Part shown: in pieces, positions 1-47,230 of the stretch | Position numbering within the stretch: the stretch's first letter is position 1 | Layout of the letters: the number at the start of each line of letters is the position of its first letter | DNA from: Burkholderiales bacterium | Lineage (GTDB): Bacteria; Pseudomonadota; Gammaproteobacteria; Burkholderiales; Casimicrobiaceae | Length of the DNA stretch: 47,230 bases | Assembly (NCBI GenBank): GCA_025927765.1 | Contig: JAICKU010000025.1 | Location: 1-47,230, forward strand | Direction of reading: 5' to 3' | The notes under the pieces: generated by a model | Told to the model about the DNA's origin: nothing | The model's database searches: none | Seen by the model: only the letters and a program-made list of their open reading frames with translations | Made by a program: the position numbers and the translations under genes

Positions 1-2
1 CG

Positions 3-980
3 TGGCTCATCACCGGCTACCTGCTGATCGCCGTCATGCCCGTGCTCGCCGGCGCGGTCACCATGCTGCTCACCGACCGGCACTTCGGCACGTCGTTCTT
101 CAACGCGGCCGGCGGCGGGGACCCCGTGCTGTTCCAGCACATCTTCTGGTTCTTCGGCCACCCCGAGGTGTACATCATCATCATGCCGGCGTTCGGGCTG
201 ATCTCCGAGATCATCCCGACGTTCTCGCGCAAGCCGCTGTTCGGCTATGCGTCGATGGTCTACGCCGTGGCGGCGATCGCGATCCTGTCGTTCCTCGTGT
301 GGGCGCACCACATGTTCACGACCGGCCTGCCGGTTGCGAGCATCCTCTTCTACATGTATGCGACGATGCTGATCGCCGTGCCGACCGGCGTGAAGGTGTT
401 CAATTGGACCGCGACGATGTGGAAGGGGTCGATCACGCTCGAAGCGCCGATGCTCTTCGCGCTCGGCTTCCTGTTCCTGTTCGTGATCGGCGGATTCACC
501 GGCCTGATCGTCGCGATCCAGCCGGTCGACATCCAGTTCCAGGACACGTACTACGTCGTCGCGCACTTCCACTACGTGATGGTCGCAGGCACGCTGTTCG
601 CGTTCTTCGGTGGCACGTACTACTGGCTGCCCAAGATGACCGGTCACATGTACGACGAGAAGCTCGCGAAGTGGCACTTCTGGGGCTCGTTCATCTTCTT
701 CAACGTCGCGTTCTTCCCGATGCACTTCCTGGGCCTCGCCGGCATGCCGCGGCGTGTCCCCGATTACGCGCAGCAGTTCACCGACTGGAACATGGTCTCG
801 ACGATCGGCGCGTTCGGCTTCGGACTGTCGCAGCTCATCTTCCTGACCGCGGTGGTCAAGTGCATCCGCGGCGGCGCGCCGGCGCCGGCCAAGCCGTGGG
901 AGGGCGCGACCACGCTGGAGTGGACGCTGCCGTCGCCTGCGCCGTATCACTCGTTCGAGACACCGCCGGTCATCAAGTGA
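3..980 (+). CDS. ctaD: Cytochrome c oxidase subunit I, C-terminal part (5' truncated by window edge)
   Basis: This is the heme-copper catalytic subunit of an aa3-type terminal oxidase, an inner-membrane proton pump that reduces oxygen with electrons from cytochrome c. The reading frame is open from the first bases, so the N-terminus lies upstream of the window. Visible signatures are the CuB ligand region [14 protein letters not shown], with the His that cross-links to Tyr, the second CuB His pair in [11 protein letters not shown], and the HFHYVMVAG segment that carries the heme a3 and heme a histidines. Several strongly hydrophobic helices follow the expected pattern. The downstream genes (Cox11-type ctaG, subunit III, SURF1, ctaB, SCO) are all assembly or structural partners of an aa3 oxidase, which fits an aa3 rather than a cbb3 enzyme. 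Identity is very secure; only the start is unknown. Confidence 0.97.
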
Positions 981-993
981 GCCGTTTCGCATC

Positions 994-1218
994 ATGCAGA
1001 TAGCCTCACCCGCGATGCCCGACGACCGCAGCCCCGAAGAGCGCCTGAAGGCGGCGAATCGCCGCACGGGCCTGATGCTGGCCGGCATCGCCCTGCTGTT
1101 CTTCGTCGGCATCATCCTCACGCGGCTGTTCGACGACCCGCGCGTGTCGCCGGCGGTGATGGGCGGTGCCGCGATCCTGTTCCTGCTGATCGCCATCGGC
1201 AGGCATCTGCGCAAATGA
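994..1218 (+). CDS. Small two-helix membrane protein, cytochrome oxidase small assembly protein-like
   Basis: A 74-residue protein between ctaD and ctaG, overlapping the ctaG start by 4 bp (ATGA). The first helix region, KAANRRTGLMLAGIALLFFV, closely resembles the roughly 40-residue cytochrome oxidase small assembly proteins found at this position in many betaproteobacteria. Unlike those one-helix proteins, it has a second hydrophobic segment near residues 51-68 before a basic end (GRHLRK). An internal ATG at 1015 is a possible alternative start and would give a protein 7 residues shorter; neither start has a clear ribosome binding site. Its location and topology suggest a helper in oxidase assembly in the inner membrane. 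The role is inferred from position and resemblance only. Confidence 0.75.
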   Translation: MQIASPAMPDDRSPEERLKAANRRTGLMLAGIALLFFVGIILTRLFDDPRVSPAVMGGAAILFLLIAIGRHLRK

Positions 1219-1769
1219 ACGCCGCGCAGGACGAGCGCCGGCGCGAGACTGCGCAGCACAACCGGACGCTGCTGATGAAGCTCGGCGTCGTCGTCGTGGC
1301 GATGTTCGGCTTCGGCTACGCGCTCGTGCCGTTCTACGAGAAGATCTGCCAGGCCACGGGCCTGCGCGACATCGACCGCGCCGACCGGGTGGTGAATACG
1401 CAGGTCGACAAGACGCGGCTGGTGACGATCGAGTTCGACACGAACCTGCGCAACCTGCCGTGGGAGTTCCGCGCGCTGCAGCTCGCCGAGAAGGTGCACC
1501 CGGGCGAAGTGACGCAGGCAATGTTCGAGGTCGTGAACAAGACGAACCGCCCGATCACGGGACAGGCGATCCCGAGCTACGCACCGCAGCAGGCCTCGCT
1601 CTATTTCCGCAAGCTCGACTGCTTCTGCTTCAAGCAGCAGACGCTCCAGCCCGGCGAGAAGCGCGACATGCCGGTCGTGTTCGTCGTCGATCCCGCACTG
1701 CCGAAGGACGTGGGCACGATCACCCTCGCCTACACGTTCTTCGAAGTCGAGGGCAATGGGAGATCCTAA
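1215..1769 (+). CDS. ctaG: Cytochrome c oxidase assembly protein CtaG (Cox11 family)
   Basis: This copper chaperone delivers Cu to the CuB centre of subunit I. The 184-residue protein has the family layout: a short cytoplasmic N-terminus, one membrane helix at about residues 20-40, then a periplasmic beta domain. The copper-binding CFCF motif is present (C136 and C138, in LDCFCFKQQ), and a further conserved Cys (C45) sits just after the helix in YEKICQATG. The ATG at 1215 overlaps the stop of the preceding small gene, implying translational coupling. The 17 bp before ctaE hold no extra gene; many relatives carry a DUF2970 gene there. Assignment is secure. Confidence 0.96.
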   Translation: MNAAQDERRRETAQHNRTLLMKLGVVVVAMFGFGYALVPFYEKICQATGLRDIDRADRVVNTQVDKTRLVTIEFDTNLRNLPWEFRALQLAEKVHPGEVTQAMFEVVNKTNRPITGQAIPSYAPQQASLYFRKLDCFCFKQQTLQPGEKRDMPVVFVVDPALPKDVGTITLAYTFFEVEGNGRS

Positions 1770-1786
1770 ATGACAAGGGGTAAGCA

Positions 1787-2653
1787 ATGAGTGCCGCCGC
1801 CGCACCCGCCGGCAAGCCGTATTACTTCGTTCCGCAACCGTCGCACTGGCCCATCTTCGGCTCGGGCGCAGTGCTGCTGATGGGGACGGGCGCCGCGTTC
1901 TGGTTCAACAAGTACGAACCGGGGCCGTGGCTCGTGCTCGCCGGGTTCTGCCTGCTGCTCGTGATGCTGTTCGGCTGGTTCGGCTCGGTGATCAACGAGT
2001 CGGAGCATCGCCTCTACAACCAGCGCGTCGACACGTCGTTCCGCTGGAGCATGAGCTTCTTCATCTTCAGCGAGGTGATGTTCTTCGCGGCGTTCTTCGG
2101 TGCGCTCTTCTACGTGCGCAACGTGTCGGTGCCCGATCTTGGCGACGCGCTGACAGGTCGCGTGCTATGGCCCGACTTCGCGGCGCAATGGCCGACCAAC
2201 GGACCCTACCTCAAGCAGGCGTTCACGCCGATGGGCGCGATCGGCATTCCGCTCATCAACACGATCATCCTCGTCACGTCGGGCGGCACGCTCACCATCG
2301 CGCACCACGCGCTGAAGGCGGGGCATCGCGGTGCGCTCAAGTTCTGGCTTTTCGTGACGATCGTGCTCGGCTTCTCGTTCATCTCGCTGCAGGGCTACGA
2401 GTACACGCACGCGTACAGCGAGCTCAACCTCAAGCTCTCGTCGGGTGTCTACGGCTCGACGTTCTTCATGCTGACCGGCTTCCACGGCTTCCACGTGACG
2501 ATCGGCGCGATCATGCTGAGCGTGATGCTGGTCCGGGCGTTCCGCGGGCACTTCGACGCCGAGCATCACTTCGCGTTCGAGGCGGCCGCATGGTACTGGC
2601 ACTTCGTCGACGTGGTGTGGCTGCTGCTCTTCGTCCTCGTCTACTGGCTCTGA
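1787..2653 (+). CDS. ctaE: Cytochrome c oxidase subunit III
   Basis: A 288-residue polytopic membrane protein of the oxidase core, which stabilises the subunit I active site and the proton-uptake side. Family hallmarks include the opening KPYYFVPQPSHWPIFGS, the helix pair around FIFSEVMFFAAFFGALFYV with its conserved Glu, the LQGYEYTHA segment and the C-terminal AAAWYWHFVDVVWLLLFV helix. The ATG at 1787 follows a purine-rich AGGGGTAAGCA ribosome binding site. A six-codon ORF (1770-1790, MTRGKQ) lies in the gap and its stop overlaps the ctaE start; it may aid coupling or be chance. This is the last plus-strand gene before a minus-strand DUF2909 gene. Confidence 0.97.
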   Translation: MSAAAAPAGKPYYFVPQPSHWPIFGSGAVLLMGTGAAFWFNKYEPGPWLVLAGFCLLLVMLFGWFGSVINESEHRLYNQRVDTSFRWSMSFFIFSEVMFFAAFFGALFYVRNVSVPDLGDALTGRVLWPDFAAQWPTNGPYLKQAFTPMGAIGIPLINTIILVTSGGTLTIAHHALKAGHRGALKFWLFVTIVLGFSFISLQGYEYTHAYSELNLKLSSGVYGSTFFMLTGFHGFHVTIGAIMLSVMLVRAFRGHFDAEHHFAFEAAAWYWHFVDVVWLLLFVLVYWL

Positions 2654-2685
2654 CGCACGCGAAGCGACCGCGGCGTTGCGCGGAT

Positions 2686-2883
2686 TTACAGCTGGCCGGG
2701 CACGATCCAGCCCATCCAGTAGGAGAAGACGAGGAACGCGATCAGCGCCATCGAGAGTCCGACACGCACCGCGAGCGCGATGACGACGCGGTTGCCGTGG
2801 CCGCGGTCGCGATACAGGAACACGAGCGCGGTGAAGAGCGCGGTGACGATCGCGATCAGCACGACGATGACGATGATTCTCAT
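2686..2883 (-). CDS. Twin-transmembrane protein (DUF2909-like)
   Basis: A 65-residue protein on the strand opposite to its neighbours, starting at the ATG complementary to 2881-2883 (MRIIVIVVLIAIV). It has two hydrophobic helices, at about residues 2-20 and 34-55, separated by the charged loop YRDRGHGNRV. This matches the DUF2909 twin-transmembrane proteins commonly embedded, often inverted, next to the cox genes of betaproteobacteria. The frame extends 29 codons further upstream, but that part is polar, Arg-rich and overlaps the promoter side of the SURF1 gene, so the later Met is preferred. Function is unknown; a link to oxidase assembly is inferred from position only. Confidence 0.8.
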   Translation of the reverse strand: MRIIVIVVLIAIVTALFTALVFLYRDRGHGNRVVIALAVRVGLSMALIAFLVFSYWMGWIVPGQL

Positions 2884-2930
2884 GGCGCTCGCGAGTCCCG
2901 GGTCAGTGTAGCACCCGGGTTCGTGGCGCA

Positions 2931-3680
2931 ATGATGGCCGCTGTTGCTCGCAACGACGCGAGCGCGCCACGCCGGCCCGCGTGGGTGCCGACGGTCGCGG
3001 CCCTCGCCGCCGTCGTGCTCTTCGTCACCGCGGGCAACTGGCAGCACCGCCGGATGCTCGAGAAGGACGCGCTGCACGCGCGCATCGTGCAGGCGGCCGC
3101 GATTGCGCCGGTGGCGCTGCCGCGCGACGTCGCCGACTGGAATGCGTGGCGCTTTCGCCAGGTCGCGCTCGAAGGCACGTACGACGCGAAGCGCCAGATC
3201 CTGATCGACAACCGTGTGCACGATGGACGCGTCGGCTTCGACGTCGTGGCGCCGCTCGACCTCGGCGACGGCCGCGTCGTGCTCGTCGACCGCGGATGGG
3301 TTGCGGGCGGGCCGTCGCGGCGCAATCTTCCGTCGCCGCCGGTGCCGCAAGGCAACGTGAAGATCGCCGGGAGAATCGACATTCCGCCGCAGGACTACTT
3401 CGAACTGGGAGACCGCAGCGCCCCACCGGGGCGCGTGTGGCTGCACCTCGACCCCGCGCGCTTCGCCAAGGCGACCGGCGTCGACGTGCTCCCGATCGTC
3501 GTCGAGGCGCTCGGCCCCAACGAAGGCGGGCTGCTGCGCGACTGGCCGGTGCCGGCGTCCGACAGCGGCCGCAACCTGAGCTACATGATGCAGTGGTACG
3601 CGTTCGCCGCGATGGCCGCGGGCCTGTGGGCCTGGTTCACGCTCGTGCCGGTGCTCCGTGCACGTCATGCCCGTGGATAG
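2931..3680 (+). CDS. SURF1 family cytochrome oxidase biogenesis protein
   Basis: A 249-residue inner-membrane protein of the SURF1/Shy1 family, which helps insert heme A into subunit I. It shows the family topology: an N-terminal helix (about residues 18-37, ending in the conserved GNWQHRR), a large periplasmic domain, and a C-terminal helix (about 222-243, MMQWYAFAAMAAGLWAWF). Conserved stretches include WRFRQVALEGTYD, DNRVHDGRVGFDVVAPL and VLVDRGWVAGG. The ATG at 2931 lies only 47 bp from the divergent DUF2909 start, so both promoters must share that gap. The last codons overlap the beginning of the next gene. Confidence 0.95.
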   Translation: MMAAVARNDASAPRRPAWVPTVAALAAVVLFVTAGNWQHRRMLEKDALHARIVQAAAIAPVALPRDVADWNAWRFRQVALEGTYDAKRQILIDNRVHDGRVGFDVVAPLDLGDGRVVLVDRGWVAGGPSRRNLPSPPVPQGNVKIAGRIDIPPQDYFELGDRSAPPGRVWLHLDPARFAKATGVDVLPIVVEALGPNEGGLLRDWPVPASDSGRNLSYMMQWYAFAAMAAGLWAWFTLVPVLRARHARG

Positions 3681-4248
3681 CGCGGCCGCGAACGACGTGC
3701 GCGCAACCAGTGCGCGCACGAAGCGGATGATCGCGCTGCTTGCGGCGATCGCGATCGCGCCGGTCGTGCTCGCTTACCTCGCCTATTACGTGTTCCCGCG
3801 CGACGCGCGCGTCAACTACGGCGACCTGCTGCCGCATACGACGATCCCGGCGATCGCGGGGACGCGCGCGGACGGACAGCCATTCGACGTGCGCGACCTT
3901 CGCGGCCGCTGGATCGTGCTCTACCAGTCGCCCGCGGCGTGCAACGATGCCTGCGCGACGGCGCTCTACGCCGGCCGTCAGTCGCGCACGATCCAGAATG
4001 CCGAGCGCGAGCGCGTCGTGCGCGTCTGGCTCACGACCGGTGGGGAGCCGGCGCCGGCGTTGGTGGCCGAGCATCCCGACCTCGAGGTCGTGCGCGTCAC
4101 GACTCCGCCGGCGTTGCCGCACGGCGCCAATCACATCTATCTCGTCGATCCGCTCGGCAACTTCGTGTTGGCGTGGCCCGCGAACCCCGACATCAAGGCG
4201 ATGGCGAAGGACCTCACGCGGCTTCTGCACGCGTCGTCCATCGGATAG
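3667..4248 (+). CDS. SCO-like membrane protein with CxxxC motif
   Basis: A 193-residue protein with one N-terminal membrane anchor (about residues 21-42) followed by a thioredoxin-fold-like periplasmic domain. The sequence RWIVLYQSPAACNDACATAL places two cysteines (C92, C96) in a CxxxC arrangement like the copper site of SCO1/SenC proteins. A His-rich stretch, PHGANHIYLVDPLG, resembles the region holding the third ligand in SCO. Such proteins sit between SURF1 and ctaA in many betaproteobacteria and are usually called transmembrane or cytochrome oxidase-related proteins. The ATG at 3667 lies inside the SURF1 end (14-bp overlap); an upstream GTG at 3658 is possible. A copper or redox role is an inference from the motif and the locus. 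Confidence 0.85.
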   Translation: MPVDSAAANDVRATSARTKRMIALLAAIAIAPVVLAYLAYYVFPRDARVNYGDLLPHTTIPAIAGTRADGQPFDVRDLRGRWIVLYQSPAACNDACATALYAGRQSRTIQNAERERVVRVWLTTGGEPAPALVAEHPDLEVVRVTTPPALPHGANHIYLVDPLGNFVLAWPANPDIKAMAKDLTRLLHASSIG

Positions 4249-4267
4249 GAAGGTATGCGCGGAACGA

Positions 4268-4285
4268 GCGACGTGGCCACGTCGC
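4268..4285. promoter_or_regulatory. 18-bp perfect palindrome upstream of ctaB (candidate operator)
   Basis: The sequence GCGACGTGGCCACGTCGC reads the same on both strands with no mismatch. It ends two bases before a TAAAAT hexamer (4288-4293) that resembles a sigma-70 -10 box, so it covers the spacer and -35 region. It sits exactly where ctaA normally lies. Binding of a dimeric regulator is inferred; no regulator is identified. Confidence 0.5.
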
Positions 4286-4317
4286 GCTAAAATGGCGGTC
4301 TTTCCGGTGCCTCACCC

Positions 4318-5208
4318 TTGACCACCCTCGCTCTTGCCGAATCGCGGGCGCGCCAGTTCTTCGCGTTGACGAAGCCGCGCGTCGTGTCGTTGATCGTCTT
4401 TACGGCGGTCATCGGCATGTTCCTCGCCATGCCGGGCATTCCGCCGGCCGCGCCGCTGTTCTTCGCGACGCTCGGCATCGCGCTCGTGGCCGGGGCCGCC
4501 GCGGCGATCAACTGCCTCGTCGAGCAGAACATCGACAAGCTGATGCGCCGCACGAGCTGGCGCCCGCTGCCCCAGGGTCAACTCACGTCGACGCAGACGC
4601 TCGTGTTCGCGCTCGGCGTCGGTGCCGCCGGCGTCTCTATTCTCTACGCGCTCGTCAATCCGCTGACCGCGTACCTGACGTTCGCCACGTTCGTCGGCTA
4701 CGCGATCGTCTACACGGTGCTGTTGAAGCCTGCGACGCCGCAGAACATCGTGATCGGCGGTGCATCCGGTGCGATGCCGCCGGTGCTGGGCTGGGCGGCG
4801 ATGACCGGCGCGGTGCCGCCGGAAGCGATGCTTCTCTTCCTGATCATCTTCGTGTGGACGCCGCCGCACTTCTGGGCGCTGGCGCTGTACCGGCGCGAGG
4901 ACTACCGCAACGCGCAGCTGCCGATGCTGCCGGTCACGCACGGCGTCCGCTACACGCAGGTGATGATCGTGCTCTATACGGTCGCGCTCGTCGCCGTCAC
5001 GCTGCTGCCGTTCTCGTTGCGGATGAGCGGCTGGCCCTACCTCGTCGCCGCGCTCGGGCTCGGCGGCTGGTTCATCGGGTACGCCGTGCGGCTGTATCGG
5101 CATTACAGCGATGCGCTCGCGCGCGCGATGTTCCGCTACTCGATCGTCTACCTCGCCGCGCTCTTCGCCGCGCTGCTGGTCGATCACTACGCGTCCGCGC
5201 TGTATTGA
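4318..5208 (+). CDS. ctaB: Protoheme IX farnesyltransferase (heme O synthase)
   Basis: A UbiA-family integral membrane prenyltransferase that adds a farnesyl group to heme B, giving heme O for the oxidase. The 296-residue protein starts [20 protein letters not shown] and shows the first Asp-rich site region in [21 protein letters not shown], where the NxxxD spacing and the Arg-rich patch are typical. [18 protein letters not shown] is another family hallmark. No upstream in-frame ATG fits, so a TTG at 4318 is the best start. A nine-codon ORF (4292-4321) ends in a TGA overlapping this TTG. The usual neighbour ctaA, which converts heme O to heme A, is missing just upstream. Confidence 0.95.
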
Positions 5209-5251
5209 GCGCGTACTGATTCGCGCCGGCCTTGACGCCGGATGCTCGCCG

Positions 5252-5842
5252 ATGTCGCCGTTCCTTCGTCGCCTGCTCGCCGTTCTCGCCGTCGCAGCGC
5301 TCGCCGCGTGCTCGAGCGGAGGACCGAGCTTCATGGCGTCCGACGTCACCGGCTCGTCGTTCGGCCACGATTTCGCGCTGAAGGACCCGAGCGGCAAGGA
5401 ACGCACGCTCGAGGACTTTCGCGGCAAGGCCGTGGTCGTGTTCTTCGGCTACACGCAATGTCCGGACGTGTGCCCGACGACGCTCGCCACGCTCGCGACC
5501 GCCATGAAGGAACTCGGCGCCGATGCCGACCGCGTGCAGGTGCTGTTCATCACGGTCGATCCCGAGCGCGACACGCCGGAGCTGCTTGCGAAGTACGTGC
5601 CGTCGTTCGATCCGCGCTTCCTGGGTCTGTGGGGCGATGCCGACGCCACCGCGCGCACCGCGAAGGAATTCAAGGTGATCTACCAGAAGGTGCCGGGGCC
5701 GACGCCGGGCAGCTACACGATGGATCACTCGGCCGGCAGCTACGTGTTCGATCCGAAGGGCCGGCTGCGGCTCTTCATGTCGAACGGGCAGGGGCCCGAC
5801 GTGTTCGCGCACGACCTGCGCGAACTGCTGCGCGGCGCTTAG
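5252..5842 (+). CDS. SCO1/SenC family copper chaperone lipoprotein
   Basis: A 196-residue periplasmic thioredoxin-fold protein involved in metallation of the CuA centre of cytochrome oxidase subunit II. The N-terminus is a lipoprotein signal with lipobox LAAC (C20), so it is probably anchored in a membrane by lipid. The copper ligands are visible: C70 and C74 in FGYTQCPDVCPTTLA, and H159 in TMDHSAGSYVFDP. The ATG at 5252 was chosen because the signal peptide begins there; the frame is open farther upstream but overlaps ctaB. It closes the cox cluster and is followed by a 60-bp gap before a convergent gene. Confidence 0.95.
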   Translation: MSPFLRRLLAVLAVAALAACSSGGPSFMASDVTGSSFGHDFALKDPSGKERTLEDFRGKAVVVFFGYTQCPDVCPTTLATLATAMKELGADADRVQVLFITVDPERDTPELLAKYVPSFDPRFLGLWGDADATARTAKEFKVIYQKVPGPTPGSYTMDHSAGSYVFDPKGRLRLFMSNGQGPDVFAHDLRELLRGA

Positions 5843-5902
5843 AAGCCGGTCCCGCAGAACCGGCTTCCTCTTCCCCGAGCCGGAGACGGCCGGGTGGAGT
5901 GT

Positions 5903-6304
5903 TCAGGCGCCCTTCATTTCAATCAGCTCGATCTTGTACCCGTCGGGATCGCTGATGAACGCGATCACCGTCGTCCCGCCCTTCACCGGCCCCGCGTCGC
6001 GCGTCACGTCGCCGCCGTACGTCGCCGTCTTCGCCCGCACCGCGTCGCACACGGCTTTGACGTCGGGCACGCCGATCGCCACGTGCCCGAACGCGTTGCC
6101 CATCTCGTAGCGATCGACGCCGTAGTTGTAGGTGAGCTCGAGCACCGCGTGCTCGCGCTCGTCGCCGTAGCCGACGAAGGCGAGCGTGTAGCGCTGCTCG
6201 GGCCGGTCGGTGCGCCGCAACAGCTTCATGCCGAGCACGTCGGTGTAGAACGCGACCGAGCGCTCGAGGTCGCCCACGCGAAGCATCGTGTGCAGCATTC
6301 TCAT
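5903..6304 (-). CDS. gloA: Lactoylglutathione lyase (glyoxalase I)
   Basis: A 133-residue vicinal-oxygen-chelate protein that isomerises the methylglyoxal-glutathione hemithioacetal to S-lactoylglutathione in the cytoplasm. It starts [20 protein letters not shown] and is close to the 135 residues of the Escherichia coli enzyme. All four metal ligands appear: H5, E56 (AVLELTYN), H74 (AFGHVAIGV) and E126 (YKIELIEM). The absence of the longer insertions of Zn-type enzymes suggests the Ni/Co-type class, as in E. coli. The ATG complementary to 6302-6304 is used; the frame is open upstream but overlaps the rubredoxin gene. It probably shares a transcript with rubredoxin, 26 bp upstream. Confidence 0.96.
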
Positions 6305-6330
6305 CGTGATTCCTCCGCTCGAGGCGTGGC

Positions 6331-6495
6331 TCAGAACTCGACCATCTCGAAGTCGTCCTTGCGCGCGCCGCATTCGGGACACGTCCAGTTCGGCGGCACG
6401 TCCTCCCAGCGCGTGCCGGGCGGAATGCCGTCTTCGGGGGACCCGACCTCCTCGTCGTAGATCCAGCCGCAGATCAAGCACATGTATTTTTTCAT
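6331..6495 (-). CDS. Rubredoxin
   Basis: A 54-residue iron protein with one Fe(Cys)4 site, used for electron transfer. Both knuckles are intact: C6 and C9 in [11 protein letters not shown], and C39 and C42 in [14 protein letters not shown]. The length and the [18 protein letters not shown] segment are typical of the family. It is the first gene of a likely rubredoxin-gloA minus-strand unit and is divergent from thiD, an arrangement common in Burkholderiales. Its redox partner is not encoded in this window. Confidence 0.97.
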
Positions 6496-6514
6496 CGGGA
6501 AGGCGCGACTTCGG

Positions 6515-6547
6515 CGAACGGGGAGCAGCCCGTTCGTGGGATAGAAT
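6515..6547. promoter_or_regulatory. Inverted repeat and -10-like element between rubredoxin and thiD
   Basis: CGAACGGG (6515-6522) and CCCGTTCG (6529-6536) form a perfect 8-bp inverted repeat with a 6-base spacer. A TAGAAT hexamer (6542-6547) follows and resembles a -10 box reading towards thiD. No good -35 box is seen at the right spacing; the repeat occupies that region. It could be an operator serving the divergent genes. No THI-box (TPP riboswitch) is apparent before thiD. Confidence 0.4.
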
Positions 6548-6600
6548 CGAAGTGTAGCAATCCGCCTCCCGCCCGCGCGCCGTTCGCGTCGCGCGCTGCC

Positions 6601-7500
6601 ATGCCCACCGACGCCGATCCCGCCTTTCCGCCGCTCGTCCTCACGTTCGCCGCCTCCGATCCATCGAGTGGCGCGGGCATCCAGGCGGACCTGCTCACGC
6701 TGTCCAGCATGGGCTGTCATCCGCTGTCGGTCATCACCGCGCTCACCGTGCAGGACACGATCGGCGTCGAGGCGATGCGCGCCGTCGATGCGGAGTGGGT
6801 GGCCGACCAGGCGCGCGCGCTCCTCGAGGACATGCCCGTCGACGCGTTCAAGATCGGCGTGCTCGGCAGCGTCGAGAACATCGGCGTGATCGCCGAGATC
6901 CTGTCCGACTATCCCGACGTGCCGCTCGTGCTCGACCCGGTGCTCGCGTCCGGCCGCGGCGACGAGCTCGCGACCGACGAGATGGCGAGCGCGCTGCGCG
7001 AGCTGCTCCTGCCGCACACGACGATCGTCACGCCGAACAGCATCGAAGCGCGGCGCCTGGCCGATCTCGACGACGACGATGCGTCGATCGCCGATTGCGC
7101 CGGCCGGCTCGTCGAGGCGGGATGCGAGTATGTGCTCGTCACGGGCACGCACGAACCGACGCGCGAGGTCGTCAATACGCTGTACGGACAGGGCGGTGTC
7201 GTGCGCGCCGACACGTGGCCGCGCCTTCCCGGTTCCTATCACGGCTCGGGCTGCACGCTGGCGTCGGCCATCGCGGCGATGCTCGCGAACGGCCTCGAGC
7301 TTCCCGAAGCCGTCCGCGAAGCGCAGGACTACACGTGGCATGCGCTCGAGCGAGGGTATCGGCCCGGCATGGGGCAGTTGCTGCCGGACAGGCTGTTCTG
7401 GGCGCGCGAAGAGAAGGCGGCTGCGCCGGGCGACGAGCGGGTGGACGCGCTCGCGGATGCGGCGATCGAGCGCCGGCGCGATGCCCCCGGAACGCATTAG
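6601..7500 (+). CDS. thiD: Hydroxymethylpyrimidine/phosphomethylpyrimidine kinase
   Basis: A cytoplasmic ribokinase-family enzyme that phosphorylates HMP and then HMP-phosphate to give HMP-PP for thiamine synthesis. The 299-residue protein has the family start [20 protein letters not shown], the [10 protein letters not shown] segment, [10 protein letters not shown] and the anion-hole/catalytic GSGCTL motif (C218). It is somewhat longer than the usual 260-270 residues because of a polar C-terminal tail. The ATG at 6601 directly follows a short Ala/Arg-coding stretch without a strong Shine-Dalgarno site. It overlaps thiE by 20 bp, so thiD, thiE and hemL are probably one transcript. Confidence 0.95.
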
Positions 7501-8170
7501 GCCGGGACGTCGCGTCGCCGGCCTCTACGCCGTCACGCCCGACGTCGACGACGTGGACATGCTCGTCGCGAAGGTCGCCGCGGCGATCGACGGCGGCGCG
7601 CGCGTCGTCCAGTACCGCAACAAGACGTTGCCTGCACCGCAACGGGCGATGCAGGCACGCGCGCTCGCCGGGCTGTGCGCGCTTCGCGGTGCGCTCTTCA
7701 TCGTCAACGACGACGTCGCGCTCGCACGCGATGCGAACGCCGACGGCGTGCACATCGGCGAGGACGACGGCGATCTCGCGTCGACGCGCGCCGCGTTCGG
7801 TGCCGATCGTCTCGTCGGCGTCTCCTGCTACGGCGATTTCGAGCGTGCGCGCGCAGCAGTCGCGCACGGCGCCGACTACGTCGCGTTCGGCAGCTTCTTC
7901 GTCTCGCGCGTGAAGCCGGGCGCGCGCCGCGCGAGCCTCGATCTGCTCACGCGCGGCCGCGCGCTTGGCGTGCCCCTCGTCGCGATCGGCGGCATCACGG
8001 CGAGGAACGCGCCGGCGCTGATCGCCGCCGGCGCCGATGCGGTCGCGGTCATCAGCGACGTGTTCGCGCCGGACGATACGAGCGAAGTCACGCGGCGCGC
8101 TCGCGCGATCGCGACTCGGTTCACCACGAACACGACCCACGACGACGGACCTCGCCATGGCGGATCGTAA
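7481..8170 (+). CDS. thiE: Thiamine phosphate synthase
   Basis: A TIM-barrel enzyme that couples HMP-PP with thiazole phosphate to make thiamine monophosphate. The 229-residue product shows family segments [10 protein letters not shown] (substrate-binding Gln/Arg/Lys), [41 protein letters not shown] and the phosphate-binding VAIGGIT. The ATG at 7481 lies inside the end of thiD and gives a normal N-terminus ([11 protein letters not shown]). Its end overlaps hemL by 14 bp. Pairing of thiD with thiE fits one thiamine step following the other. Confidence 0.95.
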
Positions 8171-9467
8171 CGAGCAACTCTTCGAGCGCGCGCAACTGTT
8201 CATTCCCGCGGGCGTCAATTCGCCGGTGCGCGCGTTCCGCTCGGTCGGCGGTACGCCACGCTTCTTCGTGCGCGGCCACGGCGCGCGCCTCGTCGATGCG
8301 GATGGCAGGAGCTACATCGACTATGTCGGCTCGTGGGGCCCGGCGATCGCCGGTCACGCGCATCCGGACGTCGTGCGGGCGGTGCAGCAGACGGCGGCGC
8401 GCGGCCTGTCGTTCGGCGCGCCGACCGAGCTCGAGATCGAGCTCGCCGAACGGCTCGTGACGCTCGTGCCGAGCATCGAGCTCGTGCGCCTCGTGTCGTC
8501 GGGCACCGAGGCGACGATGTCCGCGCTGCGCCTCGCGCGCGGCTACACCGGGCGCGCCAAGATCATCAAGTTCGAAGGCTGCTATCACGGTCACGGCGAC
8601 AGCCTGCTCGTGAAGGCCGGTTCCGGCGCATTGACATTCGGCCAGCCGTCGTCGGCGGGCGTGCCCGCGGCGATCGCCAACGAAACGATCGTCGTCCCCT
8701 ACAACGACCTGCTGGCGGTCGAAGCGGCGTTCGCCGCCGAGCCCGACAAGATCGCCGGCGTGATCGTCGAGCCGATCGCGGGCAACATGAATCTCGTGCT
8801 GCCGAAGGCGGGGTTTCTCGAGGGCCTGCGTGCGTCGTGCGACCGCTACGGCGCGGTGCTGATCTTCGACGAAGTGATGACCGGCTTTCGCGTGCATCCA
8901 CAAGGTGCACAGGGTCTCTACGGCATCACGCCCGACCTCACGACGCTCGGCAAGGTGATCGGCGGCGGCATGCCGGTGGGCGCGTTCGGCGGGCGCCGCG
9001 AGATCATGAACAAGATCGCGCCGCTTGGTCCCGTGTATCAGGCGGGCACGCTGTCCGGTAATCCGGTCGCCGTGGCCGCGGGCCTTGCGACGCTCGCCCT
9101 CACGCGCGCCCCCGGCTTCTACGAGCAGCTTGCGCGCACGACGCGCGCGTTCACCGACGGCCTCGTCGCCGCCGCGGCGCGCCACCGCGTGCCGTTCGCC
9201 GCGCAGGCGGTCGGCGGCATGTTCGGCCTCTATTTCGCCAAGGCGCCGCCGCAGACGTACGACGAAGTGATGGCCTGCGACGTCGCGCGCTTCAATCGCT
9301 TCTTCCATGCGATGCTCGACGTCGGCATCTACCTCGCGCCCTCCGCGTACGAAGCAGGCTTCGTTTCGTCGGCGCACACCGACGCGGACATCGCGGAGAC
9401 GCTGGCGGCGGCCGAAGCCGCGTTTGCGAGGATCCAGGATTCGGGAGCGCGCATACATCCTCTATGA
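8157..9467 (+). CDS. hemL: Glutamate-1-semialdehyde 2,1-aminomutase
   Basis: A class III PLP enzyme that converts glutamate-1-semialdehyde to 5-aminolevulinate, the C5 route to heme. The 436-residue protein starts [20 protein letters not shown], and the PLP lysine is K266 in [30 protein letters not shown] carries the Asp that contacts the pyridine nitrogen. [19 protein letters not shown] and [10 protein letters not shown] are further hallmarks. The ATG at 8157 overlaps thiE. The neighbouring oxidase genes also need heme, but this gene order is standard in the lineage and need not imply co-regulation. Confidence 0.97.
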
Positions 9468-9479
9468 CAATGGTATGAT

Positions 9480-9499
9480 GGCCGGCTTGTTTTCCGGCC
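9480..9499. promoter_or_regulatory. Hairpin between hemL and gspE
   Basis: GGCCGG (9480-9485) and CCGGCC (9494-9499) form a perfect 6-bp stem around an 8-base T-rich loop. A TATGAT hexamer (9474-9479) just before it resembles a -10 box, though no -35 match is visible. No T-run follows, so an intrinsic terminator is unlikely. It could be part of the gspE 5' leader. Confidence 0.35.
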
Positions 9500-9515
9500 C
9501 TCACCTCCGGCACCG

Positions 9516-11216
9516 TTGGACGCTCCTGCCCGCAAACGCCTCGGCGAAATCCTGATCGAGCGGGGCAAGCTCGACCCCGCGAACCTCGATCGCGCGCTGC
9601 GGCTGCAATCCGAAACCGGCGAACGGCTCGGCTCGCTGCTCGTGACCCTCGGCCTCTGCGCGCAGCGCGACGTTGCCGAGGCGCTCGCCTCGCAGCTCGC
9701 GCTGCCGCTCGTCGACGCCAACGGCTACCCTGAATTCCCGATTCTCGAGGAACGGGTGTCCGCGCGCTTTCTCCGCGAAGCGCGCGCGCTGCCCGTGCGC
9801 GAGGACGAGGCCGAGCTCGGCCTCGCGATGGCCGATCCCACCGACGCGTACACGATCGGCGCGTTCGAGATGGTCACCGGGCGCACCGTGCGCCCGATGG
9901 TCGCCATCCCGACCGACCTCGAAGCCGCGCTCGAGCGCCTGTACGGCGCCGGTCGGTCCGCGGTCGGGCAGCTGATCGGCGACGTCGAGACGCGCACCGA
10001 GGATCTCTCGTTCGACGCCGACGTCCAGCAGCTGAAGGACCTCGCATCGGAAGCGCCGGTGATCCGGCTCGTGTCGCTGCTCATCACCAACGCGCTCGAG
10101 ACGCGCGCGTCGGACATTCATATCGAGCCCTTCGAGAACCGGCTGATCGTGCGCTACCGCATCGACGGCGTGCTGCACGAAGTCGAATCGCCGCCGCGGC
10201 GCCTGTCCGCGGCGGTGATCTCGCGCATCAAGATCATGGCGAACCTCGACATCGCCGAGCGCCGCCTGCCGCAGGACGGCCGCATCCGCTTGCGTGTGCA
10301 AGGGAAGGAGATCGACCTGCGCGTGTCGACGGTGCCGACGATGCACGGCGAATCCGTCGTGATGCGGATCCTCGACAAGGGTGGCGTCGCGCTCGATTTC
10401 GGCAAGCTCGGCTTCGAGAACGATGCGCTGAAGGTCTTCCTCGACGTGCTGCTGCAGCCGCACGGCGTGCTGCTGGTGACGGGACCGACAGGGTCCGGCA
10501 AGACGACCACGCTTTACACGGCGCTCGACCGCCTGAACCAGCCCGACGTGAAGATCCTGACGGTCGAGGATCCGGTCGAGTACCAGATGGCGGGCATCAA
10601 CCAGATCCAGGTCAAGCCGCAGATCGACCTCACGTTCGCGAACGCATTGCGCTCGATCGTGCGGCAGGATCCCGACGTGATCATGATCGGCGAAATCCGC
10701 GACCTCGAGACGGCGCAGATCGCGGTGCAATCGGCGCTCACGGGCCACTTGGTGCTGTCGACCGTGCACACGAACGACGCGCCGTCGACGGTGAACCGCC
10801 TGCTCGACATGGGCGTCGAGGATTACCTCCTCACGTCGACGGTCATCGGCATCCTCGCGCAGCGCCTCGTGCGCAAGCTCTGCGAGCACTGCAAGGAAGC
10901 GTACGTCGCGCTGCCGGAGCTCGTCGAGGAGATGCGGCTTCGCAAGTTCTCCGACGCGCCCGACATCACGCTGTGGCACGCGAAGGGCTGCAGCCAGTGC
11001 GCGAACACCGGTTACACGGGACGCATCTGCATCACCGAGATCATGCCGATGACCGACGGCATCCGCAGCCTCGTCATGAAGCACGCCAACGCGGCGGATC
11101 TGCGCGCCGAAGCGATCCGTGCCGGCATGGTCACGATGTACGAAGACGGGTTGCGCAAGGCGGTCAAGGGCGTCACGACGTTCGAGGAAGTGCTTCGCGC
11201 CACGCGCGAGGACTGA
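9516..11216 (+). CDS. gspE: Type II secretion ATPase GspE
   Basis: The cytoplasmic ATPase that powers pseudopilus growth in the type II secretion system. In 566 residues it has an N-terminal MshEN-like domain (about 1-145), then the secretion ATPase core. Walker A is GPTGSGKT (323-330), the Asp-box region includes ILTVEDPVEYQ, Walker B is DVIMIGEIRD (387-396), and the His-box lies in STVHTND. A CxxC...CxxC zinc loop is formed by C456/C459 and C492/C495. No ATG fits, and a TTG at 9516 gives the expected start DAPARKRLGEILIERGKL. It is the first gene of the gsp operon; gspF follows after 19 bp. Confidence 0.96.
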   Translation: MDAPARKRLGEILIERGKLDPANLDRALRLQSETGERLGSLLVTLGLCAQRDVAEALASQLALPLVDANGYPEFPILEERVSARFLREARALPVREDEAELGLAMADPTDAYTIGAFEMVTGRTVRPMVAIPTDLEAALERLYGAGRSAVGQLIGDVETRTEDLSFDADVQQLKDLASEAPVIRLVSLLITNALETRASDIHIEPFENRLIVRYRIDGVLHEVESPPRRLSAAVISRIKIMANLDIAERRLPQDGRIRLRVQGKEIDLRVSTVPTMHGESVVMRILDKGGVALDFGKLGFENDALKVFLDVLLQPHGVLLVTGPTGSGKTTTLYTALDRLNQPDVKILTVEDPVEYQMAGINQIQVKPQIDLTFANALRSIVRQDPDVIMIGEIRDLETAQIAVQSALTGHLVLSTVHTNDAPSTVNRLLDMGVEDYLLTSTVIGILAQRLVRKLCEHCKEAYVALPELVEEMRLRKFSDAPDITLWHAKGCSQCANTGYTGRICITEIMPMTDGIRSLVMKHANAADLRAEAIRAGMVTMYEDGLRKAVKGVTTFEEVLRATRED

Positions 11217-11235
11217 TCCTCCGGAGCAGTCACCG

Positions 11236-12468
11236 ATGCCGCTTTACAGTTATCGCGCGGTCAGCAGCGCCGGCGACGTGTCGACCGGCGAGCTCGAGGC
11301 CGCGAACGAAACCGAGATCGTCGACCGCCTGCGCGACCAGGGCCTGCTGCCGATGCAGATCGCGCAGTCGCTCGGCGTCGCCACCGGCGCCGCCGCGCCA
11401 TCGACGCCGCGACAGAGCCTGTTCGCTCCGCGCCGCGTCACCCGCGACAACGTGCTGTCGATCACGCGCGATCTCGCGACGCTGCTTCGCGCGGGCCTGA
11501 CGCTCGACCGCGCGCTCGAGCTCGAGATCAGTCTCGCGACGTCGCTGCCCGTGGCGGTGATGCTGCAGGGCATCCGCGACGAGGTGCGCGGCGGCAAGTC
11601 CCTGTCGCAGGCACTCGACGCGCGCCGCGACGTGTTCTCGCGCTTCTACGTGAACATCGTGCGCGCCGGCGAGGCGGGCGGCGCGCTCGGCACGGTGCTG
11701 ACGCGCCTGTCGGAGACGATGGAGCGCACCAAGGAGCTGCGCGACTCGGTGCGCTCGGCGCTGATCTACCCGACGATCCTGATCTTCGTCGCCGTCGCGT
11801 CGATCATGATCCTGCTCGTGTTCGTCGTGCCGCAGTTCCAGACGACGTTCGCGCAGGCGGGCAAGGCGCTGCCGATCCCGACGCAGGTCGTGATCGTCGT
11901 GGGCACGTTCCTGCGCGACTGGTGGTGGGCGGCGATTCCCGCCGTGGTGCTCGCCGTCGCGTGGTTTCGCCGTCGTGGACGCAATCCCGCCGTGCGTCGC
12001 GTACGCGACGCGCGGCTGCTGCGTACGCCGCTCCTCGGCGACCTGATCGCGAAGATCGAAATCGCCCGTTTCGCGCGCACGTTGTCGACGCTGCTCGCGA
12101 ACGGCGTCACGCTGCTCGGCGCGCTCGCCATCGTGAAGGAAACGATGGGCAACGTCGTGCTCGCGAGCGGCTTCGACGGCGTGATCGCGAAGCTCCGCGA
12201 AGGCAAGGGCTTTGGCCGGCCGATGGCCGAGACCGGGCTCTACCCGCGCCTCGCGACGCAGATGATCCTCGTGGGCGAAGAAAGCGGCCGCCTCGAGGAG
12301 ATGCTGACGCGCGTCGCCGACGTGTACGACCGCGAGGTCGCCACCGGCATCAAGCGCTTTCTCGCCGTGCTCGAGCCCGTGCTGATCCTGAGCCTGGCCG
12401 TGCTGGTGGGCGGCATCGTGTTCTCGATCCTGCTCGGCGTGATGGGCATGAGCGAACTCGTCGTTTGA
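11236..12468 (+). CDS. gspF: Type II secretion inner-membrane platform protein GspF
   Basis: A 410-residue polytopic protein that links the ATPase to pseudopilin assembly. It has two repeated T2SSF domains (about residues 70-195 and 275-395), each starting near a cytoplasmic RDLATLLRAGLTLDRALE-like or ARTLSTLLANGVTLLGAL-like helix. Three hydrophobic helices are evident, at about 176-200, 228-246 and 380-405. Conserved features include the opening PLYSYRAVSSAGDVSTGEL and GEESGRLEEML. The ATG at 11236 fits the family start and is preceded by a CCGGAGCAG ribosome binding region. Confidence 0.96.
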   Translation: MPLYSYRAVSSAGDVSTGELEAANETEIVDRLRDQGLLPMQIAQSLGVATGAAAPSTPRQSLFAPRRVTRDNVLSITRDLATLLRAGLTLDRALELEISLATSLPVAVMLQGIRDEVRGGKSLSQALDARRDVFSRFYVNIVRAGEAGGALGTVLTRLSETMERTKELRDSVRSALIYPTILIFVAVASIMILLVFVVPQFQTTFAQAGKALPIPTQVVIVVGTFLRDWWWAAIPAVVLAVAWFRRRGRNPAVRRVRDARLLRTPLLGDLIAKIEIARFARTLSTLLANGVTLLGALAIVKETMGNVVLASGFDGVIAKLREGKGFGRPMAETGLYPRLATQMILVGEESGRLEEMLTRVADVYDREVATGIKRFLAVLEPVLILSLAVLVGGIVFSILLGVMGMSELVV

Positions 12469-12493
12469 ACCCTGTCTAAACAAGCCGTTTTGC

Positions 12494-12515
12494 GCGCGCC
12501 GAATGCGGGGCGCGC
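12494..12515 (+). promoter_or_regulatory. GC-rich hairpin in the gspF-gspG gap
   Basis: GCGCGCC (12494-12500) and GGCGCGC (12509-12515) form a perfect 7-bp stem with an 8-base loop. This is one of the few real gaps in the operon and lies before the major pseudopilin gene. There is no T-run, so RNA stabilisation or processing is more likely than termination. Function is inferred. Confidence 0.45.
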
Positions 12516-12531
12516 CCGAAGGAACGAAATC

Positions 12532-12978
12532 ATGTTGAAGGAACCCCGTTCGTTGCGCGCGCGTGCACGCCATGCCGGCATGACGCTGATCGAAATCCTC
12601 GTCGTGCTGACGCTGATCGGCGTCGTGCTCGGCATCGTCGGCAGCAACTATCTCGGCAAGAGCGAGCAGGCGAAGGCCAAGGCCGCGAAGATCGAGATCG
12701 ACCAGATCGGCCAGTCGCTCGATCTCTTCAAGCTCGAGCTCGGCCGCTATCCCACCACGCAGGAAGGCCTGCAGGCGCTCGTGGCCGCGCCGCCGGGGCT
12801 GTCGAACTGGGCCGGTCCGTACTGGAAGAAATCCACGTCGCCGAAGGACCCCTGGGGCCACGACTACAAGTACGCGTCGCCCGGCTCGCACGGCGCCTAC
12901 GACATCATCTCGCTCGGCGCCGACGGCGTCGAAGGGGGCGAGGGGGCGAACAAGGACATCACGAATTGGGATCAGTGA
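12532..12978 (+). CDS. gspG: Major pseudopilin GspG
   Basis: The main subunit of the type II pseudopilus. The 148-residue prepilin has a 16-residue basic leader ending in the cleavage site G|MTLIEILVVLTLIGVV; after PilD-type cleavage the Met is N-methylated and the Glu at +5 aids assembly. The C-terminal half carries GspG signatures: GRYPTTQEGLQALV, WAGPYWKK, PKDPWGHDYKYASPG and the calcium-site loop LGADGVEGGEGANKDI. The ATG at 12532 follows a GAAGGA ribosome binding site. Its TGA overlaps the GTG of gspH (GTGA). Confidence 0.97.
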   Translation: MLKEPRSLRARARHAGMTLIEILVVLTLIGVVLGIVGSNYLGKSEQAKAKAAKIEIDQIGQSLDLFKLELGRYPTTQEGLQALVAAPPGLSNWAGPYWKKSTSPKDPWGHDYKYASPGSHGAYDIISLGADGVEGGEGANKDITNWDQ

Positions 12979-13421
12979 GCATTCGCTCACTTCGAGGAGT
13001 CACGCTCCTCGAGCTCCTGATCGTCCTCGCCATCATGGCGATCGTCGCGGGCTTCGTCATGCCGATGTTCGGCGGCCCGATCTCGACGTCCGAGCTGCGC
13101 GCCTCGGCGCGCGAGCTCGCGGCCGGATTGCGGCTCGCGCAGAGCGAAGCGGTGTCGCAGCGGCGCGAATCGTTCCTCGTGCTCGACGTCGCCGGCAAGC
13201 GCTTCAAGGTCGGCAACGACCCGCGCGAGCACAAGCTGCCCGACAAGGCGGAGCTGAAGCTTTTCACCGCGCAGAACGACCTCGTGAACGAGCGGGTAGG
13301 CGCGATCCGCTTCTACCCCGACGGCGGCAGCAACGGCGGCCGCATCACGATCGGTTCGGGCGAGCGCAAGTTCGACGTCGACGTCGACTGGCTGACGGGT
13401 CGCGTCGCAATCCTCGATTGA
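12975..13421 (+). CDS. gspH: Minor pseudopilin GspH
   Basis: A 148-residue prepilin-like protein of the pseudopilus tip complex. A very short leader (MSIRSLRG) precedes the conserved helix VTLLELLIVLAIMAIVAGFV with the +5 Glu. Downstream, ASARELAAGLRLAQSEAVSQR is the GspH/FimT signature, and the end SGERKFDVDVDWLTGRV fits the family. A GTG at 12975, overlapping the gspG stop, gives the usual length; a TTG at 12966 is an alternative. The stop overlaps the TTG of the next gene (TTGA). Confidence 0.93.
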   Translation: MSIRSLRGVTLLELLIVLAIMAIVAGFVMPMFGGPISTSELRASARELAAGLRLAQSEAVSQRRESFLVLDVAGKRFKVGNDPREHKLPDKAELKLFTAQNDLVNERVGAIRFYPDGGSNGGRITIGSGERKFDVDVDWLTGRVAILD

Positions 13422-13861
13422 AGGCATTGAAGTCCAGCATCACCCGGCATCGCGCGCGCGGATTCTCCGTGCTGGAAGTCCTCGTCGCGTTCATCATCGT
13501 CGCGCTCGTCGTTACGGCGCTCTTCCGCCTCTTCGGCGGCGCGCTCGGCAACGCGGCGGCCGCCGAGGACTGGACGCGCGCGCTGCTCGTCGCGCAAAGC
13601 CGGCTGGCGCTCGCAGCCTCGGCGGTGCCTCTGAAGGAGACGAACGACGCGGGAAGCGATGCGAGCGGCAGGATCCAATGGCGTACGAGCGTGGCGCCCT
13701 ACGTGCCGCCCGACGTCAATCCGGACCTCGAGCGTGCGTCGGAAGCGATGACTACGCGCCTTTATCGCGTGAGCGTCGACGTCACCTTCGCCGCCGACAA
13801 CGGGCGCGAGAAGCAGCTGTCGCTGTCGACCGTGAAGCTCGGCGAACGGAATCCGCAGTGA
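13418..13861 (+). CDS. gspI: Minor pseudopilin GspI
   Basis: A 147-residue prepilin-like protein. Its leader ends in RARG, followed by FSVLEVLVAFIIVALVVTALF, with the +5 Glu and the VLEVLVA pattern typical of GspI. GspI nucleates the tip complex with GspJ and GspK. The only sensible start is a TTG at 13418 overlapping the gspH stop (TTGA); the frame has no ATG before the leader. Its TGA in turn overlaps the gspJ GTG. The rest of the protein is weakly conserved, as usual in this family. Confidence 0.9.
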   Translation: MKALKSSITRHRARGFSVLEVLVAFIIVALVVTALFRLFGGALGNAAAAEDWTRALLVAQSRLALAASAVPLKETNDAGSDASGRIQWRTSVAPYVPPDVNPDLERASEAMTTRLYRVSVDVTFAADNGREKQLSLSTVKLGERNPQ

Positions 13862-14544
13862 ATCGTCCTCGCCCCGCACTCGCACAACGCGGCTTCACGC
13901 TCCTCGAGCTGATCGTCGCGCTCGTGCTGCTCGGCCTGCTGTCCGCCGTGCTGTTCGGCTCGGTGCGGCTCGCCGGCCAGAGCACGGACCGCGGCGAAGC
14001 CGCCGTGGAAGCGGCCGCGAACATGCGGCTCGCGCAGCAGTTCCTGCGCACGAACCTCGAGGCGCAGCATCCGCTGCGCATGCGCAAGATGGTCGACTGG
14101 CCGCTGCTCTTCGCCGGCACGCGCGACGAATTGCGCTACGCGTCCAACCTTCCTGCCCGCGTGGCGGGCGGCGGCGTCTGGTTCTATCGCCTGGTCGTGC
14201 TTACGAGCGATGCGCGCTCGCCGCTCGTGCTCGAGCGCATGATTCCCGACCTTGCCGCCGACGCGTTCCCCGATTTCACCAATGCCGAGCGCTCGGTGCT
14301 CGCCGACGACATCGCATCGCTGCAGATCGGCTATTTCGGCCGCGACCCCGATGCGGCACCTACGGTCGAGCCTACGTGGCGCGACACGTGGGACGACACG
14401 CAGCGCCTGCCGCTGCTGATCCGCGTGGACGTCACGCCGAAGCGCGGCGCGCCGTGGCCCACGCTGTACGTCGCGCCGCGCGAATCACCCGAGGCGGGAT
14501 GCCGCGCGTGGGACGTCGCGCGGGAACGATGCGCGGCCGTATGA
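13858..14544 (+). CDS. gspJ: Minor pseudopilin GspJ
   Basis: A 228-residue prepilin-like tip protein. The leader NRPRPALAQRG is followed by FTLLELIVALVLLGLLSAVLF. The size and the position between gspI and gspK fit GspJ, the largest of the I/J/H set. A GTG at 13858 overlaps the gspI stop (GTGA) and places the leader correctly. The gene ends in an ATGA overlap with gspK. The C-terminal half has no motif I can name. Confidence 0.9.
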   Translation: MNRPRPALAQRGFTLLELIVALVLLGLLSAVLFGSVRLAGQSTDRGEAAVEAAANMRLAQQFLRTNLEAQHPLRMRKMVDWPLLFAGTRDELRYASNLPARVAGGGVWFYRLVVLTSDARSPLVLERMIPDLAADAFPDFTNAERSVLADDIASLQIGYFGRDPDAAPTVEPTWRDTWDDTQRLPLLIRVDVTPKRGAPWPTLYVAPRESPEAGCRAWDVARERCAAV

Positions 14545-15488
14545 GCACCCGGCGCCTCGGTATGAACTCGCATCGCGCCCAATCCGGGATCGCGATCGTG
14601 CTCGCGCTGTGGCTCACGGTGCTGCTGACCGTGCTTGCGAGTGGCTTCGCGTTCAGCATGCGCAGCGAGGCGCTCGCCACGCGTAACGCGATGTCGATGG
14701 CGAAGGCGCGTGCGGCAGCCGATGGCGCGGTCGAGCGCACCGCGTACGAACTGATGCGCCCGCGCGTGACCGACGCGTGGAACTTCGACGGCCAGGTGCA
14801 TCGCTGGCAGGAGGGGGGGGCGTCGATCGCCGTCACCGCCGTCGACGAAGCTGCGCTGATCGACGTCAACGCAGCACCCGACCCGCTGCTGAAGAACCTG
14901 CTCATGGTCGTCGGGGGCGTCGACGATCAAGCGGCGAGCGCGCTCGTCGACGCGATGGCGGACTGGCGCGATCCCGACGACCTGCGCCGGCCGAATGGCG
15001 CCGAAGCGCCCGAGTACGAAGCCGCGCATCTCAAGTACAAGCCGGCGAACGCGCCGTTCGAGACGATCGGCGAAGTCGCCCGCGTGCTCGGCATGACCGC
15101 CACCGTGTATGCGCGGATCGCCCCCTACATCACCGTTTATTCGCGCCAGCCGGGCATCGACCCGACCACCGCGAGCCGAACGGTGTTGCTGGCGCTGCCG
15201 AATGCGACGCCGGAAGCGGTCGACGCCTACGTCGACGCCCGCGCGCAGGCGCTCGCCAATCGCCTGCCCGTTCCCCCGTTTCCGCCCGCGCAGGCATTCA
15301 TCAGCGGACCGATTCCCGTCTGGCGCATCCGCGCCGAGGCGACGCTCCCCGATGGTGTAACCTTCGTCCGCGAAGCCGTGCTGCGTCCGTCACCCGACGC
15401 CAAGCGGCCGCTGATCGCGCTCGCCTGGCTCGAGCCGTCTCGATCCGCGGCGCAACCCTCCCAGACCCAGGCTCAAGACGTTCGTTGA
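14541..15488 (+). CDS. gspK: Type II secretion tip pseudopilin GspK
   Basis: A 315-residue minor pseudopilin that caps the tip. After a short leader it has the helix SGIAIVLALWLTVLLTVLASGFAF. GspK characteristically lacks the +5 Glu, and none is seen here. Later segments DEAALIDVNAAPDPLLKNLL and DAMADWRDPDDLRRPNGAE are typical, as is APFETIGEVARVLGM. The ATG at 14541 overlaps gspJ by 4 bp. A run of eight G at 14813-14820 lies within the gene; the frame is intact through it. The stop overlaps the gspL start by one base (TGATG). Confidence 0.93.
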   Translation: MSTRRLGMNSHRAQSGIAIVLALWLTVLLTVLASGFAFSMRSEALATRNAMSMAKARAAADGAVERTAYELMRPRVTDAWNFDGQVHRWQEGGASIAVTAVDEAALIDVNAAPDPLLKNLLMVVGGVDDQAASALVDAMADWRDPDDLRRPNGAEAPEYEAAHLKYKPANAPFETIGEVARVLGMTATVYARIAPYITVYSRQPGIDPTTASRTVLLALPNATPEAVDAYVDARAQALANRLPVPPFPPAQAFISGPIPVWRIRAEATLPDGVTFVREAVLRPSPDAKRPLIALAWLEPSRSAAQPSQTQAQDVR

Positions 15489-17047
15489 TGGCCGTCATCG
15501 CCGACCAGACCCCGTTCAAGTCCCCGTCCACCACGAAGAGCGTCGCGCGACGCCTCGGCCTCATCGGCTTCTTCGGGTGGTGGAGGCGAGAACTGTCGGC
15601 CGCCATGCCGGCAACGCTTCGCGCGTTCTCCGAGCGTCGTCGTGCGCGGCCCGTGCTTGCGTTCGACGGCAGCATGGCCACGCTGTGGCGGCCTACCGAG
15701 GCGAGCGGTGGTGTCGCGATGGCCGAATCGGCGCGCATTCCACTCGACGGCGAAGCGTCGGTCGTCGCGTCCGCGGGACGCGCCGCACTCGCGCCGCTGC
15801 TGGCAGCCGGGCGTACGCCGCAGGTGGTCGTGGCGCTGTCGCCGCGCGCGGCGCTGCGCAAGTCGCTCACGCTGCCCACGGCGATCGAGGATCACCTGCG
15901 ACAGGCGCTCGCCTACGATCTCGACCGCCACACGCCGTTCAAGCCCGACGAGTTGTATTTCGACGCGGTCGTCGTCGACCGCGATCCGACGCGCAACACG
16001 CTGCGCGTCGACCTCGCGGCGGCGCGGCGCACGCTCGTCGACGAGGTCGTGCGCCAGGCCGAAAGCTTCGGCGCGCGCGTGGTGGCGGTCACCATCGATC
16101 CCCCGCGCACCGCGTTCGCGTCGCCGATCGACCTGCTGCCCGAGGATCGGCGCCTGCCGTCGCTGCGCAACGCGCGCTGGCATCTGCTGCTGCCGGCGGT
16201 GGCGCTCGCGTTCGGCGTGATTGCCGCACTCGCGCTGCCGGTGTGGCAGAAGCGCGAGGAAGCGATCGCGCTGACGCAGGCGAGCGACGAGGCGCGTCAG
16301 CGCGCGCAGGTGTCCGACGCATTGCGCACGCAACTCGATCGGCGCATCAACGACTACAACTTCGCGCTCGAGCGCAAGTACGGCTACCCGAGCGCGCTGC
16401 AGGTGCTCGACGACGTCACGCGCATCCTGCCCGACGACACCTGGCTGACGCAGCTCGAGCTGCACACCACGCGCAGCGGAAAGGACGTGCAGCGCGAGCT
16501 GTCGCTGCGCGGCGAATCGGCGAACGCCGGGCGCCTCGTGTCGCTGCTCGAGGATTCGAAGCTGTTCACGCAGTCGGCGCCGCGCTCGCCGACGACGAAG
16601 ATCCAGCCCGGCCCCGGCGAGATCTTCGATGTTTCCACGCACGTGAAGCCGCTGCCGCCACCGACGGCGCTGCCGCTCGAGATGACGCCGCCGCACGCCC
16701 CGCCGGTGCCGCCGCGTGCGCCCGCGACGCCGGCCGCCAACGCGGCGACGCCCGCGACACCCGGCGCCCAGGCTGCACCAAACGCGCCGCCAGCCGCTGC
16801 GAATCCTGCAGCGGCCGCGCCCGCCAAGTCGGCGGCGCCGGCTGGGAACGCGGCTGCACCCGCCGTCAGCGCGAGCGCGCAGGCCGCCTCCGGTGTGACC
16901 GCCCCGGCCGCACCCGCCGGCGCTGCGTCCGTCCAGAAGCGCGCGCCCTCGACGGCGCCCGGCACCGCGGGCGCCACGCACGCGCCGGCCCCCGCAAACC
17001 CCAGCGCAGCGCCTGCGGCGCCCGAAACCGAGGAGGCCGGAGGATGA
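15488..17047 (+). CDS. gspL: Type II secretion GspL/PilN-type assembly platform protein
   Basis: A 519-residue bitopic protein that couples GspE to the inner-membrane platform. The N-terminal cytoplasmic part (to about residue 235) is GspL/PilM-like, the single helix is near residues 238-256 (LLLPAVALAFGVIAALALPVW), and a PilN-like periplasmic domain follows to about residue 395. An Ala/Pro-rich, low-complexity tail of some 120 residues ends the protein, unusual for GspL, and may be a spacer across the periplasm. It lies between gspK and gspM with 1-bp and 4-bp overlaps. Assignment rests on operon position plus the PilN-like pattern. Confidence 0.85.
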   Translation: MAVIADQTPFKSPSTTKSVARRLGLIGFFGWWRRELSAAMPATLRAFSERRRARPVLAFDGSMATLWRPTEASGGVAMAESARIPLDGEASVVASAGRAALAPLLAAGRTPQVVVALSPRAALRKSLTLPTAIEDHLRQALAYDLDRHTPFKPDELYFDAVVVDRDPTRNTLRVDLAAARRTLVDEVVRQAESFGARVVAVTIDPPRTAFASPIDLLPEDRRLPSLRNARWHLLLPAVALAFGVIAALALPVWQKREEAIALTQASDEARQRAQVSDALRTQLDRRINDYNFALERKYGYPSALQVLDDVTRILPDDTWLTQLELHTTRSGKDVQRELSLRGESANAGRLVSLLEDSKLFTQSAPRSPTTKIQPGPGEIFDVSTHVKPLPPPTALPLEMTPPHAPPVPPRAPATPAANAATPATPGAQAAPNAPPAAANPAAAAPAKSAAPAGNAAAPAVSASAQAASGVTAPAAPAGAASVQKRAPSTAPGTAGATHAPAPANPSAAPAAPETEEAGG

Positions 17048-17664
17048 CGCCGCCGCTCCTGTCCAAGCTTTCCCCGGCGCGGCAGCGCGCGCTCGCCGTC
17101 GGCCTGCTGGTCGCGGTCGTGGTCATCGTGCTCGCGGTGGTCCTCGGGCCGATCGTGCTGCTGCATCGCCATTACGACGCCGCCATCGCGGACACCTCCG
17201 ACCGCCTGACGCGTTACGAGCGCATTGCCGCGCAGGCCCCCGAGCTTCGCGCGGCGCTGACCGGGATGCAGCAACGCGACGGACGCCGCTTCTTCCTGTC
17301 CAACACCGCCACGAATCTCGCGGGGGCCGAAATGCAGGAGCTGGTGAAGGCCGCCGTCGAGAGCAACGGCGGGCGCATCACGACCAGCCAGAACACGACG
17401 CCGCGCGAGGACGGCCGCTTCCGCGAGATCGGCGTCAACGTGCAGTTCTTCGCGACGACGCCCGCGCTGCAGAAGATCCTCTACGCGATCGAATCGCACG
17501 TGCCGTACCTGATCGTCGAGAACATCACCATCCGGCCGCTCAACGCGTTCCGCGGCTTTCGTCCCGCGCCGGGCCAGGAGCCGGAGCTCAACGTGCAGAT
17601 CGACGTCGGCGGCTGGGCCTACGCCGAGGCGACGAAGGCGCCGCCGGCGGCGAAATCGAGCTAG
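17044..17664 (+). CDS. gspM: Type II secretion protein GspM (PilO-like/GspMb)
   Basis: A 206-residue inner-membrane protein with one N-terminal helix (about 17-41), a short coiled-coil-like region and a periplasmic ferredoxin-like domain. The C-terminal part, VQFFATTPALQKILYAIES followed by PYLIVENITIRPLN, resembles PilO/GspMb proteins that pair with GspL/PilN. The ATG at 17044 overlaps the gspL stop (ATGA). The product probably dimerises with GspL in the assembly platform. It belongs to the GspMb branch rather than the classical GspM of enterobacteria, judged from the pattern alone. Confidence 0.87.
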   Translation: MTPPLLSKLSPARQRALAVGLLVAVVVIVLAVVLGPIVLLHRHYDAAIADTSDRLTRYERIAAQAPELRAALTGMQQRDGRRFFLSNTATNLAGAEMQELVKAAVESNGGRITTSQNTTPREDGRFREIGVNVQFFATTPALQKILYAIESHVPYLIVENITIRPLNAFRGFRPAPGQEPELNVQIDVGGWAYAEATKAPPAAKSS

Positions 17665-17673
17665 AGGGAAGCG

Positions 17674-18447
17674 ATGAACGACCGAAGCTTCATGCGCAAC
17701 GTGGTCGTTTGGGCCATTCCGTTCGCCGTCGTCGTCGTGGCACTCGGCTACGAAACGCACTGGGGTCAAGGCATCGCGCACGAGCAGCTGCCGAAGGCGA
17801 GCGCGCCCGCGCGCGTGCCGGTGGCGCTCCTGCCCGAATACGCGATCAACGGCGGCGTCGACGCGCGGCGCGAAACCGTCGAGCGCTCGCTCTTCAACCC
17901 CACGCGCCGGCCGGCGCCGCCCGCCGCCCCGGCGGCTGCGGCGAAGGGCGCCGCCCAGCACGGCCAGTACGCACTGACGGGCACCACGATGATGGGCAAG
18001 GAGGCGACTGCTTTCCTGCGCGAGATCAAGTCCGGCAAGTCGCATACGGTGCGCCAGGGCGAAACGCTGAATGGCGTGACGGTCGCCGAGATCGCGTCCG
18101 ACCACGTGACGCTGAAGCAGGATGGCGACGTCGAGGAACTGTCGCTGAAGATCGCGTCGGGACCGCGCTCCACCGTGCAGATCGCAGCGCCCACGCCCCC
18201 GGGCGGCGTGCCGCACGCCGGCGTGCAGCCGGTGCCGCACGCCGCGGGCGGCACCGGCCAGAATTCCGGCAATGCGCCGAACGCCACGCGACCGGTGGCG
18301 CCGCCGCCGAATGCAACGAATCCCGCGGCGGCTGCGCACAACCCCAACGGCAGCATCAGCGTGAGCGAACTGCTCGCGCAGCGCCGGCGCGCCGCGCGCG
18401 CGGCCGCGGAAGCGGCGGCAACCGGTCAACCGGCGGCGCGCCCCTGA
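17674..18447 (+). CDS. Type II secretion GspC/GspN-like protein (XpsN position)
   Basis: A 257-residue inner-membrane protein: one N-terminal helix (about residues 8-25), a periplasmic linker, a small beta domain (about 98-160, YALTGTTMMGKEATAFLREI then a GETLNGVTVAEI stretch) and a long Pro/Ala/Asn-rich tail. The beta domain looks like the homology region of GspC, which contacts the secretin. No PDZ domain is present. In the Xanthomonas xps cluster the gene between gspM and gspD is xpsN, so this is probably the same link between platform and secretin. The ATG follows a GAGGGAAGCG ribosome binding site. Confidence 0.75.
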   Translation: MNDRSFMRNVVVWAIPFAVVVVALGYETHWGQGIAHEQLPKASAPARVPVALLPEYAINGGVDARRETVERSLFNPTRRPAPPAAPAAAAKGAAQHGQYALTGTTMMGKEATAFLREIKSGKSHTVRQGETLNGVTVAEIASDHVTLKQDGDVEELSLKIASGPRSTVQIAAPTPPGGVPHAGVQPVPHAAGGTGQNSGNAPNATRPVAPPPNATNPAAAAHNPNGSISVSELLAQRRRAARAAAEAAATGQPAARP

Positions 18448-18523
18448 ATTGACGTATGCTCGCGGCGGCGCCGAACCGGCGAGCCGTTACAACGCCTTCC
18501 TACGCCATGACACTTCGAACTCC

Positions 18524-20791
18524 ATGACCCGACGCGTGAATCGAGCGCTCGCCGCGGCGCTGGCCGTCATCGTTGCCGGCTGCGCGCAGCAACCGATCCA
18601 GCAGGTGGCGCCGGTCGCCGAGCCGGCGCCGCCTCCCGCGGACGCCGGGACGACGCCGCCGGCCTCGGCACACCCCACGCCCGCCGCACGCCTCTATCTT
18701 GGCAACGGTCAGGTCGTCCGGGGTCAGGGCGAGCCGGCGCCCCCTGCGCCGCCGACTGCGCGAGGTGCCACGGGCGGCCCGGTCGTCCTGAATTTCGAAG
18801 GCGCCGACCTGCGCGAAGTCGTCCGCAACGTGCTGGGCGACATCCTGAACCAGTCGTACACGATCGATCCGAACGTGGGTGGCCAGGTCACGATCCGCAC
18901 CACCGCGGGCATTCCGCGCGAGGCGCTGCCCGCCACGCTCGAGACGCTGCTGCGGATGAACGGCGCGACGATGGTGCAGGACGGTCCGATCTGGAAGATC
19001 GTGCCGCAGACCGCGGCCGTGCGCGGCAACGTGACGCCGCAGCTCGGCACGACGACGCGCGCGCTCCCGTCGGGCTTCTCGGTGCAGATCGTGCCGCTCA
19101 AGTACGTCGGCGCGCCGGAGATGGTGAAGCTCCTCGAGCCGTTCGCGAAGGACGCACAGGCGATCCGCGCCGATCCCACGCGCAACCTGCTGATCCTGTC
19201 CGGCACCGAGACCGAGCTTCGCCACCTGATCGACACGGTCGAGATGTTCGACATCGACTGGATGGCGGGCATGTCGGCCGGCATCTTCACGCTGCAGAAC
19301 GCCGACGTGAAGACAGTCTCGCAGGAGATCGACAAGCTGATCGGCGACAAGGCGGCGGGACCGTTCGCCGGTGTGCTGCGTGTGATCCCGATCGAGCGGA
19401 TGAACGCGCTGCTCGTGATCTCGCCCAATGCCGAGTACGTCGAGCAGGCGAAGAAATGGATCGAGCGGCTCGACAGCGGCAGCGGCGAGGGCGTGCGCTT
19501 CTACGTGTACAACCTGCAGAACCAGCGGGCGGAGCACGTGGCGCCGCTGCTGCAACAGGCGTTCACCGGCCGCACCACGCAGACGACGACGCAGGGCCCG
19601 CCGACGCTCGCCCCGGGCACGCCCGCGGGCACGATCGTGTCGCCACCGTCGTTCACGCCGCAGCCGACGATCACGCCGAACACGCCGCAGGCCGCTGCCG
19701 TGCAATCGCCGTCGACCACCGCCGCAGCCGTCGGTGCTGCCGTCGGCACCGTTGCCGGCGCGCGCGCGATCGGCGCCGAAGGTGCGGGCGTGGTACGCAA
19801 CGTCCAGGTGGTGGCCGACAAGGACCAGAACACGATCCTGGTCGTCGCCACGCCTTCCGAGTACTCGATCATCGAGCAGGCGCTGAAGAAGCTCGACGTG
19901 CCGTCGCGGCAGGTGATGATCGAGGTGACGATCGCCGAGGTGAAGCTCACCGACCAGACGAACTTCGGCGTCGACTGGGTGTTCAAGGGCGGCGCGCCGT
20001 CGGGGCGTGGAGCGGGAGGCAACTTCAACATGCCGAACCAGACGCCGTTCAACCCGGGTGCGCCCCTCGCCGTCACCGTGCCGACGACGCCGGCCGGCGC
20101 CACGGCCACCGGGCTGGCGGTGGCCGCGCAGGGGTTCAGCTACATCATCAACAATGCCAACTTCCCCGGGGGCGTGCAGGCCGTCCTGAACCTTCTCAAC
20201 CAGTACGGAAACACCAAGGTCGTCGCGAATCCCCACATTGCCGCCCTCGACAACCAGAAGGCGACGATCAAGGCCGGCAACCGCATCCCGATCAGCCAGC
20301 AGACCATCGTCGGCACCACGACGAACGCCGTGACGACCACCTCGCAGTACATCGACACCGGTGTGCTGCTGCAGGTGACACCGCACATCAACGAAGGCGG
20401 CCTCGTCACGCTCGACGTGCAGGCCGAGGTGAGCAGCCCGGGCGCGGCACCGGCGGGCGAGGCGCCGCCGATCGACACGCGGTCAGTGCAGACGCTGCTG
20501 TCGGTGCCGTCGGGGCAAACGATGGTAATGGGCGGGCTGATCCAGGAGACGAAGGGCAACTCGAACAACGGCCTGCCGATCCTGAATCGCATCCCCATCC
20601 TCGGCGGCTTGTTCGGGAGCGAGACGCTGACGAACAACCGCAGCGAGCTGATCCTGTTCATCACGCCACGCACGGTGTCGGACAGCGCGGACATTGCGAA
20701 CGTGATCGACGATCTGCGGCGAAAGATGGAGCGACTCGACTCCGTTTTCCCGCCAAAGACGAATAAAGTGTCGGGAAATCCCGACAAATGA
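18524..20791 (+). CDS. gspD: Type II secretion secretin GspD
   Basis: The outer-membrane channel of the system. The 755-residue protein has a lipoprotein signal (lipobox VAGC, Cys near residue 24), a Pro/Ala-rich linker, an N0 domain beginning NFEGADLREVVRNVLGDILN, three N1-N3-type repeats (for example FSVQIVPLKYVGAPEMVKLL), and the secretin domain from about residue 450, with ARQ-type VPSRQVMIEVTIAEVKLT, NPHIAALDNQKATIKAGNRIP and VPSGQTMVMGGLIQE. A low-complexity Thr/Pro insert (about 375-430) lies in the N3 region. The ATG at 18524 was chosen for the signal peptide. The lipobox suggests self-piloting or pilotin-independent targeting. A TGTCGGG/CCCGACA hairpin (20769-20786) overlaps its end. 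Confidence 0.95.
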   Translation: MTRRVNRALAAALAVIVAGCAQQPIQQVAPVAEPAPPPADAGTTPPASAHPTPAARLYLGNGQVVRGQGEPAPPAPPTARGATGGPVVLNFEGADLREVVRNVLGDILNQSYTIDPNVGGQVTIRTTAGIPREALPATLETLLRMNGATMVQDGPIWKIVPQTAAVRGNVTPQLGTTTRALPSGFSVQIVPLKYVGAPEMVKLLEPFAKDAQAIRADPTRNLLILSGTETELRHLIDTVEMFDIDWMAGMSAGIFTLQNADVKTVSQEIDKLIGDKAAGPFAGVLRVIPIERMNALLVISPNAEYVEQAKKWIERLDSGSGEGVRFYVYNLQNQRAEHVAPLLQQAFTGRTTQTTTQGPPTLAPGTPAGTIVSPPSFTPQPTITPNTPQAAAVQSPSTTAAAVGAAVGTVAGARAIGAEGAGVVRNVQVVADKDQNTILVVATPSEYSIIEQALKKLDVPSRQVMIEVTIAEVKLTDQTNFGVDWVFKGGAPSGRGAGGNFNMPNQTPFNPGAPLAVTVPTTPAGATATGLAVAAQGFSYIINNANFPGGVQAVLNLLNQYGNTKVVANPHIAALDNQKATIKAGNRIPISQQTIVGTTTNAVTTTSQYIDTGVLLQVTPHINEGGLVTLDVQAEVSSPGAAPAGEAPPIDTRSVQTLLSVPSGQTMVMGGLIQETKGNSNNGLPILNRIPILGGLFGSETLTNNRSELILFITPRTVSDSADIANVIDDLRRKMERLDSVFPPKTNKVSGNPDK

Positions 20792-20803
20792 TCGATTTCG
20801 TCG

Positions 20804-20821
20804 TGTTGCGCGTTCGCAACA
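20804..20821. promoter_or_regulatory. Hairpin downstream of gspD
   Basis: TGTTGCG (20804-20810) and CGCAACA (20815-20821) make a perfect 7-bp stem with a CGTT loop, shortly after another hairpin at the very end of gspD (20769-20786). Neither has a T-run. They may protect the 3' end of the long gsp transcript or slow read-through. Confidence 0.4.
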
Positions 20822-20856
20822 AGCGGCGCGCGCGCCGGCACGACACTTGTGCGAGA

Positions 20857-20885
20857 TTGACGATGAATGACCGAATAGCTACGCT
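20857..20885 (+). promoter_or_regulatory. Possible sigma-70 promoter for the lipoprotein gene
   Basis: TTGACG (20857-20862) is separated by 17 bases from TACGCT (20880-20885). The -35 box is good and the -10 box weak (3 of 6). It lies about 110 bases before the proposed TTG start at 20995. The stretch 20792-20994 has no convincing gene; it holds this site, hairpins and a tandem 10-mer. Confidence 0.3.
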
Positions 20886-20972
20886 TTATTCAGCTTTCGC
20901 CAACCGGCTCCCCCGACGTTCGTTGGCGTTTTCATGGTCGGGCACAGAGTGGGGCGCGAACCGAAAGTCGAA

Positions 20973-20992
20973 GTTTTGCGACGTTTTGCGAC
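20973..20992. repeat. Tandem duplication of a 10-mer
   Basis: GTTTTGCGAC occurs twice head to tail, with no mismatch, directly before the proposed start codon of the lipoprotein. A GGTCG-AAA-CGACC hairpin (20997-21009) follows and covers the first codons. The arrangement could influence translation, but this is only an inference. Confidence 0.6.
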
Positions 20993-20994
20993 AG

Positions 20995-21420
20995 TTGGTC
21001 GAAACGACCGTCGCCAAACGACGACAGTTAGTACTGGCAAGTCTGGGGGCCGTGCTGCTTTCGGCGTGTGCGAGCATGGGCGGCTTGTCCGCCGATACGC
21101 CCGTGGATGCGAAGCGCGACGCGGTCGCCCGGCGCGCCGAGGGGCGGTGGCAGCGACTGATCGCGGGGGACGTGGCCGGGGCATACGAGTACATGAGCCC
21201 GGCGTCGCGCGCCACGATGCCGCTCGATCTCTACAAGGCGAAGCACAAAGTGGGAATGTATCGGGCGGTGAAGGTCGACAACGTGAGCTGCGAAGGCGAT
21301 GCCTGCACGGTGAAGCTGACCCTCACCTACGACCACAAGCGGATGAAAGGCATCACCACGCCGCTGACCGAGAAATGGATCATTAGTCAGGGTCAGGCAT
21401 GGTTCGTGGATAGGAGCTAG
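20995..21420 (+). CDS. Small predicted lipoprotein of unknown function
   Basis: About 141 residues. The product begins with a basic N-region and a hydrophobic stretch ending in a clear lipobox (VLASLGAVLLSAC), so it is probably exported and lipid-anchored. The mature part contains ARRAEGRWQRLIAGDVAGAYEYMSP and VSCEGDACTVKLTLTY, suggesting a small NTF2-like or beta-sheet domain, but I do not recognise a named family. The frame is open back to an ATG at 20788 that overlaps the gspD stop, and there is an ATG at 20863. Those would leave the lipobox at residue 94 or 69, so a TTG at 20995 is preferred, though it lacks a Shine-Dalgarno site. It is the first gene after gspD and could be linked to secretion only by position. 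Confidence 0.7.
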   Translation: MVETTVAKRRQLVLASLGAVLLSACASMGGLSADTPVDAKRDAVARRAEGRWQRLIAGDVAGAYEYMSPASRATMPLDLYKAKHKVGMYRAVKVDNVSCEGDACTVKLTLTYDHKRMKGITTPLTEKWIISQGQAWFVDRS

Positions 21421-21473
21421 GCCAATTCGTTGCAAAAAGCCTACAGAACGCGATGGAGGAAGTGCCCATTTGT

Positions 21474-21502
21474 TTGTAATGAAACACCGACTGTAATAAG
21501 AT
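21474..21502 (+). promoter_or_regulatory. Predicted sigma-70 promoter for the secreted 496-residue protein
   Basis: TTGTAA (21474-21479), a 17-base spacer and TAAGAT (21497-21502) form a reasonable promoter in an AT-rich patch that stands out from the GC-rich surroundings. Transcription would start near 21509, giving a leader of about 58 bases. An overlapping TTGTTT/TAATAA pair is an alternative. Confidence 0.5.
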
Positions 21503-21522
21503 TCGATCGCTGTTGTTTCCAA

Positions 21523-21536
21523 TAAGTGATCACTTA
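21523..21536. promoter_or_regulatory. 14-bp perfect palindrome (candidate operator)
   Basis: TAAGTGATCACTTA is perfectly self-complementary. It lies about 15-28 bases after the predicted transcription start and 30 bases before the ATG. It could be a repressor site or a hairpin-forming element in the leader; no regulator is encoded next to it. Confidence 0.5.
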
Positions 21537-21566
21537 AACGGCAACTCTACGGAGTCATCACCAACC

Positions 21567-23057
21567 ATGAATATCTTCAAGAAGAAGTCGTTGTGCGCAG
21601 CCCTCGCGGGTGCCGGCGCGCTGGGTCTCGCCGGTGCTGCTGACGCGGTGAACCTGAACCCGGATGGGTTGGGCCAGGTCCTGATCTACCCGTACTACAC
21701 GACCCGCAGCGACACGAACGGCAACGCGTACAACTCGCTGCTGTCGGTCGTCAACTCGACGGCGTCGGTCAAGGCGGTCAAGGTCCGGTTCCTCGAAGGC
21801 AAGAACAGCACCGAAGTTCTCGACTTCAACTTGTTCCTGTCGCCGAAGGACGTCTGGACGGCCGCGATCGTCCCGATGGGCGGCGGTGCAGGCATCGCGA
21901 CGACCGACACGTCGTGCACGATCCCCGCGATCCCGTCCACGGGCAAGGGCTTCGTGAACTTCGCGTACTCGGGCGACGGCGCGGGCAACAGCCTCGACCG
22001 CACGACCGAAGGCTACGTCGAAATCATCGAGATGGCCTCGTTCGCCGACACCTCGAAGACGGCCGGCAACGTCACGCACGTCAACGGCGTGCCTCCGGGC
22101 TGTGCGAAGCAAACCGACGCGCTCGCGCTGTCGGAAGCGCTCGCCCCGGGGCTTGCCGACACCGAAGGCCGTTCGGGCATCTTCGGCGGCATGACGCTCG
22201 TCAACGTGAACGCGGGCTCGGACTACACCGAAGACGCGGTCGCGCTCGACAACTACTCGGATACGTCGCTGTACTCGAGCGCCGGTTCGATTCTCCCGAA
22301 CCTCACGCAAGCCAGCCCGCCGATCAGCGTCACGTTCGCGTTCGACGCCGCGTCGGGTCAGAACTTCGTGTACACGTCGGCGTGGAATTCGGGCACGGCC
22401 GATCCGGTCAGCGCGGTGCTGATGCACGATCACATCATGAACGAGTTCGTGCTCGACACGGCCACGGATTCGGGCACCGACTGGGTCGTCACGATGCCGA
22501 CGAAGCGCTTCTACGTCGGCCTTGGCACGGGTTCGCCGGCCACGCTGTTCCAGCGCAACTTCAACAAGACCGACGGCGCATGCGACGACGTGAGCCTTGC
22601 GATCTACGATCGCGAAGAGCGCACCACGTCCACGCCGATCGACTTCTCGCCGCCTCCGCCCACGCAAACCAACGCGCTGTGCTGGGAAGCGAACGTCGTC
22701 ACGTTCAACGATTCGAACGTGCTCGGCTCGGCGAACGTCGCGAACATCCCGACGACCTTCGAGAACGGCTGGCTCGACATCGGCTTCGCGAATACGGCGC
22801 CGGTGCACACCCTCGGCAGCGCGGATACGCTCGTCACCGACGTGTTCGCGAACTTCGCCGAAGGCCCGGCCACGTACGTCGGTCTGCCGGTGGTGGGCTT
22901 CGCGGTGCAGTCGTTCACGAACGGCGCCATCAACGTGAACGGCGTGAGCACGCTGTCGAATTACGGCGGCAACTTCGCGCAGAAGGGCACGCGTCTCATC
23001 CAGGCCTCCACGCCGGCCACGGCGGGCGCGACCGTCAAGTCGATGCGCGCGCGCTAA
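21567..23057 (+). CDS. Secreted protein of unknown function, 496 residues
   Basis: The protein begins with a classical Sec signal peptide (MNIFKKKSLCAALAGAGALG, cleavage probably after GAADA near residue 26). The mature chain is rich in Asn, Ser, Thr, Asp and Gly, poor in Arg and Lys, and has few Cys; it looks like an acidic, beta-rich surface or extracellular protein. The mature start, VNLNPDGLGQVLIYPYYT, resembles a group of uncharacterised proteobacterial secreted proteins, from memory. It has its own promoter and a strong terminator, so it may be highly expressed. It lies just after the type II secretion operon and could be one of its substrates or a surface-layer-like protein; that is an inference. 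No enzymatic motif is seen. Confidence 0.85.
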   Translation: MNIFKKKSLCAALAGAGALGLAGAADAVNLNPDGLGQVLIYPYYTTRSDTNGNAYNSLLSVVNSTASVKAVKVRFLEGKNSTEVLDFNLFLSPKDVWTAAIVPMGGGAGIATTDTSCTIPAIPSTGKGFVNFAYSGDGAGNSLDRTTEGYVEIIEMASFADTSKTAGNVTHVNGVPPGCAKQTDALALSEALAPGLADTEGRSGIFGGMTLVNVNAGSDYTEDAVALDNYSDTSLYSSAGSILPNLTQASPPISVTFAFDAASGQNFVYTSAWNSGTADPVSAVLMHDHIMNEFVLDTATDSGTDWVVTMPTKRFYVGLGTGSPATLFQRNFNKTDGACDDVSLAIYDREERTTSTPIDFSPPPPTQTNALCWEANVVTFNDSNVLGSANVANIPTTFENGWLDIGFANTAPVHTLGSADTLVTDVFANFAEGPATYVGLPVVGFAVQSFTNGAINVNGVSTLSNYGGNFAQKGTRLIQASTPATAGATVKSMRAR

Positions 23058-23110
23058 GCTTCCTTACGACGGCTTCATGTCGTAATGACGCAGTTGGGCA
23101 GTAGATGACG

Positions 23111-23154
23111 AAAGCGGGACTCGTGAACAGCGAGTCCCGCTTTCTCTTTTCTTT
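23111..23154 (+). terminator. Strong intrinsic terminator after the 496-residue secreted protein
   Basis: A perfect 13-bp stem (AAAGCGGGACTCG at 23111-23123 with CGAGTCCCGCTTT at 23131-23143) around a 7-base loop is followed by a T-rich tract, TTTCTCTTTTCTTT. It is the clearest terminator in the window and separates this unit from the next gene. Confidence 0.9.
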
Positions 23155-23179
23155 CCGCGATTCTTTTTTTTCGCGGAAA
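23152..23179. other. Second hairpin with T-rich loop
   Basis: TTTCCGCGA (23152-23160) and TCGCGGAAA (23171-23179) form a perfect 9-bp stem whose 10-base loop is nearly all T. It starts in the T-tract of the preceding terminator. It may act as a back-up stop, possibly for transcripts from the other strand. Confidence 0.5.
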
Positions 23180-23260
23180 CTCCATGATCGAAGTCGCTCG
23201 AGGTGCGGTTCGTCGCCGCACGGCGCCATTCGGTCGGAAGCTATGCCATCGTCATAAGAA

Positions 23261-23276
23261 TGGCGCGATCCTTGCT
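23261..23276 (+). promoter_or_regulatory. Candidate sigma-54 (-24/-12) promoter
   Basis: TGGCGCGATCCTTGCT matches the consensus TGGCAC-N5-TTGCW at all positions but one, with the required GG-N10-GC spacing. It lies about 48 bases before the ATG at 23325, leaving room for a short leader with a GAGGTAA ribosome binding site. No enhancer-binding protein is encoded in the window, and no upstream activator site was recognised. Confidence 0.45.
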
Positions 23277-23324
23277 GAGCCTGTCGCGATTTCCGGCAGC
23301 TCAACCGTTTCTTCGAGGTAAACG

Positions 23325-24029
23325 ATGATCACAACCCGTAACGCCCTCCGCGTGCTCGCCGCCGCGGTCGCATCGGCCGGCTTCGCTGCCGTGTCGACTC
23401 CCACGCTCGCCGATACGCTCACCTGCACGAGTGCATCGTTCCGCGCGAATGCCGACGCCAGCGGCAACATCCAGGTCACCTGCACCGTCCCAAGCTCGGG
23501 CGGCGACAGCGGTGGAGGTACCACGAATCCGCCGCCGATCGATACGGGAGGCGGCACGCCCCCTCCGCCCAGTGACGGGTGGGCTGGAACATGCCCCGGC
23601 TATTCGAAGACGATCGTCTACGACTTGCCGTGGAACGCGCAGTCGAAGATCACGACCAAGGGCTTCGCCAACGGCACGATGCTCGTCGCGCGCTTCACCA
23701 CGCCGAACACCAGCGTGCAAAGCGGGTCCGCGACCATTGCCTCGGCCGAATGGTTGCCGCCGCGCGTAACGCGCAGCGCGTCCATTTCGACGTCGCCTTG
23801 CGATCTCGGCGGTACGGGAACGGGCGCGGTGTCGGGCGGCTGGACGCAAACGCCGGGTTGGACGTATCAGATCCTGGGCACGGCGTCGCGGCTCAGCGGT
23901 CGCGTGGTGCTGCAGCCGAATACCACGTACTACGTCAACATCGTCAACCGCGATTCGGCGGGCCAGTCGACTTGCACCACGTCGACGTGCGAGATGATCG
24001 TCCAGCTCACCGTGCCGACCGGCCTGTAA
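23325..24029 (+). CDS. Secreted protein with Gly/Pro-rich linker, unknown function
   Basis: A 234-residue exported protein. A signal peptide (about residues 1-29, ending PTLADT) is followed by a short Cys-containing segment (LTCTSASFRANADASGNIQV, ending in TCTV), a low-complexity linker of Gly, Ser, Thr and Pro (about 56-84) and a C-terminal domain of about 150 residues. That domain contains four Cys (in WAGTCPG, SPCDLGG and STCTTSTCEM) and motifs such as ARFTTPN and NTTYYVNIVNRDS that suggest a beta-sandwich. I do not recognise a family. Two domains joined by a flexible linker resemble proteins secreted by type II systems. The unit ends in a strong hairpin. Confidence 0.85.
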   Translation: MITTRNALRVLAAAVASAGFAAVSTPTLADTLTCTSASFRANADASGNIQVTCTVPSSGGDSGGGTTNPPPIDTGGGTPPPPSDGWAGTCPGYSKTIVYDLPWNAQSKITTKGFANGTMLVARFTTPNTSVQSGSATIASAEWLPPRVTRSASISTSPCDLGGTGTGAVSGGWTQTPGWTYQILGTASRLSGRVVLQPNTTYYVNIVNRDSAGQSTCTTSTCEMIVQLTVPTGL

Positions 24030-24048
24030 CGGTCGCATCGGTGTGAAG

Positions 24049-24072
24049 CGATGGCCCCATGCGGGGCCATCG
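24049..24072 (+). terminator. Hairpin terminator after the 234-residue secreted protein
   Basis: CGATGGCCCC (24049-24058) pairs perfectly with GGGGCCATCG (24063-24072) around an ATGC loop. The following TCGTTTCT is only weakly T-rich, so termination may be partial. Confidence 0.65.
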
Positions 24073-24130
24073 TCGTTTCTGGCCTGCGGAACGCGTCAAG
24101 CGCACGCCGCAGGCGAGCGACGCGGCGGGG

Positions 24131-24136
24131 CATAAT
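24131..24136 (+). promoter_or_regulatory. -10-like element before the PPIase gene
   Basis: CATAAT lies 27 bases before the ATG at 24163 in an AT-rich patch, like a -10 box, but no convincing -35 box is visible at the right spacing. Confidence 0.3.
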
Positions 24137-24162
24137 TTCGGGTTTTCCGCCGAAGATCCTTT

Positions 24163-25122
24163 ATGCATCGCCCCCTTGCGCTTCTCGTTGCCGCCCTGGC
24201 ATTCCTGTCCGCCGCCCATGCGGCCGATCTGCCGCCCGACGTGCTCGCCAAGAGCCGGTGGATGGTGCTGACGCGCGCCGATTTCGACGCGGCGCTCCAA
24301 CGCGTGCCCGAGAACGCACGCTTCGAATTTGCAAGCGATCCCAAGCGCGTGAAGTCGGTACTGAACAACCTGCTCGTCATCAAGACACTCGCGGCGCAGG
24401 CGAAGGCGCACGGCACGAAGCCCGCAGCGTCGGGCGGCTACGGCGCGGGCAGTCCCGCCGAGCGGGCGCTCGCTGTCGGCGAACTTCAGCGTATTGAAGC
24501 CGACGCCGCGCGCAGCTTCGACGCCAACAAGGCGATCTGGGAAACGAAGGCGCACGAAATCTACATGCTCGACCGCGCCAAGTACCAGGTGCCCGAGGAG
24601 GTGCGCGTATCGGACATCGCGGTGGAGGTCAAGGATCGCGGCGAAGAGGCGGCGCTCGCGCGCGCCAGGGAAGCGCACGCCAAGCTCGTTGCCGGCGCCG
24701 ATTTCGCGACCGTCGCGAGAGAGTATTCCGACGATCCCACGACGCGCGACAAGGGCGGCGCGCTGCCGTTCGTCGCGCGTAATCGGCTCGCACCGTCGTT
24801 CGCGAAGGGCGTGTTCGCGCTGACGCGCATCGGCGAAATCTCCGAGCCCATCAGGGGCCCCACCGCTTGGCACATCGTGCGGCTCGACGAACGGCGCGCG
24901 GCGCGTCCGCAGACGTTCGATGAAGCGAAGGGCGCCATCCTCGCGTCGCTCAAGCAGCGCTACCTGGCCGACCAGCGCGAGGTGCGGTTCCGCGAGATCA
25001 ACTCGGACGCGACGCTCGAGGTCAACCAGCCAGCGATCGATGCGCTGGTGACGCACGCCGACCCGACGCAGGTCGGTGCCGCGCCGCCGGCAAAGCCCGG
25101 ACCCGAACCGAAGGCGAACTGA
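24163..25122 (+). CDS. Periplasmic parvulin-type peptidyl-prolyl isomerase
   Basis: A 319-residue protein with a signal peptide (MHRPLALLVAALAFLSAAHA, cut near residue 20), a helical SurA/PrsA-like chaperone region (about 25-140) and a rotamase domain (about 143-242). The rotamase signatures are VRVSDIAVEV, FATVAREYSDDPTTRDKGGALPF and PIRGPTAWHIVRLDER. It probably catalyses prolyl isomerisation or chaperones exported proteins in the periplasm. It precedes a polysaccharide exporter, and PPIases of this sort (EpsD-like) do occur in exopolysaccharide loci, so a role in export-complex assembly is possible but unproven. A Pro/Lys-rich tail ends the protein. Confidence 0.88.
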   Translation: MHRPLALLVAALAFLSAAHAADLPPDVLAKSRWMVLTRADFDAALQRVPENARFEFASDPKRVKSVLNNLLVIKTLAAQAKAHGTKPAASGGYGAGSPAERALAVGELQRIEADAARSFDANKAIWETKAHEIYMLDRAKYQVPEEVRVSDIAVEVKDRGEEAALARAREAHAKLVAGADFATVAREYSDDPTTRDKGGALPFVARNRLAPSFAKGVFALTRIGEISEPIRGPTAWHIVRLDERRAARPQTFDEAKGAILASLKQRYLADQREVRFREINSDATLEVNQPAIDALVTHADPTQVGAAPPAKPGPEPKAN

Positions 25123-25153
25123 TGCCGCACGCGCGGGCCGGCGCGCGAACCAC

Positions 25154-25975
25154 ATGATGCAGGGCGCTGCGTCCGCTTGGACGACCCGCGACCGCGCGAG
25201 CGTCCTCCGTGCGCGCGACCGCGCGCTGTTCGCGCATTTCCTGCGGCGCGAGCTCACGTCGCGCTATCTCGGCAGCGTCACCGGCCTCGCCTGGGCCCTG
25301 CTGTCGCCGCTCGCGCTCCTCGGCGTCTACGATTTCGTGTTCACGAACGTATTTCGCGCGACGGGCTTCGCGGGGTCGAGCTTTCTCGCGTTCGTGGCGG
25401 TTGCGCTGTGGCCGTGGATCGCCGCGCAGGAGGCGCTAATGCGCGGCACGTTGAGCCTGCCGGGCTACGCGGGCATGATCCGCAAGGTCGCGTTCCCGCA
25501 CGAGCTCGTCGTGCTCGCGTCGGTGCTCGCGACGCTCGCGCTCCAGTTCGCTGGCTACGTCGCCGTGCTCGTCGTGCTGAAGCTCATGGGACAGCCGATC
25601 CACCTCTCCGGCTTCGCGCTCGCCATTCCGATCTGGCTGATCGTCGCACTGGGGATCAGCGGCATCGCGCTCGCGCTCGCCGCCGTGCAGGTGTTCGTGC
25701 GCGACGTGGAGCACGTGCTCGCGCCGCTCTTGATGATCCTGATGTACGTGACGCCGATCCTCTATCCGGTGTCGCTGGTCCCGGAAAGCGTGCGGAGCAT
25801 TGTCGCAGCGAATCCGCTCGGCTGGGTCGTCGAGCGCCTGCGCGACGCGCTGCTCGATGGCCGGCTTGCCCTCGTGTGGAGCGATGCGATCGCGGTCGTG
25901 ACGGCGCTGCTGCTGTTCGCGGCGGGTCATTGGGTGTTCCGGCGCCTGTCGCCGCATTTCGAGGATTTCGTCTGA
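25154..25975 (+). CDS. wzm: Polysaccharide ABC exporter permease (Wzm/KpsM type)
   Basis: A 273-residue ABC-2 family inner-membrane permease. It has the amphipathic N-terminal part LFAHFLRRELTSRYLGSVTG, then six hydrophobic helices. The segment RYLGSVTGLAWALLSPLALL and the ending LIVAANPLGWVVE-like SIVAANPLGWVVERLRDALL are typical of O-antigen and capsule exporters. The start ATG at 25154 has a second ATG next to it (25157). Its stop overlaps the ATPase gene as TGATG, so the two are coupled and should form the export complex. Wzm (O-antigen) and KpsM (capsule) cannot be separated from sequence alone. Confidence 0.92.
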   Translation: MMQGAASAWTTRDRASVLRARDRALFAHFLRRELTSRYLGSVTGLAWALLSPLALLGVYDFVFTNVFRATGFAGSSFLAFVAVALWPWIAAQEALMRGTLSLPGYAGMIRKVAFPHELVVLASVLATLALQFAGYVAVLVVLKLMGQPIHLSGFALAIPIWLIVALGISGIALALAAVQVFVRDVEHVLAPLLMILMYVTPILYPVSLVPESVRSIVAANPLGWVVERLRDALLDGRLALVWSDAIAVVTALLLFAAGHWVFRRLSPHFEDFV

Positions 25976-27237
25976 TGACGCCAGACGCGGATGTGGTGGC
26001 GCGCAGCAAGACGATCGCGCCGGTGCGTGCAACGACACCGCCGCCGGAAAGCGAGCGCCCGACGACGCTGATGCGTCTTGCGCACGTGGGCAAGGACTAC
26101 GCGAAGATCGAGACGCGCGCAGGCCGCATGCGCCTCGTGTTCGACCTGCTGCGCGGGCGAGCGGCCGCGCACGCGTACCGCGCGCTCGACGACGTGTCGT
26201 TCACGCTCGAGCGCGGCGAATCGCTCGGGATCATCGGCGAGAACGGCGCCGGGAAGTCGACGCTGCTCAAGATCATCGCCGGCGTCGTCAAGGCCACACG
26301 CGGCGACGTCGACGTGCGCGGGCGCGTGGGCGCATTACTCGAGCTCGGCGCGGGCTTCCATCCCGAATACTCCGGCCTTGCGAACATCGACCTCGCCGCG
26401 GCGCTCCTCGGGCTTTCGCAGCGCGAGATCGCGTCGAAGCGCGACGAGATCATCGCGTTCGCCGATCTCGGCGACCACATCCGCGATCCGATCAAGCAGT
26501 ACTCGTCCGGCATGGTGGTGCGGCTCGGCTTTGCGGTCGCGACGGCGCTGTCGCCGGAAATCCTGATCACCGACGAGGTACTCGCGGTCGGCGACGAGTC
26601 GTTCCAGAAGCGCTGCGTGGCGTGGATGGAGCGCTTCCTCGACGGCGGCGGCACGCTGCTGCTCTGCTCGCACAGCATGTATCACATCCAGAAACTGTGC
26701 GCGCACGCGCTGTGGCTGAAGGACGGGCGCGTCGCGCAGTACGGTCCGGCCGAAGACGTCACGCGCGCGTACCTCGCGTACCACGAGGAGAAGTCGGCGA
26801 CGGCGAAGGCCGGGATGCCGCTCGCCGAAGCGAAGGCGTCGGGCGCGTACGCGATCGAGGCCCTCGACGCGAGCGCCGATCAGGTGTCGCAGGGCGACGA
26901 TGTCTCGCTGCGCGGTCGCGCCTACTCTCCGGACGGCCGCGCGCCGGTCGTCGTCGTCGGCATCGTGCGCGCCGACGGCACGCCGGTGTTCGGTATCGCC
27001 TCCGACATGGACGACGTCGCGGTTCGCCGCATCGGCGATCACGCGTTCGAGTTCTCGATCACGTTTCCCGCGCTGCCGCTTGCGCCGGGCAAGTACTGGC
27101 TGCGTGCGCACGCCGCGGATCCCGAAGGCATGCGCGTGTTCGATCACGTCGAGCGCGACCTCGTCGTGCGCGGCCGCACACGAGAGCTGGGGGTGGTGCA
27201 TCTCGCGCATCGCTGGCACGACGGCGTGGACCGTTGA
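25975..27237 (+). CDS. wzt: Polysaccharide ABC exporter ATPase with C-terminal domain (Wzt type)
   Basis: A 420-residue ATP-binding subunit that pairs with the upstream permease to move a lipid-linked glycan across the inner membrane. Walker A is GENGAGKST (88-96), the signature is YSSGM (176-180), Walker B is ILITDE (196-201), and the switch His is H233 in CSHSM. Residues from about 290 to 420 form an extra beta-rich domain with MRVFDHVERDLVVRG near its end. In Wzt proteins such a domain binds the modified end of the glycan before export. The product has a 30-residue Pro-rich N-terminal extension. Its stop overlaps the next start (TTGA). Confidence 0.92.
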   Translation: MTPDADVVARSKTIAPVRATTPPPESERPTTLMRLAHVGKDYAKIETRAGRMRLVFDLLRGRAAAHAYRALDDVSFTLERGESLGIIGENGAGKSTLLKIIAGVVKATRGDVDVRGRVGALLELGAGFHPEYSGLANIDLAAALLGLSQREIASKRDEIIAFADLGDHIRDPIKQYSSGMVVRLGFAVATALSPEILITDEVLAVGDESFQKRCVAWMERFLDGGGTLLLCSHSMYHIQKLCAHALWLKDGRVAQYGPAEDVTRAYLAYHEEKSATAKAGMPLAEAKASGAYAIEALDASADQVSQGDDVSLRGRAYSPDGRAPVVVVGIVRADGTPVFGIASDMDDVAVRRIGDHAFEFSITFPALPLAPGKYWLRAHAADPEGMRVFDHVERDLVVRGRTRELGVVHLAHRWHDGVDR

Positions 27238-27821
27238 GTGCCGGGGACCCCGTGGATCCGTTGTCCAGCGACGCGGGCAGCGCGACCGGCACGTTCGACG
27301 ATGCATTCCATCTCGAGCGCTTCGCCGACGCGAGCTATTACGCGAGCGCGCTGTTTCGCGAATGCTTCCGCAGCGACTTCCCGGTGCCGCACGATGTCGC
27401 CGGTTTGCCGGCTGCGGCGCCGGCCGGCGCGTGGCGACAATACGTCGCGTTCTATCGCTGGGACGACGCGCGCATCGAAGCGGTCGGCTTTTGCAACTGG
27501 ATCCGCTGCGGCCGCTATTACCTTGGTGGCGGCATGTGCGTGAGCCCGACGTTCTATCGGCGCATGCCGCGCGAGCACTTCGGCGTGTGCCGCGAGCGCG
27601 GCGGTGTCGCACAACTGATGGTCGAAGCGGCGTTTCGCGAGCTCACCGACTGCGATGCATGGTTCGGCTACTGCGGCGATCGCAAGGCGTACCAGGCGGA
27701 CATCCGCGCGGGCTTCTCGCCCACGCGCCATCCGCTGCTGGTCGCGAAGTGGCGGCCGGGCCTCTCCGACGCGGACCGCTGCGCGATCGAAGACGAAGTC
27801 GCCGCGATCGGGCCGTTCTGA
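27234..27821 (+). CDS. Protein of unknown function in the glycan cluster, 195 residues
   Basis: A soluble protein of about 195 residues lying directly after the exporter ATPase. Segments such as WRQYVAFYRWDDARIEAVGFC, read in two parts (WRQYVAFYRWDD and IEAVGFCNWIR), followed by YYLGGGMCVSPTFYRRMP and a Cys-containing FGYCGDRKAYQADIRAGF, suggest an alpha/beta fold somewhat like GNAT acyltransferases. The match is weak and I do not assign a function. The best start is a TTG at 27234 overlapping the wzt stop (TTGA); a GTG at 27252 is an alternative. Tight coupling to wzt argues for a role in glycan maturation or export. Confidence 0.8.
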   Translation: MSAGDPVDPLSSDAGSATGTFDDAFHLERFADASYYASALFRECFRSDFPVPHDVAGLPAAAPAGAWRQYVAFYRWDDARIEAVGFCNWIRCGRYYLGGGMCVSPTFYRRMPREHFGVCRERGGVAQLMVEAAFRELTDCDAWFGYCGDRKAYQADIRAGFSPTRHPLLVAKWRPGLSDADRCAIEDEVAAIGPF

Positions 27822-27831
27822 TGGCTGCGCC

Positions 27832-27917
27832 AAAAGTAGGGTCAGGCTCCACTTCTTCGGCAACGGCTGTCGGATATGCGCGCGTCTCGTGAGAATAGGT
27901 AGGTCCGACCTACTTTT
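27832..27917. repeat. REP-like inverted repeats between convergent genes
   Basis: AAAAGTAGG (27832-27840) and CCTACTTTT (27909-27917) are perfect inverted repeats 68 bases apart. The first lies in AAAAGTAGGGTCAGGCTCC, followed by ACTT, which resembles short repetitive palindromes scattered in many proteobacterial genomes. The second is part of a 15-base near-palindrome GTAGGTC-C-GACCTAC (27899-27913). The element fills the gap between two convergent genes and overlaps the deacetylase stop. It may serve as a bidirectional terminator. Confidence 0.5.
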
Positions 27918-28740
27918 CGGTCAGGATCGCGCGCAATGCGCCGGGGCTCGTCCAGTGATGACCGCACACGTAGCGCGGAACGCACCAGCGGTTCGTGTAG
28001 ACGTCGACGGGACGCGCATCGGTGGTGAACGCGGCGCGCAGGCCGAGGCGGGAAGCGTTTCGCGGCAGGTATTCGTCGACGAGAAACGCGTTGTAATGGC
28101 CGAACGGATATGCAAACCACGGCGCCATGCGATCGCGCGTGCGCTTGCGAATGTAGTCGCCGGCCGCGGCGATCTGCGCGTCGGCGTCGTCGTGCGTCTC
28201 GACGCTGCTGAAGTCGCCACGTGCCTGCGCCGAATGCGCGACGCGCGGCAGCCGCTCGTGCAGGTGATCCCAGCTGTGATTCGCGATCGAAAGCGCGCCG
28301 GCGTCGATCGCCGCGTTCCACCAGTCGTCGGCAAGCGCATCCGCGCCGACGTAGCTGTGCGCAGGATCGTACGTCGTCTCCATGTTGCGCCGCGCGTCAG
28401 GCGAGGCGATCACGAAGCTCGTCGCATGCAACGGTTGCTCAGGCGCAAAGTCGCGCAGGAGGTTCGCAAAGCCGCGCTGCAGGCCCAGATGCGGATGCGT
28501 GAAATCGGCGAAGTCGTAGCGTGGGCCGTCGTCGAACGTGAGCGCGACTTCGGCGACCGCGTCGTCCGACGTCGTGCGATGCGGCGTATCGATCGCATCG
28601 ACGATCGCGTCGAGCGAAACCACGTGTGCGCCGGCCCCGTGGATCACGCGCAGATCCGCCGCCAGCGCGACGTGATCGTTATGCGCGTAATCGTCGCCGA
28701 GCACGCGATGCGAATGGTAGGCGAGGACGAAGCGCTTCAC
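27910..28740 (-). CDS. Polysaccharide deacetylase family protein (CE4-like)
   Basis: A 276-residue protein with a NodB-like fold. The catalytic first motif VALTFDDGP is at residues 65-73, with the Asp-Asp pair that supplies the base and a metal ligand, and the second motif NHSWDH is at 154-159, with both metal-binding His. WFAYPFGHYN resembles the third motif. No signal peptide is seen, so it may act in the cytoplasm on a lipid-linked precursor or nucleotide sugar. The start is a GTG at 28740, only 26 bases from the divergent next gene. Deacetylation of a glycan or its precursor fits the exporter context; the substrate is unknown. Confidence 0.9.
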   Translation of the reverse strand: MKRFVLAYHSHRVLGDDYAHNDHVALAADLRVIHGAGAHVVSLDAIVDAIDTPHRTTSDDAVAEVALTFDDGPRYDFADFTHPHLGLQRGFANLLRDFAPEQPLHATSFVIASPDARRNMETTYDPAHSYVGADALADDWWNAAIDAGALSIANHSWDHLHERLPRVAHSAQARGDFSSVETHDDADAQIAAAGDYIRKRTRDRMAPWFAYPFGHYNAFLVDEYLPRNASRLGLRAAFTTDARPVDVYTNRWCVPRYVCGHHWTSPGALRAILTEK

Positions 28741-28766
28741 GGACGAGGCGGCGACCGGCGGACGGC

Positions 28767-30452
28767 ATGAATCGGGACGCGCAGATTATCACTGCGTCGA
28801 TCAGGAGCACGCCTTCCAGCGCATCGTGGGCGGCGCGCGCGAACGTCGATCGCCACGCGTGGCAGCTCGTTTTCATGCTCGCGCTGGCGTTCGGTGCGTG
28901 GCTGCGCGTCACGCAACTGCCGATCCAGATTCTCGTGGACGACGAATGGCACGCGATCCACGCGCTGCTGCGCTTCGACGCCGCGCAGATCGCGACGAAC
29001 TTCGGCACCGCCGACTACAGCATTCCGCTGACGCTCTACGATCGCTTCCTTGCGCTGCACGGTGGGCTGACCGAATGGCGGATGCACGTGCCGATGCTCG
29101 TCGCCGGCGTCGCGCTGCTCGTCGTCGCGCCGTGGCTGCTGCGCGGCACGATCCGCCTGCCCGAAGCCGCCACGTGGGTGGCGCTGCTCGCGGTGTCGCC
29201 GCTTGCCGTGTACCTGTCGCGCACCGCACGTCCGTACGCGATCACGTGCCTCTTCACGTTCGTCGCGGTGATCGCGTTTCGTCGCTGGTGGCGCCGTGCG
29301 CCGCACGCGGGCACGTTCGCCGCGCTCTACGTCGTCGCGACGTTCGCCGCGGGCTGGCTGCACCTCGTCGCGCTCGCGTTCGCGCTGCTGCCGTTCGCGT
29401 GGTACGGCGCCCGCGCTGCGCTCGTCGTGGACGCGCGGCGCGAGGTGCGCCGGCTCGCGGCACTCGGCGCCATCACCGCGCTTCCGCTCGCGATCGCGCT
29501 CGTGCCGCCGCTCGCCGGTGCGAGCGGCCAGCTCGGAGAGAAGACGGGCGTCGACGCGGTCACCGTCGAGAGCGCCTATCGCACGTTGCTGATGATGGCC
29601 GGCACGCGCTGGCCGCTCTGCCTCGCCGTCATGGTCGTGCTCGCGGCCACCGGTGTCGCGCGTCTTCATCGGCGCGATGCCGAGTTCACGGGCTACGCGC
29701 TCGCGCTGATCGTCGTGCCGGCGATCGCGATCGCGCTGGCACGCCCCGCGTGGATCCAGCATCCCGGCGTCTACGCGCGCTACATGCTGCCCGCGCTGCC
29801 GTTCGCGCTGCTGTTCGCCGCCGAAGGCGCGGTCGCGCTCGTGGAATGGCTGCGCTTCGCGTGGCTCGCGCCGCTCTCGATGGCGGCCGGCATCGCCGTG
29901 CTGTTCGTCACCGGGCCGATGCCCGGATGGCTCTACACTCCCAATCAGTTCATGGGCCACGCGCGCTTCCAGTTCGATTACGATCCCGCGCACAACCCCT
30001 ACGTGCGACAGATTCCGAAGGAGCCGATGCCCGCGTTCTATCGCGACCTCGCGAAGCTGCCGCCGGCGTCGATCACGCTGATCGAGGCGCCGTGGCGGCT
30101 CGAATCGAATTTCGATCCGTTCCCGTGGTACCAGCAGGTGCATCGCCAATACGTGAAGATTGGCCTCGTCACGCCCGTGTGCGGCGTGCGCGATTTCGGC
30201 GAGTACCCGCCGCAGGCGCGCGGCCTGCATTTTCGCTTTTTCGTGCATGTCGCCAATGTGCTCGCCGGCGATACGTTCGGCGCGCGTTATCTGGTGATGC
30301 ACCGCAAGGCGTGGAAGACGCCGCCCGATGCGAAGGTCGACTGGCCCGACGTCGACGCCTGCCTGCCGCGCATCGAGCAGGCGCTCGGCGCGCCGATGTA
30401 CCGCGACGACGCGATCGCCGTGTTCGACCTCGGCCACCGCCGTGCGCACTGA
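28767..30452 (+). CDS. Integral membrane protein, GT-C/GT39-like glycosyltransferase
   Basis: A 561-residue polytopic protein with some ten hydrophobic helices between about residues 35 and 395, then a soluble C-terminal domain of about 160 residues. The first periplasmic loop contains ILVDDEWHAIHALLRFD, an acidic DDEWH motif in the place where GT-C enzymes (PMT/ArnT-like) keep their catalytic Asp. LSRTARPYAITCLFTFVAV is also typical of that group. Such enzymes use polyprenyl-phosphate sugars on the periplasmic side. The ATG at 28767 begins a non-hydrophobic N-terminus. Donor and acceptor are unknown, and the GT-C assignment rests on topology and this motif. Confidence 0.75.
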   Translation: MNRDAQIITASIRSTPSSASWAARANVDRHAWQLVFMLALAFGAWLRVTQLPIQILVDDEWHAIHALLRFDAAQIATNFGTADYSIPLTLYDRFLALHGGLTEWRMHVPMLVAGVALLVVAPWLLRGTIRLPEAATWVALLAVSPLAVYLSRTARPYAITCLFTFVAVIAFRRWWRRAPHAGTFAALYVVATFAAGWLHLVALAFALLPFAWYGARAALVVDARREVRRLAALGAITALPLAIALVPPLAGASGQLGEKTGVDAVTVESAYRTLLMMAGTRWPLCLAVMVVLAATGVARLHRRDAEFTGYALALIVVPAIAIALARPAWIQHPGVYARYMLPALPFALLFAAEGAVALVEWLRFAWLAPLSMAAGIAVLFVTGPMPGWLYTPNQFMGHARFQFDYDPAHNPYVRQIPKEPMPAFYRDLAKLPPASITLIEAPWRLESNFDPFPWYQQVHRQYVKIGLVTPVCGVRDFGEYPPQARGLHFRFFVHVANVLAGDTFGARYLVMHRKAWKTPPDAKVDWPDVDACLPRIEQALGAPMYRDDAIAVFDLGHRRAH

Positions 30453-31422
30453 CGCGGTGGACGAGAGGTCGCGCGCGGCGGCGAAGCGGTCAGCGGAGCC
30501 CGCTCGTCCCGGGAGCGCGAAGCGTGCGCGCGTCGCGACGCTGCCACGCGATCTTCGCGAATGCCTGTTGTTTCCGGCGATCGCAATCCTGTTGCCCTGG
30601 TCGCTCGCGTGGCGTTTGCTGCGCCTGATTGCGCGGCGTGGTCGCGCGTTCGCGCATGAAGCCGATCGCGCACGCGAGGCGTGTCGCGTGCACGGCCTCG
30701 TCGACGACGACGCGTCGTGGTCGAGTGCGCATCGGCTGATGCGCATCGTCGATCACGTCGATCCCGCGCTCGCGTTCTTCCGCGGCGATCGCTATCTCGA
30801 CTGCCACGTCGTCGTCGAGGCCGATGCGCTGCCGCCCGGACCGTGCCTCTTCGTCGGCTTTCACTACGGCAACGCGTTCTGGACGCTTCGTCATCTGCGG
30901 CGCCTCGGGTACCGGGCGTCGTTCCTCGCGGCGAACGTCACCGCGCGTCAATGCCCGGGCCAGCCGCTGCGCCTTCGCTTCATGCGCTTTCGCAAGCGCT
31001 GCGTCGAGCGCGCAAGCGGCGCCCCGGTCATTCTCGTGGGCGGCAGCCGCGAACGCATCGCGTCGGCCTTGCGCGGCGGCACGTCCGTCGTCGGATTGAT
31101 CGACGTGCCCGAGGCAACGCATTCGACGCGCGTCGAGCTGCTCGGTCAATCGTTGCAATGGCCCGACGGCCTGCTCCAGATCGCGCAGGATGCGGGCGTC
31201 CCCGTCGTCGCGTTCATCGCCACGCTCGACGGCCACGGCGCGCGTCGCATCCGCTTGCGCACGATGCCCGCCGATCCGGCACACGCGATGCAGGCACTCG
31301 CGGCGCTTCTCGACGATGCCGTACGCAGCGAATCGAGCGCGTGGCATCTGTGGGCGGAGTGGACGCGCTTCAGCGCGGAGGGAAGGCCAAGTCAGGGCGG
31401 CGGCAAGGCGCGTGTCCGGTAA
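30442..31422 (+). CDS. Acyltransferase-like protein (LpxL/LPLAT-like)
   Basis: A 326-residue protein with one N-terminal hydrophobic segment (about residues 38-55, ECLLFPAIAILLPWSLAW) and a core that resembles lysophospholipid and lipid A acyltransferases. CLFVGFHYGNAFWTLRHLRR would correspond to the catalytic His block, though the canonical HxxxxD/E is not clear, and SALRGGTSVVGLIDVPE to the acceptor-binding block. The start is a GTG at 30442 inside the preceding gene (11-bp overlap), with another GTG at 30457. It could acylate a sugar or lipid part of the exported glycan. Function is tentative. Confidence 0.65.
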   Translation: MRTDAVDERSRAAAKRSAEPARPGSAKRARVATLPRDLRECLLFPAIAILLPWSLAWRLLRLIARRGRAFAHEADRAREACRVHGLVDDDASWSSAHRLMRIVDHVDPALAFFRGDRYLDCHVVVEADALPPGPCLFVGFHYGNAFWTLRHLRRLGYRASFLAANVTARQCPGQPLRLRFMRFRKRCVERASGAPVILVGGSRERIASALRGGTSVVGLIDVPEATHSTRVELLGQSLQWPDGLLQIAQDAGVPVVAFIATLDGHGARRIRLRTMPADPAHAMQALAALLDDAVRSESSAWHLWAEWTRFSAEGRPSQGGGKARVR

Positions 31423-31465
31423 AATCGAGGCTTTGCGCGTCCACCGTTGAGCGCCACCGGCGCTC
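31420..31465 (+). promoter_or_regulatory. -10-like box and hairpin before the methyltransferase gene
   Basis: TAAAAT (31420-31425) overlaps the preceding stop codon and resembles a -10 box, though a -35 box is not evident. GAGCGCC (31449-31455) and GGCGCTC (31459-31465) then form a perfect 7-bp stem with a 3-base loop. The 89-base gap suggests a secondary promoter or RNA-processing point inside the cluster. Confidence 0.35.
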
Positions 31466-31511
31466 CTGCGCGCGAATCCGTCCCGAAGCGCGAAGCGCGC
31501 ACGGAAGTCAC

Positions 31512-32597
31512 TTGAGCGCGATCGACCACTTCACTGGCGAGCGCTTTCTCCCCGGCGTTTCGGGAGAGATCGCGTACGAGCATTGCCACCGCTATGCATT
31601 CGCGCGCCGTTTTGTCGCCGGGCGGCGCGTGCTCGACGCCGCTTCCGGCGAAGGCTATGGCTCGGCCTTGCTCGCCCCCATCGCCGCGAGTGTCGTTGGC
31701 ATCGACATCGAGCCCCAGGTCGTCGCGGCCGCGCGCGAGCGCTACGCGAGCCTCGCGAACCTGCGCTTCGACACCGCCTCGGTCACGGCGCTTCCGCTGC
31801 CCGACGCGAGCGTCGACGCGATCGTCTCGTTCGAGACGATCGAGCACGTCGGCGACGACGACCAGCGCCGCATGCTCGACGAATTCGGGCGCGTGCTCGC
31901 GCCCGACGGCGTGCTGATCATTTCGTCGCCGAACCGCCCCGAATACAGCGACGCACGCGCCTACGCGAACCCGTTCCATGTGCACGAGCTCGACCGCGAC
32001 GAGCTCGCGGCGCGCCTCGCGCCGCATTTCCCCGCGTCGGACTGGTTCTGCCAGCGGCGCTATCTCGGCTCCGCGATCTGGCGCGAGGCCGGCGGCTCGG
32101 CGTTCGAGGCCATGTCCGGCTCGCCGTCGGCGGTCGCCGAGGCGCGCGTGCCCGCGGCGATGTACTACATCGTCGTCGCGGCGCGCCATCCTGCCGCGCT
32201 TCGCGACGCACCGGCGCTTTCGATCTACGCCGATGCCGACGACGCGGAATGGGCGCGCATCGACCACGAGGCGCGCGAAGTGCTGCGCCTCGATGCGCTG
32301 GCGCGCGAGCGCGACGACGCGTTGCGCGCGCAGATGCACTATGCCGCCGAGCTGAAGACGATGGTCGAGTATCGCGACGGCGTCATCGCGGCACGCGACC
32401 GCGAAGCAAACGAGCTTCGTCATCGTCACGCGGAGCTCGACGACGCGCTCGTGCAGGCGGCGGCCGAGCGCGACCGGCTGAATCGCCAGATCGGGGCGCA
32501 GGAGCGCCTGATCGCGTATCGCGAAAGCGTGCGCTGGTGGTGCATGCTGCCGCTCGTTCTCGCGCGCCGCCTGTGGCAGCGCGTACGGAGCCTCTGA
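31512..32597 (+). CDS. SAM-dependent methyltransferase with C-terminal coiled coil
   Basis: A 361-residue protein. The N-terminal class I methyltransferase domain (about 10-220) has motif I VLDAASGEGYGS, the acidic post-I residue in VVGIDIEPQ, and motif IV/V-like VDAIVSFETIEHV. After it comes an alpha-helical, heptad-rich coiled coil (about 265-340) and a short aromatic/basic end (WWCMLPLVLARRLWQRV) that may touch the membrane. Methylation may cap or decorate the glycan; in ABC-exported O-antigens a methyl cap can be the export signal bound by Wzt, a known parallel. The start is a TTG at 31512 with a GGAAG ribosome site just before it. Confidence 0.87.
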   Translation: MSAIDHFTGERFLPGVSGEIAYEHCHRYAFARRFVAGRRVLDAASGEGYGSALLAPIAASVVGIDIEPQVVAAARERYASLANLRFDTASVTALPLPDASVDAIVSFETIEHVGDDDQRRMLDEFGRVLAPDGVLIISSPNRPEYSDARAYANPFHVHELDRDELAARLAPHFPASDWFCQRRYLGSAIWREAGGSAFEAMSGSPSAVAEARVPAAMYYIVVAARHPAALRDAPALSIYADADDAEWARIDHEAREVLRLDALARERDDALRAQMHYAAELKTMVEYRDGVIAARDREANELRHRHAELDDALVQAAAERDRLNRQIGAQERLIAYRESVRWWCMLPLVLARRLWQRVRSL

Positions 32598-33964
32598 TGG
32601 CGACGCCCGGCACGATCGACGTCGTCGTGCCCGTCTACAACGCCGCCGGCGACGTCCGCCGCTGCGTCGACGCGGTGCTCGCGTGCACGCCGGCGCTGAC
32701 GCGCCTCGTGCTGATCGACGACGGCTCGACCGATCCCGGCGTCGCCACGCTGTTCGACGAGCTCGCGTCGCGGCGCGACCCGCGCATCGAGCTTCTGCGC
32801 AACGCGCGCAACGAAGGCTTCACGTTCACCGCCAATCGCGGCATGCGGCAGGCGCGAGGCGACGTCGTGCTGCTCAATTCCGACACGATCGTGACGGCGG
32901 GCTGGCTCGAGGCGCTCGCCGCCTGCGCGGCGTCCGACGCGCGCATCGCGACCGTGACGCCGTTTTCGAACAATGCCGAGATCTGCTCGTTTCCGCGCTT
33001 CTGCGAGGACAACCCGTGGGCCGATGCCGAGCGCGTCGCGCGCGTGTTGCGCGAGCGCGCGGTGCCCACGTATCCCGACCTGCCGACGGGGGTGGGTTTT
33101 TGCATGTTCGTCCGCCGTACGGCGCTCGACGCGCTCGGCCTGTTCGACATGGCGTTCGGCGCCGGCTACGGCGAGGAGAACGATTGGTGCCTGCGCGCGG
33201 CGCGCGCGGGCTGGCGCAACGTGCTCGCGGACGACGCGTTCGTCGTGCATGCCGGCGGCCGCTCGTTCGAAGGACGCAAGGCCGATCTCGGGACGAAGAA
33301 CCTCGCGCTGATCGCGACGCGTTACCCGCATTACGACGCGATGGTGCGCGACTACGTCGCAGCCGATCCACTGCGGGCGATTCGCGACGCCGCGATCTCG
33401 CGCCTCGCGCTCGATCGTCACGAACGCGGCGTGCTGCATGTCGTCGACGAGGACGACGTCGCGGGCGAAGCGCGGGTTCGCGCGCGCGTGAGCGAATTGC
33501 GCGACACGAGCCGGCATTACCTCGCCATCGTTTCGGCTGCACGCTGTCGTTTCGAGGACCATGCGGGCGACCACGTCGTGCGCTTCGCATTCGACCGCGC
33601 GCCCGGCGAAGCGTGGCCGGATTTCTTTCGTGCGCTGGGGGCGACGTTTCGCGTGTCGCACGTCGAAGATCAGCGCCGCACCCACGGCGCGCCGGACACC
33701 GTGTTGCAGGAAGTGGAGTCCGGTGGCATGGCTTCGGCCGCCTTCCCGAACCGGCGCATCCGCGATGCGTTGGGATACCGCGCGTGGACGCCGCCGGCGG
33801 TTGCCGAAGGGGCGCTCGAAAACGTCGCCGCGCAGCCCGCGCCGCGCGGTGGCGTCTGGGCGCGGCGCGCGCGGGCGTTACGCGCCACCCGGATGGGACG
33901 GCTTTTGCATCGCGTCACGCCGGCACCGCTGATCGAGGCGCTGAAGGCGCGTCTCGGCAACTGA
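32597..33964 (+). CDS. Family 2 glycosyltransferase
   Basis: A 455-residue cytoplasmic GT-A enzyme. The N-terminus TIDVVVPVYNAAGDVRRCVD and VLIDDGSTDP are the nucleotide-sugar-binding parts; VVLLNSDTIVTAGWLEAL holds a DxD-like element (SDT) typical of the rhamnosyl/GT2 subgroup. GAGYGEENDWCLRAARAGW contains the ED-type catalytic base region. The last 170 residues form an additional domain with no motif I can name. The ATG overlaps the methyltransferase stop (TGATG), so the two genes are coupled. It most likely adds a sugar to the lipid-linked glycan. Confidence 0.92.
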   Translation: MATPGTIDVVVPVYNAAGDVRRCVDAVLACTPALTRLVLIDDGSTDPGVATLFDELASRRDPRIELLRNARNEGFTFTANRGMRQARGDVVLLNSDTIVTAGWLEALAACAASDARIATVTPFSNNAEICSFPRFCEDNPWADAERVARVLRERAVPTYPDLPTGVGFCMFVRRTALDALGLFDMAFGAGYGEENDWCLRAARAGWRNVLADDAFVVHAGGRSFEGRKADLGTKNLALIATRYPHYDAMVRDYVAADPLRAIRDAAISRLALDRHERGVLHVVDEDDVAGEARVRARVSELRDTSRHYLAIVSAARCRFEDHAGDHVVRFAFDRAPGEAWPDFFRALGATFRVSHVEDQRRTHGAPDTVLQEVESGGMASAAFPNRRIRDALGYRAWTPPAVAEGALENVAAQPAPRGGVWARRARALRATRMGRLLHRVTPAPLIEALKARLGN

Positions 33965-33966
33965 CG

Positions 33967-36900
33967 ATGGCGGCGAACGGATATGGCGCGTGGCTTGGCC
34001 GCGCGCGCGAGCATCATGTGGCCGGACGCATCATCGACGCGCTGCTTTGCTATCGTCGCGCCTTGCGCGACGAACCGCGCGGCGTCGACGCGCGCTTCCA
34101 CGTCGCAGAGATCGCCTGGCATACCGGGCAGCCCGCGCAGGCGATCGAGCAATGGCGTGCGCTGGTCGCGGACGTGCCCGCGCACGCGGCAAGCTGGCAC
34201 GCGCTCGCGGACGCGCTCGCCGCGGGGGGCGATTTCGCTGCGAGCCGCGATGCGATCGACCGCGTGATCGCGCTGCGCAGCGACGACGCGCGCGCGAGCG
34301 CGCTCGCGACGTTGCTCCGTCACGTGAGCGTCGATGACGCGAACGGCGATCGTGGCGACGACGCGCAACGCGAGCAGCTGCGCAGCGCGCTCGACGCCGG
34401 GCCCTGGCCGCTGCGCCTGCTCGTCGCGGTCGCGGAATCGGGCGCAGAGCGTGCCGAATCGAGCGCCGACGCGTCGATCGGTTCATCGGCGGTCGACATC
34501 GCGTCGGCCCTCGCGCGCGCGGCGCTCGCTGCGCCCGTCGCCCGTGGCGACGAGGATGCGCTTCGCCGCGTCGCAGTCGCGTTGCGCGCGGTCGGCCGGC
34601 ACGACGTCGCCGCGGAAATCGTCGCACGCTACGTGGCGGCCAGCGTTGCCTTGCACCGTTCACATCGTCCGTTGCAGTGGCCGGTTCGGGCGGCGGGCGC
34701 GCTTCGCGTGGGGCTGCTCGCAGCCGCGGGCGATGCGCAAGCCTGTCGCGACACGATCTCGCGCTCGTTCGGCGACGACGTCGAATGCATCGTCGTGCCG
34801 CCGTCGCTCGACACGCCGGACGTCGTCGCGCGTGCGCTCGTGGCCCGCGACCTCGACGTGCTGATCGACACGGGTGGTGTCGATCTTCCGTCCGCGCCGC
34901 TCCTCGCGCTGCATCCCGCACGGAACCTGTGGGCGATCGAGCGCGAGCGATGCCGCGCACGCGATGCCTTGTTCGAGCGCAGGTTCGATGCGACGGATCG
35001 CGACGCTTGGGTCGACGCGCTTCGCTGTGCGCGGCGCGACGTCGCGAACACGCCTTCGGCAGCGTTGACGCCGCGCGACCTCGACGAGCGATTCCAGGCA
35101 GCGGTGCTCGCCCATCGCCAGGGGGACGTGCAGGCCGCGCGCGACGCGTACGCATCGCTGCTCGAGATCGAGCCCGATCACGCGCCAACGCTGTACCTCG
35201 CCGGCGCGGCCGCCCGTGACGCGGGCGACGCGGAGAGTGCGCTCGCGCACTTTCGTGAAGCGGTCGCGGTCGCGCCCGAGTACGTCGACGCGCGCGTCGC
35301 ACTCGTTGCGGCGCTGATCGATCGTCGCGATGCCGATGCCGCCGTGGACGTCGCGCGCGAAGGCTTGTCGCTCGAGCCGGCATCGGCGCCGCTGCAGCGC
35401 GCGCTCGGCCAGGCCGAACTCGCGGCGGACCGCGCCGACGCGGCGATCGCGGCTTTCGCAGGCGCGCTCGCCCACGATCCCACGAACGGCGATGCGCATT
35501 ACAACCTCGGCGTCGCGCTGCAGACCGCGCACCAGGCGGGCGAGGCGGCGCGCGCGTACCAGCGCGCGCTGGCGTTTCGTCCCGATCTCGATGCGGCGCA
35601 CTTCAACCTCGGCGTCGTGTTCGAGCAGCAGGGGCGGGCCGACGCGGCGATTGCGGCGTTCTCGCATGTCCTGCAGCACGCGCCTTCGCACGTGCCCGCG
35701 TTCAAGGCGCTCGCCGACGCGCTGCTCGCCACGGGACGCGTCGAGGCGTGGTACGCGAACTTCGAGCGGTTCGAGAAGCAGGCGCCGGCGCAGGTCGCGC
35801 TCGCCGTCAATGCGCTCGAGGTGAGCGCGTATCGCGGCGACTTCGAGCGCGTCGAGCGCTACCTCGACGGGCTGCGACACGGCCGCTTCACCGCGGAACG
35901 CGCGGACGAGATGCTCGACGCGCTGCAGCAACTCGTCTACCTGCTGCATTTCTTCGACGTCGAGGCCGACCTGATCGGCCGCTACGCGCGCACGCACGAC
36001 GCGCTGTCGCAAAACATGTACGGCGAGCCGATGCCACGCGGACTCGAGCGGCGCCCGGGCAGGATTCGCATCGGGTACCTGTCCGGCGACTTCCGCAATC
36101 ACGTGATGGGCAAGATGATGTACGAGGCGCTGCGCCATCACGACCACGAGCGGTTCGAGATCTTCGGCTACGCGACGACCGCGGCGCGCGACGCATGGAC
36201 GTCGAGTTTCGAACCGCTGTTCACGCGCTTCACGTGCGTCGACGCACAAAGCGATCGCGAAGCTGTCGCCGCGATCGCCGCCGACGATCTCGACGTGCTC
36301 GTCGACCTGTCCACGCACACGAAGGGCGCGCGTCCCGGCATCCTGGCGCGCAAGCCCGCGCGCGTGCAGATCACCCACGTCGCGAGCGCGGGCACGCTCG
36401 CCATGTCGGCGATCGACTTCAAGCTCACCGACCGCTACGCCGATCTCGCGCACGACCCGGCGCATCAGATCGAGCCGCTGCTCGCGATGAGCGGCTGCGT
36501 GTATCCGTATCGTCACGTTGAAGCCTCGCCGAACGCGCCGTTCAGCCGCGCGTCGCTCGGGATCGACAAGGATGCGGTCGTGATTGCAGCGTTCTCGACG
36601 CCGCTCAAGCTGTCGCAACGCTGCCTGGCACTGTGGCGCGACGTTTTCGCGCGGCTGCCGAACGCGCGGCTTGCGTTCTCGCCCGTACATCCAGGGCTTC
36701 GTCCGGCATTCCTCCGCCTCGCGGCGCTAGCCGGCGTCGGCGCGCATCGCGTCGTGTTCGTGCCGCAGGGACGCGACGACGCGGAGAACCAGGCACGCTA
36801 TCGCGTCGTCGACTTCGTGCTCGATCCGATGCCGTACGGCGGCGTGAACGGTACGCTCGAAGCGCTCGACATGGGCGTGCCCGTCGTCACGCTGATCGGT

Positions 36901-37170
36901 CGCCGCCACGCGGAGCGCACGTCGTTCTCGATCCTGTCCAATCTCGGCGTCACGGATACGATCGCGCAGTCGGGCGCCGATTACGTCGCGATTGCGGTGC
37001 GGCTCGCGACCGACGCGGCATTCCAGCGCGACGTGCGACAGCGCATTCGCGACGACATCGCGCATTCGGCGCTCACCGACATGGTTGCGCATACGCGCCA
37101 CCTCGAGGACGCGTACGTGCAGGCGCTCGAAGCGCGTGCGCCGGAAGCGCTGATGCGCGGGCCGCGATGA
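33967..37170 (+). CDS. Large TPR protein with O-GlcNAc transferase-like (GT41) domain
   Basis: A 1067-residue protein. An N-terminal TPR-like helical part (about 10-115) and a helical linker are followed by an odd alpha/beta segment (245-350), TPR repeats at about 375-600 (for example HYNLGVALQTAHQAGEAARA) and a C-terminal OGT/SPINDLY-like catalytic region (about 698-1055). The catalytic part has RIRIGYLSGDFRNHVMGKMM, DLDVLVDLSTHTKGARPG, a conserved Lys in FSTPLKLSQ (K881), and the nucleotide-binding DPMPYGGVNGTLEALDMGVP. GT41 enzymes transfer sugar to proteins. The segment at 245-350 (LRVGLLAAAGDAQ and ARDLDVLIDTGGVDL) looks like a degenerate copy of the first catalytic lobe. It overlaps the next gene by ATGA. 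Confidence 0.88.
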   Translation: MAANGYGAWLGRAREHHVAGRIIDALLCYRRALRDEPRGVDARFHVAEIAWHTGQPAQAIEQWRALVADVPAHAASWHALADALAAGGDFAASRDAIDRVIALRSDDARASALATLLRHVSVDDANGDRGDDAQREQLRSALDAGPWPLRLLVAVAESGAERAESSADASIGSSAVDIASALARAALAAPVARGDEDALRRVAVALRAVGRHDVAAEIVARYVAASVALHRSHRPLQWPVRAAGALRVGLLAAAGDAQACRDTISRSFGDDVECIVVPPSLDTPDVVARALVARDLDVLIDTGGVDLPSAPLLALHPARNLWAIERERCRARDALFERRFDATDRDAWVDALRCARRDVANTPSAALTPRDLDERFQAAVLAHRQGDVQAARDAYASLLEIEPDHAPTLYLAGAAARDAGDAESALAHFREAVAVAPEYVDARVALVAALIDRRDADAAVDVAREGLSLEPASAPLQRALGQAELAADRADAAIAAFAGALAHDPTNGDAHYNLGVALQTAHQAGEAARAYQRALAFRPDLDAAHFNLGVVFEQQGRADAAIAAFSHVLQHAPSHVPAFKALADALLATGRVEAWYANFERFEKQAPAQVALAVNALEVSAYRGDFERVERYLDGLRHGRFTAERADEMLDALQQLVYLLHFFDVEADLIGRYARTHDALSQNMYGEPMPRGLERRPGRIRIGYLSGDFRNHVMGKMMYEALRHHDHERFEIFGYATTAARDAWTSSFEPLFTRFTCVDAQSDREAVAAIAADDLDVLVDLSTHTKGARPGILARKPARVQITHVASAGTLAMSAIDFKLTDRYADLAHDPAHQIEPLLAMSGCVYPYRHVEASPNAPFSRASLGIDKDAVVIAAFSTPLKLSQRCLALWRDVFARLPNARLAFSPVHPGLRPAFLRLAALAGVGAHRVVFVPQGRDDAENQARYRVVDFVLDPMPYGGVNGTLEALDMGVPVVTLIGRRHAERTSFSILSNLGVTDTIAQSGADYVAIAVRLATDAAFQRDVRQRIRDDIAHSALTDMVAHTRHLEDAYVQALEARAPEALMRGPR

Positions 37171-39389
37171 CCACGAAATCGGCACTCGAGCACGCCCGGG
37201 CGCGACTTGCCGCGGGCGACATCGCAGGCGCGCGCGCCGAATGCGCCGCACTCGCCGATGCAGCGGATGCGGCGGATGCCGCGGCGGCCCACCTTCTCCT
37301 GTCCGCGTGTGCTGAACGTGCGGGCGATGCAGCGCTCGCCGAGCGGCACGTCGACGCCGCGCTCGCACGGCATCCGGTCGATGCGCTCGCGCACTACGCC
37401 AAGGCGCAGTTCGCCGAGCGCCGCCGCGATGCGAACGCGGCGATCGCGAGCCTCGAGGAAGCTGTCCGTCACGCGCCGTCCTTTGTCGCAGCGCATCAGT
37501 TGCTCGGCATCCTCCGTGGCGAGCAGGGCGACGCGAAGCGCGCAGCGGACGCGTTCGCGCGCGTCGTGGCGCTCGATCCGCGCAACGCGCGCGGCTTCAA
37601 CAATCTGGGCAATGCGCTGCGCACGCTCGGCCGGTTCGACGAGGCGCGCGTCGCGTTCGAGCGCGCCGTCGTGCTGAAGCCCGACTACGAGCTCGCGATT
37701 GCGAACGTGGCGGTCACCTGGCGCGATGGCGGGCAAGGCGCACGCGCCGAGGCGCTGCTCGGGGCCGCGTTGTCGCGGCCGCGTAGCCAGCCGCCGCTCC
37801 GTGCGATCGTCGTCGCGCTCGCGGGTCTGTTGCGCGAGCGCGGCGCGCTCGACGAAGCGATGCCGCTCTACGAGCAGGCGATCGCGCAGGCGCCGCAGGA
37901 CAGCGCCGGCGAATGGTTCAACCTCGGGCGCGTGCATGCGGAACGCGACGACCTGCCGCGTGCGGTCGACGCGTACCGCCGCGGCCACGCGCTCGATCGC
38001 CGCGACCTGCGCGGGGCGCTCGGCGCGCGCCTGTCGCTGCCGATGATCTACGGCGACGCCGACGACGTGACGCGCGCGCGCGAGCGCTTCGCCGAAGGCC
38101 TCGCCGAGTTGCACGAGCGCGTCGACGAGCTCGTGCACGGCCTGCAGCCGAACGACGTGCTCGACGGGCTGCGCTGGACGAACTTCTTCCTCGCGTACCA
38201 GGGCCGCAACGATCGCGCGCTGCAGGCGTCGTACGGGCAATTCGTGCAGCGTGCGATCGCCACCGCGGCGCCGCAATGGCGCGAGGTGCCCCGAGCGCAG
38301 CATCGATCGCGCGAACGCATGCGCGTGGGCTTCGCATCGGCGTTCTTCCACGACGGCACGGCCGGTCGCTACTTCCGTAGCTGGATCGCCGACCTCGACC
38401 GCGAGCGCTTCGAGGTGTTCGTGTACCAGCTGCATCCGGGCGACGACGCGATCGCGCGCGAGATCGCGGCGCGCGCCGATCGCTTCGTCGAGTTCGGCGG
38501 CAGCCGCGCGCGGCCGTCTGTGGTCGCGGCCGCGATCCGCGACGATGCGCTCGACGTGCTGGTGTTTCCCGAGCTCGGCATGGACCACACGACGTTCGCG
38601 CTGGCCGCGCTGCGGCTCGCGCCGCGCCAGCTCGCCGGCTGGGGCCACCCGGTGACGAGCGGGCACGCGACGATCGACGTGTTCGTGACCTGCGGGGCGA
38701 TGGAGCCGCCGGACGCCGACGCGCATTACACCGAGAAGCTCGTGCGGCTGCCGGGCATCGGCACGTCGTACCGGCGCCCGCAGGTGCCGGAGCCCGCGCC
38801 GCGCGCGCGTTTCGGCCTCCCGGAAGATCGGGTGCTGTTCCTGTGTCCGCAGTCGCTCTTCAAAGTCCATCCGGACAACGATGCGCTGTTCGCGCGCGTG
38901 CTCGCGGCCAATCCGCGCGCATCGCTCGTGATGTTCGACGGACGCCACCCACGCGTTACCGATCGCTTCGTCACACGTCTTCACCGCGTGTTCGACGCCC
39001 ACGGCGTCGCGCCGCAGCGGCTGATCGTGCTGCCGCCGCAGCCGCACGACGATTACCTGCGCATCAACCTCGCATGCGACGCGATGCTCGACACGCTCGA
39101 CTGGTCGGGCGGCAACACGAGCCTCGACGCGCTCGCCTGTGGCCTGCCGGTCGTCACGCTGCCGGGGACGTACATGCGCGGCCGGCAGAGTGCGGCCATG
39201 CTGGACATCGTCGGCGCGCAGGAACTCGTCGCGACGAGCGCCGGCGACTACGTCGCGATCGCGACACGCGTCGCGGACGATGTCGCGTGGCGCACGCGGT
39301 TGCGCAAAACGATCGGCGACGCCGTGCCGTCGCTCTTCGACGATCAGGCGCCGGTGCGCGCGTTCGCCGAGGTGCTCGCCACGCGCTGA
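37167..39389 (+). CDS. Second TPR/O-GlcNAc transferase-like (GT41) protein
   Basis: A 740-residue protein with TPR repeats over about residues 5-280 (for example [20 protein letters not shown]) and an OGT-like catalytic region over about 385-735. The catalytic half shows [20 protein letters not shown], a conserved Lys in [11 protein letters not shown] (K566), and the sugar-nucleotide-binding [20 protein letters not shown]. Compared with the upstream paralogue it lacks the extra N-terminal 350 residues. The pair is translated in tandem (ATGA) and may act on the same or related acceptors. It ends in a 46-bp tail-to-tail overlap with the minus-strand gene that follows. Confidence 0.9.
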
Positions 39390-41677
39390 AGATCGCGGTC
39401 GAGCGCGCCGCGCAGCGCCGTCACCGCGCTCGCCCAGTCGCCGATCGCAGGCTGACGCACGAGTCGCGCGCTCGGATACCACGGCGTGCGCTCACCGGAG
39501 AGGCCCCAGCGCCAGTCGGGCGCATAGGGCAGCAGCACGTGGACGCGCTTGCCGAGTGCACCGGCGAGATGCGCGATGCTCGTGTCGACGGTCACCACCC
39601 CGTCGAGGGCGTCGATGAGCGCCGCCGTGAACGCGAGCGGCGTGTTCGGATCGAGCGGAACGACGTTTCGCGCCGCCGCAAGCGCCGCGAGTTGCGAAGC
39701 GGCGGGACCGATCTGCAGCGACTGCCACAGGACGCCGGGCAGCGAGAACAGCGGCGCGAGCGCGGCGAGCGTCATCGAGCGGCGAGCGTCGTTGCGATGA
39801 CGCGGCGAGCCGGCCCAGGCGACGCCGATGCGAAACGTCCCATCGGCAGAGCGTGCAGCAAGCGTGGCTTCCGCCGCCTCGCGGCGGACGGGATCCGCCG
39901 CGAGATACGCGCCGCTCGTGCCGACGTCTTCCGCTGACAGGCCGAGCCGATGCGGCAGCGACAACAGCGGCAACTCGAACTCGCAATCGTCGATGGCCGC
40001 GCCGCTGGCAATCGTCTCGTGCACGCCCCTCGCAGTCGCGAGCAACGGCTGCAGCGCGGGCACGGCCTCCACGACGACGTGCGCGCCGCGTTCGGCAAGA
40101 TACCGGGCGAAGCGCACGAACTGGATCGCATCACCGAGCCCCTGCTCCGCCGAAAGCAGGATGCGCCTGCCCGCGAGGTCTTCGCCCTGCCATCGACGAA
40201 GCGAACGTTGCCGGATCGGTCCCGAAAGTTCGGGAATGCGAAGCCGCCACTCGTACTCGGCGAGTCCTTCGGCATGGTCGCCCGACGCGAGCAACGCGAG
40301 CGCGAGGTTCCAGTGCGCATGGGCGAACGATGGCGCCGCGGCGAGCGCTCTCCGGAACGCATCGATCGCCTCATCGAGCCGGTTCGCCGCCTGCAGCACG
40401 AGCCCGAGGTTGTTCCACGCGGTCGCGTGCGTGGGCTTCAGGGCGAGCGCGCGACGGTAGGCGTCGACCGCCGCATCGTTGCGATCGAGTGCCGCGAGCG
40501 CGAGCCCGACGTTGTTGTGGAACTCGGGTTCGTCCGGCACGAGCGCCGCCGACCGCTCGAGCAGCGGCAGCGCCACGGCGGCGTCGCCGCGCTGATACGT
40601 GACGACGCCGAGGAAATGCATCGCGAGCGGATGGCCTGCATCGAGTGCGAGCGCTGCGCGGTAGTCGCGCTCGGCGGCTGCAAGATCGCCGCGTTGGTGC
40701 GCGGCGAGTCCGCGTTGCGCGAGGCTTTGCGCCGACGACGCCGGGGGGCTCGCGCGCGCGGGCGGCGCGGGTTGCGCCGCATTTCCGAGCGCGCCGTGGC
40801 ACTGCTTGTACCGCTTGCCGCTGCCGCAGGGACACGGATCGTTGCGCCCGACGATCGGACCTTGCGCGAGGCCCGCGTCGGCGCGCGCGAGCAGCGTCCG
40901 CATCTCCGCATCTTCCGGCATCGCCGCGAGCCGGCGCCGTGCAAGCGCGGCGGCCGGCTCCCATTGGGCGAGCGCGACGCAATTGCGAACGAGTTGCGCG
41001 AGTTGCAACGAGCGCGCGATCGCGTCGGAGAACATCGGCGCGAGTGCTGCGAGCTCGGACGGCGGCACCGTGCGACAGAAGTTGTAGAGCCCGTGGAAGC
41101 CGAACGGCATGCCGGCCGGATAGGCGGCTTCGAACGCGAAGCGATCGGCGAGCGCTTCCGGCGCGAAGCGGATGCCGAACTCGCGCTCGAGCAGCGGCCG
41201 GTACGTGCGCCCGATCGTGACGTCCTCGGCGTCGACGAGTTCGATGCGCGGGTCCTGCAGCGCGTCGAGGAGCTTGCGCGAGCGCAGCGAAAATCCGCCG
41301 TTGCCCACGCGCATTGCGTCGTCGTACCAGTACCACTTCGCGCCGATGTAATCGCAGTCGAGGAACGCGGTGTCGAACGCCTGCGGATTGACGACGTAGC
41401 CGTCCCATTGCACGAGCAGCACGTGCGGCGTCGCCACGTGTTCGGCGAGCGACTTCAGCACGAAGCGCGAGTAGTCGTCGCGCGAGGCGAGCGGCGCGAT
41501 GGGTACGACATCGATGCCGCCCGGCACCATGACGTCCGGTGGGACCGCATCCGTGAAGAATGCGATGCGACCGAAGCGTACGCCGCGCAGCGAGCGCTCG
41601 AGCGCGCGCAGCGCGAGCGCGTGGTTGCGCGTGTCGACGCAGGCGAGCGTGACGCCGGGAAGCTCGAGCGTCGTCAT
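39344..41677 (-). CDS. Multidomain protein: DUF5672, SEC-C, TPR and GT9-like
   Basis: A 777-residue protein with an unusual domain order. Residues 1-230 resemble DUF5672 glycosyltransferase-like proteins ([34 protein letters not shown]). Residues 276-295 form a SEC-C zinc motif (C282, C284, C293, H294 in [18 protein letters not shown]). TPR repeats span about 317-480, and residues 503-760 resemble family 9 heptosyltransferases ([19 protein letters not shown], then [20 protein letters not shown]). It could add one or two sugars through its end domains. The ATG complementary to 41675-41677 overlaps the previous gene (ATGA). Its stop lies within the convergent OGT-like gene. Confidence 0.85.
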
Positions 41678-43092
41678 GCGGCTGCGGCAGTGATCGGGCC
41701 GCTCGCGGCGATCTGCTTTCGCCACGCGTCGACGATGAGCGTCATCCAGACGATCGCGAGCGGCGCGATGTGCAGCAGCGCACGATTGATCGTGGTCTGC
41801 CCGGCCACCCAGTCGCGAGCGTTCGTGAACGCGAACACGACGGCGAGGAACGCGAGGCCCGCGGCGACGATCGCCGACAGCGGCGCGAGCGCCGGAGTGC
41901 GCACCACGCGCCAGCCGACGATGGCGGTGGCGATGAACGCGTACCAGAGCAGGTTCCAGTTGCCGAGCAGGAACAGGCTGTCGACGAGCCCCTGCCACGG
42001 CGGCGCGAAATCGAGGTGCAGCCGATAGCCGAGCACCACCGGATGCGTCTGCGCGAGCACGAGCAGCGCGAACAGGGCCACGAGCGCGCCCGCGCCGAGC
42101 ACCCGCGGTGCGCGACGGCCGGCCAGCACCACGACGAGCGCGGGCACGAGCGTCAGCGCCCACACGATGCCCGGCGTCTTGATCGTCGGGCACGCGACCG
42201 CAAAGAGCAGGGCGAGCAGAAGATCGGCGAGTGCGCGCGATCGCGTCCAGCGCCATAGAGCGACGGCGGCCGCGGCGTAGTACACCGCCATCGGAAAGTC
42301 GGCGTAGCCCGCGAGCGCGACGTGGATGTTGGCGAGCGGCAGCGACGACGCGAGCCACGCGCCGATCATGCTGCCGATCGGCGGCAGGCCCGCGTCGCGC
42401 AGCGCGCCGTACACGGCGAACGCGAGTGCCACCGCGACGATCCACCACGGCACGTTCATCAGCGCGTCGTCGAAGCGGCCGAGCGCCAGGCTCGACCACA
42501 CCTGCCACAACGGTACGGTGGCCGGGTAGTTGGGCGACGCGTCGTGCCATACGCTGCCGTTCGCCGCGAACCACGCCTCGCTGCCTGCGAACGGCACCAT
42601 GTGGCCGAGCGCATACCAGACGCGCGCCTTGGTGGCCCACTGGATCCACGCATCCCACGGATACAGCGGCGTCCACACGATGTCGAGCAGAAGCAGTGCA
42701 AACCGCACGGCGAGCCAGGCGACGAGCGCAAACCAGAGCGCGCGCATCGCGGGCGACATCGATGCGTTGCTTCGCTCTTCCGCGAACACGACACCGCGAT
42801 GACGCTGGAAGGCCATGAGCCACACGCCGATGCCGATCGCAGCGAGCGCGAGCGGAAGCGCGATCGTCGCGATGCCGAAGCGAAGTCCCGCGAACGACAA
42901 CACCCGCATCCAGAGCGTGAGCACGAACATGCCGGCGAGCGTTCCGGCACCGAGCGTCCACGCCGGGTGGCTGTGCCCTCGCAACGCGACTCGCGTTTCG
43001 AACCGCTGTGGATGCGACAGCACCACCACCAACGCCACGCCGAACAGTGCGACGAGCGCCCAGGCAGCGCCGAGCCGCAGGGTGTCGATCAT
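41674..43092 (-). CDS. Polytopic membrane protein, GT-C-like
   Basis: A 472-residue protein with about eleven hydrophobic helices. The loop after one of the early helices contains [20 protein letters not shown]; an Asp in a WDAW context near the membrane is common to a group of bacterial GT-C-type glycosyltransferases. A second Trp-rich loop includes [20 protein letters not shown]. The start ATG (complement of 43090-43092) overlaps the upstream gene by 4 bp. It would transfer a sugar from a polyprenyl carrier on the periplasmic face if the assignment holds. Membrane topology is secure; the enzymatic role is inferred. Confidence 0.72.
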
Positions 43093-44390
43093 CGGCGTGC
43101 CTCGTGCGCGGCGGTGGCGTCCGCGGTCGCGGTCGATGCCGTGCCCTGCAGCGCGAACAGCGCACCGCCGTGCTCGAGCAGGCGCAGTTCGGCCGGAATC
43201 GTGACGCCTTCGAAGCGCAGGCGCTTCCTGGCCGCGTCGTACTGCACGCCGCGACGCTCGTAAACGACCAGCCAGTCGCCGCTCTTGAGTTGCGAAGGCG
43301 GCGGCAGCACGTCGTGGTAGGCGTCGAACCACACGTTCAGCGGATAGAGGTGATACGCGGCGCGGCCGCGGAAAAAGTCGGCGTTCGCGACCACGAACAC
43401 GCGGGCGCCGCGCTCGGGCATCAGCCGGCGCGCATCGTCGATGAACGCGTAGAGATTCGCGTCGTCGGCGGCGAGGTGCTTCGCGTGCAAATCCTTGCCC
43501 GCGTAGCGGCGCGCCGCGAGGTCGACGTTATGCGCGAGATTCTTCGTCCAGCGCGCATCGAGCACGAGCCAACCGGCGAGCACCAGCGCGATCGAGCCCG
43601 ACGCCAGCGCGGCCGCGGCGCCGCGACGATGCGCCATCCAGGCGAAGACGCCGATCGCGAGCGCGATCGCGCATGCGAGCAGGAGCGGCAGCGGCAGCGC
43701 CTGTCCGTCCGCGCCGCCCGCGATCGTGTTGATCGACGCGCCTGCGAACGTTTCCGGCGTCAGCCATTCGTCGACCCGATCGCGCAGCGTGCTCGCGGCA
43801 TCGCCGGATTTCGCGACGGCGCCCTGGATTTCGACCGGCTGCTCGAAGCGACCGTTCAGCACGAGGCCCAGTCCCGCGATGCGCCCGAGCCAGTGCGCAT
43901 TCCCCTGCAGGTCGATTGGCATCGCCCGGCCCGAGACGACGTCGAGCGGCACCGTGTTGACGCGCGCAGGCTCGACATCGGTGCGCCAGAGGAGCGCAAC
44001 CTTGACGCCCGCGGGAACGTTCTCGACGCGAAACGCGACGATCGGAAAGTCGCGGGCGCGAAAGTCGCTCGTGACCGACACGATCGCGTTGCCGTCGTCG
44101 CCCGGTTGCGTGACGACCAACCGGCCGTTCGCCACGTCGCCGCTGCCGCGCGTGATGGCGAGGCGGTCGACACCGAACGACAGGTCGCTCGTCCCGGCGA
44201 ACCAGCGCGACGATGCGAGCGCGAGATACGCGATCAGACATGCGGCGAGGCTTGCGACGAAAAGCGCGGCGACGAACCGCGGCGAGAAACTGCGCGCAGG
44301 CGGGGTGGCGGGCGTCGGCGCGGGCGGCGCGACGACGTCCGCGGGCGCGTCGGCGCTCAGTGCGCGTTGCGGGTCGTCAGGATGTGCCAA
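43089..44390 (-). CDS. Membrane protein of unknown function in the glycan cluster
   Basis: About 433 residues. The N-terminus is Pro/Ala-rich, then a helix ([18 protein letters not shown]), a beta-rich periplasmic domain of about 180 residues (contains [20 protein letters not shown]), two or three further helices ([20 protein letters not shown] and following) and a C-terminal soluble domain with [21 protein letters not shown] do not recognise a family. The start is uncertain: TTG 44390 is used here, GTG 44423 is possible, and a CTG at 44360 would overlap the upstream stop in the same style as other overlaps here. It is coupled at its end to the GT-C-like gene (ATGA), which suggests a partnership. 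Confidence 0.75.
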
Positions 44391-45748
44391 ATCGTCAACG
44401 CGAGGATGCGCAGGTCGAACCACGGCGACCAGTGCTCCACGTAGTACAGATCGTATTGTATGCGCTGCGACAGGTCGCTTGCGCCGCGCAGGTCGTTCAC
44501 CTGCGCCCAGCCGGTGATGCCGGCCTTGACGATGTGCTTCTGCATGTAGCCGGGCACGCGATCGCGGAATTGCGCGACGAATTCCGGCCGTTCCGGACGC
44601 GGTCCGACGAGTGACATCTCGCCGCGCAGCACGTTCAGCAGTTGCGGCAATTCGTCGAGCGACAGGCGTCGCAGCAGCGCCCCGAACGGCGTCGCGCGCG
44701 TTTCGCCGTGCACCGACCATACCGGTCCGCTCGTCTTCTCGGCATCGACCGGCATCGTGCGGAACTTGAGCATCGAGAACGCGCGGCCGTTCCACGTCAC
44801 GCGCTCCTGACGATAGATGACCGGGCCGGGCGAGGTGAGCTTGATGGCGATCGCGATCGCGACGAACAGCGGCAGCGTCGCCACGACGAGGAGTGCCGCG
44901 AGCACGTAATCCTCGATTGCCTTCCACGAGGCGCGCGCGTCGCCGAGCGGGGTGTCGGTGAGGTTCAGCACGGGCATGCCGGCCATCTCGCTCACCGAGT
45001 GGTTGATCAGGTGGAAGCCCTGGATGTCGGGCACGAAGCGGATCAGCGCCGGCGTCACGCGCAGGCCCTCGGCGCAGGCGCGGATGCGCGCCTCCTCGTG
45101 CAGCGGCAGCGCGATCCACACTTCGTCGGCGGGCTCGTCGATCAGGTCCTGCGGCAGCCGCTCGATCGGACCTTTGATGGGTACGCCGCCGTCGACGCGG
45201 CCGATGTCGTGCGCATCGTCGCTGTAGAAGGTGCGCACGGACAGCCCGGTCCACGGCGCGTGGCGCAAACGCTCGGCGACGTTGCACGCGTGCGAGCCGC
45301 TGCCCACCACCACCACGTGGCGCAGGTTGCGGCCGCGCCGGCGCAGGGCGCGTAGTGCGAGGCGGATCGCCGCCCGCCACAGCACGTGCACCGCGAAACC
45401 CCCACTCACGAGCATCAGCACCCACGCGCGCGAGATCGTGGCGCCGGTCTTCGTCAGGAACAGGAATACGGCGCCAGAGAGCGCGATGGCGAGCCACGCG
45501 ACGAACAGGCGCCCGATTTCGTCGCCGAAGCTCGTGCCGCGGCGCGACTGGTAGAGGCCGACGGCGGGAAAGATCGCGAAGCCGAGGAACGCGGCCGCGC
45601 CCATCGCGACGAGGTATCGCTGCGGCGGGCCTTCGAAGTTGGGGTGAATGACGTAGGCGACGTACGCAGCCAGCACGACGTACATCGGATCGACGACGCG
45701 CAGCGTTCGCTCGAGGAGCGTCGAGTTGTCCTTGAGGATGCTGCGCAT
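44357..45748 (-). CDS. Polyprenyl-phosphate sugar-1-phosphate transferase (WbaP/WcaJ type)
   Basis: A 463-residue initiating transferase that moves a sugar-1-phosphate, often glucose, to undecaprenyl phosphate and so starts glycan assembly. Four N-terminal helices (to about residue 130), a CoA-binding-like Rossmann region (HVVVVGSGSHACNVAERLR) and the C-terminal catalytic domain are present. The catalytic part has the re-entrant helix region VATLPLFVAIAIAIKLTSPG, YRQERVTWNGRAFSMLKFRT, LLRRLSLDELPQLLNVLRG and SLVGPRPERPEF, all strongly conserved. It starts at the ATG complementary to 45746-45748. This is the best evidence that the locus builds a glycan on a lipid carrier. Confidence 0.95.
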   Translation of the reverse strand: MRSILKDNSTLLERTLRVVDPMYVVLAAYVAYVIHPNFEGPPQRYLVAMGAAAFLGFAIFPAVGLYQSRRGTSFGDEIGRLFVAWLAIALSGAVFLFLTKTGATISRAWVLMLVSGGFAVHVLWRAAIRLALRALRRRGRNLRHVVVVGSGSHACNVAERLRHAPWTGLSVRTFYSDDAHDIGRVDGGVPIKGPIERLPQDLIDEPADEVWIALPLHEEARIRACAEGLRVTPALIRFVPDIQGFHLINHSVSEMAGMPVLNLTDTPLGDARASWKAIEDYVLAALLVVATLPLFVAIAIAIKLTSPGPVIYRQERVTWNGRAFSMLKFRTMPVDAEKTSGPVWSVHGETRATPFGALLRRLSLDELPQLLNVLRGEMSLVGPRPERPEFVAQFRDRVPGYMQKHIVKAGITGWAQVNDLRGASDLSQRIQYDLYYVEHWSPWFDLRILALTIWHILTTRNAH

Positions 45749-45763
45749 CGCTACGCGATTACG

Positions 45764-46879
45764 TCACGACAGGATCGTGGTGAAGTGAGCGGCGAACTCG
45801 TCGCGAAAGCGCTGCCGGGAGAAGCGCTCGGCGTTGCGGCGGCAATCGTCGGCGGCGATGGTCGTGGCTTCGAAGCGCAGCACGGCGTCGACGATCGCGT
45901 CGGACGATTGCTCGTCGAACAGCACGCCGGTCGGCCGGGCGTCGTCGAGTCCGCGGATCGTCTCGCCGACACCGCCGCGCCCGTAGGCGATCACCGGCGT
46001 GCCGGCCGCCTGCGCTTCGAGGGGCGCGATGCCGAAATCCTCGCACGCGGCGAACACGAATGCGCGGGCACGACCGACGGCGCGCGCGGTGGCGTCGTCG
46101 TCGAGGCGTCCGGCGAGCGCGACGTTCGGCGGAAGATTGCGCGCGAGGCGGGCACGCTCCGGGCCGTCGCCGACGATCGTCAAGCGTCGTGTGGGGAGCC
46201 GCCGAAAGGCCTCGATCACGAGATCGACGCGCTTGTACGGCACGAATCGCGTCACGGTGACATAGCCTTCGCGCTCGCTGCTCGCCTCCCGCGCGAACCG
46301 TGCGACGTCGACCGGCGGGTAGATGACGTGCGCGTCGCGACCGTAGCACCGGCGGATCTCGGCGGCGATGTGGTTCGAGTTGGCGACGAAGTGGTCGACG
46401 TCCCGGCTGGCGGCAAGATCCCATTCGCGAAACCGGGCCTGCACGCGTTCCGCGAGGCCCGCGCGCCATCCGGGCGTCGAGGCGACGCGGTCGCGGTAGG
46501 TGTGGGCCATCGCCCAGGCGAAGCGGGCGGGCGAGTTGCAGAAGCAGATGTGCGTTTGGCCGGCGCGCTTGCGCACGCCCTTGGCGACGGCGTGCGACAC
46601 GGACACGACGACGTCATAGGCCGAGACGTCGAACCGCTCGACGAGCGACGGAAACAGCGCCGCGGCGTAGCGAAACCAGGATCGGGCGCCGGGTAGGTGC
46701 TGCAGCGGCGAAGTCCGGATGGCGGCGGGGCCGAGCCGTCGTCGCTCGCTCGGCGTCAGGAAGTCGACGAGCGTGAACACGGGCGCGGCGGGAAAGAGCT
46801 CGAGCAGCGCCGAGAGCACGTCCTCGCCGCCGCCCGGGGCCTCCAGCCAATCGTGGACCAGTGCGACGCGCTGATGCAA
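45764..46879 (-). CDS. Family 4 glycosyltransferase
   Basis: A 371-residue GT-B enzyme. The N-terminus RVALVHDWLEAPGGGEDVLS is the acceptor side; the C-terminal half has the retaining GT4 motif VFAACEDFGIAPLEAQAAGTPVIAYG, read as FAACEDFGIAPLEAQ with both Glu of the EX7E motif. HFVANSNHIAAEIRRCYG and TRFVPYKRVDLVIEAF are further hallmarks. The best start is a TTG at 46879 preceded by a strong GAGGAG ribosome site eight bases away; the frame continues upstream but is Arg-rich and overlaps control sequences. It is the first gene of the minus-strand half of the cluster, divergent from the rRNA promoter. Confidence 0.93.
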   Translation of the reverse strand: MHQRVALVHDWLEAPGGGEDVLSALLELFPAAPVFTLVDFLTPSERRRLGPAAIRTSPLQHLPGARSWFRYAAALFPSLVERFDVSAYDVVVSVSHAVAKGVRKRAGQTHICFCNSPARFAWAMAHTYRDRVASTPGWRAGLAERVQARFREWDLAASRDVDHFVANSNHIAAEIRRCYGRDAHVIYPPVDVARFAREASSEREGYVTVTRFVPYKRVDLVIEAFRRLPTRRLTIVGDGPERARLARNLPPNVALAGRLDDDATARAVGRARAFVFAACEDFGIAPLEAQAAGTPVIAYGRGGVGETIRGLDDARPTGVLFDEQSSDAIVDAVLRFEATTIAADDCRRNAERFSRQRFRDEFAAHFTTILS

Positions 46880-46911
46880 GCAGGTAGCTCCTCGAAGGTC
46901 GCAAGCATACC

Positions 46912-46930
46912 GGCGCGGAGGCGCCGCGCC
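46912..46930. other. GC-rich hairpin in the divergent gap
   Basis: GGCGCGG (46912-46918) and CCGCGCC (46924-46930) form a perfect 7-bp stem with a 5-base loop. It lies upstream of the GT4 gene, just beyond a TATGCT element (complement of 46904-46909) that could be its -10 box. The gap 46880-47230 holds only control sequences and no gene. Confidence 0.4.
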
Positions 46931-46991
46931 TCGTCTTGCCGTGCAACTGGGGCGACGGTGCGCGTGCGTGGCCAAAACGTGGAGAGGGGTG

Positions 46992-47019
46992 TTGACGGCT
47001 CCGCTTTTCGTGCTAGAAT
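46992..47019 (+). promoter_or_regulatory. rRNA operon promoter (P1-like)
   Basis: TTGACG (46992-46997), a 16-base spacer and TAGAAT (47014-47019) form a near-consensus sigma-70 promoter. The bases after the -10 box (CGCGCC) are GC-rich, like the discriminator of stringently controlled rRNA promoters. Transcription should start near 47026. The boxA and leader downstream identify the target as an rRNA operon. Confidence 0.85.
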
Positions 47020-47039
47020 CGCGCCTCTTTGCTGCTACG

Positions 47040-47057
47040 TTCCCGAGTCACCGGGAA
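47040..47057 (+). other. Hairpin early in the rRNA leader
   Basis: TTCCCG (47040-47045) and CGGGAA (47052-47057) form a perfect 6-bp stem with a 6-base loop, shortly after the predicted transcription start. Its place before boxA matches the boxB-type hairpin of bacterial rRNA leaders, although the function is inferred. Confidence 0.55.
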
Positions 47058-47099
47058 AGTTCGCTTGAAACGAATCCAGGCGACCCCATGTAGCAGAGT

Positions 47100-47112
47100 C
47101 GCTCTTTAACAA
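47100..47112 (+). promoter_or_regulatory. boxA antitermination site
   Basis: CGCTCTTTAACAA differs from the rRNA boxA consensus TGCTCTTTAACAA at one base. This RNA site binds NusB-NusE and prevents early termination in rRNA operons. Confidence 0.9.
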
Positions 47113-47126
47113 TCAGCAATCGATAG

Positions 47127-47210
47127 GTGTGGGTACTGAGGCGGAAGCCTCGGGTGCTTGCGGGCTGGTCTCGCGGGTGTCCTGGGGGTTCCAAAATCTT
47201 GTACTCACAC
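47127..47210 (+). ncRNA. Structured leader of the 16S rRNA precursor
   Basis: GTGTGGGTAC (47127-47136) can pair with GTACTCACAC (47201-47210), nine Watson-Crick pairs and one G-U. Inside it, CTGAGGC (47136-47142) and GCCTCGG (47147-47153) form a stem with a GGAA tetraloop; the pair 47136 is shared, so the two folds abut or compete at one base. Such structures lie between boxA and mature 16S rRNA in betaproteobacteria. The mature 16S gene is expected beyond the window end. Confidence 0.65.
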
Positions 47211-47230
47211 GACGCTAGTGCGGTTGGTGC

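What the first reader, a model, noticed from the sequence alone, without database searches (positions are those of the whole stretch)
39344..41677. DUF5672-SEC-C-TPR-GT9 multidomain protein
One chain joins a DUF5672 glycosyltransferase-like domain, an intact SEC-C zinc motif (C282, C284, C293, H294), TPR repeats and a heptosyltransferase-like domain. SEC-C in SecA binds SecB and ribosomes, so here it could place a two-headed glycosyltransferase near nascent or exported proteins. I know of no described function for this combination.
Basis: partly seen in the sequence, partly recalled or inferred. Interest (0 to 1): 0.75.

Follow-up and report, generated by a model that had tools for sequence, protein, structure and literature searches.

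The report
Two-headed glycosyltransferase with SecA-like metal finger
A soluble bacterial protein that joins two sugar-transferring enzyme domains to the same kind of small metal-binding finger that the protein-export motor SecA uses to touch its chaperone and the ribosome, which suggests, but does not show, that some sugars are added to proteins on their way out of the cell.

Summary
Window 39344-41677 (-) encodes 777 aa: DUF5672 (59-195), SEC-C (278-295; C282, C284, C293, H294), TPRs and a GT9 domain, each above its Pfam cut-off. It is not a misassembled fusion: 50 of the 80 best loci found elsewhere encode the same order, mostly in Betaproteobacteria (Nitrotoga, Thiobacillus, Hydrogenophilus). 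AlphaFold and Foldseek give DUF5672 a GT-A fold. The SEC-C is 19/20 identical to a SecA metal-binding domain, and the genome has SecB.

In the window's family the gene sits in a conserved glycan operon facing TPR-GT41 genes; elsewhere it adjoins DUF4254 or housekeeping genes.

Best reading: a cytoplasmic two-headed glycosyltransferase whose SEC-C-TPR module docks it to export-bound polypeptides at the ribosome or SecB. Folds, conservation and the modular adaptor are supported by computation; activity, protein acceptor and Sec docking are inferred. Lipid-linked glycan synthesis is nearly as likely. I found no described activity in the open-licence papers searched.

The parts
39344..41677 (-). 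Whole gene, 777 aa, ATG start, soluble (no hydrophobic segment above the threshold used)
   Evidence: simple hydropathy scan
41063..41677 (-). DUF5672 domain (residues 1-205; Pfam stretch 59-195), GT-A fold; invariant QWD 90-92, GNGG 125-128, ED 151-152, H195
   Evidence: (62 sequences)
40793..40846 (-). SEC-C motif, residues 278-295, ligands C282 C284 C293 H294
40253..40729 (-). Tetratricopeptide repeats, residues 317-475 (ten helices at 316-480 in the model, about five repeats)
39398..40216 (-). GT9 (heptosyltransferase-like) domain, residues 488-760; invariant EQGxGD 511-516, H703, R723, W733, Q742
41674..43092 (-). Upstream polytopic membrane protein, about ten hydrophobic segments, no Pfam match at E 0.1; homologue in 11 of 44 loci (start inferred)
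43089..44360 (-). Conserved protein with three hydrophobic segments, no Pfam match (start not determined); homologue in 11 of 44 loci
44357..45748 (-). Polyprenyl-phosphate sugar transferase type protein (PF02397 + CoA_binding_3), WbaP/WcaJ-like (those names recalled)
45764..46975 (-). Glycosyltransferase with Glycos_transf_1 and Glyco_transf_4 domains (GT4-like)
36633..39389 (+). TPR-GT41 protein, convergent (start uncertain)
32683..37170 (+). TPR-GT41 protein, convergent (start uncertain)

Best explanation
A soluble cytoplasmic protein glycosyltransferase with two active heads. The GT-A head (DUF5672) and the GT-B head (GT9) add two different sugars in sequence to one acceptor. The TPR superhelix holds the acceptor polypeptide, as in FlmG. 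The SecA-like SEC-C finger brings the enzyme to unfolded export substrates at the ribosome exit or on SecB. Supported by computation: two GT domains with conserved motifs, one chain kept over distant relatives, and SEC-C-TPR as a reusable adaptor on several transferases. Inferred: both heads active, acceptor is a protein, SEC-C docks to SecB or ribosome.
For: Full order in 50 of 80 loci; motif residues of both heads invariant in 42 sequences. The DUF5672 model (pLDDT 96.4) matches GT-A enzymes (TMq 0.50-0.61 over the 50 rows shown). The full model's best PDB matches are SPINDLY and OGT, protein glycosyltransferases. SEC-C is 19/20 identical to the SecA domain 1sx0, and 16/21 identical (20/21 identical or similar) to the SecA chain of 1ozb, the MBD-SecB complex according to PMC6620043. 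In 55 of 55 frames with DUF5672 and SEC-C the three Cys, a His or Cys as fourth ligand, R3, R/K14, Y/F15 and K16 are kept. SecB present. Of 20 further SEC-C proteins scanned (chosen because they bear the motif), 17 carry a GT or sulfotransferase domain above cut-off, five of them GT41. No hydrophobic segment. FlmG precedent: TPR domain needed to bind flagellin, GT-B domain glycosylates.
Against: No acceptor protein identified. The own genome has no flagellin, and 15 of 21 DUF5672-bearing genomes lack it. The operon holds a PF02397 sugar transferase and the window an ABC exporter with a Wzt_C match, which fit lipid-linked glycan. GT9 is best known from LPS core synthesis (recalled). SEC-C is missing in L100, L119 and L120. 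Of 17 stand-alone DUF5672 genes with flanks, 12 have no TPR-GT9 hit in the fetched DNA, so DUF5672 does not need that partner. The match to SPINDLY/OGT is weak in geometry (TMq 0.17-0.28, rmsd above 12 A) and may rest mainly on the repeats.
Confidence: 0.38

Rival explanations
1. It makes a surface polysaccharide or LPS: DUF5672 and GT9 add two sugars to a lipid-linked acceptor, and SEC-C-TPR is a scaffold that gathers the enzymes of the operon.
For: Operon order GT4-type, PF02397 sugar transferase, two proteins with hydrophobic segments, then this gene, complete in 6 of 44 loci, with the polytopic neighbour in 11 of 44; ABC-2 permease and Wzt_C-bearing ATPase in the window; a gene recognised by eye as lpxK about 8 kb away in Nitrotoga. 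Classical GT9 role (recalled).
Against: Eleven other loci (the L112-L133 group) share a neighbourhood of a lytic transglycosylase, an epimerase-type protein and, in 10 of 11, a hydrolase; I saw no glycan cluster there, but only three neighbour families were scanned. A SecA-type finger has no obvious role in glycan synthesis. GT41 enzymes of the same cluster belong to a family known for protein acceptors (recalled).
Confidence: 0.37
2. The SEC-C finger is a redox or iron-responsive structural element that controls oligomer state or activity, without any link to Sec, as a metal finger is required for assembly of TibC, a heptosyltransferase of autotransporters.
For: TibC iron finger needed for dodecamer and activity; iron proposed as ligand of SecA-like domains; ligands kept as C-C-C-H (34 of 55) or C-C-C-C (21 of 55).
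Against: Non-ligand basic and aromatic residues are also kept in 55 of 55, more than a purely structural finger would need; the finger lies outside the GT9 domain, which has one cysteine, C565.
Confidence: 0.2
3. One of the two heads is catalytically dead and acts as a sugar- or acceptor-binding module.
For: Double-headed transferases with an inactive half exist (recalled); the Pfam GT9 match covers only 50 profile positions.
Against: Motif residues of both heads are invariant across 42 sequences, and each head occurs in other genes without the other.
Confidence: 0.05

Closest known systems
FlmG, flagellin O-glycosyltransferase of Caulobacter crescentus (PMC7591256; passages seen)
   Same: Cytoplasmic pathway; N-terminal TPR domain used for binding the polypeptide, C-terminal GT-B domain
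   Different: FlmG is described there as TPR domain plus GT domain (596 residues), without SEC-C or GT-A head in the passages seen; its substrate is flagellin, absent from this genome
TibC/BAHT autotransporter heptosyltransferases (PMC4358343; passages seen)
   Same: Heptosyltransferase compared there with GT-B enzymes; metal finger; acts on proteins that are exported
   Different: TibC's finger has four Cys in an insertion of the C-lobe; here the finger is of SecA type and lies about 190 residues before the GT9 domain, which has one Cys; the passages name no TPR or GT-A head
SecA C-terminal metal-binding domain; E. coli YecA and YchJ (PMC6620043, PMC8076867; passages seen)
   Same: 19 of 20 residues of the SEC-C motif identical to a SecA domain
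   Different: There a tail of SecA; here between a GT-A domain and TPRs of an enzyme; position 14 is Arg in 54 of 55 where the SecA chain has Lys
OGT / SPINDLY (GT41 with TPR)
   Same: TPR superhelix fused to a GT domain; top PDB structure matches
   Different: The Pfam GT41 model does not match the protein; SEC-C and GT-A head are not part of those enzymes (recalled)

Membership tests
SEC-C (PF02810) | C-X-C-X8-C-[HC] motif above curated cut-off | tested here: met
   38.6 bits against 20.4; ligands invariant 17 of 17
SEC-C (PF02810) | Binds SecB and ribosomes like the SecA domain | not testable with these tools
   Only sequence identity and presence of SecB
DUF5672 (PF18922) | Profile match above cut-off | tested here: met
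   58.3 bits against 24.4
GT-A glycosyltransferases | GT-A fold | tested here: met
   Foldseek matches to alpha-1,3-galactosyltransferase, chondroitin synthase, B3GalT6, LgtC and others, TMq 0.50-0.61; the class label GT-A for these is recalled
GT-A glycosyltransferases | Acidic metal/donor site (DXD-like) | tested here: inconclusive
   D92, D109, E151, D152 invariant in 62, but no DXD and no assignment of roles; metal-independent GT-A enzymes are among the matches
GT9 (PF01075) | Profile match above cut-off | tested here: met
   26.2 bits against 22, partial profile; TIGR02193 far below its cut-off, 27.8 against 185.3
GT9 (PF01075) | ADP-heptose transfer | not testable with these tools
   No assay
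BAHT (TibC-like) | Four-Cys iron finger inside the catalytic C-lobe | tested here: not met
   One Cys (C565) in the GT9 domain
FlmG-type flagellin glycosyltransferase | TPR domain followed by a C-terminal GT domain | tested here: met
FlmG-type flagellin glycosyltransferase | Flagellin substrate in the genome | tested here: not met
   No Flagellin_N match in the own genome, 95.6% complete
GT41 / OGT | PF13844 match | tested here: not met
   Absent from the 22 families listed at E 0.1

The most novel reading that the evidence does not exclude
SEC-C-TPR is a Sec-docking adaptor that defines a class of bacterial transferases (GT2, GT4, GT9, GT41, WbsX, sulfotransferase) which modify export-bound proteins on the ribosome or on SecB before translocation; the window protein is the two-sugar member of that class.
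Probability: 0.28. Interest if true: 0.88.

Novelty: new variant of a known kind. Interest (0 to 1): 0.6.

Why it matters
[quoted passage not shown] A SecA-type finger built into a family of transferases would make that question directly testable. The work also gives DUF5672 a predicted fold and a frequent partner; the one paper listed for that name does not mention it in its main text.

Tried and rejected
Misassembled fusion: rejected (50 of 80 loci). Flagellin glycosylation as the role here: rejected; of the 37 family genomes 6 have flagellin, and these 6 also have DUF5672, while 15 DUF5672 genomes lack it (most are incomplete). TibC-type iron finger in the GT9 domain: rejected. Sequence search of the GT9 region against PDB: no match at E 10. 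Whole-protein PDB searches: the 60 rows shown of 121 and of 278 lie over the TPR region and say nothing on the heads. NCBIfam: none of the 25 families shown of 26 reaches its cut-off. Literature for the combination: 1 paper; 2 papers; 73 papers with three of five terms, 15 listed; the titles and abstract starts listed describe no such protein; of these papers only that was searched inside.

Sampling limits. The match list was cut. From it I took 40 regions by hand, mostly leaving out SecA-length frames and frames already known to hold DUF5672. The pattern found 52 SEC-C frames in these and in L003 and L004, but missed L181, whose finger has CHSG for CGSG. Of the 28 frames picked without DUF5672, 20 were scanned with Pfam: 15 carry a GT domain above cut-off (GT41 5, GT2 8, GT4 2), 2 only a sulfotransferase, 2 only sub-cut-off matches, 1 (L003) no catalytic match; 18 of 20 have a Pfam TPR match at E 0.01 (not L174, L183). 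Not scanned there: L167, L168, L170, L175 (both), L179:4954, L188; L004 was scanned (GT2). The motif pattern fixed C7, C9, G10 and S11 by construction and dropped 2 of 55 frames (L117, L118); one search shows that both keep the ligands and the basic residues.

Full report
Observation. The gene at 39344-41677 (-) encodes 777 aa starting at an ATG that overlaps the stop of the upstream gene. Pfam finds DUF5672, SEC-C, several TPR models and Glyco_transf_9, each above its cut-off. The GT9 match is partial, but the C-terminal region aligns along 42 homologues with invariant EQGxGD, H703, R723 and W733.

Is it real? Full-length relatives exist in the genus and family at 38-71% identity. A scan of genome contigs found 171 relatives, of which the best 80 were kept. 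With profiles made from the first alignment: 50 of 80 show DUF5672-SEC-C-TPR-GT9 (three of them, L077, L090 and L114, cut by contig ends within a domain); 3 show DUF5672-SEC-C-TPR and 2 DUF5672-SEC-C, four of these five running to a contig end (not L123); 1 (L100) has DUF5672-TPR-GT9 without SEC-C; 2 (L119, L120) are TPR-GT9-DUF5672-TPR-GT9 without SEC-C; 1 (L149) is TPR-DUF5672; 21 show DUF5672 alone. Four of the 21 are short or cut (L104, L127, L137, and L109, whose remainder lies in another frame). Of the other 17, four have a TPR-GT9 gene as neighbour (L129, L131, L146, L148), L132 has one 1.4 kb away, and 12 have none in the fetched DNA. The four are not a fair sample, since in them the TPR-GT9 gene itself was the part reported as the match. 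So the pair is found fused, adjacent and apart: a frequent but not obligate partnership. Record titles include Candidatus Nitrotoga, Thiobacillus, Hydrogenophilus and Casimicrobiaceae; many are MAGs. In 61 genomes searched, DUF5672 occurs in 21, all in the window's family (21 of 37; 0 of 24 in other families of the order), though one search finds it in further families of the class.

Folds. The AlphaFold model of the whole chain has mean pLDDT 89.8 and pTM 0.66, with ten helices at 316-480 as in TPRs. Its PDB matches are led by SPINDLY and OGT at low TM-scores, so this shows likeness of the general TPR/GT plan, not of detail. The DUF5672 domain alone (pLDDT 96.4) matches chondroitin synthase subunits, alpha-1,3-galactosyltransferase, the metal-independent bacterial enzyme 4ayl/4ayj, B3GalT6 and LgtC, which are GT-A enzymes (class recalled). 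Invariant in 62 sequences are Q90 W91 D92, D109, G125 N126 G127 G128, E151 D152 and H195.

SEC-C. The motif is 19/20 identical to the SecA domain of 1sx0 and 16/21 identical to the SecA chain of 1ozb. In 55 frames with both DUF5672 and SEC-C (53, 2 more), the three Cys are kept, the fourth ligand is His in 34 and Cys in 21, R3, K16 and Y/F15 are kept in all, and position 14 is Arg in 54 and Lys in one. Among the 52 SEC-C frames of related genomes, Arg stands there in 33 of the 34 that bear TPR, DUF5672 or a transferase domain, and Lys in 17 of 17 others (mostly C-terminal fingers, not scanned), with one left unclassified. This hints at a separate lineage; no tree was made. The genome has SecB. 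Published work reports that the SecA domain binds SecB and that a fusion bearing it sediments with ribosomes.

A shared adaptor. The own genome has four SEC-C matches: SecA (by eye), this protein, a SEC-C-TPR protein with no catalytic Pfam match (C141) and SEC-C-TPR-GT2 (C58). In related genomes, 20 SEC-C proteins without DUF5672 were scanned: GT41 in 5, GT2 in 8 (two with WbsX, two with a sulfotransferase above cut-off), GT4 in 2, sulfotransferase alone in 2, sub-cut-off matches only in 2, none in 1; 18 of 20 also match a TPR model. SEC-C-TPR-GT9 without DUF5672 also exists (L022, L031; no DUF5672 match in those genomes). So SEC-C-TPR is a module placed before many transferases.

Context. In the window's family the order GT4, PF02397 sugar transferase, conserved protein, polytopic protein, this gene is complete in 6 of 44 loci, and 11 of 44 have the polytopic protein upstream and a GT41-cluster gene next downstream; many loci are too short to show it all. 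The window has the same order, with homologues by BLAST, but no SEC-C-TPR-GT41 gene directly downstream. In Nitrotoga, Thiobacillus, Hydrogenophilus and relatives a gene of the DUF4254 cluster (one representative scanned) lies 0-53 bases away in 14 of 44 loci. In a third group of 11 loci the shared neighbours are a lytic transglycosylase, an epimerase-type protein and mostly a hydrolase. The context leans to glycans in one clade and is silent in another.

Mechanism. The chain has no hydrophobic segment. I favour a cytoplasmic protein glycosyltransferase with two heads, TPR for the acceptor and SEC-C for the place of work. Supported: anatomy, folds, conservation, modular reuse. Inferred: activity, acceptor, docking. 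The rival, lipid-linked glycan synthesis with SEC-C-TPR as scaffold, is nearly as likely on the operon evidence. FlmG and TibC are the nearest working models; it fails a defining feature of each (flagellin; iron finger in the C-lobe), so it is filed as a member of neither.

Novelty. The parts are known; the combination and the adaptor pattern were not found in print with the searches, which cover open-licence papers only and of which one search listed 15 of 73. I therefore call it a new variant of a known kind.

Noticed in passing
window 36633-39389 and 32683-37170 (+): Two TPR-GT41 proteins convergent with the gene; in several sister genomes (such as L170, L173, L182, L184, L187, L189) a SEC-C-bearing gene follows the homologue directly, GT41 in the five scanned; no such gene lies there in the window.
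   Followed up: partly
window 9516-20791 (+): Type II secretion genes (E, F, G, H, K, M and D by Pfam above cut-off, C just below) beside the glycan cluster, preceded by thiamine, UbiA and cytochrome oxidase genes.
   Followed up: no
window 25076-27237 (+): ABC-2 permease and an ATPase with a Wzt_C-type C-terminus, as in O-antigen or capsule export.
   Followed up: no
L086:12315-13037 and 13 further loci: A protein of the DUF4254 cluster lies 0-53 bases from the homologue in 14 of 44 loci, on either strand.
   Followed up: partly
L120:9878-13384, L119:4671-8264: Single frames with TPR-GT9-DUF5672-TPR-GT9, three transferase domains, no SEC-C hit.
   Followed up: partly
L179:2543-4957, L186:2447-4846: SEC-C-TPR-WbsX-GT2 proteins followed directly by another SEC-C-bearing gene.
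   Followed up: partly
SEC-C position 14: Arg in 33 of 34 TPR- or transferase-bearing SEC-C frames against Lys in 17 of 17 others: a possible marker of one lineage.
   Followed up: partly
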